Shown: positions 1 through 64,000 of the stretch, piece after piece
Numbering within the stretch: position 1 is the stretch's first letter
Layout of the letters: each line of letters begins with the position of its first letter
Origin: Holothuria scabra
Taxonomy: Eukaryota; Echinodermata; Holothuroidea; Aspidochirotida; Holothuriidae
Assembly: GCA_037179385.1 (NCBI GenBank)
Contig: CM074181.1
Location: 53,193,486-53,257,485 of the forward strand
DNA: 64,000 bases
Direction: 5' to 3'
Program-made: the position numbers and the translations under genes
Notes under the pieces: generated by a model
Databases searched by the model: none
What the model saw: the letters and a program-made list of their open reading frames with translations, nothing else
Told to the model about the DNA's origin: nothing

Positions 1-230
1 TATGGTATCATTTGCATTTTCTACAAGTTCCCTTTGTGTTGGGAATGTGGCAACTTTGTTTGCTGATATTTCTGTTGTAACATCAGTGGAATTGAAATTG
101 ATTGCTAAGAATAAGTACATTTTTATTACAAAACTTGGTTTGTGTTTACACTCTTCTTTTGATGTTGATGAGGTCATCGTTAATGAACCGCATTATTGCT
201 CATTCCTGTTTCTACCTTTTTCTTCCTCAG

Positions 231-279
231 AATCAGAAGATGAAGATGACTGGCCACCTCCACCACCTCCTTTGAAATA
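231..279 (+). CDS. Possible acidic/proline-rich terminal exon
   Basis: A good acceptor (pyrimidine tract ending TCCTCAG) precedes a phase-1 frame encoding SESEDEDD, then W, six prolines, LK and a TAG stop. The stop sits exactly where a weak donor (GTGTAT) would start, so it reads best as the end of an upstream transcript or an alternative last exon. The phase and acidic serine content match the exons of the recombinase-like gene downstream, but no join is proven. The frame is short, so chance remains possible. Confidence 0.25.
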
Positions 280-1155
280 GGTGTATTTTATGGTAAGAAT
301 GCAAGTGACGCAACTTGATTGTTTATAGACCTTCTGCATGTTTTGACAAACTGTAAGGAATTGGAGAAGCTCTAGTAAAAAAAAAATGGTTCTAATCCAA
401 ATGTTTCTTAGTTGCACTAACACTGTAAGGAGGATGAATGCAATCTTGTAAAATCAATTTTTGAATTAAATTAAATTTCAAAGAAAGATTCACTCCATTT
501 AGCAGCAAATCTTTAAGGTTGTTGAAATATTTTTGCAAGCACCAATGAAGGTGTATTGTAATTTTTGAGCCTTCATTCCACAATAGATGTAATTACAAAA
601 GCATTGGTAAAATTTTTTTGGGTTTTGTAAAGGGAATTTAGTGCAGTTATGATTATGTGTGTTGTTTCCACAATATCTCAAGGTAGGAAATATCAGTTTT
701 CTAAGTTGGCATGCAGATGCGCCATATTGAGGGGGAGAATGCCTTTGTTTTTTATGGAAGTCAAAGATCATTTGTTGGAAAGGGAGGTCAAATTCTGAAG
801 ACCTTGTTGATGTATGGCTCATTTATCTGGAAAATGCCTTAAAATTCCTACAAACTGCCTTGTAAGCAGTAGACTTATGTCTATCTCACTGGTATTAGGC
901 AGTCTTTTTGCCTCACTATTTTTGTGGATGCATTATTTCAAATATATCTGTATATAGTAAAATCTACATATAGAACTAGTAACAATATTCTACTACTCAC
1001 TAAAATAATGATCCCACCAAAATACAGGTGCTCAACACAAATATCAATATTCAACAGCAGTGACACATGACAGAGAAAGGAAAATATTTACACGAAGCCA
1101 CTAATGCAATGCTACTTTTCAACAAGTAGTCTGAGCTATGATAGGTTTTAGGTTT
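280..1155. other. No gene seen
   Basis: AT-rich sequence with no exon, RNA gene or clear repeat that I can support. If the gene starting downstream extends upstream, this is intron. Confidence 0.5.
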
Positions 1156-1393
1156 TAGAAGTTCAGCAAAGTTCAACTATCATAACTAACTGAACATGTC
1201 AACCTGGTTATGAGCCTATAAATGTTAGAGTTCCTGTTGTGAGTCATGCCAAGCTAGGTATGATGATTTACTATTGTGAAATTACACCGATGGATGTTGA
1301 GTTGAATTATGACATCTATTCATATAATTTTGCAAGTTTTCAAGGTTCATGAATTCTGCACTGGAGCTAATATCTTCATTTTCTGTTTCATAG

Positions 1394-1514
1394 AGAGGAC
1401 AGACATTGACCTGGAAGACCACAATGATGATGGTGACTCAGTTGATCATGAAAGCAGTGACAACACCTCCAACTTTTGACTCCCCCTCTTCAACCAGAAC
1501 CGAGACAGCCACTG
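1394..1514 (+). pseudogene. Broken copy of duplicated acidic exon (8-bp deletion)
   Basis: This exon copy has the same acceptor (TTTCATAG) and donor (ACTG/GTAAG) as the copy at 2503-2631, but is 121 nt rather than 129 nt. Eight bases present in both sister copies are missing after GATCATGAAAG. Inclusion would shift the frame, whereas the two 129-nt copies are symmetric phase 1-1 exons. Splice signals look intact, so it could still be included as a poison exon. That is inference. Confidence 0.7.
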
Positions 1515-1996
1515 GTAAGACAACTTGGGTATATTTGTTTTTTTGGGTCAGTTCTGCATTTAATAATTTGTTGGTATGTCAGACTTCCTAACACTAAGTG
1601 CTGCTTCAAATGATTTGCAAGGAACTCTGAGTGATAAGCTATTAGTAACAACAGCTAGTATGTATCAGCTACAGGTACAATGTTTCAGAATCTTTATCAT
1701 TGCAGTGAATGGACCTTCAGTGATTGGGATTCTCATTTAAGGTATATAAATGTGTCAAAAATTTGTAAACTATGGCAGAGATTTGACAAGTCAACTATCA
1801 TGTGTGAATGAACATTGTCACTTGGTTATAAGCCCATGAATATTGGTGTTCCTGGTATGAGTCACATGCAGATGTGATGATTGAATATGTGCAATTACAG
1901 CTACTGTATGGCTATCAAGTTGAATTATGACATGAAAGTTTTCAAGATTCTTAAATTCTACAGTAGAGCTAATATTCTTCATTATCTGTTTCACAG

Positions 1997-2125
1997 AGAG
2001 AACCAACATTGGTGTGGAAGATGATAATGATGGTGGTGACTCTGTTGATCATGAAAGTGTCTTTGCAGTGACACTGCCTTTAACTTCCGACCCCACCTTT
2101 TCAGCTAGTAACAAGACAGCCACTG
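1997..2125 (+). CDS. Acidic cassette exon, copy 2
   Basis: 129 nt, phase 1-1, bounded by TTTCACAG and ACTG/GTAAG. It encodes about 43 residues with EDDNDGGDSVDHES and a Ser/Thr/Pro-rich second half. It is diverged from copy 3 but keeps frame and both splice sites, which suggests selection on the coding part. It can be skipped or included without changing frame. Confidence 0.65.
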
Positions 2126-5100
2126 GTAAGACAACTTGGGTATATATGTTATTTTTGGTCAGTCCTGCATTTAAAAATTTGTTGGTTTGTGAGACCTCCT
2201 CAGTCTCAGTGTGACCTTAAAAGGTTTCCAAGGAATTGTAAATGATAGGGTTTGTAAATCATGGCAGAAGTTCAGCAAAGTTCAACTATCATAAGCAACT
2301 GAACATGTCAACCTGGTTATGAGCCTATAAATGTTAGAGTTCCTGTTGTGAGTCATGCCAAGCTAGGTATGATGATTGACTGTTGTGAAATTACAGCGAT
2401 GGATGTTAAGTTGAATTATGACATCTATTCATATAATTTTGCAAATTTTCAAGGTTCATGAATTCTGCACTGGAGCTAATATCTTCATTTTCTGTTTCAT
2501 AGAGAGGACAGACATTGACCTGGAAGACCACAATGATGATGGTGACTCAGTTGATCATGAAAGTATCTTTGCAGTGACAACGCCTCCAACTTTTGACTCC
2601 CCCTCTTCAAACAAAGCCGAGACAGCAACTGGTAAGACAACTTGGGTATATTTGTTATTTTGGGTCAGTTCTGCATTTAATAATGTGCTGGTTTATTAGT
2701 CTCCTTCATACAGAAGGCAATTTTTAATGTTTAACAAGGAACAGTGAAAGAAGGGATATTAAAAAGTGGTTAAGGTGAAGCAGTAAGAACATATGAATTA
2801 CAGATTTGGAGGCTCTTCCTTCAGATCATTGAGCTGGATTGGGCTTAAGTGATTAAAGTTCCCATCAATTTTTTTAATGAAGTGTACTTGGAACTTTGGG
2901 AAATTTTGAAACTGCAATGGGACAATAGTGCTGGTAATGAAAAAAAGCCTTTTGTAACATTTCATTGTGATTTTATGTTTTGTAGTTTGTGACAATCCTC
3001 TTTATTCACAATTTTTAATGCCTTTGTGGTATTAATTATTTTAGTTTTAATCAAAGTGTCATATTGCATACATGAGCCGGCTGGTGTACTCCAGTAGGAG
3101 CAACTTTCATTGTACCAATGTACTAAATTTCATCAATTATCAATGAAAAACTTTGCTTTGCTGTGTTGGAGGGTCTTGTACCTTACATATTCTTATTCAA
3201 AGTAATTCATTCATTTTCAGTTGGACGCAGTACATCATACCCTGGGGTTACAGTGCCAGTTTATTCGAAGAATAACGGTTCCAGAAGTTACAATAAGCTG
3301 CAGTGCTGTTTTGTCTGTGACAAACTGGTTAAAACAAAAATGGCCCGTCACCTCTATACTCATGGAGAAACCGAGGCAGTTGTGGCAGATGCTGTGAATG
3401 AAAAAAACAAGGAGAGCGGTGCTGCCAAGCTGGAGGCATTAAGACTCCTGGGAAACTTCAACCATAATGTTCAAGTTTTAAAGGAAGGGGTTGGGGAACT
3501 GATTGTTGTGAGAAGATCACGTCACGCTAAGGTAGCAGAAGACTACCTACCATGTATAAAATGTTATGGATTTTTTGAAGTAACTGAACTTTGGAGACAT
3601 ATTTCACAATGCAAGACAGTGTGTAGGCCAGTTAAAATTGGAGCATCAACAGAAATGGACACAGACGAACTTAGAGATACTACTCTAACTGCTAAATGCA
3701 GGATGCTGTTAAGTGGTGCCATTCATGGCAAAAATTCCCTTTTTGTGAGTGACAGTTTTAAAGACCTCAGGAGAGAAGTTATCAAAACAATGAGGGACGA
3801 TGAGGTAAAGAAGTTGGTGGAGGGGGATGAGCTAATTTTAATGTATGGCTCTCCCCTTTTGGAAAGACTTGGATCTCTGAGGAGGCATGTAATATCTCAG
3901 AGGATGAGACAATTGGCCAGACTGGTTATAGCATTTCATCAGGAATGCTCAGAAACAAGTTTGATGAACATTATTGATCCTAGCCTCTTTGACGATGTCA
4001 TTCACTGCGTAAGAGGTATTTGCAGGGATTCTGCCAGTAGAACAATTTCTGGGGTTCAAATGTTCCAGTACCCTTCATATGGCCTACATGTTGGGCATGC
4101 CCTTGTGAAATGTTGTATGCTAAAGCGTGGTAGGGCAATTAGACTGAAAGATAGTAATATGAAGGAAGAGGCAGTATTTTTTCTAGAGCTATTGGAAGGA
4201 CAGGATTGGACTGCCAAGGTATCTTCTCCTGCCCTGCAAAGCCTTAAGGAAAGATTATACAACTCTGCAGATGAATTGCCATCTACCTCAGATCTGCAGA
4301 AATTGAATGGGCATGCTGCACAAAAGTTGCATAAGACCCAACAGAAGTTAGTGGAAACACCAAATGAGTACACCTGGAGGGAACTCTCTTTTGCAACTTT
4401 TGTGCTCGTCACAACTTTAAACAAAAGGAGAAGTGGGGAAGTTGGAAAGATGTCTTTGGAGTCATATACGCAACGACCAGACTGGAGAAAATTTAGAAAC
4501 AATGAAATGGAGAATGCCCTCAGTTCCATGGAACTGAAATTAGCAAACAGGTATGAAACAACTGTGATGACTATATCAGGATAATCTGTATTCTTTAAAG
4601 AGAGGGTAAAGCTTAAAATCAAATGGACAAAGTATGAAATAGTTCCATACATGAGCTTAAAAGTAGATGTTGTGTTTCCCTAGTCAATTTAATTCTAACA
4701 TTGGAAGACTCAAATTTTGCTGCATCCAGGGTTTGCGCTCACCCCAAACTACAATTCTTGTAAGGGTTAACTGAAATTCTCAACTGGCTCAGCTCTTTGA
4801 TTTAAACAATGCAAAGAACCAAAGCTTATATTACACAGCATTAACTGTACTGAGAGTGTTTTGGTTATACACATTGAGCATTCCTATACTCACCTTGAAG
4901 CAGTAAACGGAGATTGTGTCTGGGTGAGGATGAATTTCAGACAATTGGGGGCGGGGCCTAACTAAAATGGTTAAGAGAATTGGTACTGTTTGGGCTGAGA
5001 GAATTGGACCTTTGACTCCCTGACATTTCTTCTGTGTTGACCATGTAATAAATACAAGAATGAAAAATTCGTTTAGTAGGCCATGACTCAAATTAAAAGA

Positions 5101-8100
5101 GGAGCACAATTATCTGAACTGAGAGTTACCAGTACATAGACAATTTTTTTCCAAAACAGTTTTCATTGGGTCTAAAGACTGGACAAAACTAAAAAAAATT
5201 AGCAAATACATATTGTTACTTTTTGTAAAGCTATGGATTACAAGCCCAACCAACAGAAGGATGGTTGAAAAAAGAATAAACATTTTACCATGCAACACTG
5301 ACTCTCAGTGTTAATGTTATTTTTATTTTTCAGCCAGAACTTAGTGCAATGTATTTTTTGTTATTTCAGATTTGACATGGTGCAGCTACCTGGCAAAAGA
5401 GGACGTAGGGTACCATTACTCTTGAAGCCAGAGTGGGTTGAAGCAATGGACTCTCTTGTGGAGCTGAGAGACAAGTGCAATGTTACAAGCAAGTTCTTCT
5501 TTGGTGTACCAGGAAAATCTGGTCCAATTAACTCCTGGAAGGTGGGTAACCACTTACAGTATACACTTACAAACAGAAGGTGTGCTTAATTTTAGGTGCA
5601 GACTGGTCACAAATGGTTTCTGGCCAATCAGACTGCCGGAAATCAAAAGAGGTGTTTATGAATACTTTACTGCAACCAGAATTATTATTAACAACAAACA
5701 TTTTTAAGACACCTCACATTATTCATTTTTCACCCTCCTTATGGCTGTTATTTTATAAATGTAATGCATTATGAAGCAAAAAATATCTAAATACAACAGG
5801 TCCTGGTTCAGATGCTAAGTGATCTGATAAAATGAGCAATTGGCCATAGGACTATTAGGTATTTATTTACTGCCCTAAACAGTAAAACAGAACTATAGGG
5901 CTTTTCATGTGATCTGCAGAAACTCACAGCAAATTAGCAAGTATCACTGAACAAGACATGTGCCTTAACCAGTCGTTGTCCTTGATTTGGTTAGGTGATT
6001 ATAGCCATTTCAAGTAAGATAGATTTATAGTGATTTTCTGATGCTAGGATAACAGAGGAATATCATAGCAAGCTAATATGAGGTCAAACATTCTGTTTTA
6101 CAACACCAAATCTCTATCAGCATCATTTCATGTATGTGTAATGTGCATCATTCCAATACCAGAACTTTATTAGCAGTTCCTTTTAAATGAACCTTGTGGA
6201 ATACACAAACCAAAGTATATTGCTATGTATGAATTGGTTCTGTTTGTCCATGATCCTGATTCCCTTTGAATGTACTGTATTGTTCAGTAGCCTTTACATC
6301 ATCAAGTCACGGTGCTTTCAAGCGATATGTGTAGCCTCAATTTGCATTTAACCTAAGGTGATAATGTATTCTTTATGGCATCACAAGTTGCCATACAAAC
6401 TGGCCAAATTGCTACACATCCAGAAATGTGTAGCACTTTTTGGTGTGCATAACTATAGGGTTTTCAGTGATTTTACTACAGAAGGAAACAAAAATCTCAA
6501 AACTACAATGTATAATTTGAAATCTAAATTATTCCCTGCTTGTTTGGAATTCTGACTGAAGTATTACAAGTAGGGAGTTTATTGTTTGAAGAACATGGAA
6601 AAGAAGCAAAAAGACCCAAAAGACTCCTGTAGTTTTAATCACGCATGTAGTTGACCCCTTTTCAAATACATAATTTTAAAAGAATTGCAGAACACTTATT
6701 TCCGTGGGATGAGGAAAGAGGACCGATTAGTTTGACAAGTAAGAAGATAATCTTTTGCCTGCAAATCTTTTACTGTGCGTGTCAATCATTCTTTTTGGAA
6801 ACTTCAAGGAAGGGTAATTCTTTGATGTGCCTAGGAGCATTCAATTTAAAGTTAGCAACATTGGAGTGGAATGACCTGTCAGTGACTTTTTTGTGCACAT
6901 GCCTTTGCATTTTTGGATCTAGGTAAGGTTTGCACCGAAGGATTTAATTATGCAATTATGTAATAATATGCCACAAATTTCATTTTTGTGATCTTGAGCC
7001 AAGTTATGGATGAAAAGCCATTGTAGCCTTGCATTTTGTCTTCCTGTTCTTCAGGTAATTCGTGACATGGCAGTTGAAACTGGTTGTGAACGACCGGAGC
7101 TTATTTCAACAACAAGGATGCGGAAATACACAGCCACTGTATTGCAGGTATGGTTTTGGTTAAAGTTGTATAAAGCTGATCATTGGTACCCATTACTGGT
7201 ATGAATAAATCATCAATTTTAATCCAATATACAGTACTTATGAGGAAATCTGACTAAAATGCTGATATTTTGTTACCAATGCTGCTTCTTGAAAAATGTT
7301 CCTTTGTTTGGGTTTTGTATGCTATGATAGAAGAAAGCAGTACTCTCATGATGGCATTTGTTGGTGTGTGCACATATGTTAGTATGCATTTGTGTATTTA
7401 TAACACTCTGCTTTTTAACATTGTTTCTCAAAAAGGGAATTACAGATGATCCATAATGTCCTCTAGGGTCACCTGGTACAAATTTGAAATCATTGTTAGT
7501 ACTGTCTCAGGATATGAAGCTTGAATGAGTTTCATACTGCATGAATAGATGCTTTAGAAGGAGGAACTTGTTGCTTTTAATGAAGGTCAAAGGTTACCTA
7601 AGTTTACTGGGTTCAATTTCCAAAAATAAAATCTTGTTAGCATGGTAACTCAAGGCAGGAATTTTAAATAGATTTCACACATAGTATGTATTTGCATTGT
7701 GTTGAGAGGATGATACCTAACCTTTTGGTGGAGGCCAATGGTCATTTAGAACTTCTTGTTCACACATTGTCTCAAGCCTATACCCATGTATTATTTTCGA
7801 TGGAACAGTGGGAGCCATCACCTGAATAGGTCTGTTAGTGATGTTTTGTCGTTGGCTGTTATTAGGAATTTAAATTTATAGGTTATACCAGCTGCTGATG
7901 CTATTAGTGCAGCACTGTATTTAAAATATTAGAAGTTCACTTTTCTCAAGGTAAGTATGAAATGTATATCTGGATTAACAAAGTTTGTTCATTTTTTGTT
8001 CCAGTTGCTGAGCCTCCGTGAAGGGGAACTGGAATGGATGTCCAATCACTTAGGACACAACGTTGACATCCATAGACTGTCCTACAGACTTCATGAGTCA

Positions 8101-11100
8101 ACAATTGAATGTTCCAAAGTAGCAAAACTGCTGATGGCAGTTGAATCAGGGACAATGGCCAAGTATTCAGGCTGCAGTCTAGAGGATCTGGATGTAAATG
8201 GTGAGTACATGGAAAAGGGTAATGACCTTAAACAACACACAAACAGGAATATGTAGTGTCAGCGTGGTAAAAACCGGTTAGTTTATGTAGGGTTTCAAAA
8301 ACGGTTCAAGCCCAAGTTAGATTTCAAATACATTGAAATACTGTGCAGTCCTCCCCTTAGTCACCTCTTTAAACGGGTTAGAAACCATGTGGTTATTTCA
8401 TTAATGGCCTGATAACTCTCATTGTCACTGGAAAATTTCAAGCATCATTGAGGGGCACAAGATATAGAATTGGGAAAATTGTTATTAGTGTCACAACTGC
8501 AAGGTTCCTTGTATGGTGCTAAGGCTGCCCAGTGTTAGCTTGTGGTTCATATCTGACCCGACCTGAACTTTATGTTGGCTTTCGTTTGACTGTTACAAGT
8601 TGGTTGGAGTCAAAAAAAAAAATTCAACAATTTGAGTGTCCCAGTTGTCCAACTTTTCTTGATTATGGAACATGGATCTAGTTCATATGCACTGTAAAAA
8701 TGTTTTCTATTTGGAAGGGCTGCTAACTTCTGAAGGCGGCACGAGTCACAAGTAATTTCTTTCCAAGTGAACAGAATAACTTGATGATAAAGGCCATCTT
8801 TTCCTGATGATGTTATAAAATAAAACATTTGCCTTTTATTCTTAGATATTGACATCACCCTGGATAATGGTGAAGACAGTCCCTCTGAATCTGAGGAAGA
8901 TAATGAACATTCGGAAGGTGAGCACACAGATGACTTCTGTTTTGAGCTGAAATTTTTAATACCCTTGTTGTTATTCAGTGCATGATTGATGAAACAAATC
9001 ATAGTTAATGATTGGAAAAATAGCTTGTATTGTCCAGTAATAAGTGCGTTTATCTGTTTGACTTTTTGTGAAGTTTTTGTGTGGCATATCACAAACTAAA
9101 ATTCAGTGTCAAATGAAAAAGAACTGTACATGTATGTAACTCCCTGAAATAATGTTACATTACCTGCCCTCGAAAAATTTGGCAATGCACTTGTGAAATA
9201 TGCAGAGTGCTTAACAAGTCAACCTATTTTTGAGTCACGGAAAACCACATTCCACTGCATTATACAACTACTGTTGAACAATATTAAAGGAACAGGCTTG
9301 TAACACAGAAGTTTAGATGAGCAATCAAAGTTGATGGCCTTTTCCCAGCCAAATATCCTGCAAAGTACAGTAAATATAAAACTGACCTGGCTGAGAAAGA
9401 GTTTAAAAAAAGTGTTGTACCCTTCACTACTCCTTAGTTGATGCCTATGTTTTTACTGAACATACTGAACATACTTAGTTCCTGCATTAGAAGTATTGCA
9501 ATACCATTCCAATTCAACCCTTTCCTTTAAGGGGAAGTTTAAACAAAAATTTAATTTTCATATTTGAAAGAGGGACAAAATCTTCAAAGTGTGGTGAAAG
9601 TTCCATTCAAATCCGACATGTATTTCTTGAGATATCAGTAAATGAAGTAAGTAGATTTGTGGTCAAAAGTGCGTTTGAGGGCAGCAGATCTTACATCACT
9701 TCCTCACATTGTCAGGGAATGCTTTGTTCCCCTTTGTTTTATCAGACTGTTGTGTTGACCTTGAAGTTAATAGGAGTATGACCTCCCTTTGGGAGATGCA
9801 AAGTTTGTTAAATTCTCATGCCATTTATGCAATCACATTTTAACAATATGGGATTGTTGAGGAGAAAATCCAGTATAAAATTTGAAGGAAAACAAAAGAC
9901 TGCACATAAATTTGGGGATGTGATGTCATATGTACTTGCTTCAAGTTCACTTTTGTTGAAAATGAGAAAACTTTACCTATTCATATCTTGAGAACCACAC
10001 ATGGGATTTCAATGCAAATTTCACCAAAATACTTAAAATAAGCACCTGTCTTACATGCCAAATTCTGTTGTGACCTCAAACCCTTCTTTTAAATTAAACA
10101 CATAGCAGAAGCACCACAGAAAAGTAAACTCAGCAGCAACATCGGTAGGAGCAAACGAACAAAACCATGGATTGAAGAAAGTGATGAAGATGAAAGTGCC
10201 AATGATGGTAAGTATGACAAGCACTATAATGTAAAGAGAGCATGCAGAAAATAAGGATGGAAAAGGTTGAAATAAATGCAACATGCATGGGTTAGAAGGA
10301 TAGATATAGTCTAACAGCCCAGCTTGTAACCATTGGTTTAAGTTGAGTAGGCCATGGCTTTTTGTCCAGTTGTGGCTCACTGGCTTGTTCTCCCTACTCC
10401 ATTGTTTAGGCTGCCCACCAAACACAATGGAACAATGGTGACATGCATATTTTATTGTTTGTTTTTATGAATAAAATGAAGGCAGTGACTGACTGCTCAC
10501 CTGACCTAGTAGTACATGTTTTAGTGATGAAACAAGCAGGCTGGAAAGTTTAAAGGTTTAATTGGTACTGCTTCTAAAGAGCACAGGTATATAAAATTTG
10601 CCAGTTCAGAAGTAATCATCATTAGTGATCATTGCTGCCTCCTCTGTTTGCAATGAAAGGAACTTTGTTTCTGGTTATGCAGTGACATTGCGTAGTTAAA
10701 TTGAAAGCATTTTTTGTCTTGATTGAGTTTTTAGAACAGGTTTGAATGAACCTTGCATTTCTGCACCAGCCCATCATTTCCCGAATTTGGAGGCCCTATG
10801 GTTTCTTCTCCAGCAATAATTCCAGAAACATTTTCTCCCTTTTTCCATTATCCCTAAATATGGAAACACATCACAACGGGTTAAGAAGTGACCATGACTA
10901 GGACGTATACTAAGTGCCAATATGTGATGCAGGATTTCTCCCACTGAATCCTCTCTTTTACATTAAAGCCCCAGCAGAAGTTTCACAGAAACGAAAACTT
11001 CCAAAGACATGCAGCAGCAATGCTGGTAGGAGCAAACGAACAAAACCATGGATTGAAGAAAGTGATGAAGATGAAAGTGCCAATGATGGTAAGTATGAAA

Positions 11101-14100
11101 AGCACTATAATGTAAAGAGAGCATGCAGAAAATAAGGATGGAAAAGGTTAAAATAAATGCAACATGTGGGTTAGAAGGATAGATATAGTCTAACAGCCCA
11201 GCTTGTAACCAGTTGGTTTAAGTTGAGTAGGCCATGGCCTTTTTTCCAGTTGTGGCTCACTGGCTTGTTTTCCCTACTCCATTGCTTAGGCTGCCCACCA
11301 AACACAATGGCACAATGGTGACATGCATATGTTATTGTTTCAGTTTTTATGAATAAAATAAAGGCAGTGACTGACTTTTTAACTGACCTAGTAGTACATT
11401 TTTTTGCTGATGAAACAAGCAGGCTGGAATTTATAGGTTTTGCTCCTAAAGAGCACAGATATATAAAATTTGCCAGTTCAGAAGTAATCTTTATTGGTGA
11501 TCACTGCTGTCTTCTCTGTTTGCGATGAAAGGAACTTTGTTCCTGGTTTTGCAGTGACATGTGTAGTGAAAAATGAATGCATTTTCTCTCTTGATTAAGT
11601 GTTTAGAACAGGTCTGAATGAATCAATTGCATTTCTGCACCAGCCATCGTTTCCCGAATTTGGAGGCTCTATGGTTTCTCCTCCAGCAATTATTCTAGAA
11701 ACTTGATTTATTTCTTTTCTACCACAGAAAAATGTTCTTTTTTTAAATGAGTATTGCTCATATATTTATGAGCTCATGCTCTGGGTGCGAAATGAGCATT
11801 AGCCTTGATGCTTTCCTTGGGTGTGTGAATATGAGAGTCATGTCTCACATTCTGTGAGGTGTAATTGGCGCACATTCAACTTAACCAAGCAAAGCTGGCA
11901 AATAGAACCAGTCAGAAGTGCCTGCTCGTGTTCATGTACAAATATGCACAAGTGCATGTGTGGTCATAATATCTATGGCTAGCAAATGTACTAGTCCTAG
12001 TTGTGAGAGCTAGTTGTTTCTGCGTATCACTCTAACAGCAGGTGTGTTTTAGAATAACTGGTCGCTGGTGGGATCTAGTGAGCTGTAACTGATCTTCTGC
12101 AGCAGTCACTGTGTAGCTTTGGTTTTTGAGTCCCAATAAATGGAGACATATTTGTTCATTGTCTGCTTTGTGTGGGACTATTCAAATTATCTTGCTTGGG
12201 TTTGAGACATATTAAATATAAAATATTCTTGTGGTGTTGACCTTTTTTACATATTGTATTCCCTGGGCAACAGACATTTTCTTCCTTTTTCCATTATCCT
12301 TAAATATGGAAACACATCACAAGGGGTTAAGAAGTGACCATGACTAGGACGTATACTAAGTGCCAGTATGTGATGCATGATTGCTCCCATTGAATCCTCT
12401 CTTTTACCTTAAAGCCCCAGCAGAAGTTTCACAGAAACGAAAACTTCCAAAGACATGCAGCCGCAATGCTGGTAGAAGCAAACGAACAAAACCATGGATT
12501 GAAGAAAGTGATGAAGATGAAAGTGCCAATGATGGTAAGTATGACAAGCACTATAATGTAAAAAGAAAAGAGGCATGTAATAGGTAAAACGCCAGTGCCT
12601 TATACTTGGGATACTTAAACACCCTTACACAGCTGCATGATCGATTCATATACACAGTTTTTTACTGACAATGAATACAAGTTTTCATAGCTGCACCTAA
12701 CTTTTTTTTTTTTTTTTTTTGCATTGGACATATCAGGCACATAGACTGCAAGACAAACTTGTATTACATAACATTGCAGTTATGGTGATGAGTACTAAGT
12801 ATTAATTTTCAGAATGTATGTCACATGAAGGAAACTCTGACAGTTTTGAAATATAATATATATGTCCCATAATATTAAGTCTCATGATGAGTGGAAAAAC
12901 AATTTTGTCTGGTGAAGGTCAATGGTGGGTTAGGGTCAGTCATCACAAGTCAAACTCTAAAACCATAGGAACCATTAATAGATGTCATACTTTGTTTGCT
13001 GATGCAGTTTGTTAAAAGTAAGTGTGTTGTTATGGTGGAAGTTATCTGAAATTATTATAGTTCAAAGTGTGAAAACTTCATTGACAAGATATCTCAAGTA
13101 AGAAACAATGGACAGATCACATTCTTTGCACCATTTTGAGAGGTTTAACCTAATGTTTTGGTAGAGGCCAAAGGTCATCTAAGGTCACTGTGGTCTCTGC
13201 AGGGTAAAACCCTGAAACTGTTGACTGCAATTTCTCAACATAGGAAGCTTGTAAAGATGGTACACTTAGTATAGAGATGTGTTATAAAGACAAAAAGTTG
13301 CCTGTTTTCTACTGTGAAGGTCAACTTAAGCCCCTGGGATCAAATTCAGGGTAGGAAACTTTAAAAGATTTCTTGCTCAGTATGACATAGTTATCATTTA
13401 AAGAGTAGGCCTATATCCGATTGTTTTTTGGTGAATGTCAGAAGTCATTAGGTCAGAGGTCTTAAACAAAATTTCTGAAGAATCCCCAAGATTGTTGTAT
13501 GGGGTCACAAGAAACCCAAAAGCAAAATATTCCACTAATACCCAAAGTACATAACCAGAGATCAAGCAAAATTGCCAAAGACTTCTCTATGACATAATGT
13601 TGGTTCACCAGGGGCCAGTCAAAACAGCAATTTTCCTAAGGATTCCCTAGATCAAATTCAGACACAAAATTGTTTATAAAACATTTGACCATTGACTGAA
13701 AAGGAGACATCATGACATTATTTGGAATGGAATATTTGTCATCTCCTTTTTGCTTTTTGGTTGACCATTGACTGAAAGGGAGACATCATGACATTATTTG
13801 GAATAGAATATTTGTCATCTCCTTTTTTTGCTTTTTGGTAGCAATTATGGTCGTTGTTGTTGTTTTCAAGACTGTTTTGTTGACCTTGAAGTTAAGGATC
13901 TCACTGTAAGGAATGAAATGAAAAATTTTGTTAACTTCTTATGCCACTTATTCCATCACATTCTGATAACACGGGATTGCTGAGAAGGAAAGAAGCTGAC
14001 CATCAGTGTGCGGATATGATGATATAAGTTCACTTTTTGTGGAAAAGGTGACAAACTTAACTTGGTCATATCTTGAGAGAACCATACTTTCAATTTAAAA

Positions 14101-14497
14101 GCAACTTTCACCAAAATGCCTAAAATAAGCACTCGACAACAAATTAAAACCTTTTTTGCAAACTTAATTCTTTTTTGATATTTGTAAATAGAAGGCAGTG
14201 CACATGGTCATCAGTTATGTTAATGTACTGTACAGAAACATCCTTTAATTTTAACTTAATTGCTTGATAATTTCAGAGGAAAGGCTGCCAAGGAAGGTTG
14301 GGAAAAGAACAAGATGGTCTGCAGAAGAAATTAAAATTTTGAGGACAGCCTTCAGCAAAGAGTTCAGCACCAGAAACTTACCAAGTTTTTCAAAAATTAA
14401 GAGAGTAATGGTAATGTACCCCATACTAAAACAAAGGAACCCTGCTTCAATAAAAAGCAGATTTCAGTATCTGCTAAAGCAGAACTACAAAATATAG
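1997..14497 (+). CDS. Spliced zinc-finger / tyrosine-recombinase / SANT gene (5' partial)
   Basis: Exons 1997-2125, 2503-2631, 3221-4550, 5370-5541, 7055-7147, 8005-8200, 8846-8917, 10106-10207, 10969-11088, 12415-12534 and 14277-14497 join with consistent phases (1,1,2,0,0,1,1,1,1,1) and GT-AG borders, giving about 893 codons; no initiator was found. Order of parts: acidic duplicated exons, two C2H2/C2HC-like fingers, tyrosine recombinase core, acidic tail with an SIM-like motif, three tandem basic/acidic exons, then a Myb/SANT-like domain ending in TAG. The recombinase signature is R-S-G-E box I, a GK hairpin lysine, box II arginine, and LGH followed nine residues later by Tyr. Family knowledge: this fold cuts and rejoins DNA through the Tyr. 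Cryptons carry it without a reverse transcriptase and have been domesticated in animals. I infer a nuclear DNA-binding protein; catalysis is unproven. Confidence 0.85.
2503..2631 (+). CDS. Acidic cassette exon, copy 3
   Basis: 129 nt, phase 1-1. It encodes TDIDLEDHNDDGDSVDHES and a Ser/Pro-rich stretch. IDL followed by acidic residues resembles a SUMO-interaction motif. The donor GTAAG joins in phase to the large exon at 3221, with the junction codon GTT (Val). Confidence 0.75.
2632..3220 (+). other. Intron
   Basis: Intron between the acidic cassette and the large exon. I see no nested element or RNA gene. Confidence 0.6.
3221..4550 (+). CDS. Large exon: two zinc-finger-like motifs and start of recombinase core
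   Basis: 1330 nt, acceptor TCATTTTCAG, donor AACAG/GTATG, phases 1 to 2. Near the start lies a CX2CX10HX3H motif (about 3307-3363), then a CX2CX11HX3C motif (about 3553-3612). A long, mostly helical-looking stretch follows, compatible with a core-binding domain. At the 3' end FVLVTTLNKRRSGEVGKM matches recombinase box I (usual form GLRxSEL), with the candidate catalytic Arg at 4429-4431. The frame runs past the donor to a stop at 4584, but phase agreement with the exon at 5370 (junction codon AGA) supports splicing at 4550. Confidence 0.88.
4551..5369 (+). other. Intron
   Basis: Starts GTATGA and ends TTATTTCAG. Nothing else recognised in it. Confidence 0.6.
5370..5541 (+). CDS. Recombinase core exon with beta-hairpin lysine
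   Basis: 172 nt, phase 2 to 0, acceptor TTATTTCAG, donor GGAAG/GTGGGT. It encodes FDMVQLPGKRGRRVPLLLK, which fits the hairpin of tyrosine recombinases (typical GKGxKxRxVPL); the candidate catalytic Lys is at 5395-5397. The rest, EWVEAMDSLVELRDKC and FFFGVPGK, fits the linking helices before box II. Confidence 0.85.
5542..7054 (+). other. Intron
   Basis: 1.5-kb intron ending TTCTTCAG. Short open frames inside it have no recognisable domain. Nothing else is supported. Confidence 0.55.
7055..7147 (+). CDS. Recombinase box II exon
   Basis: 93 nt, phase 0-0, acceptor TTCTTCAG, donor TTGCAG/GTATGG. It encodes STTRMRKYTATVLQ, which lines up with HxLRHTFATxL of tyrosine recombinases. The box II Arg is at 7121-7123. 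The usual first His of HxxR is replaced by Thr (7112-7114). This position varies in the family, so the change weakens but does not exclude activity. Confidence 0.85.
7148..8004 (+). other. Intron with diverged interspersed repeat
   Basis: The part at about 7440-7800 shows repeated phrases (GGTCAAAGGTYA, then CAATTTC, then an AAG-rich part and CACAYATAGTATG) in loose units of about 130 bp. The same family recurs near 13,070-13,510 and 30,480-30,850. Confidence 0.45.
8005..8200 (+). CDS. Recombinase box III / nucleophile exon
   Basis: 196 nt, phase 0 to 1, acceptor TTGTTCCAG, donor AAATG/GTGAGT. It encodes EGELEWMSNHLGHNVDIHR then LSYR. The LGH His (8056-8058) and the Tyr nine residues on (8083-8085) have the exact spacing of the recombinase box III His and nucleophilic Tyr. 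The end, KLLMAVESGTMAKYSG, matches the helix that follows the Tyr. Confidence 0.88.
8201..8845 (+). other. Intron
   Basis: Begins GTGAGT, ends TTATTCTTAG. Nothing else recognised. Confidence 0.55.
8846..8917 (+). CDS. Short acidic exon with SUMO-interaction-like motif
   Basis: 72 nt, phase 1-1, donor GGAAG/GTGAGC. It encodes DIDITLDNGEDSPSESEED and NEHSE. A hydrophobic I-D-I-T-L core followed by acidic residues and serines is the usual form of a SUMO-interaction motif, with the serines in casein-kinase-2-like context. Binding is inference from motif shape. The exon can be skipped in frame. Confidence 0.75.
9527..10092 (+). mobile_element. TTAA-flanked MITE, copy 1 (piggyBac-type, non-coding)
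   Basis: A block of about 560 bp bounded by TTAA, starting AAGGGGAAGTTTAA and ending ACCCTTCTTTTAA. It shares most of its length with 46294-46881 (reverse) and 48146-48703. It has no open frame. It ends 13 bp before the acceptor of the exon at 10106, so its terminal CCCTTCTTTT is part of that exon's pyrimidine tract. Confidence 0.8.
10106..10207 (+). CDS. Tandem basic/acidic cassette exon, copy a
   Basis: 102 nt, phase 1-1, acceptor CACATAG, donor GATG/GTAAGT. It encodes AEAPQKSKLSSNIGRSKRTK then PWIEESDEDESAND. Relative to copies b and c it has lost 12 nt inside and uses an AG 6 nt further downstream; both changes keep the frame. GRSKRTK could serve as a nuclear-localisation signal (inference). 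Confidence 0.75.
10208..10968 (+). other. Intron with minus-strand SINE fragment
   Basis: Holds a SINE fragment at about 10297-10430. The rest is duplicated with the intron after copy b. The sequence before the next exon is shared with the one before copy c. Confidence 0.6.
10297..10430 (-). mobile_element. SINE fragment (tRNA-derived family)
   Basis: The reverse complement matches the body of the SINE at 32396-32643: AGCCACAACTGGA, GGCC then CTCRACTT, and the tail ending CATCTA. The 5' tRNA part is absent. The same insertion is present at 11182-11310, so it came before the local duplication. Confidence 0.75.
10969..11088 (+). CDS. Tandem basic/acidic cassette exon, copy b
   Basis: 120 nt, phase 1-1, acceptor ACATTAAAG, donor GATG/GTAAGT. 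It encodes APAEVSQKRKLPKTCSSNAG, then RSKRTKPWIEESDEDESAND. The KRK and RSKRTK clusters beside an ESDEDE tract suggest a nuclear, CK2-phosphorylatable segment (inference). Confidence 0.8.
11089..12414 (+). other. Intron with 565-bp insertion
   Basis: Contains the duplicated SINE fragment and an insertion at about 11706-12270. I could not identify termini or a target duplication for the insertion. Confidence 0.5.
11182..11310 (-). mobile_element. SINE fragment, duplicated copy
   Basis: Same SINE fragment, at the same distance after the exon, as at 10297-10430. It was carried by the segmental duplication and did not insert independently. Confidence 0.75.
12415..12534 (+). CDS. Tandem basic/acidic cassette exon, copy c
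   Basis: 120 nt, phase 1-1, nearly identical to copy b (CSRNAG in place of CSSNAG), acceptor CCTTAAAG, donor GATG/GTAAGT. It joins the last exon in phase (junction codon GAG). Confidence 0.8.
13685..13838. repeat. 76-bp tandem pair with hairpin-forming ends
   Basis: Two head-to-tail copies of a 76-bp unit beginning TTGACCATTGACTGAAA, differing at a few bases. Within each, AAGGAGACATCA and TTTGTCATCTCCTT can pair, so each unit can fold. Confidence 0.75.
13863..14135 (+). mobile_element. Diverged partial TTAA MITE
   Basis: Resembles the 3' half of the 9527-10092 element (TTGACCTTGAAGTTAA, GGGATTGCTGAGAAGG, CATATCTTGAG, TTTCACCAAAATGCC) with many differences. An older member of the same family. 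Confidence 0.6.
14277..14497 (+). CDS. Last exon: Myb/SANT-like domain and stop
   Basis: Acceptor ATAATTTCAG, phase 1, ending in TAG at 14495-14497. It encodes about 73 residues: basic RLPRKVGKRTRW, SAEEIKILRTAF, a loop, then ASIKSRFQYLLK. The W...EE...L start and final aromatic helix fit a Myb/SANT-like helix-turn-helix. By recollection, not search, similar C-terminal domains occur in uncharacterised fish and invertebrate proteins with the same N-terminal fingers. Confidence 0.8.
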
Positions 14498-15028
14498 TCA
14501 TTGAGTTCACGTAGGGTACATAAACAGAGATGCCGACTAGTATGGTTTTCCAAAGTTTGTACTGAATTTGGTAGCAAGTAGAGCACACCCTTTGTTCAGT
14601 TCAAATATGGGGATGTGATTTCTAAAGCACCATAATAAGATCTGTATTAAAAATCACAATGGAAGTACAGTAAAAGTGTGACTGGAGTGGGAGACTGTTC
14701 AGTAAAGGTCACAAATATTATCATGACCCAATCTGAGCTGATTGCAGTAGAAACTGAAGTAGTTCTTAGGCAACACTGGATTGCACATCCACATGTATTT
14801 ATATGGTACACCCTGTAGACTAGTATTAAGCTATTGGAGTATCATGCTCTTGTGTGGGGCTGGAACTGAGCTAGTTCTACAGTTTACTGTCCATACAGCG
14901 CGAGTAGATGTATTATCCGTACTTTGCATACCATGATGGACTTGAGGGAACATGGCCCATGAACTGCTTATTATGGATAAGTCTGGACATCATTATTTGT
15001 GTGAAAAATAAGTAATGATGAACAAACC

Positions 15029-15034
15029 AATAAA
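15029..15034 (+). terminator. Candidate polyadenylation signal
   Basis: AATAAA about 530 bp after the stop codon of the recombinase-like gene. It is the first canonical hexamer I noticed in that 3' region. A 3' end here is inference. Confidence 0.35.
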
Positions 15035-15962
15035 GTAAGTGCATGAGTTTTGGAACATGTAGTATTCAATGTATGGTTATTATGTGGAGAAAGCTGCATT
15101 GGTAGCTAACGCAAATCCAGCCTAATATGTGACGTTAGTTGGTCTAACCTTCTGTGCTTTAACTTGGTTTTATATGAACTTGAAAATTAATTTTAAGAGA
15201 CTAGGCCTGACATGTTCAAAATACTCTTTTTCGATACAAAAAATACTGGAAATCATGTTTGAAAGTTGTCATCTTGGCAAGACAAATGTTACTTACAGGT
15301 AGAACATTTCTAGAAGTATTGGAGTGTAGTTGTCAGTCATTGGGCATCACAAATTTAGAAGTTTCCAAGAGAAGAACATCACTGGAAAAATATTCTTGTA
15401 GTAAAATTTAGTTAAAAGGTAGGAAGGGAACTCAGCTTTAGGATACATATGCAGTAACAGACAGTTTCTAATAATATTTATTAATATGTTACTCATGTAA
15501 TGTTTTTCTAAATTTGTAATAAAAGTTCTCTTTTTATTTCCTGGTAAGCTGCAGTTGCAGTCACATTGAGAATTTAGAACCTTCAAATAGATGAAACCGA
15601 GCCTCCTCACATCATTGAATCACATGCCATGCAATTAAAAACAGTTATATTTACAGTACACTGCGCTTCATGAAACCCTCATGGGCTACATGAAACTTAC
15701 TTTAATGGTTGCAAACATGGTCATGTGTTTAACATGCAGTGGAAGTGTGTTTGTCTATGTTGGTGATGCTTTCTGACGCAATACCTCAAAAAATAAAACC
15801 AACAGTTCAGGTTATTGATATGTGGACGTCTTTTTCATAGGAAGAAGCCATTTATGTTTTAACTGGAGTTCAACATTAATTTGGATCAGTCTCTGAAAAA
15901 CTTGTTAACAGGATATCTTAAGGTAGATGGCTTGGATAAATTCCATACCTGTTGTGTAGATC

Positions 15963-16681
15963 AGAGATTTCCAGCCTGGTAGATGCATCACTCTGGTGGG
16001 ACATTTTGCAGTTTCTAGTGGGACATGCAGTTTGTCCCACATCCCAAACTCTTTGGGATAATTTCTTTGAAAGAAAAAATAATGGTATATGGTCACCCAA
16101 CTGGAATATCCAACTGTAATATAGTGTTATACCTTTACATTATGTAATGTAGAGTGAACATTTCTAAATGTTCTGTAAAAAGATGAAGATGAACATGTTT
16201 ATTTTATTGTATCTGTAGTAGGCCAGTATCAGAATGATCAGTGATATGGGAACATATATCATGTTTGTAGTGATAATACTGTGATCTATATAAAAATAAG
16301 ACAATTTTGTGAGCATGCTTTTATAGCAAGTGAACTCCATCACAAATGACGGCCCTCGGGTTGGTTTGAACTCAAGTTTAAAATATTTTATTTATTGGTG
16401 TCACAAAATTGGTACACTATGAAAGTATTAACTATGTAGCCTATCCTACCATGGTTGCAAAATATTGTTCCATAACAACCAAATCGGGATTTGCTACAAC
16501 CAATAGTTTCTGATAATTTGATTTCAGAAATCGCCACTTTACTTTTTGTTATGCTTTTACTACATGTGATTTCAGATATCACATATAAGATTATAAGCGG
16601 AATACAGTGATGCATATGCCTTACGTACATTTATGAATGCCAATTTGGGGTGACAAGCTAAGAAAGGTTGCAAACTCCTGG
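15963..16681. mobile_element. Possible hAT-type non-autonomous element
   Basis: The left end CAGAGATTTCCAGCCTGG and the complement of the right end CAGGAGTTTGCAACCTTT resemble each other and the CAGNGNTTTNCAACCT termini common in hAT elements. The flanking 8-mers (GTGTAGAT, GCTAAGAT) agree only partly. No transposase. Confidence 0.3.
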
Positions 16682-18588
16682 CTAAGATGCTTTACAGTAG
16701 GGTCATGGGTTAAATAGTGAAAACCTTTTTAACAAGACAATTCTAGGTAGAAAGTTTGAATAAATTTTACACTTACTGTGTAGATGCGTCACAGTAAGAG
16801 AAAGAAAGCTGTTGTATTTAATGGAGCTCACAGGTCTCGGGGGTCAACATGAATCAAAAGCTGAAAACCTCTATTAAGTGTATAAGTTAATGAGTATGTG
16901 GAGTTGCCTTGCTTATAGCGAAGGGTAGTATTTTAGAATAAGTATTGCATTTTGTATTAACTTCAAAGGATGTAGAACACTGTATGTGATTGATGTTACC
17001 TTCCTTGATTTCATTTATTTGTGATGATGGTTGATTTCATTGTCAACATTTTGCTGTTGTCATTTTCAAAATGCATGTAGGTCAATTAAAAGCCATTTTA
17101 CTTAGGTCTGTATGACACCGGGAAGTGTCCTTGCACCTAACCTGTTTTCAAGTAGGAATTGAAGCTGTAGGTCAATTCTAATAGGGAATGTGTACTGTCT
17201 GAACTGAAGGTTGTTATTCTGACTGTTTACTGATGAACTCCATATAGGAGACAATTTTTCAGTGTAGGGTACTTAGGTCTGTATGACACTGGGAAGTGCC
17301 CTTGCATTTATACAATTTACAATGAGTTAAAGCTCAGTATCATTATACATAGATACATAGGTACACATTAACCAAAAAACAGAAGTTTTCTTTTTTCCAA
17401 AAAAACCTCTGATTTGAGTGTCTGTTCACTCAAATCATACTGTCACCCTCTGTTCGTAGTGCTGTTTTCTGGCTTAATTGTAAAAAAAAAAAAATGCAGC
17501 ATTTTTTCTTTGAAGATTCTTAATTTGTCCTCCCATTGTTCGATTGAGCAGCTAAAACGATCTGCTGATATTCTTTCCATGACAGTTTTTTGTAATTGAC
17601 TTTGGTGAAACAGTTGGCCTACTGAGATATTACCATGTGTTATTCAGTTGATATTATTCTTTGCCTTGAAGGACAGGGTTAATGATAATCCAATTTTCAT
17701 CCAGTCCTCCTTTTTTGGTTAAAAATCACCTTGCATCAGTAAGAATAAGAATGTTCTTGAATTTTATGTTTATGAATACTTTAATCTAATTGAAACTTTG
17801 TCTTTCTTTTTGAGTACAGTTAATTCTATATTTTATATTATTGTATTTTACCTCTAAAACTTATTGCACGATTCTATAAGTGGAATATAAATTTTAATTG
17901 CCTGCCGAAACTGTATTTCTCCTTTACCTCTGCGCAATAACATTGTGTTGTACTCCGATAATTTATGCCTCTTTGCCCCGTAATAGAGAAAGTTAGATTT
18001 AGATTTCGAGCATGCACATTTGCAAGATGCACAATCCAATCGAACCGCCATTTGTGTAGAGCCTTTGGCAGTAAAATGGGCCATAAGGAAAATCACCCTT
18101 CAGTAACAGATCTCCAACGAAATTACTTCATTTAGTTTCAGGCATACGGTAAACCTCTTAACCCCCCTCCCTTCTGGATAGGCCAATGATTAAAGTACGA
18201 AGTCTAAACAGTGGAAAATTCATTCTATAAGAGATTTGTTTAAAATCTACTTCCTATACACGAGTAATCCAACACAGTCAGCAAATGAAAACCATGTAAA
18301 CTACATTGAAGCAATTCCATATGTTAGATGAACCCGCGAGGGGTTTTTTGAGGCTAGGATGTCTGCTCGCCCCAAAATCCTGGAGTCGCGACCTTCTGCC
18401 GGGGAAGATATTTATCTTTCGATTATAGACTAGTAAAACAGTTTGATCTTCCTGAAAATATTTTTTGTTCATTTTGATTTCAATAATTTTATTTTTTTAC
18501 TTTTTTTACACCTATGCTGTTAAATAAGCCTTTCTGAAATCAGTCTGTGAACAAGCTATACATTGTATGAATACAGATTTTCTGACCG

Positions 18589-18688
18589 NNNNNNNNNNNN
18601 NNNNNNNNNNNNNNNNNNNNNNNNNNNNNNNNNNNNNNNNNNNNNNNNNNNNNNNNNNNNNNNNNNNNNNNNNNNNNNNNNNNNNNNN
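18589..18688. other. Assembly gap (100 N)
   Basis: Exactly 100 N, the usual placeholder for a gap of unknown size. It interrupts the BEL/Pao element within integrase. Confidence 0.99.
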
Positions 18689-21600
18689 CCCCACCGATAA
18701 AATTGGTGCCGTTATCGGAAAATACTACCTCGGGATCATCCTCCCTCAACTCAATGGGAGTCACCCTAGCAGTACCCCATTTACTTTTGTACTGGCGTAG
18801 CTTATCTGGACCGTGCAACCACCTGCGGCTGTCTAGGTCGGAATACGAATGCTCTCTTGTAAGAAAGTCGGCGGGGTTAGCCTTAGTATCTATATGGAAC
18901 CACTGACCGGGTTCGCTGAATTCTCTGATCAGACTTACCCTGTTAGCTACAAAAACATGAAACCTGCGACTTTCATTGTTAATATATTTCAAAACGATCT
19001 CTGAATCGGCCCAAAAGTACGACTGAGCAAGTTCTAAATCTAATTCCCGCTTTAACAGGGCGTCAACATTGACAGCTAAAACTGCGGCTTGTAGTTCCAA
19101 GCGTGGTATGGTGCATGCCTTTAAAGGCGCTACCTTGCTCTTGCTCATAATTAAGTTTACATCAATCGCGCCCGATTTGTTAGTACAGCGAACATAACTG
19201 CAACAGCCATATTCTTTAGAACTAGCGTCTGCAAAATGGTGGAGTTCGATAGCAGCATCATTGTGCACCATGGGTTTGATACAGCGGGGAAATCTCAGCT
19301 TACTTACGGAACTTAATGATTTTACCCAACAATTCCAAGTAGTCTCAATGTCCTCGGATACCCTCTCGTCCCAGAGCAACTTGCGGGCGGTGGCCTCTTG
19401 GAAAAGTAATTTACCAGTAAGCACCAAGGGACCTACTAAACCCAAAGGGTCAAAAATCGAGGAAACCGTACTAAGCATTTTTCTCCTCGAAAGCAACCCA
19501 CCCATATGGCGCTCTACGTCAAAAAAGAATTCATCTGGAGAAACCAACCATTTTATACCCAAAGCTCTACTCTCAGTCTGCTCCCCAAACTCCCGAATCT
19601 CCTTAGCCCTACAATCATCGGATACTTCAGATAACAAATCTTCATCATTAACAATGAATTTAGTTAAGTTAAATCCGCCACGACTAAGGACCTTGCGTGT
19701 TTCTCTGATAATGGTTTTGGCACATGAACTTGACGCAACTGAGCTAAGGCAGTCGTCTACGTAAAAGCAATCATATACCGTATGCTTAACTAGGGGATCG
19801 ACGTAGCGAGAATCAATAACAGTTCTCCTGAGGGCATACGCAGAGCTGGATGCGCACCATACTCCACCAAATAAATGTGACGTCATTCTATAGTAACATA
19901 ACCGACCATTAGCGTACCACAGAAATCTAAGCGCATCTCTATCCTTAGCTGGGATTTTGACTTGGTTGTACATGGCTTCAATATCAGCTTGAATGGCTAT
20001 ACTATGTTGCCGAAACCGCAAAAGGACAGGCAAAAGTTTGTTAATCATATCGGGGCCTTGCATGCAGCGATCATTAAGCGACTTTCCTTTGAAGGCACAC
20101 GCACAGTCGAATACTACCCTCAGTTTGTCCGGTTTCTTATCTGAAAATACAGCATGATGAGGGAGATACCAAGTTCTATCAATGGCAAACAACTCACTCT
20201 CTGGGACCTGTTCTGCGTAACCTTTCTCCAAGAGTTTCAATATCTCAGCATTATACCGATCGTACAGATTGTCCCTTACTAACTTCTTGTGCAATTTATC
20301 CAACCTTGATTTAGCTACAATGAAATTATTCGGCAAAGGCTCTGACCTATCCCTCCAGGGTATGGGGAGTTCATAATGACCATCAACCTTTCTATGTTCC
20401 CTATCCCACAGGTCCGTAACTAATTTATCCTCCCGTGACCACGAGGAAGATTCTAAACCCTCGTTTTCCAGTTCCCACAAACGAGCAACATTATCTTGAA
20501 TAGGTGAAGACGATATGAAATTAGAAATCACCTTGCGGCTAGGTACCTTACCTGGGGAGCGCCCATTGACACACCAACCGAATAAGGTACGAACGGCATA
20601 GGGTTCCCCTGGTTTGCCATGTCTGACCTCTAGTGGAATAAGGGCTTCGGAATTATCTTGCCCAATTAACAAGTCAACCTTAACATTGTCACCTTGATAC
20701 CCCGGCAAAGGGCCAACCCCACGTAAGTGGGGATATGACTCTGTCTCAATGTGAGAATTCTTAATGGGTATCTCTTCAACCACATACACTGCAGATAACT
20801 CTAAGGTCTCACCCGACTGAGAGGACAGCGTCAAGTCCACAATTTCGGACTTCTGAGTACCTGAGCTATTTAAGGTCCTAAGCTCGAACTCATACGATCT
20901 ACCTGTAATCCCCAGCTGTCTAACTAAAGCGCGGGAGCAGAATGAATCGCTCGATCCACTGTCCAACAAAGTGAAAGCCTTGCACAAATTGTTTACAGTC
21001 ACCTGAACTATGGGCATATGTGTATCTTTATCAGGGAAGAAGCTAGCATTTGACACATGGACTTCAAGTGGAGTAATTGAAGTATTGTTGCAGTGAATAT
21101 ACTTAGTATGCTTCTTGCCACAACCAGGCACAGCACAAACACAGTGCTTACCACAATCATCGGTACTGTGTGAGGCAAGGAGGCAATTGTGACACAACTT
21201 GTGAGGAATCACGAGATCTAATCTTTCCTTAGGGCTCATTTGCTTGAAGTTATTACAGTGCCATAAACGATGTGGTTGACTACACAATACGCAAGGCGAC
21301 TCAGCGTTGGCATACGAACCACGCTTCACGAATTGAGATCCTTTGTCATTAGCCTGCGCAGTGGCTCCTGAACTGGCTTCGGATAGGGAAGCCGAATAAT
21401 TATCGGACGAGGCCTTTTGTTCCCGTTTGGGTCTCTCTGAGCGTTTATGATACGTACTCCCGTAAACGGGGTCATTTACTTCACTCGCAATAACACTCGC
21501 AAACTCTACTAATTCTTTGAATATTGGATAGGCATCATTAGCCTTCTTAGCTTTAAGAGCACGCTTTTTCCATTTAAGTTGTACGTAGTTGGGGAACCTG

Positions 21601-22361
21601 GCAACTATTTCAAGAATCACAGACTGTGAATTAACTTCATGCAAAGTTTTCAGTTGTGAAAGTACAAGCCAGGCATTCTTCATATCATCAGCTAGCTGCT
21701 GTACATCCTGTGGTGACCTAACTGGTTTACCAAATTTTAAGTCTCTTATGAGACGTTCTGTTACCAAATGGGCATTACCAAAGCCACTATCTAAAATTTC
21801 ACGCGCTTGTGCGTAACCACTAGCGCCTCCTACCAACTGGCATCCCCTAATGGCTTCCTTAGCCGCCCCTCCAGTGTATTGCATTAACCTAGATAACTTT
21901 AAATCGTCATCTTCACACACCTTGTCAACATTGGCTTCAAAAGCCTTAACAAATTGATGATAATGTAATGGGTTACCATGAAACACTTCCAACTGTACCT
22001 TAGGTAAATTAAGAAGACGCAAAAGCTCTTGGCTCGATAAATCTGAATCTGGACTAGCGCTGCCAAATATTGGTTTTGCTTCAGCCGTGGCAGCTTTCTT
22101 AGAATCTTTGACTAAATTTAAAACCGAGATATACTCCATTTGTTTCTCCGAGAAATAATTATCACTCGCGTCAATATCTGTCTCGTCAGTAAGTGTTTCG
22201 TGGAAACTATTGTGAGCTATCGTGAACTTCTTAAAATTATCTTTAAGTAAGACAACATGGTCGTTAATATCGTCCATGTTGTCTTCAGCAATACATTGCC
22301 TGATATTGTTGATTTCTTTTGTCACCTCTCTTTTGGCTGACGTTCTCGCAGTCTTCGCCAT
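18689..22361 (-). mobile_element. BEL/Pao retrotransposon gag-pol, cut by gap, integrase deleted
   Basis: An uninterrupted minus-strand frame enters the gap. I place the start at the ATG at 22361 (MAKTARTSAK), since the 36 codons upstream look like leader sequence. Numbering from the longer frame (22469): gag-like region about 150-330 with LPKVQLEVFHGNPLHYHQF; Cys/His knuckles about 390-450; aspartic protease LLDSGSSDSF near 500; A17-type segment LIGQDNSEALIPLEV; RT with RVVFDCACAFKGKSLND and catalytic YVDD near 902 (19752-19763); RNase H-like region. Then DDPEV is followed at once by the integrase motif FSDNGTNFIGG, so the zinc-binding part and first catalytic Asp of integrase seem missing while the frame stays open. 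The order is typical of BEL/Pao. Not mobile by itself as assembled. Confidence 0.92.
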
Positions 22362-23362
22362 GGTTGGGGTGGATGCCGTCGAGACCAGAATAACAAGGGC
22401 GACGATGGCGACGGTGAAGTGAGACGTAGCGGCGAAAGGCGACCAAGGGCGTGGAACTTCAGATAACATAGGACGTATGACAGGATTACGGCGGTGAAAG
22501 GAATGTAGACGATTTTTTTACCATCAGTATGCGTGCAACAAAATGACGAAATGAGACGTCGATGAAGTTTTACCCCCTTTATTTGTACGCGTGCCAGAAA
22601 ACACGGTAAAACTGCTTGAAAAAAAGAGAAATAAACATAATCAGTAACAAGCAATACATTACAGAAAACATTACAGCAGTGAGGCCGGAAAGAAAGACAT
22701 TTGAAGGCGAATAGAGACATTTAAACATTACGACACACACATGCCTACACACACGCACTCACACCGTCAAACTCACAGACATACATACACTCGGACTTAA
22801 ACGAAACCCTGAAAAAGGTGACATAATACATGGCTTGACAAAACACTGAAAATAACCCTCACTTACAAATCGTTACGGGGTAGAACACACACACAGTGCT
22901 TAACAGCGGCTTTCTGCGTTAACTGGGTTGACAGCGTTAAACTGGGGTCACAGCGGTATACAGGGGTAGAACTGTCAGGGAGGAAATTAAGGGAACAGTG
23001 TAAATAACAGATAATAGCTTAGCTAGTAGAACCCCGAATGCGGTTGTCACACCACACCCAGAAGGAATTGGCTTGCATGTATCCACAGAGGTGCATAAAC
23101 AGATAACGTCGCCTAATTTGACTAAAGAATAAAATACATGAAAAATTCTTACAAAATTGAAGCGAAACGGTTGACAAGAGGATGCGAGGCTAGCTTAACG
23201 AAAACAGGAACAAAAGTGACCAGCCTAAAACAAGCCTCGCGAGACCACGCTCAACTAAAACATCTGCGTGCATTCTTTCCACGCTAAAACAAAGGAAAAC
23301 TGAAACCCGGCCAAGAAATTACGTAACGGATCACACAGGAATGAAATAACTTATCGGTGCAG
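22362..23362 (-). other. BEL/Pao leader and possible 5' LTR; no gene
   Basis: Upstream of the gag start on the minus strand. A GC-richer leader (about 22362-22480) is followed by sequence with CA-rich microsatellite-like runs at about 22735-22800. An LTR is expected here, but the gap hides the 3' partner, so I cannot define its ends or primer-binding site. Confidence 0.4.
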
Positions 23363-23895
23363 ATAACACCTTCCCAGATATACAAATTAAGTTTTATATG
23401 GCCATATCAAGCCAGATATAACTTGATGAAATGCAATTCCAGATATTCATATAAAGTTTGATATGGCCATATCAAGCCAGATATAACTTGATGAAATGCC
23501 TTCCCAGATATGCAAATAAAGTTGGATATGGCCATATCAAGCCAGATATAAATTGATGCACTACCTTCCCAGATATACAAATACAGTTTGATATGGCCAT
23601 ATCAAGCCAGATATAAATTGATGCACTACCTTCCCAGATATACAAATAAAGTTTTATATGGCCATATCAAGCCAGATATAAATTGATGAAATGCCTTCAC
23701 AGATCAACAAATAAAGTTTTATATGGCCATATCAAGTCAAATATAAATTGATGAACTAACTTCACAGATATACAAATAAAGTTTTATATTTCCATATCAA
23801 GCCAAATGTAAATTGATGAATTAAATTCCCAGATATGCAAATAAAGTTTGATATGGCCATATCAAGCCAGATATAACTGAATAAAATACCATGAC
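23363..23895 (+). repeat. 65-bp minisatellite, about 8 copies
   Basis: The phrase GCCATATCAAGCC recurs at 23401, 23466, 23531, 23596, 23661, 23726, 23791 and 23856, an exact 65-bp period. Most units hold the palindrome ATATGGCCATAT and the phrase CCAGATATAAMTTGATG. The same unit forms a longer array at 50785-51690. Confidence 0.95.
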
Positions 23896-24795
23896 AGAAA
23901 TACATATAAACTTTTACATAGCCGTATTAATACTTTTTGGTTTAATTTGTGGACCTGTCCTACATGAAGACCTTCTTTGGAAGCTGAACAAGTATCAGCA
24001 AACCAAAATCAGACCATTCAAACCACATTCAGCCATATTATACTAACATATGCAAATGACTCTCCAATGTGGGCGTGGTCAGGATTTGTGGCCCTGATTT
24101 TCTTTTTGTTTTGATTAAGGAAGTAATATGTGAAAAATCATGAAACCTTCAACAAAATTTATGTTGGGACATTGCCCCATATGATAATATAAACCAACAA
24201 TGCAGTGTAAACATTTAAAAGAAGGAATTTCAAAGCAGTTTTTTTCTTCACTATTAAGTAATTTAACAACTTCAAATACTTAAGTCAATGTTGTACAATG
24301 GGCATTTAACTTTGTGATAGATGTTCAGATAGCCGCTAACATTATGCTGGCTCAGAAGGCTTCTGATACGCTTTACACAAAGGTAGTGCACTAATAAAGT
24401 TTGGTCCAGTCATATGGTCCAGATATGGGACATATATGCACCATATTTGTCTCCTTAATATGGGATCAATACAGTAAATCTTTATATAAACCATATTTGG
24501 TACTGCTTTATATGGGATCAGTATGGAATAGCTTTATATAAACCATATATGGTATTGCATTATATGGTTCATATCTGTTCCAGATAAAGACTTGATCCAG
24601 ATAAAATTTTATCTGGCCCATATATATGGATAAGATCTGGTTCTGGCACAGATCAAGGTTATATCTGCCCAATTTTTTATCTGGCCCAGATATAAATCCC
24701 ATATCTGCAGCAGATATGGGCTAGATATGAAATCCATACCTGGCCCATATATGGCATTTCATATCTGGCCCTTATCTGGATTTGGAGTAAGGGAT
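23363..24795 (+). mobile_element. 5'-truncated minisatellite-bearing transposon
   Basis: The 65-bp array plus about 870 bp after it is collinear with 50785-52559 and ends with the same terminus, GGATTTGGAGTAAGGG. The 5' terminus (CCCTTACTCAAAAT) seen in the other copy is absent. No protein is encoded. The region at 24370-24795 is built from CCATAT, ATATGG and CCAGATA words. Confidence 0.8.
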
Positions 24796-25434
24796 CCCCT
24801 CATTATGCAGAGTTATGAGCATGCTCAGTTGTAAAGAATTCGGGGAATCCCCGCATTATGCTGAAATTGGAGTTCATTGACCATACAGTGTTTATGTGTT
24901 TATTACTGTACAGTGTTGAGGACTTGTGTGTACAGTTTAGGTATGTACTGTAGTTTATGGTAAAGCTGGATGCATATGGTGAGTTCAGAAAGAGAAAATA
25001 AACGATTCCTGACACCGTCTACTGTAGCCAAAAGACGGCACTCTCTTCTCATTTTCAGGCGTCCTGGCAACCCAACTACAAGTCGGGTGTTACATTTTGT
25101 TTTTTGACATCATATGCATGCCATGCGACTCAACTAGCTACGCATGGGCCTAGGACAGTTCATTTGGGAATGTAGGTCTGGATTACTTTTGGAAATACGC
25201 CCATTGACTTTAGATTTTTACACAGTAATTTTTGACGGAAGTGGCCATGCCCCCCTCACATCGAGTAAAGATTGGCGCCTGTGCTCCCACGGGAACACCA
25301 TGGGCAATTTTCGTACGAAACCAATGAACTTGATAGAATTAAGTCCCGCGTTTACCAGCGATGAGATCATCAACTCCGCGGATTGCCCTCTTGTTACTTC
25401 ATTGTTAACACGTTTGCGTTCGTGTGTTCTTTAA
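24796..25434. other. No gene seen
   Basis: Unique-looking sequence between two repeat elements. An open frame of 96 codons (25144-25434) has no recognisable domain. Confidence 0.5.
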
Positions 25435-26235
25435 ATTTCATCTAACCAACAGACTAGCTTTGAATAGAAGTTATTTTTGAAACAGGGTGAATATTTTTGT
25501 AAGTATTAAGTATATGAAAGGATATGCGCACCTCTTTATGAAGGACTTCATGAGGGGTAATTGTCCTAACCGGAATGGCAAGTGTTGTATATTTTGTCTC
25601 CTTACCTTGACAATCCAATGGCGCCATACTCATTTTCAAGTCCCATTTCCCCAAAGTTTCTCCATTTCTCCTTTTAATTCTTTGATCTCTGCAATAAATG
25701 GCTCTCATCCCATTCCTTCTCCTTTCAATGGACATCCATTAAAAATCAGCTAGCCAGCCAAATGTGTAGCTGACGTCTCATATGTCATTTATCCCATTGT
25801 ACGCCAGAACGCAAATGGGTTTCAAAACCTCCCTGCTAGCATTTTTGCATTTCAAACTTCAAGAACTTTGCAAAGATAGCCACCATTATTGATGTGATCC
25901 ACTTTGCATCAACAAAAATTTACGTGACGAAGTGCACCTCCTTAGAGTCTTTAAAGTTTGAATTAGTAATTCATATGTTTAGACACAGTTGGCCTAGAAA
26001 GAATGACACTGAACCATTTGCCTAAAAAGTAAGAAAACCAACCTCTTGAGGTGGAAGTTGATATCCGGGTCCGAACCAAATACCTTGAAGGCCCCGAGTG
26101 TTCCCTTCTGAATAGTGACCAAAATCCTAGTCTGTACAATCCATCTTGGCAGTCTGTCACTAAAAATTTGGAACCTGACCTACGGAAGGGGTAGGTTCCA
26201 AATTTGAATTATAAAGTCTACATATACGCTCCTGA
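25435..26235 (+). repeat. Outer-element copy, collinear with the 50-kb composite
   Basis: 25435-25645 matches the outer part of the inverted-repeat arms at 52560-53290 (reverse) and 53877-54641 (forward), with an internal deletion of several hundred bases. 25650-26230 matches the reverse complement of about 49880-50747. This shows what the composite looks like without the nested transposon. Confidence 0.75.
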
Positions 26236-29200
26236 GCAGAGTCACACGGTTGTTACATCGGGGATCAGGTTTTGAGTAGCATTTCCCGGCTTCCACTCCG
26301 ACCATTTTCAATTGGACCTTTTTAGCAAGAGAGCATCACTGAAGAAACATTTCGCAAACTACTTTCTTGTTGTTTTATACTTTCCGTATCATTTACACCT
26401 AATATCACACCATGGCGTAACATCTGGTCAGATACATACAATTTTCAGGACCTGTTGGTGCTCAGCTAGGCTTTGCTTGAATGCTATAAGTACCAGTTTT
26501 AAAACTGAACGGAAGCTGTGTGATTTTGTCTGTTTTGTCTCCCAAATGACGAATGAGCCACCGTCAGCCAATGGTGCTTTCTGAAAAATATACCTGAGTG
26601 GATATATTTGCAGTTTCGTTTAATATAGTTGAGTCAAAAAGAAAAAGACTGAGTAAATACAACGGTTATAGTAATTAAAATGAACTTCATACTTTAGTAG
26701 GCATACTGTAGCGACATGGACCAGCCTTGCACTATTTTTTGAAACCCTAAAAATCGTTAGAAATTGCTGTCGGTAATGCTATTTAGTCCTCCTATATATG
26801 ATTTCAGGTCGAGGCTGGGTATACACTTTTCTGCTGCACTTGGAAAGTCTGAAACACCTCTTTTTTATTAATAATTATTTTGTTAATTTTGTTAAAGAGT
26901 GTACACTCCTTGTGCTGCGAATGCTGACACACCTTTTAACTTAAGATGTGGCTTTCTTTCATCATTTTAAAGCGCCTCATTTTTGAAAACAAGAACATGG
27001 TAATTTACATCATGCGTTCATGAAGGTGAAAAAACTGGAAAAATCATTAACAAAAAGGAAATAATAAATCGACTACCTTTTTCAGCAAATGTGTTAAAAT
27101 ATTGGTCTCTTCGAGCTGTTTGCTGCAAAATCCGCCTGTTGCCTTCGCTTTTAAAACTGAATTGTGAAACGTTTCCCGAAAGGATAATCAAAAGCATATT
27201 CCTGAGTCAAAATTCATTAACTTCAGGATAAGCAGAAAAATTTTCTTTTTTAGGGGGCAAAAACTGCATCTCATTAGCACATAGCGTTCGGAAGATACAA
27301 ATTTATAAATTAATGCAATTTTCTTTTGATTTGGTCAATCATGGAAATCTGTCATGTCATAGCGGCACTTTAATTTGACACTGCATTCAATTTATTTGTA
27401 ATTTTGATGTCGCTGCAGACAATATTAAGCAACAGTGATGGTTGTAGTCTACGTATGGTGAACGGTAATGCTTGAACTACAAGCAAAGATATTTAAATAT
27501 TCCAACAGTATAAAACTTCAAGGACAAAAGGACATTAATTGATAAAGAAAACAAAAGGAACCAGAGATAATGTGCCCTCATTACATACCGTTTTGTCGCT
27601 TTGTTGAAAAGCAGAGGTATTTTTTAAAAAATATAACCAATCTTTAAAATGAGATATCTTGAGTAAGGAAACGAAATTGCGACAGGGTTTGAAGGACACG
27701 GTGTGGAATTTTTTTATTACAAAACCCAGGTGAAAAACCACCAGAAGGCCTCTGAATTGCTGCTAAGGGAGTGTCTTCCCCTAAAGTGCTTATGCATATC
27801 CCTCTCTTCTGTAAGTTTTTTCTCGGTTTTCACAAGGTCGAAATCAGTCTCGTTTGGAACTCGATAGATACCTATTAGAATATTACGTAATTCAATGAAA
27901 AAGCTTAGAAACATGTCAAAGTCGGTAAAAATATTTCTCTCTTCAAAATTTGCTGTTCCTCAAGTTGAAACTATGAAGTAAAACTCCAGTTAACATAAAG
28001 TGTATAAAACGAATCAACCAAAGTAAAAAGTGTTTGGGTGTTTTACCTTAAATTCCAAACAATACTATTTTTGTAGCAACAGAGCACACACTTGCCCACG
28101 TTAAAAATGGTCTCGTCTGGCTGAATCATCAGAACCAGTTTTCGATAAAACAGGGTATTGGTTTCAGAAAGTGAACAATATGTATATAGTCACGCAGCAC
28201 TTGTGCATCAATGTTAAGAAAGTCGATGAACCTTTGTAAACGCCAACACTAAAATGCACGATCCTACACATGTTTTGCGAAAGTCTTGTCTGCACAAGTC
28301 GATAGGTTTTCTCTTTCGGGAGACCAGAAATGGTTAAAAGCCACACTTTTTGTCCCAAAATGTAATTATATTCACCCGAAACCCATCAAATATGGTATAA
28401 TTTGATAGCAAATTTTGTTATTGTCTTTCGCATGAAGCCTTATCCGTATTGATAGGGTGCTCTATCAAAGTTTCATTATCCGCTCTTTTGAAAAAAATGG
28501 CCGTCAAACCCACCAGTCACAAATGGTGCAACGCAGACTCTCATATATATGGAAGGCGAAATCTGCAAGCATTATGTGACTTAATTCTGCATCTCGCTTA
28601 GGACTTCTTTCTAGAAAATTTTAAAGGTTATACACACCCCCAAGAGCATTGCCTTATGGTGCTATTTCAGTTAAGGTGTATTGAATCGTCAAATTCAGCA
28701 AAAAGTCATAGCAGGAAACGGAAATGCCTAATGGTGAATATTTAATGCGAGTGGCTTACCCACGGTTTATAATCCCTCATATTTAAGTCGAGGTTAAAAC
28801 ACTCTCCAACTTCATTGTCTAGTTGTAAATCAATTTTACCAAACACTTTTAATATTAATTTGTACAAACTAGTAATGGCTAATTTGTCGGCCAAGCTTAG
28901 TACTTTTAATTTCGAAGGAATTGAAAATTCTTCAAACTATTTTTTAGTTTCATTGACTTCAATTATATAATTGTAATTTAATTTTACCTCGATAAGGGTC
29001 CGAGAAATCCTCAACATATTGTCCGAATTTTTTGAGACATGTGTAGATGGGGGTTCCAGCCCCCCCCCCCTCCCCCCGTCTCCTACTCCAATGAGTTATG
29101 GCCTAACCTACACACTAAATTTGATTTTCATCGTTAAAAGTTTCTGCTTAAAAGATATAATGTGCACAAGATGAGTCTCAAAAACACACACACACCTGCA

Positions 29201-31093
29201 CTAATCAAAATTGCATACTTTGTAGGATCCTCTTTTGTCAAAACCAATAACACTTGATGCTGGCCAAAATTTTCAATAGAATCAAGGTCACGGGCCGATT
29301 TTAACAACTGTCGAGAAAAATACTGTTTATTTACCAGCGGCGTATTAAGATCTTAAAATGGTGTTATTCATCCGTCATCTTCTTAAAAGTATGCTAACAA
29401 CTAGCTGCACTAAGTTTCTAAGACAACATTTCAGTGCACATGATAAATAAACAAGGGCCTATTATAACGGCCACCTTTATCGTAGCCTCTTCTCATCTAG
29501 AAGTTACTACGAAGTGACTTTTCATAGTGGTCTACCAATGCCTAGAGTTGGAAGTACGCATTTGTCTTAGTTGAAGGTACAAATTACCGCAATATTCTTT
29601 CTTTGCATTTTTCAAGCTACTTGTACAATGATTAGAACCACGGAGGCTGCCTTAGAGCCCGAGTCACATCGCCAACACTACTAAACACTCTCCGTCGTAG
29701 ACAATTAGCATAAATCGTAGACACGTCTTTGGTAGTCTTGGCAGTGTGACCAAGACTAAGACGCACCGACTACATCTGCATACGATTGAACATGTTTAAT
29801 CTGGCCGAGGGCATACGACCCGACAAAGTCGTAGTCGTAAAAGTGTTCACACCTCCAAGACCTTAGCCGACGCGGTGGGTGGTGATCGTGGTGTAGTTGC
29901 GGCATGATCCGGGCTTAAGTGATCTTCTTTGGTCAGACTTCAGTTGATTTTATCATCCCCCCCTTAAACTGACCATGGTGAGATCGCATCGATTTACAAC
30001 TTTATTAGACCTAAACGGTGTCTTTTCGTAGACCGTTAAGGGCTAGTAACTGCATATTTAGCAGTAATTCCAACTTTATCCGAAGTCTCGGTATGTACAT
30101 TCTGCAGTGACGAAACTGTATCAGGGATTTCATTTTGGGAGGCGTTTGTTAGGGGCACTAAGACGTTAAACTATATCGCTAACTTTAGCAGTACGTAGTT
30201 AATTCATAAAATCATCCCTCTTTTCATTCTTCCATAAAATTATCTTTGAAACGTTCCTTTGTTCATCACTGTTACATGGACCAATCATGTCACTGTGCCT
30301 AATTTGTGTCGGTTTGTGTTAATGGTTGTTATAATGTTTCGTAGAGCCTCAGAAACACAAAGGTCATTTGGGGTCAACAGACCGTAAGAGTTTAAAAAAT
30401 TGTAAACACGTTATCTAAAGGAGGGTAAATGTAAGTAAGTTAATAGCACATGCATTTCGTCGCGTTTGCATTGCCTATATTGCGAAAATGATTGTTGATA
30501 TGTTTGGTGGATGTCAAAGGTTATTTGAGATCACTAGAGGTCAAAGACTGCAACTCTTCTGAGATCAGTATCTGAAGGAAGTAGGTGTGCAGAGATCCCA
30601 TACTTAGCATGTGTATTTCCTACATGAAGTAGATGACTATGGATAGTTATGGTTGACGTCAAGGTTTTTACGATGGCCAGAGATCAAAAGGTTTAAATCT
30701 TGTAGTGGACGCCATATCTCAAGAAGTAAAAGTATTCAAGATCTCAAACTTAGCATGATTATTGCCCAGATTGATTAAATGAGATGAATACCATCTTTTT
30801 GTGGACATGAAGGTCATTTTTGGTCACCAGAGGTCAAAACCCCTAACCATGATATTCTTCATAGAATAAATGATAAAACCAAGGACGGTAGAACCTCCTT
30901 GTAAAACCTCCTACAGTTAAAACTTTTCTTCCTACTCTTTGAAACATCTTCTTTCTCTGTCTCTTCTCATCGTCCAATGCAGGAAATAAATATACATACA
31001 TTTTTTTGTAGTAGATTTCATATCTGATTAGTTGATTGAAAGTAACAGATATACCAAAATACACAAAAAGTTAAGCAACATTTGCCAGGTCTG
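26236..31093. other. No gene seen; scattered repeats
   Basis: No supported exon or RNA gene. A stretch at about 28225-28340 (AACACTAAAATKCACGATCCTACAC) is related to 36105-36200. C-rich run at 29060-29076. GGTCA-type repeat at about 30480-30850. Confidence 0.5.
30480..30850 (+). repeat. GGTCA-type interspersed repeat, about three units
   Basis: Loose units of about 120 bp containing AGGTCAAAGRYTGCAA, a GATATCTCAAGAAGTA-like phrase, CATACTTAGCATG, and AAGGTCATTTTTGGTCACCAG. Related to 13,070-13,510 and 7440-7800. Confidence 0.55.
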
Positions 31094-31096
31094 CTA

Positions 31097-31819
31097 GACC
31101 GCTTTCACACTTGAGAGCTGATCTCGAGGGGGGATCAGATCCGGGTCAGATCCTCCCCTCGAGATCAAAGGGTTTGCTTTCACACTTGATCCCCCGTGGT
31201 GAATCAAGCCCCGATCAAGCGATCAACAAACAGGAAGTGACATTATGAACCGGCCCTATCCTCGTTATCCCGCCATTGCTCTAACTTTCGTTTCCCGAGA
31301 AATACAAGTCACAGATTGGAAATATCGAAACCTTTACGGAGATAAAAGAGAAGCAAAGGGATAGCTTTTTTTCTAAAAACAGTCGGGAAAAATCTCGAGT
31401 GAAAAGTATTCTTTGAAATTGGAGAAAGGCGCTCAAAGTTGAAGCCAATCACTATAACGTTAAACAGAGTAGCCTATATAGTAGGCCTACAGTATGTTGT
31501 ATGTGTATATACACTGTGTGCACTGCACGCAGAGCAGGCCAGCTTTACATACCGCAGCGCTGCTGTGCAGAGCAACGTTCGTGTATGTTGAAACGGGAAG
31601 TTACGTCATAGGTCATGTTGATCTCGGCACACTTTGATCCTCCGAGCTTTCACACACGGTTTTTGATCCCCCGCGCGAGATCTGATCTGCCCCGGTGGGT
31701 GGATCAAAGCCTCCGGATCTGATCCTGAGTGCGAGAGCTTTCACACTACAAAGTTGATCTCGAGGGGTGGATCAGATCCGGATCTGATCCCCTGCTTGAG
31801 ATCAAATGTGAAAGCGGTC
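31097..31819. mobile_element. 723-bp MITE, TIR GACCGCTTTCACAYTTGA, TSD CTA
   Basis: The ends are GACCGCTTTCACACTTGA and its imperfect complement TCAAATGTGAAAGCGGTC, flanked on both sides by CTA (31094-31096, 31820-31822). The CTTTCACAC terminus and the adjoining GATCTCGAGGGGNGGATC motif recur inside near each end (about 31167, 31648, 31737), suggesting stacked or nested ends. No open frame. The 3-bp target duplication suggests PIF/Harbinger, but the class is not proven. Confidence 0.85.
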
Positions 31820-31822
31820 CTA

Positions 31823-32395
31823 GTCAAGCATGTGTTTATTGCTGTTCACTCAGTGTGAATCGAATGAAGGTATAGTTCGCCTGAGGGCACAGATCACCGA
31901 ACCATACACCGCCTTCGATCTATCTGGGTGTCTTTATTGCATTTTAAGGAGAAACATCATGGCATTTACAAACACAAAAATCACCTAGTCTTTCGGCCTC
32001 CATTTTTCTTAATGAAGTCCTTTATATCTTAGCCTGGAATGACAATTCATACTAAGCACTAAAGTCACATATTTGAATGGAATACTGTAGGATAACTTTG
32101 CACATAAGTTATGAAATCGAACACCCTTATCTGGAATACGTACAAATCTTTAAGTGAGTGGCTGACTCTTCAGTCTTCACTCCTGACAGCATATTGGATC
32201 ACCTCAAACAGTTCCAATTCTCCGAGCCTATTTACTTAAGCCCCTTCCACAACTGTCTAAAGCTTCATCCTCGTCCAGACACAATTTATTATTGCTTCAA
32301 GGTGAGTATACAAGACCCCAATGCGTAATCAAAACAATCTCATTATGTGTACATTACGGACTTCCTATACTTTGACAGAGGATAATTCACATTAG
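31823..32395. other. No gene seen
   Basis: Nothing recognised between the MITE and the SINE. Confidence 0.5.
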
Positions 32396-32643
32396 ACCGC
32401 GTGTTTGGTCTAACGGTAAGCATCCACCTCTGAGGCGGAAGGTCCGGGTTCTATTCCCAGGTCGAGTCGAACCACAAGACTTTAAAAAAAGAACCTACCG
32501 CCGTTGTGCGTGATGCTCCGCGTAGACAATGGAGTAGTGAAAACAGACCAGTGAGCCACAACTGGAAAAAAGGCCGTGGCCGGCTCGACTTGAACCATTG
32601 GATTGGAAACTGGGCGGATAAAATCCATCTAATTAAATTAACT
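32396..32643 (+). mobile_element. Full-length tRNA-derived SINE
   Basis: The head carries a plausible RNA polymerase III box A (TTGGTCTAACGGTAAGC) and box B (GGGTTCTATTCCC) at tRNA-like spacing. The body (CCGTTGTGYGTGATGCTCCGC, CCACAACTGGAAAAAAGGCC, GGCTCGACTTGAACC) and a CTAA-type tail follow. Body fragments occur at 10297-10430, 11182-11310, 60497-60675 and 63245-63304. The tRNA part is too degenerate to call a tRNA gene. Confidence 0.85.
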
Positions 32644-34009
32644 GCACGTTAGATTGTCGCTACCGTACGTTTGAGTACAGGCGTAGCAAAATGACTGTCT
32701 GCTATGGTTTTGCGTGCGAAAGTTTGTACTTGCTCAGGTAGTTCAAATCAACAGATTTTGCAGGAAACTTGAAATATTTTCGAAATAATGCAAGGTTATG
32801 TCAAAATCATGACAGTTATGCAGGAATATGATATTGTTTCTAATTCAAACTAAACTTTTGTTTAAAATATTACAGAGTTGCCGTCAAATCATGCAAATTA
32901 CAGTTTCACGGCGCCATCTTGATGGGCCTTTTTGTCCCAGTCAGTCGGTGTCAACAATCTACGGATAGAACGTGGGCATTACATGCTCTGTCCATGTATA
33001 TAGGGAGTCCGTGGTGTACATGCTTATCTTCTCTGAGCCATAGTACTATGTATTTTTTTGCTTGCTGTCAATTAAAGAACTGTGCCAATTGAGTATTTCT
33101 GTATAGCAGAGGGACAGAATGCACGCAAGAAATCGGAACACAGTCTAAATTCCCCCAACCTGGACGTAAATTTGTGGCTAGAACTCACGATCTATTGTAA
33201 TTCCCTGCTCGTAGCCAAGTTTGCAGTTAAGTCAAGAAATGATTCAGTTTGTGGATTCTACTGTAATCACAAATGTTACTGAATATTGTCTGTCAGGTTC
33301 AGAAATGAACGTAAAGAAGACTTGTGATGGTGTAACCGAGTACCAAGTTTAACAGAGCATCTTTTGAAGTGAATATTGCACGAAAATGCAGTTGATAAAG
33401 TAAATGAAAAAGTTTTAAATCTTCCTTTCGCTTTAATTGAAAGCCTTTTTCATTTGCTTGTCTACGCAGGGAACTAGTACATGAAAAATTATTGTTAAAC
33501 ATCTTTGTATGAAGGGTGCTGTAATTAATTATGGCAAAGTGCGTTCTTAGCCACAGCAAGTTTGAAGCGAACCAATGATAAAAAATTCAGGCTTATTAAA
33601 CACTGTCCTTTCGAAACTGTTTAAATTGTTTTCGGTCAGAAATATTTTCGTGTAGTCCGTATTAAGTACCGAACAGCTTAATAATAGTGTCGACCAGGCT
33701 CATTTCAGTTAAGGTCTGAAACCATTTTGGTATTCTTGTATATTCTTCTTTATATACTTAACTTACTTGGAAATGTAGTCAGTCTATTAAATTTAATCTT
33801 CCGGGGATTTATGTAAAGCGGGGCAAATCTGAGACAGGTCGATAATTAGAAACCTTGTTTTTGGCATTTCCCTTCTTCATCAAAACCTCAGAAAAGTTTT
33901 CAAGAAAGTGAGGAGACTCAAATAAGGAAAATTGAACTTGTTGATCCCGTTTGCTTTAGTCGAAAGGTCGACCGGATGCGTGTCCTTCCAAGAGGTACAG
34001 TGTCTCCTA
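32644..34009. other. No gene seen
   Basis: Short open frames only, no recognisable domains or RNAs. Confidence 0.5.
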
Positions 34010-35229
34010 CACTCTTAAAAAAAAATGGGCAAATTTTGCCCAACTTTTTGACCAACACTGGGCATCTATTCAACAACCTAAACAGTTGGGCAAAACCTTA
34101 ACCAACCAAATTTGGTAAAGTTTGAACCCAACTGTTGGGCAGGATATTACCCAACTGTTTGGTAAATTAGCATTTTAAAAAATACCCACTTGTTGGGCAC
34201 TTCTTTTATTAAGCTGTTGGGCAAATGCATTAACCAAATGTTGGTTATATGTTAATCATCTTTTCCTTAAACGTTGGTGCTTTCTTTACATGTTAGGTTG
34301 TAGGTTATAGCAGGGAGCTGCCACTGCAGCTCCCTGGTTATGGCAACCCATCGGTCCCCGTTAAAAAACCCTGGCTTAATAACCTATTTGGTTTGTCACT
34401 GAGTTTCTTATAGGTACGTCCAAAACTATCACTGTAAAATGATGTGTGTTATAATGATGTGATGAAGTCTTGTAGTTTCATCAATGCATAAATGTGAACA
34501 CAAGGGCAGCATGAGAATTAGCTGGTCCGTAGCTCTCATACACTGTTATCATGGTTATGAGACAGGGTTCTTGTTATGCCGAAATGTTTCAAATAATAGT
34601 ATATAAATGCTCATTCGGACGTGAAAGAGAATATCCCAGATCCTGACCTCTCATTGGACAGCAGTTTTGCGCCAAATACGAATCATGGAATCTCATACAA
34701 ATGTGTTCTAGTTCGTAGTACTGTTTAAAGAATTTTATGGAAATAGAGATCGATTTCATGGTCTAAAGTAATGTACGAGTTTAGCTGTTTGGCCAATATA
34801 AAAGATGCCAAAGAGAATTTTCAGATCATGGTACCATGGTCTGATTATGAGAAGAATTGTGAAACAAATCGGGTCAAGTGCACTGTTGTTTGGTGACAAC
34901 ACTGCAACCAACAATGTACCCAACAAATTGGCAAAAAGTTACCCAACAAGTGGGTAAAGGGAAAATATGCTCAACTGTAGAATAAAATCTTATCGTCATT
35001 TTGACCAGTCAGTTGGGTACAGCAGTATACGCGTGCATGGAAGGGGAAATTTAACCATTATGTGAGCAAAGATTTACCAACACTTAAGCAATTACTTTTA
35101 CTCAACAAAAACTTTGCCCAGCGTTTAAACATTGCACTAATTAGCCCCAAAGTTGGGCAAAGTTTAACCAACACATTTCATAAACTTCTTTAACCAACGG
35201 ATATTTTACCCAACGTTTTAAGGATGTAC
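34010..35229. mobile_element. 1.2-kb MITE with iterated TTGGGCAAA motif
   Basis: The left end CACTCTTAAAAAAAAATGGG resembles the complement of the right end (ACATCCTTAAAACGTTGGGT). Both flanks are packed with TTGGGCAAA, ACCAAC and the palindrome CCCAACTGTTGGG. The middle has a short hairpin, GGGAGCTGCCACTGCAGCTCCC. No open frame and no clear target duplication. Confidence 0.65.
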
Positions 35230-38200
35230 TTAAATTATAGGGAGTAGAAACTGTATCTTGAGTAAAAAGTACCTAAGAATTCGTAGCAAAAGTATCGTTG
35301 AAGTTTACAAATGGAAGGCAAGTCTCTAAAAAGTGATTTTTTAACAAATTTTTCGAATTATTGGTGTACAAATGTCAGCCACCATGTAGGAAACAAGGCA
35401 ATATTGACTTCGCCCTCATATCCAATAATGTCACAACCACTAACTGACCCAAATGCATGCACTGTGTTTCTGTTACGTAACTGCTGTCGAAAGGCCGACC
35501 TATGTATGACCTTTTAGAAGGTACAATTTCTTCCCCTTAAATAGAAGGGTGTTAAAATCTGTATCTTGGCTAAACTGACCTCACAATTCTTAGCGGAAGT
35601 ATCGTACAAGTTTACCATGGCGGAAGAGTAGTTAAATTATAATTTTAAACACAATATTTGACAAAGTACTGATGTATAAATGTCAGCCACTATGTAAAAA
35701 CATGACAATACTTGACTATGCCCTGCTACTACGTAATGTAAAACCACTAAGAAACACAAAGCTATGTATAGTATGCAACATTTTACAGAAGGTACACATA
35801 TTTCTGACGGCCCAGGTGAACGTATTTTCGCGGCGAAATTTAACGTTCATGAAACCAAATATTATAGAAATACCCAATGAAAGTATCAAACTTTTTGAAA
35901 AAGGAACAAACAACCAAAAATTGCATTATATTTTTGTTTAATTTAGTGTCCAACAATACCATTCACACAGTTGTCCCTCTTAACAATGATCCAACAATCT
36001 CTTACGTCCAAAATGAAGACAAGCGTTAGCTTCGTACTATGCATCTGAAAATAATGAAAAACAAACACATAACTCTCCTTAGTTAAGCTTATAAACCATA
36101 GCTTATGACAACACTAAAATTCACGATCCTACACTAGTTTTGTAAAGGTTATGTCTGCATGACTCAATAGGTATTTCTTTTCGGGAAACCAAAAAGAGAA
36201 ATGGGTTTGGCTACTTAAAGTTTATCTGCAACCGTCCTGGTGCCAAAAGACAAATTGAATAAACTAGGCCCCAAAATGAGGGTATATATGGACTTTCTGT
36301 ACTATATTTGGTCTAAGGATTAACGGCACACGCTGCTTTTGCGGGGATCTGTAAAATTAGTTGCAATCATTTTGACCTCATCTTCAGAAGGAAGAAATGA
36401 AAAGAAAACTTGAATAAGCATCACCAAGTTAATCATTGGAAGTTTAGCAGAACCAATTTTGGCAGACAACTGACTTGAGGGCCCAAAGTAACGAAATAAT
36501 CATTTAAGTCATAGCCAATTTCGTGTTTGCCCTTGACATAACTATCTCCTCTTGCAAAAATGTTAATTTTTGTAAATTTGTACAATTATTGTTATTTAGA
36601 AGCTCGTTCACAATTTTTTAAGTCCCCTTCAACGCCATTCCTATTCTCATGAACTTCATCAATATAAAAGTCCTTCTTGTAATGCGAATGGCATGATTTG
36701 GTCTATTTCGAAACTTGATTACGTAAGGTTATACTCAGCAGATGGGTTCCTCTTAAATTGTCTATAAAGTTTATTCTTTCTGATCATGGGGAGAAATATC
36801 CCTGACGTGATCCATGGCGAACTTTTCTTTTTGTTGTTACCTTTGACACGTCTCATAGGAAAACATAGATCACGAACATCTATGAAAATATAAAAAAAAA
36901 AACAATATACACATCGTTTCCTTCTTATGGCACCTAACACTTTTAAGAAGTGTTAAGAAATATCTGAAAATGATCACTTTTGTCGGAAGTTCGATGATTG
37001 TTTTCTAGCCACAATAAGATTAGGTAGAATTATGAAATTTAAATTTGAATTATTATTATTTATGGTGCATCCAAACTGGACACGCCTATAAAAGTATAAG
37101 ATCGTAATATGGCGATAAAGTGCTGAAGCCAATGTGATTATGAATAAAACCGCATTACACATACTACTAGGCAGAACTTTCGAACTCTGTATAGATTTTT
37201 GTAAATGAATTGAAAGAAAGACATGTGATACAAGTGACTCTTACATATGAGAGGGTCCAGTAAAAAGGCAGAGGAGAAAAATTGCTTACTCCGAATGAAT
37301 ATTTGGTCCTGCGGTGTGCTATCGGTCTGGGGGTGGGTGTAAACCTCAAACCCTCCCATGTCCATAACCGATGAGTTCATGATTAATCAAATGGAATTTC
37401 ACGACCTACAACAAATAACCTATCGAACATGCTGCTTAGGTAACTTCTTTATAACTCGTGCTCCGATTACGACGAGATCGACGATGATGAATGGTGATTA
37501 ATGTTGTGTTTATATCATGGCAAAACGTGCGTAAGGCGTGACTCTTCAAAATGGTTCAACACCTATGAACATGTCAGACAACAAATTCCATTGGTCGAAG
37601 AGAGGGATTTTTAGGGCTAAAATGACCCATTTTGCTCGGTTTTTCCCGTTAATGTGCACATTGCCCAGATGGCTCGAATTTGAGTATAATATTTCAATAA
37701 GAAAACATTTTGTGGCAAAACAGGGACCCCTGAGGTGGTTCACAAAACAAGCGAATGGTCTGATATGCCCCACGATCTAAAACGGTACTTAAACCACGCC
37801 TGCATTGTATGGATTTACAACAAGAAATTCTGAAGCATTTCATCATTCACTTCATTACGAAAGTTTACAACTTGCCACACTTATTAAGACATTTTAACAT
37901 ACTATTAAATTATAGTTAGCGGTTTTCAGACAATTCTTGCAATTAGCGAGTGTGCAAGATTACGGTACTGATTCTCGATCAGTAGCGTAACTAGGGTTTC
38001 AGAATTGAGGGGGTGGGGAGAAAAATAACGGATATCTATTGACAGCATATAATCAATGTTCCGACACTTGTCAAAGGGGCTTCGCTTGAAAAGTCACCCG
38101 TCTGTGTGGCCGTGACGGTTTGCTTAAAAAATGACGAACAATTGGGAGCGCTGAGCGCTCCCCAAAATTCAGGGGTCTATTGAAGAAACATTGAAATTAC

Positions 38201-38672
38201 TTGATTCATGAATTCGATTCATTTACTGAATGCAGAACTAGAAAGTTTGGGTTTTACGGAAAAACGTTCCCCCTTCTCGTCCCAGCCATTTAAATCACCT
38301 CTACTAAGTTTTTTCTAACCCTCGTCAAACCTTTCTTGAGTCCTTCCTTGTCCAGACGGACCCGTACCCTATTTCATTTCTCACATCCTGAGCTGGCATT
38401 GCATGAGTGCAAGGTCACCGTAATCAGAACGCTTCCCCTGCTCGTTTTGTAATGTGAGCTGGTAAGTTGCACCTTTTGGCTTTGTGCAAAAGCCAAAACT
38501 AATGCAAATGTGGGTAAGTCCCAGCCTAGACCCAAGTTAAATTTGGAGGTAAAACTCAATCGGTGCATCCTTTTATGGCTAATGCAAAAGCTTCTTGTTT
38601 TCCAATATGATACATGTATTGAAAAAAATCATAGAGCATTACCACTTCCTTTTAATATATCTTCTTTTGTAT
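35230..38672. other. No gene; repeats and a LINE fragment
   Basis: Holds a short repeat shared with 28225-28340 (at about 36105-36200), a LINE fragment at about 36719-36905, and at about 37981-38175 a terminus-like phrase CAGTAGCGTAACTAGGGTTT followed by the palindrome GGGAGCGCTGAGCGCTCCC, typical of short DNA-transposon remnants. Confidence 0.45.
36719..36905 (-). mobile_element. LINE fragment (between EN and RT)
   Basis: The minus strand encodes VRDLCFP then RRVKGNNKKKSSPWITSGI, RKNKLYRQFKRNPS, which matches the linker segment of the LINE at 42601 (RVKGKSKKKRSPWITSGI). A small relic. Confidence 0.8.
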
Positions 38673-39100
38673 TTTGTGGAATGCACTAAAAGTGTTATAT
38701 TTCTTTGTTATGACTATGACACCGTACTATTTTATGAGCAGATGAGAGCATGCGTCACTTAGATACGCAAATATTTTGTTTTTAAAGGACTGAAAGGTTG
38801 TCATGTTCACTACGCATATCTTCGCTTTAAATATTGACATAAGACGGACATAAATCTTCACACGGTTTAATAACGCTTGGATCACGTAGCTCACACATAT
38901 AGAATGGTCTCACGTACCCCACGCTCGAGGTTACGCCGTGTTACGTGAGAACGCGGGTTAACGCAGGGTCGATGTTTAAATTTCGATCCACCTCCGAACG
39001 TAGGGTTCTGCGGTTTCAAACACTGTATCGTGGTTGTGGTATTCAATCAAGCTAACAAGTGCTTATGGCGCTGATGACAGGTATTTTGTAACATTTTACA
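38673..39100 (+). repeat. 425-bp block duplicated at 53297-53718
   Basis: Nearly identical along its whole length to the centre of the inverted repeat at 53 kb, from TGGAATGCACTAAAAGTG to GATGACAGGTATTTTGTAAC, with sharp edges on both sides. Non-coding; contains CTCACGTACCCC and GTTACGTGAGAACGCGGG as partly complementary phrases. Confidence 0.9.
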
Positions 39101-40421
39101 CTGAATTGAACAGTTTTATCTGAATCCATCTCTAAGTATGAAGTATTCGAGTAAGTATCAAGTATAGTGGGTCGACGTTGTGACAACAGGAATTTGCCTT
39201 AACGATAACACAAGTAAACTGGAATTTCAATTTCGTTCCTTGTGGAGAATATCAAATATCCCCAGTACCTCTCATTCATATTTTCCAGTTTGTTGCGACA
39301 ATTTATGCTTAAGGCATTCTAAAAATATTCAGCATCGTTCCCCTTATGATTACAACGCCTTTCAGGAAAACGTTCATTCTCACAAAAAAACTTCCCTGCT
39401 GCTTCATTAGATTTCCTTGCTGTCATGTCTTTCATCTTGGGTCGACGTTTAAAGTTATACAACCACGTTTATCTTAACAAAACTTTTGTCACAATCGTTG
39501 CCCACTTTTGTCACAACTACCACGATACAACAATTTGACAAGAGATTGTGAAAATAAGTGGGCGAATGTCGTGAGAAAAGTGTTTGGATGTGTAAAAGTT
39601 GTGTTGTGACAAATTGGTTGTCACATCTCTCTTCTTTGTTTGACAAGAATGCAAAAATGCATCGATGATGTTCTATTCCAAATAATGCCATATGCCATAA
39701 TGCCATATCTTCTCAGCCAAATAACAACAATAGGCACAATCCTTACACCATATACATGTACACTAATGTACACAAACCAAATATGAAATCCATCCTAGTT
39801 GCATACTTATCAAGATATCGAGTTAATATGGTCAAGGTTTGCCCTCGGGTAATTCTCTATATGAAATTTCACCTCCCTTAAAAAGTATAGGGACAATCGT
39901 TTCACCATATTCCATTGCAAACACCAATTCCCTTTGAAATATTGTATCATATTAACAAGGTCTCCAGTGTTTGACTTTGAGGGACCTCGGATATGGCTTG
40001 AGGAGCGAGTTATCGTAGGGCACTTGGTATGTATGGGGCGAGTTGGCATGAGGTGATTTGGTATGTAAAGGGACGAGATGAAAAGGGGCACTTAGGCTTG
40101 TATGGAGGCATGGATTGATTCGGGGTAGGTATGGGGCACAAGATGACATGAAGCTATTTGGTATTTATGGGGGTGGGGTGAGTTGGTATGCGGACTGCCA
40201 AGGTTTCCCTCTGTCTGACATTCCTTTCTAGAGATTTCGTGTTAACGAGTTAGTTGTATTAAATATGACCTTTTAACTCGACCAAAACAATAGGGTTCTT
40301 TCTCTTAATGTGGGGCATCTATGTACCAAGTTTGAAAACTCAGAGACATTCCTATCTGAGATATCGTGTGAACAAGCAAAGTGTCACAAACACACACACA
40401 GAGTGTGTGTGGACCTGTAAT
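39101..40421. other. No gene seen
   Basis: A weak stem can form between TTGCCCACTTTTGTCACAA (about 39501) and TTGTGAAAATAAGTGGGCGAA (about 39547). About 39,980-40,190 is a G-rich degenerate repeat of GGTATGTATGGGGCGAG-like words. Confidence 0.45.
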
Positions 40422-40924
40422 GGGCGCCTATTGGGGACACACACCATTCCTTGAGACGTGAACTGGGGACATGATGGAAATCGGGGATATCCCCGATTTT
40501 AGTATTACTTCAAATGCGCCTTTGGGAGTCAAAGTACTACGCCCTCTGTTTATCATACAGTTTCAAGCAAATTCCACAGTTCACCATTCTCACCGCACGT
40601 TCGTGTGTAAAATCTGTGTAATTTAAGCTTTGATTGAATGCCATACACTCTCTTGTGAAATTATCCCCGGTTTCTGTGTGTGGAAACCACACCCCCTTTT
40701 CACACACGACCATGCGCTGAGCAGGTGTACTGGGGATATTTCAATGGAGAATAACTATCCTCTGTTCCCTAACTTTTGCAGTGTGTAAAATATGATCCCC
40801 ATTTCCATAGCTGGCGGTTCAAGTAGATAGAAACATAAACTGAGTTATTTCAACTTGAACACGGGATATCTACAGTTATGGCGTAGCCTTTATAATTCCA
40901 ATCCAGTATCCCCAATAGGCGCCC
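40422..40924. mobile_element. 503-bp MITE, TIR GGGCGCCTATTGGGGA
   Basis: The perfect 16-bp inverted ends are GGGCGCCTATTGGGGA and TCCCCAATAGGCGCCC. Inside are further inverted words such as TCGGGGATATCCCCGA. No open frame; I could not define a target duplication. Confidence 0.8.
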
Positions 40925-42600
40925 TGAACGGGTATACACACACACGCACACACATACATACACACACGCACGCCATCATGATTCATTGGCTTCTCTTAAC
41001 ATCGAAACCAAACTTGAAAATCTCCATTGATCTTTCATACATGCAATTAACCGAAATTTGAGCTCAATGAGATTTTGCAAGATGATCTCATTTCATTAAA
41101 CCAAAGTACAAAATATTCTATGGGAACTAAACGCGGTCTACCTTTTCGTGGTAAAAAAAAAAACACGGAAGATGGATATTATCAATTAAGCTATTAACTT
41201 CATAATTTCGGGCAGTTACATTAGGTATAAATGATAAAGAAAGTATAAAACAACAACCATTGTTTTCGAAATGCTTCTGTGGTAGTCTCTCTTGCTTTAA
41301 GGTCCAATTAAGTATGGTCAGAATGGAAGCCGTGTTTTTCATTGACTTGGTCCTTTAACAAAGGATCCAGCTCTTTTGATCGCCCATCAGGAAATGAGAA
41401 GTCAGGAGGCTACATGTGGCCCATGGTGCAGGTATTCCCTCTATCATCAACTTTGCGTCGACCGTTTAGTCTTCTTAACCAGCTTTAAAATTTTACGTAA
41501 AACTGTGTTGGTGAAGTGCTTTAACTAACTTTCGTTTTCATCAATCATCTCACCAATCGTCTCGGACTGGCCTGGTGATCCTGCACGTACAGTCCTGTCC
41601 GATGTGAGACGCACACACTACAGGGTTAGAACCTAACGAATGCTATGTTTGCTCCAAGATTTCGAAATGAATAAGGACATCCCCTGTTTATAGAATAAGT
41701 TGGCAGAATTTGGAATCGTGCTCCTTTGAAAACATGCACAAGCCACTGTTGTGAGGTATGCCTACAACGAGATTTACCCGAACTTCTTCTCCATGCACTG
41801 GCAGAAATACTTTACTTCGCCTCATGCATCTGCGTCCCATGCAGTCTTTGAATCATGACGCAACCTTCACCGCACGCTGTGTTTTTCCTGTGTTATTAGC
41901 TTACAGTAGTAAACTTAATGTCGCCGTAACCCCAATTTGGAAACCTGTGACGTCATGAAACAATAAAATACATGAAGAAAATGCGGATTTTCTCTTTACA
42001 CTTTCTGATAATATCATTACGACACTTTGTATATAGGGCCAGAGTTCTGCTTATTTGCAATAATATGCACACACTATGCTATCCCAGAAACAACTGTTTA
42101 AAGTTCAAGAAAAGTCGATCAGTTAAATATGTGACAAAAAGGAAAAATAACAACCCAGAGAGCTACCAAAACCAACTTAAAACGCACTTACAGCAGCCTG
42201 GTCACAGTGCGGACTGTCTTTTATCATAACCAGCACTAGTTTCAACTGTGTTTCAGTGTTTCTTCTTCATTTCAGTGTTTCTTCTTCATAAGGGACTCCA
42301 GCGACCTAGAGAACTGTGACTAAAAAATGGCAATCATCGTTCACACCATATTACTTTAAGCCATTGCGAGGAACATATCGACAGAGAGGATTTTTCGGAA
42401 GACCGCATACGCACTGCTATGACGTAATCTGTATAATAATATAGCTGCAAGGTCCCGACAGCTGCATTGCTAATGTTTGCTATAATACTTATAGCTTCAT
42501 CGTATAAGTCTGCTTTCCCTTGTGTACCTAGTTATGCCTACCATTTGTTTACAAGAAAACGAGTGATTTCCTTTTTTATCGCCAGCTTTATTTTAAGCTT
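40925..42600. other. No gene seen
   Basis: CA-rich microsatellite at about 40935-40972. A 22-bp tandem pair (TTCAGTGTTTCTTCTTCAT) at about 42250-42290. Otherwise unrecognised. Confidence 0.5.
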
Positions 42601-44059
42601 GTGACGTTCTTCCTCTTCTTTTTTTTTTTCTTTTCTCCTGTGGGTTATCTGTTCACCTGTTTTTTTGCAATGCCGCACAGAGCCTGCACCCTTGATTTTG
42701 ATATTGGAAATACAGACACATGTTGTTATTATGATGTAGATAAATTTAATATGTTGTCGAATGAAGGCTTTAATATATTTCACATGAAGAGCAGAAGTCT
42801 GAATAAGAACTTTGGCTCAATTGTTGACTATCTCTCTATCATTAAGCATAATTTTTCTGTAATTGCATTTTCTGAAACGTGTCTGAAAGATAATGTATCA
42901 CCCTTAATTAATATTAATAACTATAACCTTATTGAATATCATCGTACTCACAGGAAAGGAGGGGGTGTTTGCTTGTTTGTCCGAAATGATCTTACCTATG
43001 TAGAACGTGTAGACCTTGGTTCAGTTGACGATATTGTCAAAAGTCTTTTTGTTGAATTGACTGCCCCATATTGTAACGTCAATGTTGTCATTGGTGTTAT
43101 TTATCGGCCACCAAATGGAAGTATTTCACAATTCTGTTATTATTTGTATGGCACTTTGTATAAAATCTCTATAGAGAAAAAATACTTCTACATTCTTGGA
43201 GATTTCAATATAGATACTTTAAATAAAGACTCATCAAATTTTTTACACACTTTATATACCTGTGGATTTTCTCCAGTTATAACTATACCTACCCGGGTAT
43301 CAAATAGTTCAGCTACATTTATTGATAATATATTGAGTAATACCTCGTTTATTGCTAATGCCAGTCATAATTTAAGAGCTAAGGTATTAGTGACTGATAT
43401 AAGTGATCACTTTCCGATATTTCTTAATACTTCTTTCAAGTGCAAAATTCCCGAGGGTAATCGTGATGTACATATTCAAAGTTTTTCAGAAAATAATATT
43501 CGCTTGTTTTTTTCACGCATTTCTTCCGTAAATTGGCAACATGTACTAAGTAAGAATGATACAAATACGGCGTTTGATAGTTTTTATGATATGTTCAGAG
43601 ATATTCATGATGAATGTTTTCCTTTGATACGTGTTAAAGGTAAAAGCAAAAAGAAAAGGTCGCCATGGATCACTTCAGGGATTATTTCTTCCATAAAGAG
43701 AAAGGATAAACTTTACAGGCAATTTTTAAGAAACCCATCTATTAAAAATAAATTTATTTTTACTAAATTTCGAAATAAACTTAATCATGCCATTCGTATT
43801 GCAAAGACGAACTTTTATTTTGATAAATTTCAGGAGAATAGGAATGACATGAAGGGGACTTGGAAAATTGTGAACGAGCTTTTAAATGATAATAATAAAG
43901 CAAATTTACCTGAAACCTTTAAAATTGGCGACAATACTGTTACTAATAAACACGAAATCGCCAACAGCTTTAATGATCATTTCGTAAACTTGGGCCCTTC
44001 TTTATCGGCAAAAATTCACTCTGTTACACTTCCTGATAATTACCTTTGTGATCCAAACC
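42601..44059 (+). pseudogene. LINE endonuclease and linker frame
   Basis: Open from about 42601 until the insertion at 44060. The endonuclease-like part starts near FNIFHMKSRSLN and includes the metal/catalytic-region motifs SETCLK, YRPP, GDFNID and SDHFPIF. Target nicking is the family role. The frame ends artificially inside the inserted element. Confidence 0.85.
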
Positions 44060-45029
44060 ATAGGCGTAGATCCCGTGGGGATGGGGGGATATATCCCCCC
44101 CCCCAATATTTGACTAGGGGGGATGGTCAATGTAATCATCCCCCCAATGTTCAGTCTACAGATACGTGTTTTTTTTACTGACAAGTAAGCTACATTTATT
44201 CTCCCCTCATGATTAACATGACTCACGTTGTTCACCTACGTGTGCAATATGATGCTGTCTATGTAGGCTACGTTACATCAGAAGGTTTCCAAACTTTTTA
44301 CATCATTTTCAAAACGTTTCGAGCCATGAAAGTAAGTGAACATAATTTAAGTTTCTGTCATTTAAGCTGTGTAGTCACTAGGCTCCATCTTCGCTGAAAT
44401 ACTCCAGACCGGTCCCACATAATTCGTTTAACCTTGGCGGGCTTCTGCCGGAGACGTACCTGCCCGACGGAGAAGAATTACACTGTGCAGGCTAGTTGTT
44501 TTAGCTGCAATCGTCACACCTGCGCCCAAGGTTACCAAGAGAAGCGACCGATAATTTGGGAACTATATCCTCTCATTCTGTTAGGTTGCACAAAAATTCC
44601 AGCTTAAGTTTTATGTATTCATATGTATGTCCTTTGCATTATTTTCATGAATAAAGTTGAAAATTTTCTGTTTATCTCCAGCCAACTTGCAAGTCATGTA
44701 ATGGTCTTCGAACTCAAATTTTTGTTATCGGGGATAACCCTGAGTTGATACTGCCTTTTAAAACTTAACTGTACATCGTTTCTCTAGAAATGTTCAATTT
44801 CAGTCCTCCAGTGCAACTTGATAAAGAGTTTTGTGCTCAAAAGAGCCTTTCCTAAGCGTATAAACATGTCAATACCCTACAACATTGTCTCTGTATTTTA
44901 CCCCTTAGACCCACTAGGGGCCCTAAGGCGGGCCCCTGGACCCCACCCTTTAGGGGCTTGCCGTGCAAGCTTCACGTGCACACATCATCCCCCCCCCCCC
45001 CCCGATGTTGAAAATAAAATCTACGCCCC
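44060..45029. mobile_element. 970-bp insertion in LINE with 11-bp target duplication
   Basis: TGATCCAAACC occurs at 44049-44059 and again at 45030-45040. The inserted block starts ATAGGCGTAGATCCCG and ends AAAATCTACGCCCC, giving short inverted ends around GGCGTAGAT. Next to each end are G- or C-runs. An 11-bp duplication with short TIRs would fit a Mutator-like element, though a SINE-like origin cannot be excluded. No open frame. Confidence 0.85.
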
Positions 45030-45040
45030 TGATCCAAACC

Positions 45041-46293
45041 CAAGTTCTCTTTATCTTTTTCCTACAACTGAGGAGGAGGAGGTCGAAAAGATAGCCACTG
45101 GTTCTCTAGACCCACGAAAAGCAGCTGGTGTCGATAATCTTAGACCAATATTGTAAGGAAAGTTATTCCCTACATTTTGCGGTCTCCTTGCCACATCTTT
45201 AACTTATCTCTCAGAACTGGAATTTTTCCAGATAAACTTAAACTAGCCAAAGTTATTCCCCTTTTTAAGAAAGGCAATGCCAACTCTTATTTGCAATTAT
45301 CGTCCTGTATCAATCCTACCATGCTTTTCGAAAATCCTTGAAAGATTAATGTTTAATAGACTGAACACATTTTTTAGTAGGTTTGGTATTTTACATGAAA
45401 ATCAATATGGTTTTAGGCCTGGTCACTCAACTGAACTGGCCCTGGCTGACACTGTTGATAAGCTTTACAGTGCTCTAGACAGTAGTAAATATTGCATCGG
45501 GGTATTTCTCGACCTTTCCAAAGCCTTTGACACGATAGATCATAGCATTTTATTACATAAACTCACACATTACGGAATAAGAGGTCCGGCCCATTCCTGG
45601 TTTTCTAGCTACCTGTCTAATAGGGAGCAGTTCACAACTGTCAATGGAACATGTTCAGACAATCTCACTGTAAAATGTGGCATCCCCCAAGGCTACATCC
45701 TAGGACCTCTGCTTTTTATTTTGTATGTAAACGATATTTGTACAGTCTCGAAGAAATGTTCCTTAATTCTTTTTGCCGACGACACAAACATATTTTTCAC
45801 TGGAAGTAACTTAAATAGTTTGGAAAAAACTGTTTGTAATGAGCTTCAAAATTTTTATGACTGGTTTGCTTCAAACGTATTATATCATGTTCAATTACGG
45901 TAAGGTTAATACTGATGTAAATGTTATAATGAACGGTATTCATCTAGAGAGGGTTGATAGTACAAAATTTTTGGGTGTTCATATTGATGCAAATCTCTCA
46001 TGGGGAAACCATGTTTGTCATATTTCAAATCAGATTTCTAAAGGTATTGGAATTTTGTCAAAATTAAAGTACATACTACCTCAGAAATTATACGATCACT
46101 TTATCTAAGCTTTGTATTGCCCCATCTTTCCTACTGCTCATCGATTTGGTCTGGCACAACCAAGACAAATCTTAATAAATTGTATATCCCACAGAAGAGA
46201 GCCGTTAGAAACATCACCTCTGCGTCACTACGTAGTAGCACAAATGGAATATTTTGTTAGTTAAATATACTTAAGTTAGACGATCTCATATTC
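45041..46293 (+). pseudogene. LINE reverse transcriptase, frameshifted
   Basis: Three frame segments: about 45041-45155, 45277-45903 and 45839-46108, with a further piece to 46293 containing PHLSYCSSIWSG. The core holds FADDTN, the catalytic aspartates. Frame breaks before 45277 and near 45890, and an in-frame stop near 46258, prevent a full protein. Confidence 0.88.
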
Positions 46294-46881
46294 TTAAAAG
46301 AAGGGTTTAAGGTCACAACAGGATTTGGTATGTTAGAGAGGTGCTTATTCTAAGCATTTTGGTGAAATTTGCATTGAAATCTAATGTGTAGTTCTCAAGA
46401 TAGGAACAGGTAAAGTTTTCACATTTTCAACAAAAAGTAAACTTGAAGCAAGCACATATGACATCACATCCCCACATTAATGGGCAGTCTTTTGTTTTTC
46501 TTTAAACTTTTTACTGGGTTTTCTGCTCAAGAATCCCATATTATTAAAATTTGATTGCATAAGTGGCATGAGAATTTTACAAACTTTGCATCCCCCACAG
46601 GGAGGTCATACTCCTATTAACTTTAAGGTCAACACAACAGTCTGATAAAACAAAGCGAAACAAAGCATTCCTTGTCAATGTGAGGAAGTGATATAAGCTC
46701 TGCTGCCCTCAAACTCACTTCTACTGACTTCTACTTCTACTGAAACACAAATCTACTGATTTCATTTACTGATATCTCAAGAAATACATGTCAGATTTGA
46801 ATGGAACTTTCACCCCACTGTGTAGATTTTGTTCTTCTTTCACGTATGAAAATTAAATGTTTGCTTTAACTTCCCCTTTAA
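46294..46881 (-). mobile_element. TTAA-flanked MITE, copy 2, inserted in the LINE
   Basis: Bounded by TTAA at 46294-46297 and 46878-46881. The reverse complement matches the 9527-10092 and 48146-48703 copies. Removing the element and one TTAA restores LINE coding continuity: the reading frame passes from DDLIFL to NVATFTYRC with no gap. This is direct evidence of a 4-bp TTAA duplication. Confidence 0.92.
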
Positions 46882-47210
46882 ACGTAGCTACTTTCACATA
46901 CCGTTGTCTATATAATCTTGCTGGCTCACTTTCCTCTTTATATGCATATAATCACTTTATTCACAATTACGCCACGGGGTTTGGAAGGGACGAAGTACTG
47001 TAAGTGGAAATGGTATTTCATTAAAGGTATTGACTGTAAGCTTTTCGTAACTAGGGTTCTTTTCGTCGGGAGTGATCTTCGTTGTCAAACCCATAAGGGT
47101 TTTAAGTTCACGTCCATCCACAATTATTTTGTTATGTTCCTTCTGTCTGTATATTTTTTTTTTTTTTTTTGACAATGTGGAAAAACAAATAAATGAATGA
47201 ATGAATTATC

Positions 47211-48145
47211 TCCAAATTTTCCTAAGTGTGAAGTTTGAAAAAAATCCAACAGTCTCAAAATTTTTTTTTGGAAATAGTAGGTGATACAAAGGAACATATC
47301 TTTGTAAATAAGGTATAGTTGATACTTTTAAAACCTTTGAATCAGCCAATTTCAAAAAAGTCACTTCATTCTAGGAAACGTTAATGCACAAATTGAGGAA
47401 ATACTTTTCAAAAATGTGGAAATACTACCGTGATCATACTTTGCTCATCAGTCGGTGACGCGACGTTCCGACGTGAGCGTTCCACAGGCACTAGACTTGC
47501 ATAGCATCGTATACGGCTGTGTACTACGTACTGTACAGATTATCTACCTTAAGGTTATGTAGACTGTAGTATGTACAGCCTAGTCTAGACTGTGGCTCAC
47601 ATATTTTCGTTAGGGTCTTTAATTTTGTTTTTGCAAAGTTTTCTGTGTAGCTTAGAGCTTTTAGCTGTATAAACTTTTAGGCTAAAATTTCCAACACAGA
47701 CCAGGAGCCAGCGGTCGCTATTTCGCTTTGCAAGACGTTTAGGCTATATCCATTCGTTGATAAATAATAATGACACTGGAACAGAAATTATAGGTAATAA
47801 GTGTAACAAGTATGACCAGTTTAATTATGGCCTTACCTGTAACAGCTAGTTGACTGATATCTGATGTACCCTATCCGAACACTCCTTCCTAGAGTGTGGG
47901 CTAAATGCTAACGCACGTTAGACCTAAGATTAAAAGGGACGTGTTGGGTCTCGGCGTTCAGGGCATATACCCTTTGGCCTATCGGACTACCGCCGGAGGC
48001 TAATTTTCGACTGACGAGAACGGTGTGCTAGGCGAAAGTTGATTTCTTTTCAGCCTAGTATATCAGTGGCGGCACGAACTGGGTGCATTTACCCTCATAG
48101 TCAGACCCCCTTCACTCAGTCTTGCATGAACGAAATAGTGAAAAC
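47211..48145. other. No gene seen
   Basis: Sequence after the LINE tail. No domain, RNA or clear repeat recognised. Confidence 0.5.
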
Positions 48146-48703
48146 TTAAAGGGGAAGTTTTCATATGTGAAAGAGGAACAAAATCTACACTGTGTAGTGA
48201 AAGTTCCATTCAAATCGGACATGTATTTCTTGAAATATCAGTAAATGAATTCAGTAGATTTGTGTTCAAAAGGGAGTTTGAGGGCAGCAGAGCTCATATC
48301 ACTTCCTCACATTGACAAGGAAATTGGGAATGCTTTGTTTCCTTTTGTTTTATCAAACTGTTTTGTTTACTTTGAAGTTAATAGGAGTATGACCTCCCCG
48401 TGGGGAGGCAAAGTTTGTAAAATTCTCATGCCACTTATGCAATCACATTAAAATAATATGGGATTGTTGAGAAGAAAATCCAGTACAAATTTTGAAGAAA
48501 AGCAAAAGACTGCCCATTACTGTGGGGATGTGATGTCATATGTGCTTGCTTCAAGTTCACATTTTGTTGAAAATGTGAAAACTTTATGTGCTCATATCTT
48601 GGGAACCACACATCGGATTTCAATGCAAATTTCACCGAAATTCTCAAAAAAAGGACCCCTCTAACATACCAAATCCTGTTGTGACCTTTAACCCTTCTTT
48701 TAA
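48146..48703 (+). mobile_element. TTAA-flanked MITE, copy 3
   Basis: TTAA at both ends, AAAGGGGAAGTTTTCATATG at the start and AACCCTTCTTTTAA at the end. Collinear with copies 1 and 2. Non-coding. Confidence 0.85.
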
Positions 48704-49879
48704 TATTAGGCCTACATTTTCTGAGACTTTTTTCCTGTTACTTTTTCACCGTAGGCCTACCCCTACTAAGACCTCAAACCCCCCGGAATGTGCTCCTTGG
48801 ACTCCCTCTATCTCTACACTCTGGCTTAGTCCCATGTAAGCCAATGGAAAATAAACGCACCTTGCCGTTTGTTTTTCACGCAGACATGTGCCGTATGCTG
48901 CAACCTCACAGCTTCGGAGCCGGACCATATTACCCCATAGACCCCAAGCCCATCAAGAGTTTTCCCAATGGAACAGGGGTCCTTGGCGGTTCATGGATCA
49001 ATCTTCTAAAGTAAAATATACACATGCTTAGGCTTTATTTTGCAGCCACAGATGTACTAAAACCTGAAGAGCATTTGGGCCCCACTGAACCCCACCAGAG
49101 CTCTAAGGCGGTTCCATTGACCCTGCCATAAAGAGCTTGTTCTTTAAAACTTCACGGAGCAGACGCCGGGTCTGTTCAGTCCTTCACAAACCATATATAT
49201 TGTTAGGATAACACTGATCAATACTGATCAAGGAATATGACCCATAGTCTGCTACGCAGGCAAGTGCTTTGGGTGACACTAACTACTGCCCCAAACATTT
49301 TCCTGTGCCTTCAGTTTTCCCTCTCTCCCACTTTTGAAATCATGGTTCTTGTTGAAATCACTGACAAGCTGTCATAACTTTCTTTTCGCAGACCTAACGC
49401 AAATATTGCAGCTGTTTTTGATCACTTGAGCAATGGGCCTTTTAACTCCATCTTACTTTACTAACTTGATCATTTGATGTCTCTTGAAAGGTCAAAAAAT
49501 ATAAAGTAGGCTTAAACCACTTTGATCACTGCAACTTCCAAAAATGTAGTGTACTGTAGCTTTCGAAATATTTGTTTACCACAGAATACCGGTATCATTG
49601 TAAAGTCGCGTAAACTGGTAAAGCGCATGCAGTCCCCATTCATTTCGATAGCAAGTTTCAGAAAGTGTGTTGCGGGGGGGGGGGGTCAGATAAATTAGGA
49701 TGGCAGTCACGCTCGCGTATTTAAGAGACTATTGTAAGCCTTGAAGCCTTTGGCTTTTGATTGATTAGTTAATGCACCTGAAATAGTCCTTCTACATCGA
49801 AGCGTTTTGAAAAAAAGCACACGTGTAAATTGCCCAACCTATTAAATTCACCTTTCATGAGGGAATCCTCTGTTAAGTT
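48704..49879. other. No gene seen
   Basis: Contains a phrase near 49080-49140 (CTAAGGCGGTTCCATTGACC) related to ones at about 44906-44960 and 49880-49925. G-run at about 49675-49686. No exon supported. Confidence 0.45.
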
Positions 49880-50747
49880 GGGTTCCAGGGGCCCTAACGC
49901 GGGCCCCTGGACCCCACGCGTTCAAACTCGAGTTCGCACTCGTGCTGCACCTTCGGTACACTGTTGATTCTCTACCGTGTCAGTCGGGGGAATCACAGGT
50001 TGTACCGCCCATCTCCGAAATTCGGCACACGCCACTACTCAAAAGTCAAAACACAATCCCCCGCGTAGGTAGACTTTATAACTCAAAGTTGGGACCTAAC
50101 CGTTTTAACAATGTGGTAGGTTCTATATTTTTAGTGACAGACTGCCGAGATTGGATTAAGCAGATTAGGGTTTTGGTCACTTTTCAGAGGGAAACACTCG
50201 GGGCCTTCAAGGTATTTGGTTCGGGCCCGAACATCACCTTATACACCAAGTGGTTTGTTTTCTTACTGTTTAAGCAGGTTATTCATTTTGTCTCGGTTAA
50301 CGGAGACTGCACATTTCAATTACTAGTTCAAACTTTTAAGATTTTAAGGGGTTCTATCGGAGAAGATCAACTCCACTAAGTTTGTACATCGCACATTTCT
50401 GCAGATGCGAAGTGGGTCACATCCATAATGGTGGCTATCTTTGCAAAGGTCTTGTATTGTTGAACTTCGAAAGTATATTTATAAGTCCAAAAGTTAACCA
50501 CCAAAACCTTATTTTCTAGAAACATTTCTAACCCCTGCCTTAAGGCAGGGGTAGGAAACCCATTTGTCTACTGGCCTATGGGAAAAATGACACCTGAAAC
50601 GTAAGCTAGGCATTTGGCTGGCTGGCTGCATGGCAGACTCGGGCTGAAATTAATAGGTGCCTATTTAAGAAAGACGAAGGACAGCCATTTATTGCAGAGA
50701 TCAAATAATTAAAGGGAGGCGAGGCTTTGTGCGGGGGCTCCCTTACT
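49880..50747 (-). repeat. Outer element, left part of composite
   Basis: Reverse complement of the 25650-26230 region, including CAAAGATAGCCACCATTATKGATGTGA and GCCAGCCAGCCAAATG in complement, with some insertions. Starts by the palindrome CCAGGGGCCCTAACGCGGGC and on. It is cut at 50747 by the nested transposon and continues at 52560. Confidence 0.7.
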
Positions 50748-52559
50748 CAAAATTCATATCTGGAACTATCTGGCTGTTTTGTTTTATATGGCCATATGAA
50801 TCCAGATATAAAACCCTATGCAGGTACATTATATACATTATATAAAGTTTTACATGGCCATATAAAAACAGATATAACTTAAAGAAATGCCTTTGCAGAT
50901 ATGCAAATAAAGTTTTCTATTGCCATATCAAACCAGATATAACTTGGTGAAATGCCTTTCCAGATATGCAAACAAAGCTTTATACGGCCATATTAAGCCA
51001 GATATAACTTGATTAAATGCTAATACAGATATGTTAATAAAGTTTTAAATGGCAATAACAAGCCAGATATAACCTGATTAAATGCCAGTCAAGATATGTA
51101 AAAAAAAGTTTTAGGTCGCCATATCAAGTTAGATATAACTTGATGAAATGCCAGTCCAGATATGTAAATAATGTGTTAAATGGCCAAATCAAGCCAGATA
51201 TAACTTGACGAAATGCCAGTCCAGATATGTAAATAATGTGTTAAGATGGCCGTAACAAGCCAGATATAACTTGATGAAATGCCAGTCCAGATATGTAAAT
51301 AATGTGTTAAATGGCCATAAGAAGCCAGATGTAACTTGATGAAATGCCTGTCTAGATATGTTAATAAAGTTTTAGATGGCCAAATCAAGCCAGATATAAC
51401 TTGACGAAATGCCAGTCCAGATATGTAAATAAAGTTTGATATGGCAATAATAAGCCAGATATAACTTGATGAAATGCCAGTCCAGATATGTAAAGGAAGT
51501 TTTAGATGGTCATATCAAGCCAGATATAACTCGACGAAATGCAAGTTCAGATATGTAAATAAAGTTTTATTTGGCCATAACAAGCCAGATATAACTTGAT
51601 GAAATGCCAGTCCAGATATGTACATAAAGTTTTATATGGCCATATCAAGCCAGATATAACTGATTAAAATACCGTGCCAGAATAACATTTAAACAGTTAT
51701 ATGGTCATATTCATAGTTTTTCGTTTAGTTTTTGTACCTGTCCTACATAAAGGCCATCTCTGGAAGCTGAATAAGTATCAGCAAAAAAAAAAAACCCCAT
51801 CACATTCAAACCACATTCAGCTATATTATACTAACATTTGCAAATGATTTTCCAATGTGGGCAGGGGTTTAGGGCCCTGATTTTCTTTTCTTTATGATTA
51901 AGGAAGTAAACTGTGAAAAATCATAAAACCTTCAACAAAATTTATGTTGGAATATTGCCCCATGTAATAATTTAAACCAAAAATGCAGTGTAAACATTTA
52001 AAAGTAGGAATTTCAGAGCAGTTTTTTCTTCCCTATTAAGGAATTTAAAAACTTCAGATACTTACGTCAATGTAATACAGTCAGCATTAAACTTTGTTAG
52101 AGATGTTCAGATAGTCCTTAATATTATACTGGCTGTGACGTTCGTTAAGTTTTGTCCTTCAGTGAAGGATATAGCTTCTTCGGGAAGCAGTTTCAAGTTT
52201 GGTTTCGCCGAACGGCCCTTTGCCAGAGGGTCGGGGGAACTGTAGAAAAAGTATACTGGCTCAGAAGGCTACTGATACGCTTTACACAAAGGTAGTGCTC
52301 TAATAAATTTTGGTGCGGACACATATGGTCCAGATATGCCCTGGATATAAATCCCTGTTTGGCACATATATGCACCATACCTGTCCCATATAAAATTTGA
52401 GCCATATCAAATTTTATCTGGGCCATTATATTCCTTTATATATCAAGTTATATCTGCCCAATTTTTGTTAAAGCCAGATACAAATTCCATATGTGGACCA
52501 GATATGGGCCATATATAAATTTCCGTATGTGGCCCATTTATGGATTTTGAGTAAGGGCA
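50748..52559 (+). mobile_element. 1.8-kb TIR transposon with minisatellite core, nested
   Basis: The left end CCCTTACTCAAAATTCATAT and right end ATGGATTTTGAGTAAGGG are inverted over about 18 bp. Inside: about 14 copies of the 65-bp unit (50785-51690), then a unique-like stretch shared with 23930-24795. No transposase. It splits an older element whose halves are at 49880-50747 and 52560-53290. Target duplication not resolved. Confidence 0.85.
50785..51690 (+). repeat. 65-bp minisatellite, about 14 copies
   Basis: Same unit as at 23363, period 65-66 bp (for example 50791, 50857, 50922, 50987). Copies vary more at the left and are very alike in the middle (TGATGAAATGCCAGTCCAGA repeated). Confidence 0.93.
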
Positions 52560-54641
52560 TTCACAGATGTATGGCACCATTGGATTGTCAAGGCAGGGGA
52601 CAAAATATACAATATTTGCCATTCCGTTTAGGACAAATATCCCTCATAAAGAATGAGTTGCGCATATTTTTCCTATACTTAAAGGTGCTCATTGAGTTGA
52701 TATTATAACTTAATGAGATTGCTAAAGGGTCACTACCACATAACAATACTTTAGGTTAGTTTCAGATCCAACAGTTACAGAAAAAGTAAAAATTTTGAAA
52801 TGTGCAGTTTCCTGAATGACAACGGTTTTGTGCATTGTTTCAAAAAGTGTCACGTCAAGAATTTTTGAAAACCCAGGTGGACTGTGAAGTGCTCAGTCAT
52901 AAAACAGTTATTTTTATGTAGGATATGGAGATTGTCGAAATTTGATCATTTGTCATTGGTATGTGAAGAAAACAGATTTGGAAAAATTTGTTGAATTTCA
53001 TGAACCAACTCAAGGAACCGCTTTAATACACATAATAACATCCACCTTGTTTCAAAAATAATTCCTAGTCAAAGCTAGTTAGTTAGTTAGCTAGATATGA
53101 CTTAACGACACACTTACACGAATGTGTTATGCCAATGTAGTGTACTGTATGTATTCCCCATTGTCATAGTGATGTTGTTTGCAGTGTTACTTTGTTGTGA
53201 CATGATCTTACCACAGAGCGTAACTCAACAGGTTTTACTGTCGTGAAAGTATTTTTACTTTGCACAACACGCTAGAGGCTTGGTCCCACGTATTTTTTGG
53301 AATGCACTAAAAGTGTTATATTTCTTTGTTATGACTATGACACCGTACTATTTTATGAGCAGATGAGAGCATGCGTCACTTAGATACGCAAATATTTTGT
53401 TTTTAAAGGACTGAAAGGTTGTCATGTTCAATACGCATATCTGCGCTTTAAATATTGGCATAAGACTGACATAAATCTTCACACGGTTTAATAACGCTTG
53501 GATCACGTAGCGCACACCTATAAAATAGTCTCACGTACCCCGCGCTCGAGGTTACGCCATGTTACGTGAAAACGCGGGTTAACGCAGGATCGATGTTTAA
53601 ATTTCGATCCACCTCCGAACGTAGGGTTCTGTGGTTTCAAACACTGTATCGTGGTTGTGGTATTCAGTCAAGCTAACAGGTGCTTATGGCGCTGATGACA
53701 GGTATTTTGTAACATTAAACAGTACTTGGTATGTGAAATATTTGACCTCTTTACTTTGGTAGCACTACCCAATCAACCAAACGCGGGTTACGTGAGAACA
53801 CAGACTGCAAAACACGGGGTTAACATGAGGTTTTGCCTTATTGTAAACACGAGGTAACACCGAGTTTCGCAGGGACCGTGGGACCAAGCCTCTAGCGTGT
53901 TGTGCAAAGTAAAAATACTTTCACGACAGTAAAACCTGTTGAGTTACGCTCTGTAGCAAGATCATGTCACAACAAAGTAACACTGCAAACAACATCACTA
54001 TGACAATGGGGAATACATACAGTACACTACATTGGCATAACACATTCGTGTTAATGTGTCGTTAAGTCATATCTAGCTAACTAACTAACTAGCTTTGACT
54101 GGGAATTATTTTTGAAACAAGGTGGATGTTATTATATGTATTAAAGCGACTCATTGAGTTGGTTCATGAAATTCAACAAATTTTTCCAAATCTGTTTTCT
54201 TCACATACCAATGACAAATGGTCAAATTTCGATAATCCCCATATCCTACATAAAAATAACTGTTTTACGACTGAGCACTTCACATTCCAACTGGGTTTTC
54301 AAACATTCGTGGCGTGACACTTTTTGAAGCAATGCACAAAACCTTTTTAAGTCAGGAAACGGAACAATTCAAAATTTTAACTTTTTCTGTAACTGTTTGA
54401 TCTGAAACTTAACTCATTATGCTAACTTAAAGTATTGTTATGTGGTAGTGACCCTTTATCAATCTCATTAATTTATAGATATCAACTCAATGATCCCCTT
54501 TAAGTATATGAAGAAAATGCGCAACTCGTTCTTTATGAGGGTCTTTATGAGGGATAATTGTCCTAATCGGAATGGCAAGTGTTGTATATTTTGTCTCCGG
54601 TCCATGCATTGACAATCAAATGGTGCCATACCTCTTTGCAT
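52560..54641. repeat. Large inverted repeat (0.73-kb arms, 0.59-kb spacer)
   Basis: The left arm 52560-53290 is the reverse complement of the right arm 53877-54641, from TATGGCACCATTGGATTGTC on the outside to GCTTGGTCCCACG inside. The arms differ by scattered substitutions and small indels. The spacer 53291-53876 carries the 425-bp block (53297-53718) found singly at 38673-39100. The structure resembles a foldback element. Confidence 0.92.
53297..53718 (+). repeat. Second copy of the 425-bp block, in the palindrome spacer
   Basis: Nearly identical to 38673-39100 in the same orientation. The boundaries coincide almost exactly with the inner left arm end. Confidence 0.9.
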
Positions 54642-55584
54642 GTTCAGGTGAATATCTACGGGGCTTTCGCCACGGCGAAATCTGAATAGCTACTAATTAA
54701 TTAACATGTCATGTCATATAACAACAAAAATAATACTATTTTTTTTATTATTTTCTTTGGAAAGGAAATGACATTTGAGGTGAGAGGTGAGAGAGAAATA
54801 CGCGGCTTGTTCCAACGTGAGAAAAACTTTCTCGGTTTTGAGTGAACGAATATACAGCAGCAGGGGGCGGGATTTCCATTTTTTTGTATCAAGTGTGAAC
54901 ACTACTGTATTACGGACGAAATTTGCGGCGTGCAATTATTGCCCCTTTTAAACAAATATTTGTAAATATGGAGCTTGTATTGCAGAAAGTTTTGGATTCT
55001 GGGTTTTCTGCAAGGAAATGCAAAAAGTTGTGGGATTAGTGAAGAATCTGCACTTCCTATATTTATGGCAAATCTGAGAATGATAACACAACGACTGAAC
55101 ATAGTTGTTGCTACATATTAATGCTATCTAACTGTCTAAGAGCCACTAACTGACACTCTCCGATGACATTTCAAAGTTTCCCAAAATTTCTTGCCCTTGT
55201 AGACAAAGTATTTCAAAGTCAGGAGCTTACATTGAAGAAAATTTGGAATTTTATGAAAGACAATTAAAAAAATGGAAATATAGGTGCCGATGTCTCTTGA
55301 TTATGCTGTGTCACGTCTGGTAAATATCCGATTTCGTCATTTCCAGAGCTCGGAAAAGTTTACCAAACTGATTTATGAGCAAGATTTGGAGAAATGATAA
55401 AAGGGGTTTACTGACCCGGGGAGTGGGGCAGAAGCATACTTCCGCCCTCATTTTTCATTGGGGTGGGGGCGGTCGACTCCTAACCCCCCGCTTTCTACGC
55501 CTATTTTTATGTCAGCGGCAACCTACCAACCAGCATTAAGGTATGAATTACTGAAAAAAAAATAATACTATAGTTTTAAGTTAT
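54642..55584. other. No gene seen
   Basis: No supported exon, RNA or repeat. A C-rich stretch near 55420-55490 resembles ends of G/C-run MITEs but has no partner. Confidence 0.45.
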
Positions 55585-58490
55585 AGTTATATATGACAAT
55601 GACAATGAAAATGACAAAGAGTTCATTTCCAGTACATACATATGCAATACATCACACGGGTGTACCAGAACAAAATGAGTACCAGAAAGGGAGGAAAATG
55701 GTAATATAACCTACATATTAAAGATAATGCTACAACTTAAGGTTCCATTAAAATAAATAAGATAAGTATACAGGAGATAATTACGCAAGTTCAAAATATT
55801 ATGACTAATAAGCAATGGTAAGTAAACCTTTTTTTTGTATTTGTATTTAAAAGATCTGAAGGTTTTACAGTTTTTTATGTTTGCATCGATAGAATTCTAG
55901 ATGTGCACACCAGAGTACGAGATACACATCTGTTTTTGTGGTTCTGACTTTTTTAAATAAAAAAATCCACCTTGTATTAAACTGATTTATTTTAGAGAAA
56001 TAATGTTGAAGATATAATGGCAGCATTTTATTAAAGACTTTGTAAATATAAATAGCTGTTCTGCATTGGACTAACTGAAAAAGGCAACGTCTTTAAACTA
56101 GTAAACAATGAGGTTGTGTGATCTACAAATTTTGCGTTACAGCCAGTACGAATGATTCCTTTTTGCTAGATGAAAATGGGGTTTAAATTTGATTTGCATG
56201 TGTTTCCCAACACCTCTATACAGTAAGTGATATAGGGTATCAACAATGAGCAATACAAAATGTATAAAGACTGAGTACTTAGAACATTCTCAACTATTTT
56301 CAGGAGGTCGATGCATTTAGAAATTTTGCCACCTCCCATTGAAATGTTATGCTTCGATGTGAGTTTGTAATCAATCAAAATCCAAAGAAATTTAGTTGAA
56401 TAGACGCTTTCAATATTAATGTTTTTTATATGAAAGTTAAAGGTAGTTTTTAACGTCTTGTTGGAGAAGAAGATATAATTTGATTTGTCTATGTTAAGTA
56501 CTAGGTTATCGATTGAAAACCAATTGTACAACTTAAGAAGTTTCTCATTGACTCTTCCGAATAACGTAGCAATATCGCCTTGCGCGCAGATGATGTTCGT
56601 ATCATCTGCAAACAAAACAAATCTTAGTACATCAGATACGTTGCAAATGCCATTAATATAAAGTATAAATAATTTGGGGAACTCCACAGACTACGTCTTT
56701 AAGTGAGGACTTTCATGCAAATCAACACACTGTTTTCTGTTAGCCAAGTAACTTTCAACCCATTTTAACACAATACCTCTAACACCAATGTGCTCAAATT
56801 TCTTTAAAAATATACTATGATCTATGGTACCAAAAGCCATTCTCAATTAGATAAAGATATCTACAGTAGATAACATATTTTCAATGGAATTTGTGATCTC
56901 TTGGGTTAATTTAATTAATGTCATCGTTGTTGATCAATTACATCTAAATCCATAATGACTACCATTAAGAATTTCAGTTTTTTCAATAAAATTACTAAAT
57001 CTAGTTTGAAAGGGCTTTTCAAGGATCTTTGAAAATTGTAAAAGTAATGAAACAGGTCTATAATTAGTATATCTGCACTTCTCACCTGACTTATAAATTG
57101 GAATAACTTGCGCAATCTTCATACTATCTGGGAAATATCCATCTAAAAATGAATTATTAAAAATGTGGGCAAAAGGTTAAACGATATTGGTAACAACCTT
57201 TTTGATAATTTCCATGCTTATACCATTGTGATCTAGGGGTGCTTTCTTACTTAAGCTTTTTACAACATTCAATACATCAGACTCTGGAATTGGAAATAGA
57301 TACATAGAATGAACCTGCTTTTTACTAGAAAATCACAGATATTGCGCTCACGAAGAGGGATGTTCGCTGCCAGTGATAGGCCAACGTTAGTGAAGAAATG
57401 GTTAAATCCGTTAGCAATCTCATAAGGGTCTGTAATTGTTTTATATTCATCCACAAAAGTGTCAGGAAAATGACAAGCAATACTTTTTTTTACTTATAAT
57501 ATTGTTTAAAATTCTCCTAGTACCTTAAACATTATTTTTCTTTTCTTCAATTAGTTAAGAAAAATAATCTTTTTCACACAATCTTAAAACAGATGTTAGC
57601 TTATTCTTATACTTCTTGTACCTTTTGCTCATTACTTAGAGTAAGGTTGCGTATAAACTTCACATATAAATTGGTTTTCTTCCTACATGCATTCCTTAAG
57701 CCGCTGGTAAACCATCCATGTCGGAAAAAACACCCTTAGCACAATTTCGTCAGGAACTGTTCTCAGTACTAATTATATGCCCATTTCAGCATTTGAAAAT
57801 GACCATTAAGGTTGACATTTGATAGCACTTTATCTCAGAATAAACTGAAAGGGGATGTAGCCCTTTAGTGAACTTACAGTAATTTGATTCCCTTATTGCC
57901 AGCACTTATTTCAGGATTTGCTGTAAGTTGTTATTTGAACCCCAAAGTTGTTGGGCTTCTATTGTACCAGAACGGTATTCAAATCTGCTGCTCATTGAAG
58001 CAGCTAATTGGAGTAATGAACCAGTGGTCGGGTACTATAATTGGGAACCGTAGTTTTTCCCTAAAAACTGTGATAGCCATGACGGATCTCTTTAAAGGCT
58101 TATACCCCGTAATGCATGGTTTATCTGAATTTTCACCTTTGCACACGACCTTCTTTACACTCAGGACAGCAACAATTGTAATGCTTGCAAAAATATCAAT
58201 AAATTTATCATAAGAATCACTAACATTCTCTTCATTAAAAACTCCATACCAATTTTCCTGGCTTAAATAAAAATGTAAATTAATCAAAGATTCCTCATCT
58301 TTTTCCGCAGAATAGTATTTCATTCTCACTGTTTCCTTTCATAGACAAACTACATATGCTGAAAATGGGAAGGTGGTCACTTATATCATCAAGTATTAGA
58401 CCACTACTGACCTCATCACCGATCACATTTATAAAGATCCTGTCAATAATGGAACAACAGTCATGTGTAATGATGTGTTGTTCTACTTAT
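55585..58490 (-). mobile_element. Decayed minus-strand LINE
   Basis: Minus strand, from the right: endonuclease end (ILDDISDHLPIF near 58350-58410), linker pieces (57979-58329), YKTITDPYEIANGFNHFF (57380-57454), RT start KIAQVIPIYKSGEKCRYTNY (57063-57122), and RT core with LFADDTNII (56570-56625) and a C-terminal part to 56166. Many stops and frameshifts. A TGTCAT-type microsatellite at about 55590-55625 probably marks the 3' tail. Same broad CR1/L2-like group as 42601-47210 but a different, older family. Confidence 0.88.
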
Positions 58491-59254
58491 CAATGGGAAC
58501 AATGATAAAAATGAATATGAATATGTATAGCTAAATATAGGAGTTCGCTTAATGCCTATGATAGTCAGTCAGATTTTGGGCTCTTAAGCTTGAAGGCATG
58601 CATGTCTAGACAATTATATTTAACGTTCAAGATTCGTATCTTTAGGCATATTTGACGGTACTAAACTAGAAGGCATGCATGTTCTATCGACAGAGGATGC
58701 ATGCTTTCTCTTTTAGTATCGTCAAATAAGTGAGAAGTTTTTGTCCTCCTTAAAACCTGTATTATATTAATTGTTAAATCCATACAGTGGAGTTGCATGC
58801 TTACCGTCCAGTAGTACTCGAATGTTGCTGGACATTTACACTTCCGTCAAAAATATACTGTGTCTCCGGGGATTGAGGTCCATGGGTAAGGGGTTTATTA
58901 TCACTAACAACATTTGCACCATATTCATGTTTTTGTATTACATATACCCGAATTAAGTAACTGAAGGGGCAAAACGTGTTATTACAATGTCGTTGATGTC
59001 TTAGTGTTTATACCGATCTGAAAGGAAATGGCATTTGACCATTCAACAAACTCAGTAGTGTTCCTTTATTATGAAATTTATATAGTGCACCCACATAACA
59101 TGAGTATGAACTCCATCAGTCTTGAGATGCTTTCTTCACATGGTTTTCTCTCTGATTTCTGCATGGTGACGCCAAGTAAACTTGGATTTCTACCAAACAA
59201 TAGTATCTGATATGATGCCCCTACATACTAAAGATATGCGGATTTGTGTTTCAG
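58491..59254. other. No gene; one hairpin
   Basis: Contains the inverted repeat at 58649-58728; otherwise nothing recognised. Confidence 0.5.
58649..58728. repeat. 80-bp hairpin repeat
   Basis: TTTGACGGTACTAAACTAGA, with GGCATGCATG next, pairs with GATGCATGC and TCTTTTAGTATCGTCAAATA, with few mismatches. Another GAAGGCATGCATGTCTAGAC lies just upstream (about 58590). Probably a tiny MITE. Confidence 0.75.
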
Positions 59255-59374
59255 CAGGGAGTTGTTATTAGATGGAGACCCATCGAGACCCCTTTTCTCC
59301 ACTTTGAGATCAATCTAATTGGATTAGCATAAATTAAAGATTTCGATGGATCTCCATCTAATAGAAACTCCCTG
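59255..59374. mobile_element. 120-bp MITE, TSD GTTTCAG
   Basis: The left end CAGGGAGTTGTTATTAGATG and right end CATCTAATAGAAACTCCCTG are inverted over about 32 bp, including GGAGAYCCATCGA. GTTTCAG flanks it on both sides (59248-59254, 59375-59381). CAG termini and a 7-8-bp duplication suggest hAT. Confidence 0.88.
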
Positions 59375-59381
59375 GTTTCAG

Positions 59382-60463
59382 GTTCCATCATCGTTTGGCC
59401 TTTTGCTACCCTAAATGACAGTAAAGACCTACACTTTACCAAGATTGAAAGTAACAATTTATTTAAGTGAAGTAGTAGTCACCTGTCGATCAGCTATATA
59501 ATTTCCCCGCGATGATATTCTTGAGGCAACGTGCGTGTGAGCAAGCAAAGCGCCAGGCTAGCATTTATACGATTATTGTTTTAATAGATTCCCACTGCCT
59601 TTGACAATGGAATGAAAGTCACAATTTGGAGTTCCATACAAGTAATTCGTGGGCATTGAAAAGTTCGATCCTTAACGACAGGAGATAAATTTCTAAGCTT
59701 AACCATCGGTTGGTGAAAAGACCTCGATAATTAGCTTACCGGTACCGTATTAGACGACCATATACACCAACTGAGTAAGTGAACAGGATAGATGGCAGTA
59801 TGATACTAGTACAGCTGATTCGAGTTTTGTGTATTATTATGTCCACTTGGCACTGCATCTCCCTGATCTGCTGGTCAAGCAGTTGGGATACTGGACAGCA
59901 GGCCCCACAAGTAAAATAGAAATTTCCTGGAGACAGAAATTAATGAGGAATCAAACCAAAATAAAAACGAAAAAATGAAATACCACCTACTTCTAATTTC
60001 AATCCATAAAATGTTTCAAGTATTTGATTGCCAACACGGGCGTGTGAGTCCAAATGAGAGTAACACACTATGCACGATTAACATTTCAATATTTGAAATC
60101 ACTTACAACAAATTATAAACGCAATACTTCTTTAAAGCTTGACAAAACGTCACTATGACTTAAAAAAAATGTCACAATACCTACGAATGGGTTTATGTTT
60201 CAAATTATTAAGAAAAGTCTCGACGTGTTCCTCCTCAAGTCATTACATAACTTATCACTGACGTTTACAAGCCCCCATCAAATAAAACATTCTATCACGC
60301 CTTCGTTTAAAATGTATATTCAACAACGAGAAGCAGCTCTAAACAAGTAAAGGGCATTTGCGGGTCACACTACACCGATTTCAATGAGGAATCAGATCCA
60401 AGTTTTTTTTAAATCAGACCAATAGCTTTATATTCAGACTGAAGTTTGCTCTGAGAATGGCCA
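59382..60463. other. No gene seen
   Basis: No exon, RNA or repeat that I can support. Confidence 0.5.
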
Positions 60464-60518
60464 CGCACAACGGCAGTAGGCAGTAGGTTCCTCTAAAAAA
60501 GGGAACCTACTGCCGTTG
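60464..60518. repeat. Hairpin at SINE 5' end
   Basis: ACAACGGCAGTAGGCAGTAG, GTTCC, then a short loop, then GGGAACCTACTGCCGTTGT. The right arm is the start of the SINE body, so the left arm is an inverted fragment of the same sequence. Confidence 0.75.
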
Positions 60519-60640
60519 TGTGTGATGCTCCGCATAAGCAATGGAAAAGGGAAAACAAGCCAGTGAACCACAACTGGAAAAAAGGCCGTGGCCGGCTCGA
60601 CTTGAACCAGTAGGTTGGAAACTGGGCCGTAAAACTACAT

Positions 60641-60674
<34 letters not shown>

Positions 60675-60675
60675 G
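60497..60675 (+). mobile_element. 5'-truncated SINE with CTAA tail
   Basis: Matches the 32396 SINE from GCCGTTGTGTGTGATGCTCC to CATCTAAC, then about nine CTAA repeats. Lacks the tRNA head. Confidence 0.85.
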
Positions 60676-63096
60676 AGAATGGCCATGATATAAATAAAGA
60701 ACCAATTTTAATTTCCATGACAATAAAAATGATTCTGTCATCATAACTGCATGATGTAATTAATATCACCCAACAAAAAGATATCTGTTCCAAAACCAAT
60801 CCCAATTTTGTAAACGTGTCTGATAAACGTTGTCGGTACGTCATGAAATAAATAATTTACACTTCATTTTCGTATAGTCATCTAAACAAATTATACAGAA
60901 GCACAGATTGGAAAATTTTGGCTCTTTCGTAGCAGAGATAGAGGATTTCAAAGCAAAAACTCTCGTAAGTCGGAATGTTATTTGGTCTGAAATTGCCCAT
61001 ATCGTTCTGTCTTCATCGTTGAAAAATAAAGCCCACTTGAAAATGTTAACAGTACCATAGAAAAGGTCAACTCTCCTAAATCGTAAGAGTTAAAATATTG
61101 GAGTTTAAATCTAAAAAAGTGGAATTAGTGACCAATCGGACGTGCGATTGGTCACTAATTCCATTCTTTTCGATTTATTTTAACTCTATTAGACTAATTT
61201 TAAATCTATTGATTTAAGAGAGAAGACTACTCTTTTTTAAACTTTCTACAGATTTCTTCTGGTGACGTTCCCCCTTATATGGACTCAGCGGAAACCCTTG
61301 TGTCCAACCCTCCCCCTCTCTCCGTTGAACAGGTATGAAATAATAAGAAAGTAAAACGTTCATACCATGCACATAGAGATGCCCAATACAACTGAAATCT
61401 ATATTGAAACTCTAACAATGTTTAGATACTTAAAGCTTAAATCACATGTTAAAGTGTTAAAGAGCAACATGACAGAATGAAGAAACTTCCAATCAGTGGC
61501 GTAGCTAGGATTTTTTCCAGAGGGGGCAAAGGTATGAGATTTCCCCCAAATTTTTCCCGGTCACTGTGTATGTATTTCATATAAAATATGCAAATTTACA
61601 AGTATAACAACATTACCATGTCACTTTGTAATATTACCTGCATTTAAATCTTAAAGTATAACATAGGGCAATTGGAAATAACAAAGTATATTATTTTGGT
61701 CAACAATATCTGGTTTATTTGTATGTACTAACGCAGTGGCGTGCGCAGGATTTCTCTGAGGGGGGGGGGGGGCATGCGATATCGTTTAAGCTAGGGGAGG
61801 AGTGTCCGGAAATTTTTTGACGTTTTCAAGAAGCCTAGATGCAAAATCTTGCAAGATTTTCGACTTTGACAGGAACAGTGTTAAAAGTTGAATCGTGGTG
61901 GTTCATGAGGATAAAACTGAAACTTTTGTGTCTTTAGGTGCATTCTTATGCCATTTATGCTTCCTTACAAAGTAAAACTTGTCATTAAATTTGCACACTT
62001 TAAGGAGTCAAAAAAAGAGCAATGATCGGTATAGGATTTGCGATTTTTAAAATTTGGGCCCGAAACCTCCGTTAACTTTTCCCAACAACCATCATAATTG
62101 CAACATTTTAGGATTACATTCCTTGCCCTTTGAAATAATTTCTGACACCTCTCAGGAGCGGATCCAGACATTTCCAAAAGGGGGGCTGAACTTAGAGCAA
62201 GCGGGTAATGGGGACGTATGGTGATCCTCTGTCTGAAATATCTAATTCTGCCCGAAAGACCAAGCGGAGCGCCATCATCTGTTGGCGCGGAGAGTACAGA
62301 AAATTTTGAAAAATCACGACCACTCCAAAGGGCGTGTCTAGACCTTTCTTTATAGGGGGGCCCAATCTGATGCGAGGGAGCGAAGCGACCGGGCCCGAGA
62401 GCGATTGCGCGCGAGGGGGAGGGTATGGGAGGGGGTTTCCCCTCTCACGATGTGAAGCCTTTTATTTTTTTAATGTGAAAATAAGTGATTTGACGCATTA
62501 TTTATACGCTATTTTGTATGCTTAAGGAGACCCGTTATTATGTATTTTATGAACTATTTTCTAAGAATTACCGCATTGAATCAAATGCGCACCTATTGCT
62601 GGCAAATAATTGGGTTTGCGCTGAGGGCAAAAAAAAATTTTGGTCCAAATTGCCTGTTCGTTTGCTGGAAAAGGCACGTCCTAGGCCTGTTTACCGTATA
62701 TGAGTGGGAAAACACTAGCAACATTGTAAAAATAAAAATTAAAATATAAAAATATGCAAATGGAGGGCGCTGACAATTCGACTATCACCCCCTGGCTACG
62801 CGTCTGCCTCATTATACCCTCTAGGACATCTACATCATTATTTATTTTTTATTTTACCTCCGTTTCCATTGTAGTGAAAAAAAATATTTAAAAAGATACA
62901 CCCAAAGGTCAGTCCCAGGAATATCCGTGGTGTGTGCAAAGTGACGAAATTTGGAATAATGAATAGCGGAACAGGATAGTGCATGGCAGTAGGCCCACTA
63001 TCTAAGCGGAGCGCCACCATTTTTTGGCTCGTAGCGTACACCAAAGGTTTAGTAAAGATGCTTTCCAGATCGCTGGATTTAGCTGTTTAAATTGGG

Positions 63097-63097
<1 letters not shown>
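60676..63097. other. No gene; hairpin and cluster of transposon termini
   Basis: Holds the perfect hairpin at 61121-61162. Several terminus-like phrases follow: CAGTGGCGTAGCTAGGATTT (about 61495), CAGTGGCGTGCGCAGGATTT (about 61735), CAGGAGCGGATCCAGACATT (about 62153) and, inverted, CCCCCTGGCTACGCGTCTG (about 62789). These look like nested short hAT-like remnants, but pairs of ends are not certain. Confidence 0.5.
61121..61162. repeat. Perfect 18-bp stem hairpin
   Basis: GGAATTAGTGACCAATCG, loop GACGTG, CGATTGGTCACTAATTCC. A weaker complementarity extends outward (GAGTTAAAATA at about 61087 with TATTTTAACTC at about 61176), so the whole is a small foldback element of about 100 bp. Confidence 0.9.

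Positions 63098-63183
<86 letters not shown>
63098..63183. repeat. AT microsatellite
   Basis: Uninterrupted TA repeat of about 85 bp. Confidence 0.98.
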
Positions 63184-63187
<4 letters not shown>

Positions 63188-63244
63188 TTGCGTGTCAAGA
63201 ACCTCAAATATCCAAAAAAGTTTCCGAAGGGAAGGGCACTGGTT

Positions 63245-63405
<161 letters not shown>

Positions 63406-63429
63406 CCTTCCTACGTCAGACAGAACTTG

Positions 63430-64000
63430 TTCTCACACAAAATTGTTTTCAGTTTAATGGGAGTTTTTTTCCGCCAAGTTAAAGGAGTGGCTATGGGAAC
63501 CAAAATGGGTCCTTCTGTTACCTGTTTGACTATGGGTCACTTTGAAGAACAACTATTTTCTCAGTATACCGGGCCGGCCGGAACTATACTTTACAAAAGG
63601 TATATTGATGATATTGTAGGAGTTGCCATTCGATCCCCCCGTGAGATTTAGAAACCTTTATCGACTTTGTTAATTCCTTTTGCCCCTTTTTGAAATTTAC
63701 CCATTGTATCTCGGACTCATCTGTTGTATTTCTCGACCTAAAACTACCCATTAACAACCGTACAATTTCCTCAAACCTACACTTTAAGCCAACCGACTCG
63801 CATAACTACCTACTGTACCCTTCCAACCATCCCAAATCCTGCACTAAATCTATCCCTTATTCCCAGCTCCTGCGAGCCAGGAGAATATGTTCGGAGGATT
63901 CTGACTTCTCCACTGCCTCTGAAGAAATTTTATCTTTTTTTGAAAAACGCCAGTACCCTGCCAATATCCTCTCTAATGCTCTGCGCAGAATTCAAGGAAC
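63430..64000 (+). mobile_element. Penelope-like reverse transcriptase, 5' truncated, runs off window
   Basis: Frame from about 63430: GVAMGTKMGPS, MGHFEEQLFS and YKRYIDDIVG, the RT palm with catalytic IDD (about 63600-63612). After a break near 63648 (in-frame TAG), another frame continues: VVFLDLKLPI, HFKPTDSHNYL, YPSNHPKSCTKSIPYSQLL, RARRICSED, QYPANILSNAL. These follow the order seen in Penelope-like elements of the Neptune type, by recollection. A C-terminal GIY-YIG endonuclease may lie beyond 64000. One frame break, so probably inactive. Confidence 0.85.

What the first reader, a model, noticed from the sequence alone, without database searches (positions are those of the whole stretch)
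1997..14497. Spliced host gene with a near-intact tyrosine recombinase: possible domesticated Crypton
Ten splice junctions agree in phase and rebuild one protein with zinc-finger-like motifs, a recombinase core and a Myb/SANT-like end. The core is divided by three introns, yet the Arg (4429), Lys (5395), box II Arg (7121), LGH His (8056) and Tyr (8083) all keep family spacing. A mobile element would not normally carry such introns, so the sequence points to domestication. Domesticated Cryptons in vertebrates have mostly lost catalytic residues; one that keeps them could cut DNA in a programmed way. The activity is inference.
Basis: partly seen in the sequence, partly recalled or inferred. Interest (0 to 1): 0.92.

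Follow-up and report, generated by a model that had tools for sequence, protein, structure and literature searches.

The report
Intron-rich animal gene encoding tyrosine recombinase
A genome that looks like a sea cucumber's carries a gene, split into many pieces, for a protein that resembles the enzymes phages use to cut and rejoin DNA, with its active site almost whole; it belongs to a large animal family for which I found no description and whose other members in the same genome include copies that look mobile.

The parts
1394..1514 (+). Third copy of the acidic exon (D1), frame broken by an 8-nt deletion against D3; probably not used
1997..2125 (+). Acidic exon D2, phase 1-1
2503..2631 (+). 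Acidic exon D3, phase 1-1
3221..4550 (+). core1: two zinc-finger-like motifs (C115, C118, H129; C197, C200, H212, C216), core-binding part, box I Arg at 4429
   Evidence: fold from relatives
5370..5541 (+). core2: catalytic Lys at 5395
7055..7147 (+). core3: box II, Thr at 7112 in place of His, Arg at 7121
8005..8200 (+). core4: LGH His at 8056 and nucleophile Tyr at 8083
8846..8917 (+). acidic linker exon
10106..10207 (+). repeat exon r1
10969..11088 (+). repeat exon r2
12415..12534 (+). repeat exon r3
14277..14497 (+). last exon, Myb/SANT-like domain and stop codon; AATAAA at 15029 is a candidate poly(A) signal
1..15999 (+). The part in the window of an 18.9-kb block (window -2890 to 15999) that has a 98.3% identical copy on contig C22

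Best explanation
The window holds one copy, probably truncated at its 5' side, of a host-resident gene for a large nuclear protein: SET domain, a tandem array of acidic repeats, two zinc fingers, a tyrosine recombinase, a short repeat region and a Myb/SANT-like end. It descends from an animal-wide recombinase family that also has mobile-looking members. Likely working (inferred): zinc fingers, core-binding domain and Myb end bind DNA or chromatin; a recombinase tetramer brings two sites together; Tyr644, helped by Arg489, Lys538, Arg609 and His635, attacks a strand, makes a 3'-phosphotyrosine link and rejoins, so the protein could cut and rejoin host sites or act on related mobile copies. In the full copy the SET domain would mark chromatin. 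Shown: exon model, fold in relatives, residues, selection between the copies, the copies themselves. Inferred: DNA target, activity, role of SET.
Against: No transcript or synteny data. Neither model is of the window protein, and both are least sure where the catalytic Tyr lies (P0002 blocks 741-760: pLDDT 38 and 56; P0010 block 371-380: 66). The gene exists as two dispersed copies plus a decayed relative on C1. The SET exons are tied to the gene by position and by the Lineus parallel only. Selection between near-identical copies does not tell a host gene from a recent element. Orthology with the Diadema and Amphiura genes against the crinoid gene is rejected (p 1.9e-7), so no single vertical history is shown.
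Confidence: 0.6

Rival explanations
1. The gene is an intron-bearing mobile element: a large SET-recombinase transposon that moves by excision and reinsertion, and the C3 and C22 loci are two insertions.
For: An 18.9-kb block 98.3% alike on two contigs with unrelated left flanks. In the same genome another branch of the family sits at seven loci 99.4-99.8% alike over 8-10 kb. Other members carry extra N-terminal domains (Ulp1 protease in P0041, E 4e-19; SET in Lineus). Two Misgurnus members are 96% identical and their longest contigs differ. Multi-exon recombinases are published in endogenous nimaviruses.
Against: The C3 copy begins at a (TA)n run about 40 bp behind what on C22 is an acidic exon, and lacks the upstream array and SET domain, so it looks like a truncated piece and not a precise insertion. 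The right end on C22 is an assembly gap, so an end there is neither shown nor excluded. The amplified loci belong to a far branch and have an unbroken catalytic part.
Confidence: 0.28
2. The protein is a domesticated DNA-binding or chromatin factor whose recombinase domain no longer cuts, as proposed for DUF3504 genes.
For: Box II His is Thr in 36 of 40 relatives that cover it; the domesticated animal recombinases of PMC3212892 lost the active site. SET, acidic repeats and Myb suggest chromatin work.
Against: Tyr, both Arg, Lys and the third-box His are kept in 34 of 36, which a pure binding role would not need.
Confidence: 0.3
3. The C3 and C22 blocks are two haplotypes of one locus, one of them misplaced by scaffolding (not exclusive of the other readings).
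For: 1.1-1.7% divergence is plausible for heterozygosity; the block ends at a 100-base gap on C22.
Against: Left of the block, 37 kb of C3 and 71 kb of C22 share only repeats 75-81% alike.
Confidence: 0.35

Closest known systems
CryptonA/CryptonI transposons of animals (Kojima and Jurka 2011, PMC3212892; abstract, sections 3, 5, 8 and passages seen)
   Same: Eukaryotic tyrosine recombinase, in animals including echinoderms
   Different: Those have no C-terminal domain; here zinc fingers, a Myb-like end, many introns and, in the C22 copy, a SET domain. No Crypton sequence could be compared
DUF3504 genes (KIAA1958, KCTD1, ZMYM2/3/4, QRICH1, WOC; same paper, passages)
   Same: Host genes with a recombinase-derived domain
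   Different: Those lost Tyr and the second Arg; here both are kept, and Pfam lists no DUF3504 match
Multi-exon recombinases of endogenous nimaviruses (PMC10871703; sections 10, 11, 15 and passages seen)
   Same: Recombinases related to ones with a zinc-binding and a SAM-like domain; introns
   Different: No sequence compared; viral genomes; five of seven key residues found in the zinc-binding group
XerH, Cre, lambda integrase, topoisomerase IB
   Same: Fold of core-binding and catalytic domains
   Different: About 7-16% identity; none of the accessory domains seen here

Membership tests
Tyrosine recombinase superfamily | Catalytic-domain fold | tested here: met
Tyrosine recombinase superfamily | Arg-Lys-(His)-Arg-His-Tyr active site | tested here: met
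   R, K, R, H, Y present; box II His is Thr
Tyrosine recombinase superfamily | DNA cleavage through a phosphotyrosine | not testable with these tools
   needs an assay
Animal Crypton | No C-terminal domain after the recombinase | tested here: not met
   Myb-like C-terminal exon (under Pfam's cut-off); description from PMC3212892
Animal Crypton | Sequence kinship to CryptonA or CryptonI | not tested
   no Crypton sequence was at hand
Animal Crypton | Mobile unit with defined ends | tested here: inconclusive
   left end of the duplicated block looks like a truncation, right end is an assembly gap
DUF3504 host genes | Pfam DUF3504 match | tested here: inconclusive
   no match for the 893-aa protein at E up to 10, none listed for 13 relatives at E up to 1; a profile can miss distant kin
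DUF3504 host genes | Loss of catalytic Tyr and second Arg | tested here: not met
   both kept
DIRS/Ngaro-type retroelement | Reverse transcriptase with the recombinase | tested here: inconclusive
   none recognised by eye among the ORFs of 60 aa or more in window 1-18000; no profile search of most of those ORFs
Domesticated host gene | Purifying selection | tested here: met
   pN/pS 0.36, 13 nonsynonymous and 10 synonymous changes, one-sided p 0.015; does not by itself exclude a recent element
Domesticated host gene | Fixed syntenic position across species | not testable with these tools
   no other animal genome was held

The most novel reading that the evidence does not exclude
Animals keep an old family of tyrosine recombinases with nearly intact active sites, fused in different lineages to chromatin domains (SET, LEDGF-type integrase-binding domain, Myb); some have become host genes that cut and rejoin chosen DNA sites in a programmed way, while others still move as large elements in the same genome.
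Probability: 0.15. Interest if true: 0.95.

Novelty: new variant of a known kind. Interest (0 to 1): 0.72.

Why it matters
The domesticated animal recombinases of PMC3212892 have lost their active site. A selected, intron-rich gene that keeps it, with a SET domain beside its fuller copy and recently amplified cousins in the same genome, would let one test whether animals use tyrosine recombinases on their own chromosomes, and shows a large family that Pfam does not recognise. In two echinoderms (crinoid Anneissia, sea urchin Diadema) relatives carry a LEDGF-type integrase-binding domain.

Tried and rejected
Pfam and NCBIfam on the spliced protein: a weak Myb match (E 0.018) and one chance match. 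Profile of 38 relatives against PDB sequences: best E 0.008, then sigma factors at 0.044; no recombinase among the 10 listed. Viral structure library: no match at E 0.001 or better, though the best named rows are integrases and Vlf-1. Scans of viral and of prokaryote contigs: 28 pattern stretches each, no relative. Integrase-binding-domain exons were sought in the window and on C22 and not found, so that fusion is not claimed for this gene. Grouping the window, Apostichopus, Diadema and Amphiura genes against the crinoid's: rejected. 'Introns mean domestication': rejected. Print: ten searches of a library of open papers showed no description of this family in the listings; that does not prove absence. 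A PANTHER entry for SET-domain proteins that may hold some members is recalled, not checked. dN/dS against Apostichopus or P0003 was not possible (proteins only). The protein searches scored only the candidates sharing most words. Rows left out: P0038, P0052 and P0054 from the census of 77; P0034, P0035, P0038, P0039, P0052, P0054, P0056 and P0058 from the first tree's 58. Later trees used 33 of 77, 8 of 77 and 19 of 77 plus three own loci, each with the window. Two questions stayed unanswered because the genome machine was busy: where else SET lies beside a recombinase, and whether the window's right flank has a second copy.

Full report
Observation. Eleven exons between 1997 and 14497 have AG/GT borders and agreeing phases and give 893 residues and a stop. 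Introns are 377 to 1742 bases. The five residues named lie at the stated bases. The acidic exons (D) and the r exons before the Myb end are local exon duplications of phase 1; the first D copy (1394-1514) is broken.

What the protein is. Pfam and NCBIfam see only a weak Myb domain. A search found 39 proteins, two more brought the total to 77; two searches were capped. Named members come from sea cucumber (Apostichopus; also a chimeric prediction in Holothuria, P0038), sea urchins (Diadema, Strongylocentrotus), brittle star (Amphiura), crinoid (Anneissia), corals (Acropora, Montipora), fish (Misgurnus, Solea), beetles and an ant, nemertean (Lineus), flatworm (Macrostomum) and scallop (Pecten): seven phyla by recalled classification. 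The best hit, Apostichopus, is 70% identical over 357 residues, so the genome is probably a sea cucumber's (inference).

Active site. Of 74 aligned proteins (77 less P0038, P0052, P0054), 36 cover box I, box II, His and Tyr; 34 of these keep R-K-R-H-Y. Exceptions are Solea (box I Arg to His) and Callosobruchus (Ile in the Tyr column, in a cut-off C terminus). The box II His column is Thr in 36 of the 40 that cover it. The second zinc motif is nearly invariant (C 34 of 34, C 35 of 35, H 34 of 35, C 35 of 35); the second His of the first motif does not align.

Introns. In 26 of 58 relatives the ORF stops aligning at window residues 529-531, the core1-core2 junction. All 26 come from contigs without NCBI annotation (sources), so I read this as a shared intron into which the ORF runs; AG|GTAA read in frame gives Arg-stop. 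In six of them (P0045-P0049, P0053) the tail suggests a donor one codon later. Apostichopus stops at 587 and P0012 at 618, the next two junctions. In the own genome 5 of 88 matches to the catalytic part start at that same junction and run to its end (two on C1, one each on C5, C8, C13); three of them have a core1 match nearby on the same strand (C8, C1, C13). Introns are therefore old in this family and say little about domestication.

Copies in the genome. The own genome (G000, 1.19 Gb, 31 contigs) gives 94 matches to the core1 ORF and 88 to the catalytic part; these are matches, not genes, and lower bounds. Twenty-seven of the 88 span query 3-186 or more in one piece. One group occurs at seven loci on C6, C7 (two), C10 (two), C11 and C12: the 21 pairs are 99.4-99.8% identical over overlaps of 8-10 kb, and I did not reach the ends. 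Its ORF is 827 aa at three loci, 628 at three, and has a stop at C6. Equal scores hint at two more such groups (C14/C14/C18; C1/C10); DNA not compared. In a tree the seven-locus protein sits with Misgurnus (85/84, long branches), away from the window gene.

The window gene has one near copy on C22: 98.3% over 18.9 kb (window -2890 to 15999). On C22 the copy ends at an assembly gap; on C3 it begins after a (TA)n run, about 40 bp behind what on C22 is the donor of an acidic exon. Left flanks share only repeats. On C22 the gene goes on upstream: 18 acidic exons in all, 17 intact; 15 lie outside the shared block, all intact, and three inside, one of them broken. About 4 kb before the array are two exons of a SET domain (Pfam E 2.1e-17, model positions 1-105). 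No SET piece was found in 94 kb of C3. So the C3 copy seems to lack the 5' part, or to use another. A decayed relative lies on C1 (74-86% in its pieces, broken frame).

Selection. Between the C3 and C22 coding parts there are 10 synonymous and 13 nonsynonymous differences: pS 0.0173, pN 0.0062, ratio 0.36, one-sided binomial p 0.015, without correction for transition bias; introns 0.0110. In a neutral simulation no stop arose in 16 of 1000 runs at 8% amino-acid change (about the window's own branch to P0003, 0.074-0.077) and in 112 of 1000 at 4%. Both favour selection on the protein.

History. Trees put the window with Apostichopus and P0003 (100/100) inside an echinoderm-rich clade (100/99, four of its nine rows unnamed besides P0003), and with Lineus in a wider clade (100/99). 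Diadema and Anneissia carry an N-terminal LEDGF-type integrase-binding domain (Pfam E 5.4e-6 and 2.5e-12), alike to each other (E 6e-7). But holding window, Apostichopus, Diadema and Amphiura together against Anneissia is rejected (p 1.9e-7), so the window gene is another line of descent and this fusion cannot be carried over to it. An all-echinoderm clade is not rejected (p 0.40).

Reading. The best-supported view is a host-resident gene drawn from a family with mobile members, under selection, with an active site that could work. Against a precise mobile unit speaks the truncated C3 copy; for mobility speak the dispersed copies and the amplified cousins. Function is inferred.

Comparison. 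The paper on animal Cryptons and DUF3504 genes (PMC3212892; abstract, sections 3, 5, 8 and passages) says animal Cryptons have no C-terminal domain and that the host genes lost Tyr and the second Arg. The present gene fits neither. The nimavirus paper (PMC10871703; sections 10, 11, 15 and passages) reports multi-exon recombinases related to zinc-binding ones; kinship was not tested. In a sea cucumber genome preprint (PMC13228809; passages) Crypton occurs once, recombinase and integrase not at all.

Noticed in passing
L026-L032 (C7, C7, C10, C10, C11, C12, C6): Seven loci 99.4-99.8% identical over 8-10 kb, each with a recombinase ORF of this family (827 or 628 aa; a stop at C6); a recently amplified large element whose ends were not reached.
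   Followed up: partly
C22:780323-791283: Eighteen acidic exons (mostly in 345-bp exon-plus-intron units), 17 with intact 129-nt phase-1 exons; the number may vary between animals.
   Followed up: partly
P0041: Relative grouped with coral Montipora in the tree, with a Ulp1-type protease domain before the recombinase.
   Followed up: no
P0002, P0059: LEDGF-type integrase-binding domain fused to a recombinase in a sea urchin and a crinoid.
   Followed up: partly
P0038: Holothuria protein named BRCA1-like that joins part of this family's N-terminal region to a BRCT-type domain; perhaps a faulty prediction.
   Followed up: no
window 18540-22517 (-): Long ORF that reads like a BEL/Pao-type retrotransposon polyprotein (by eye).
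   Followed up: no
window 42532-45903 (+): Pieces of a LINE-like element with endonuclease and reverse transcriptase (by eye).
   Followed up: no
window 23368-23927 and 50842-51668: Two arrays of what looks like the same 65-bp satellite unit.
   Followed up: no
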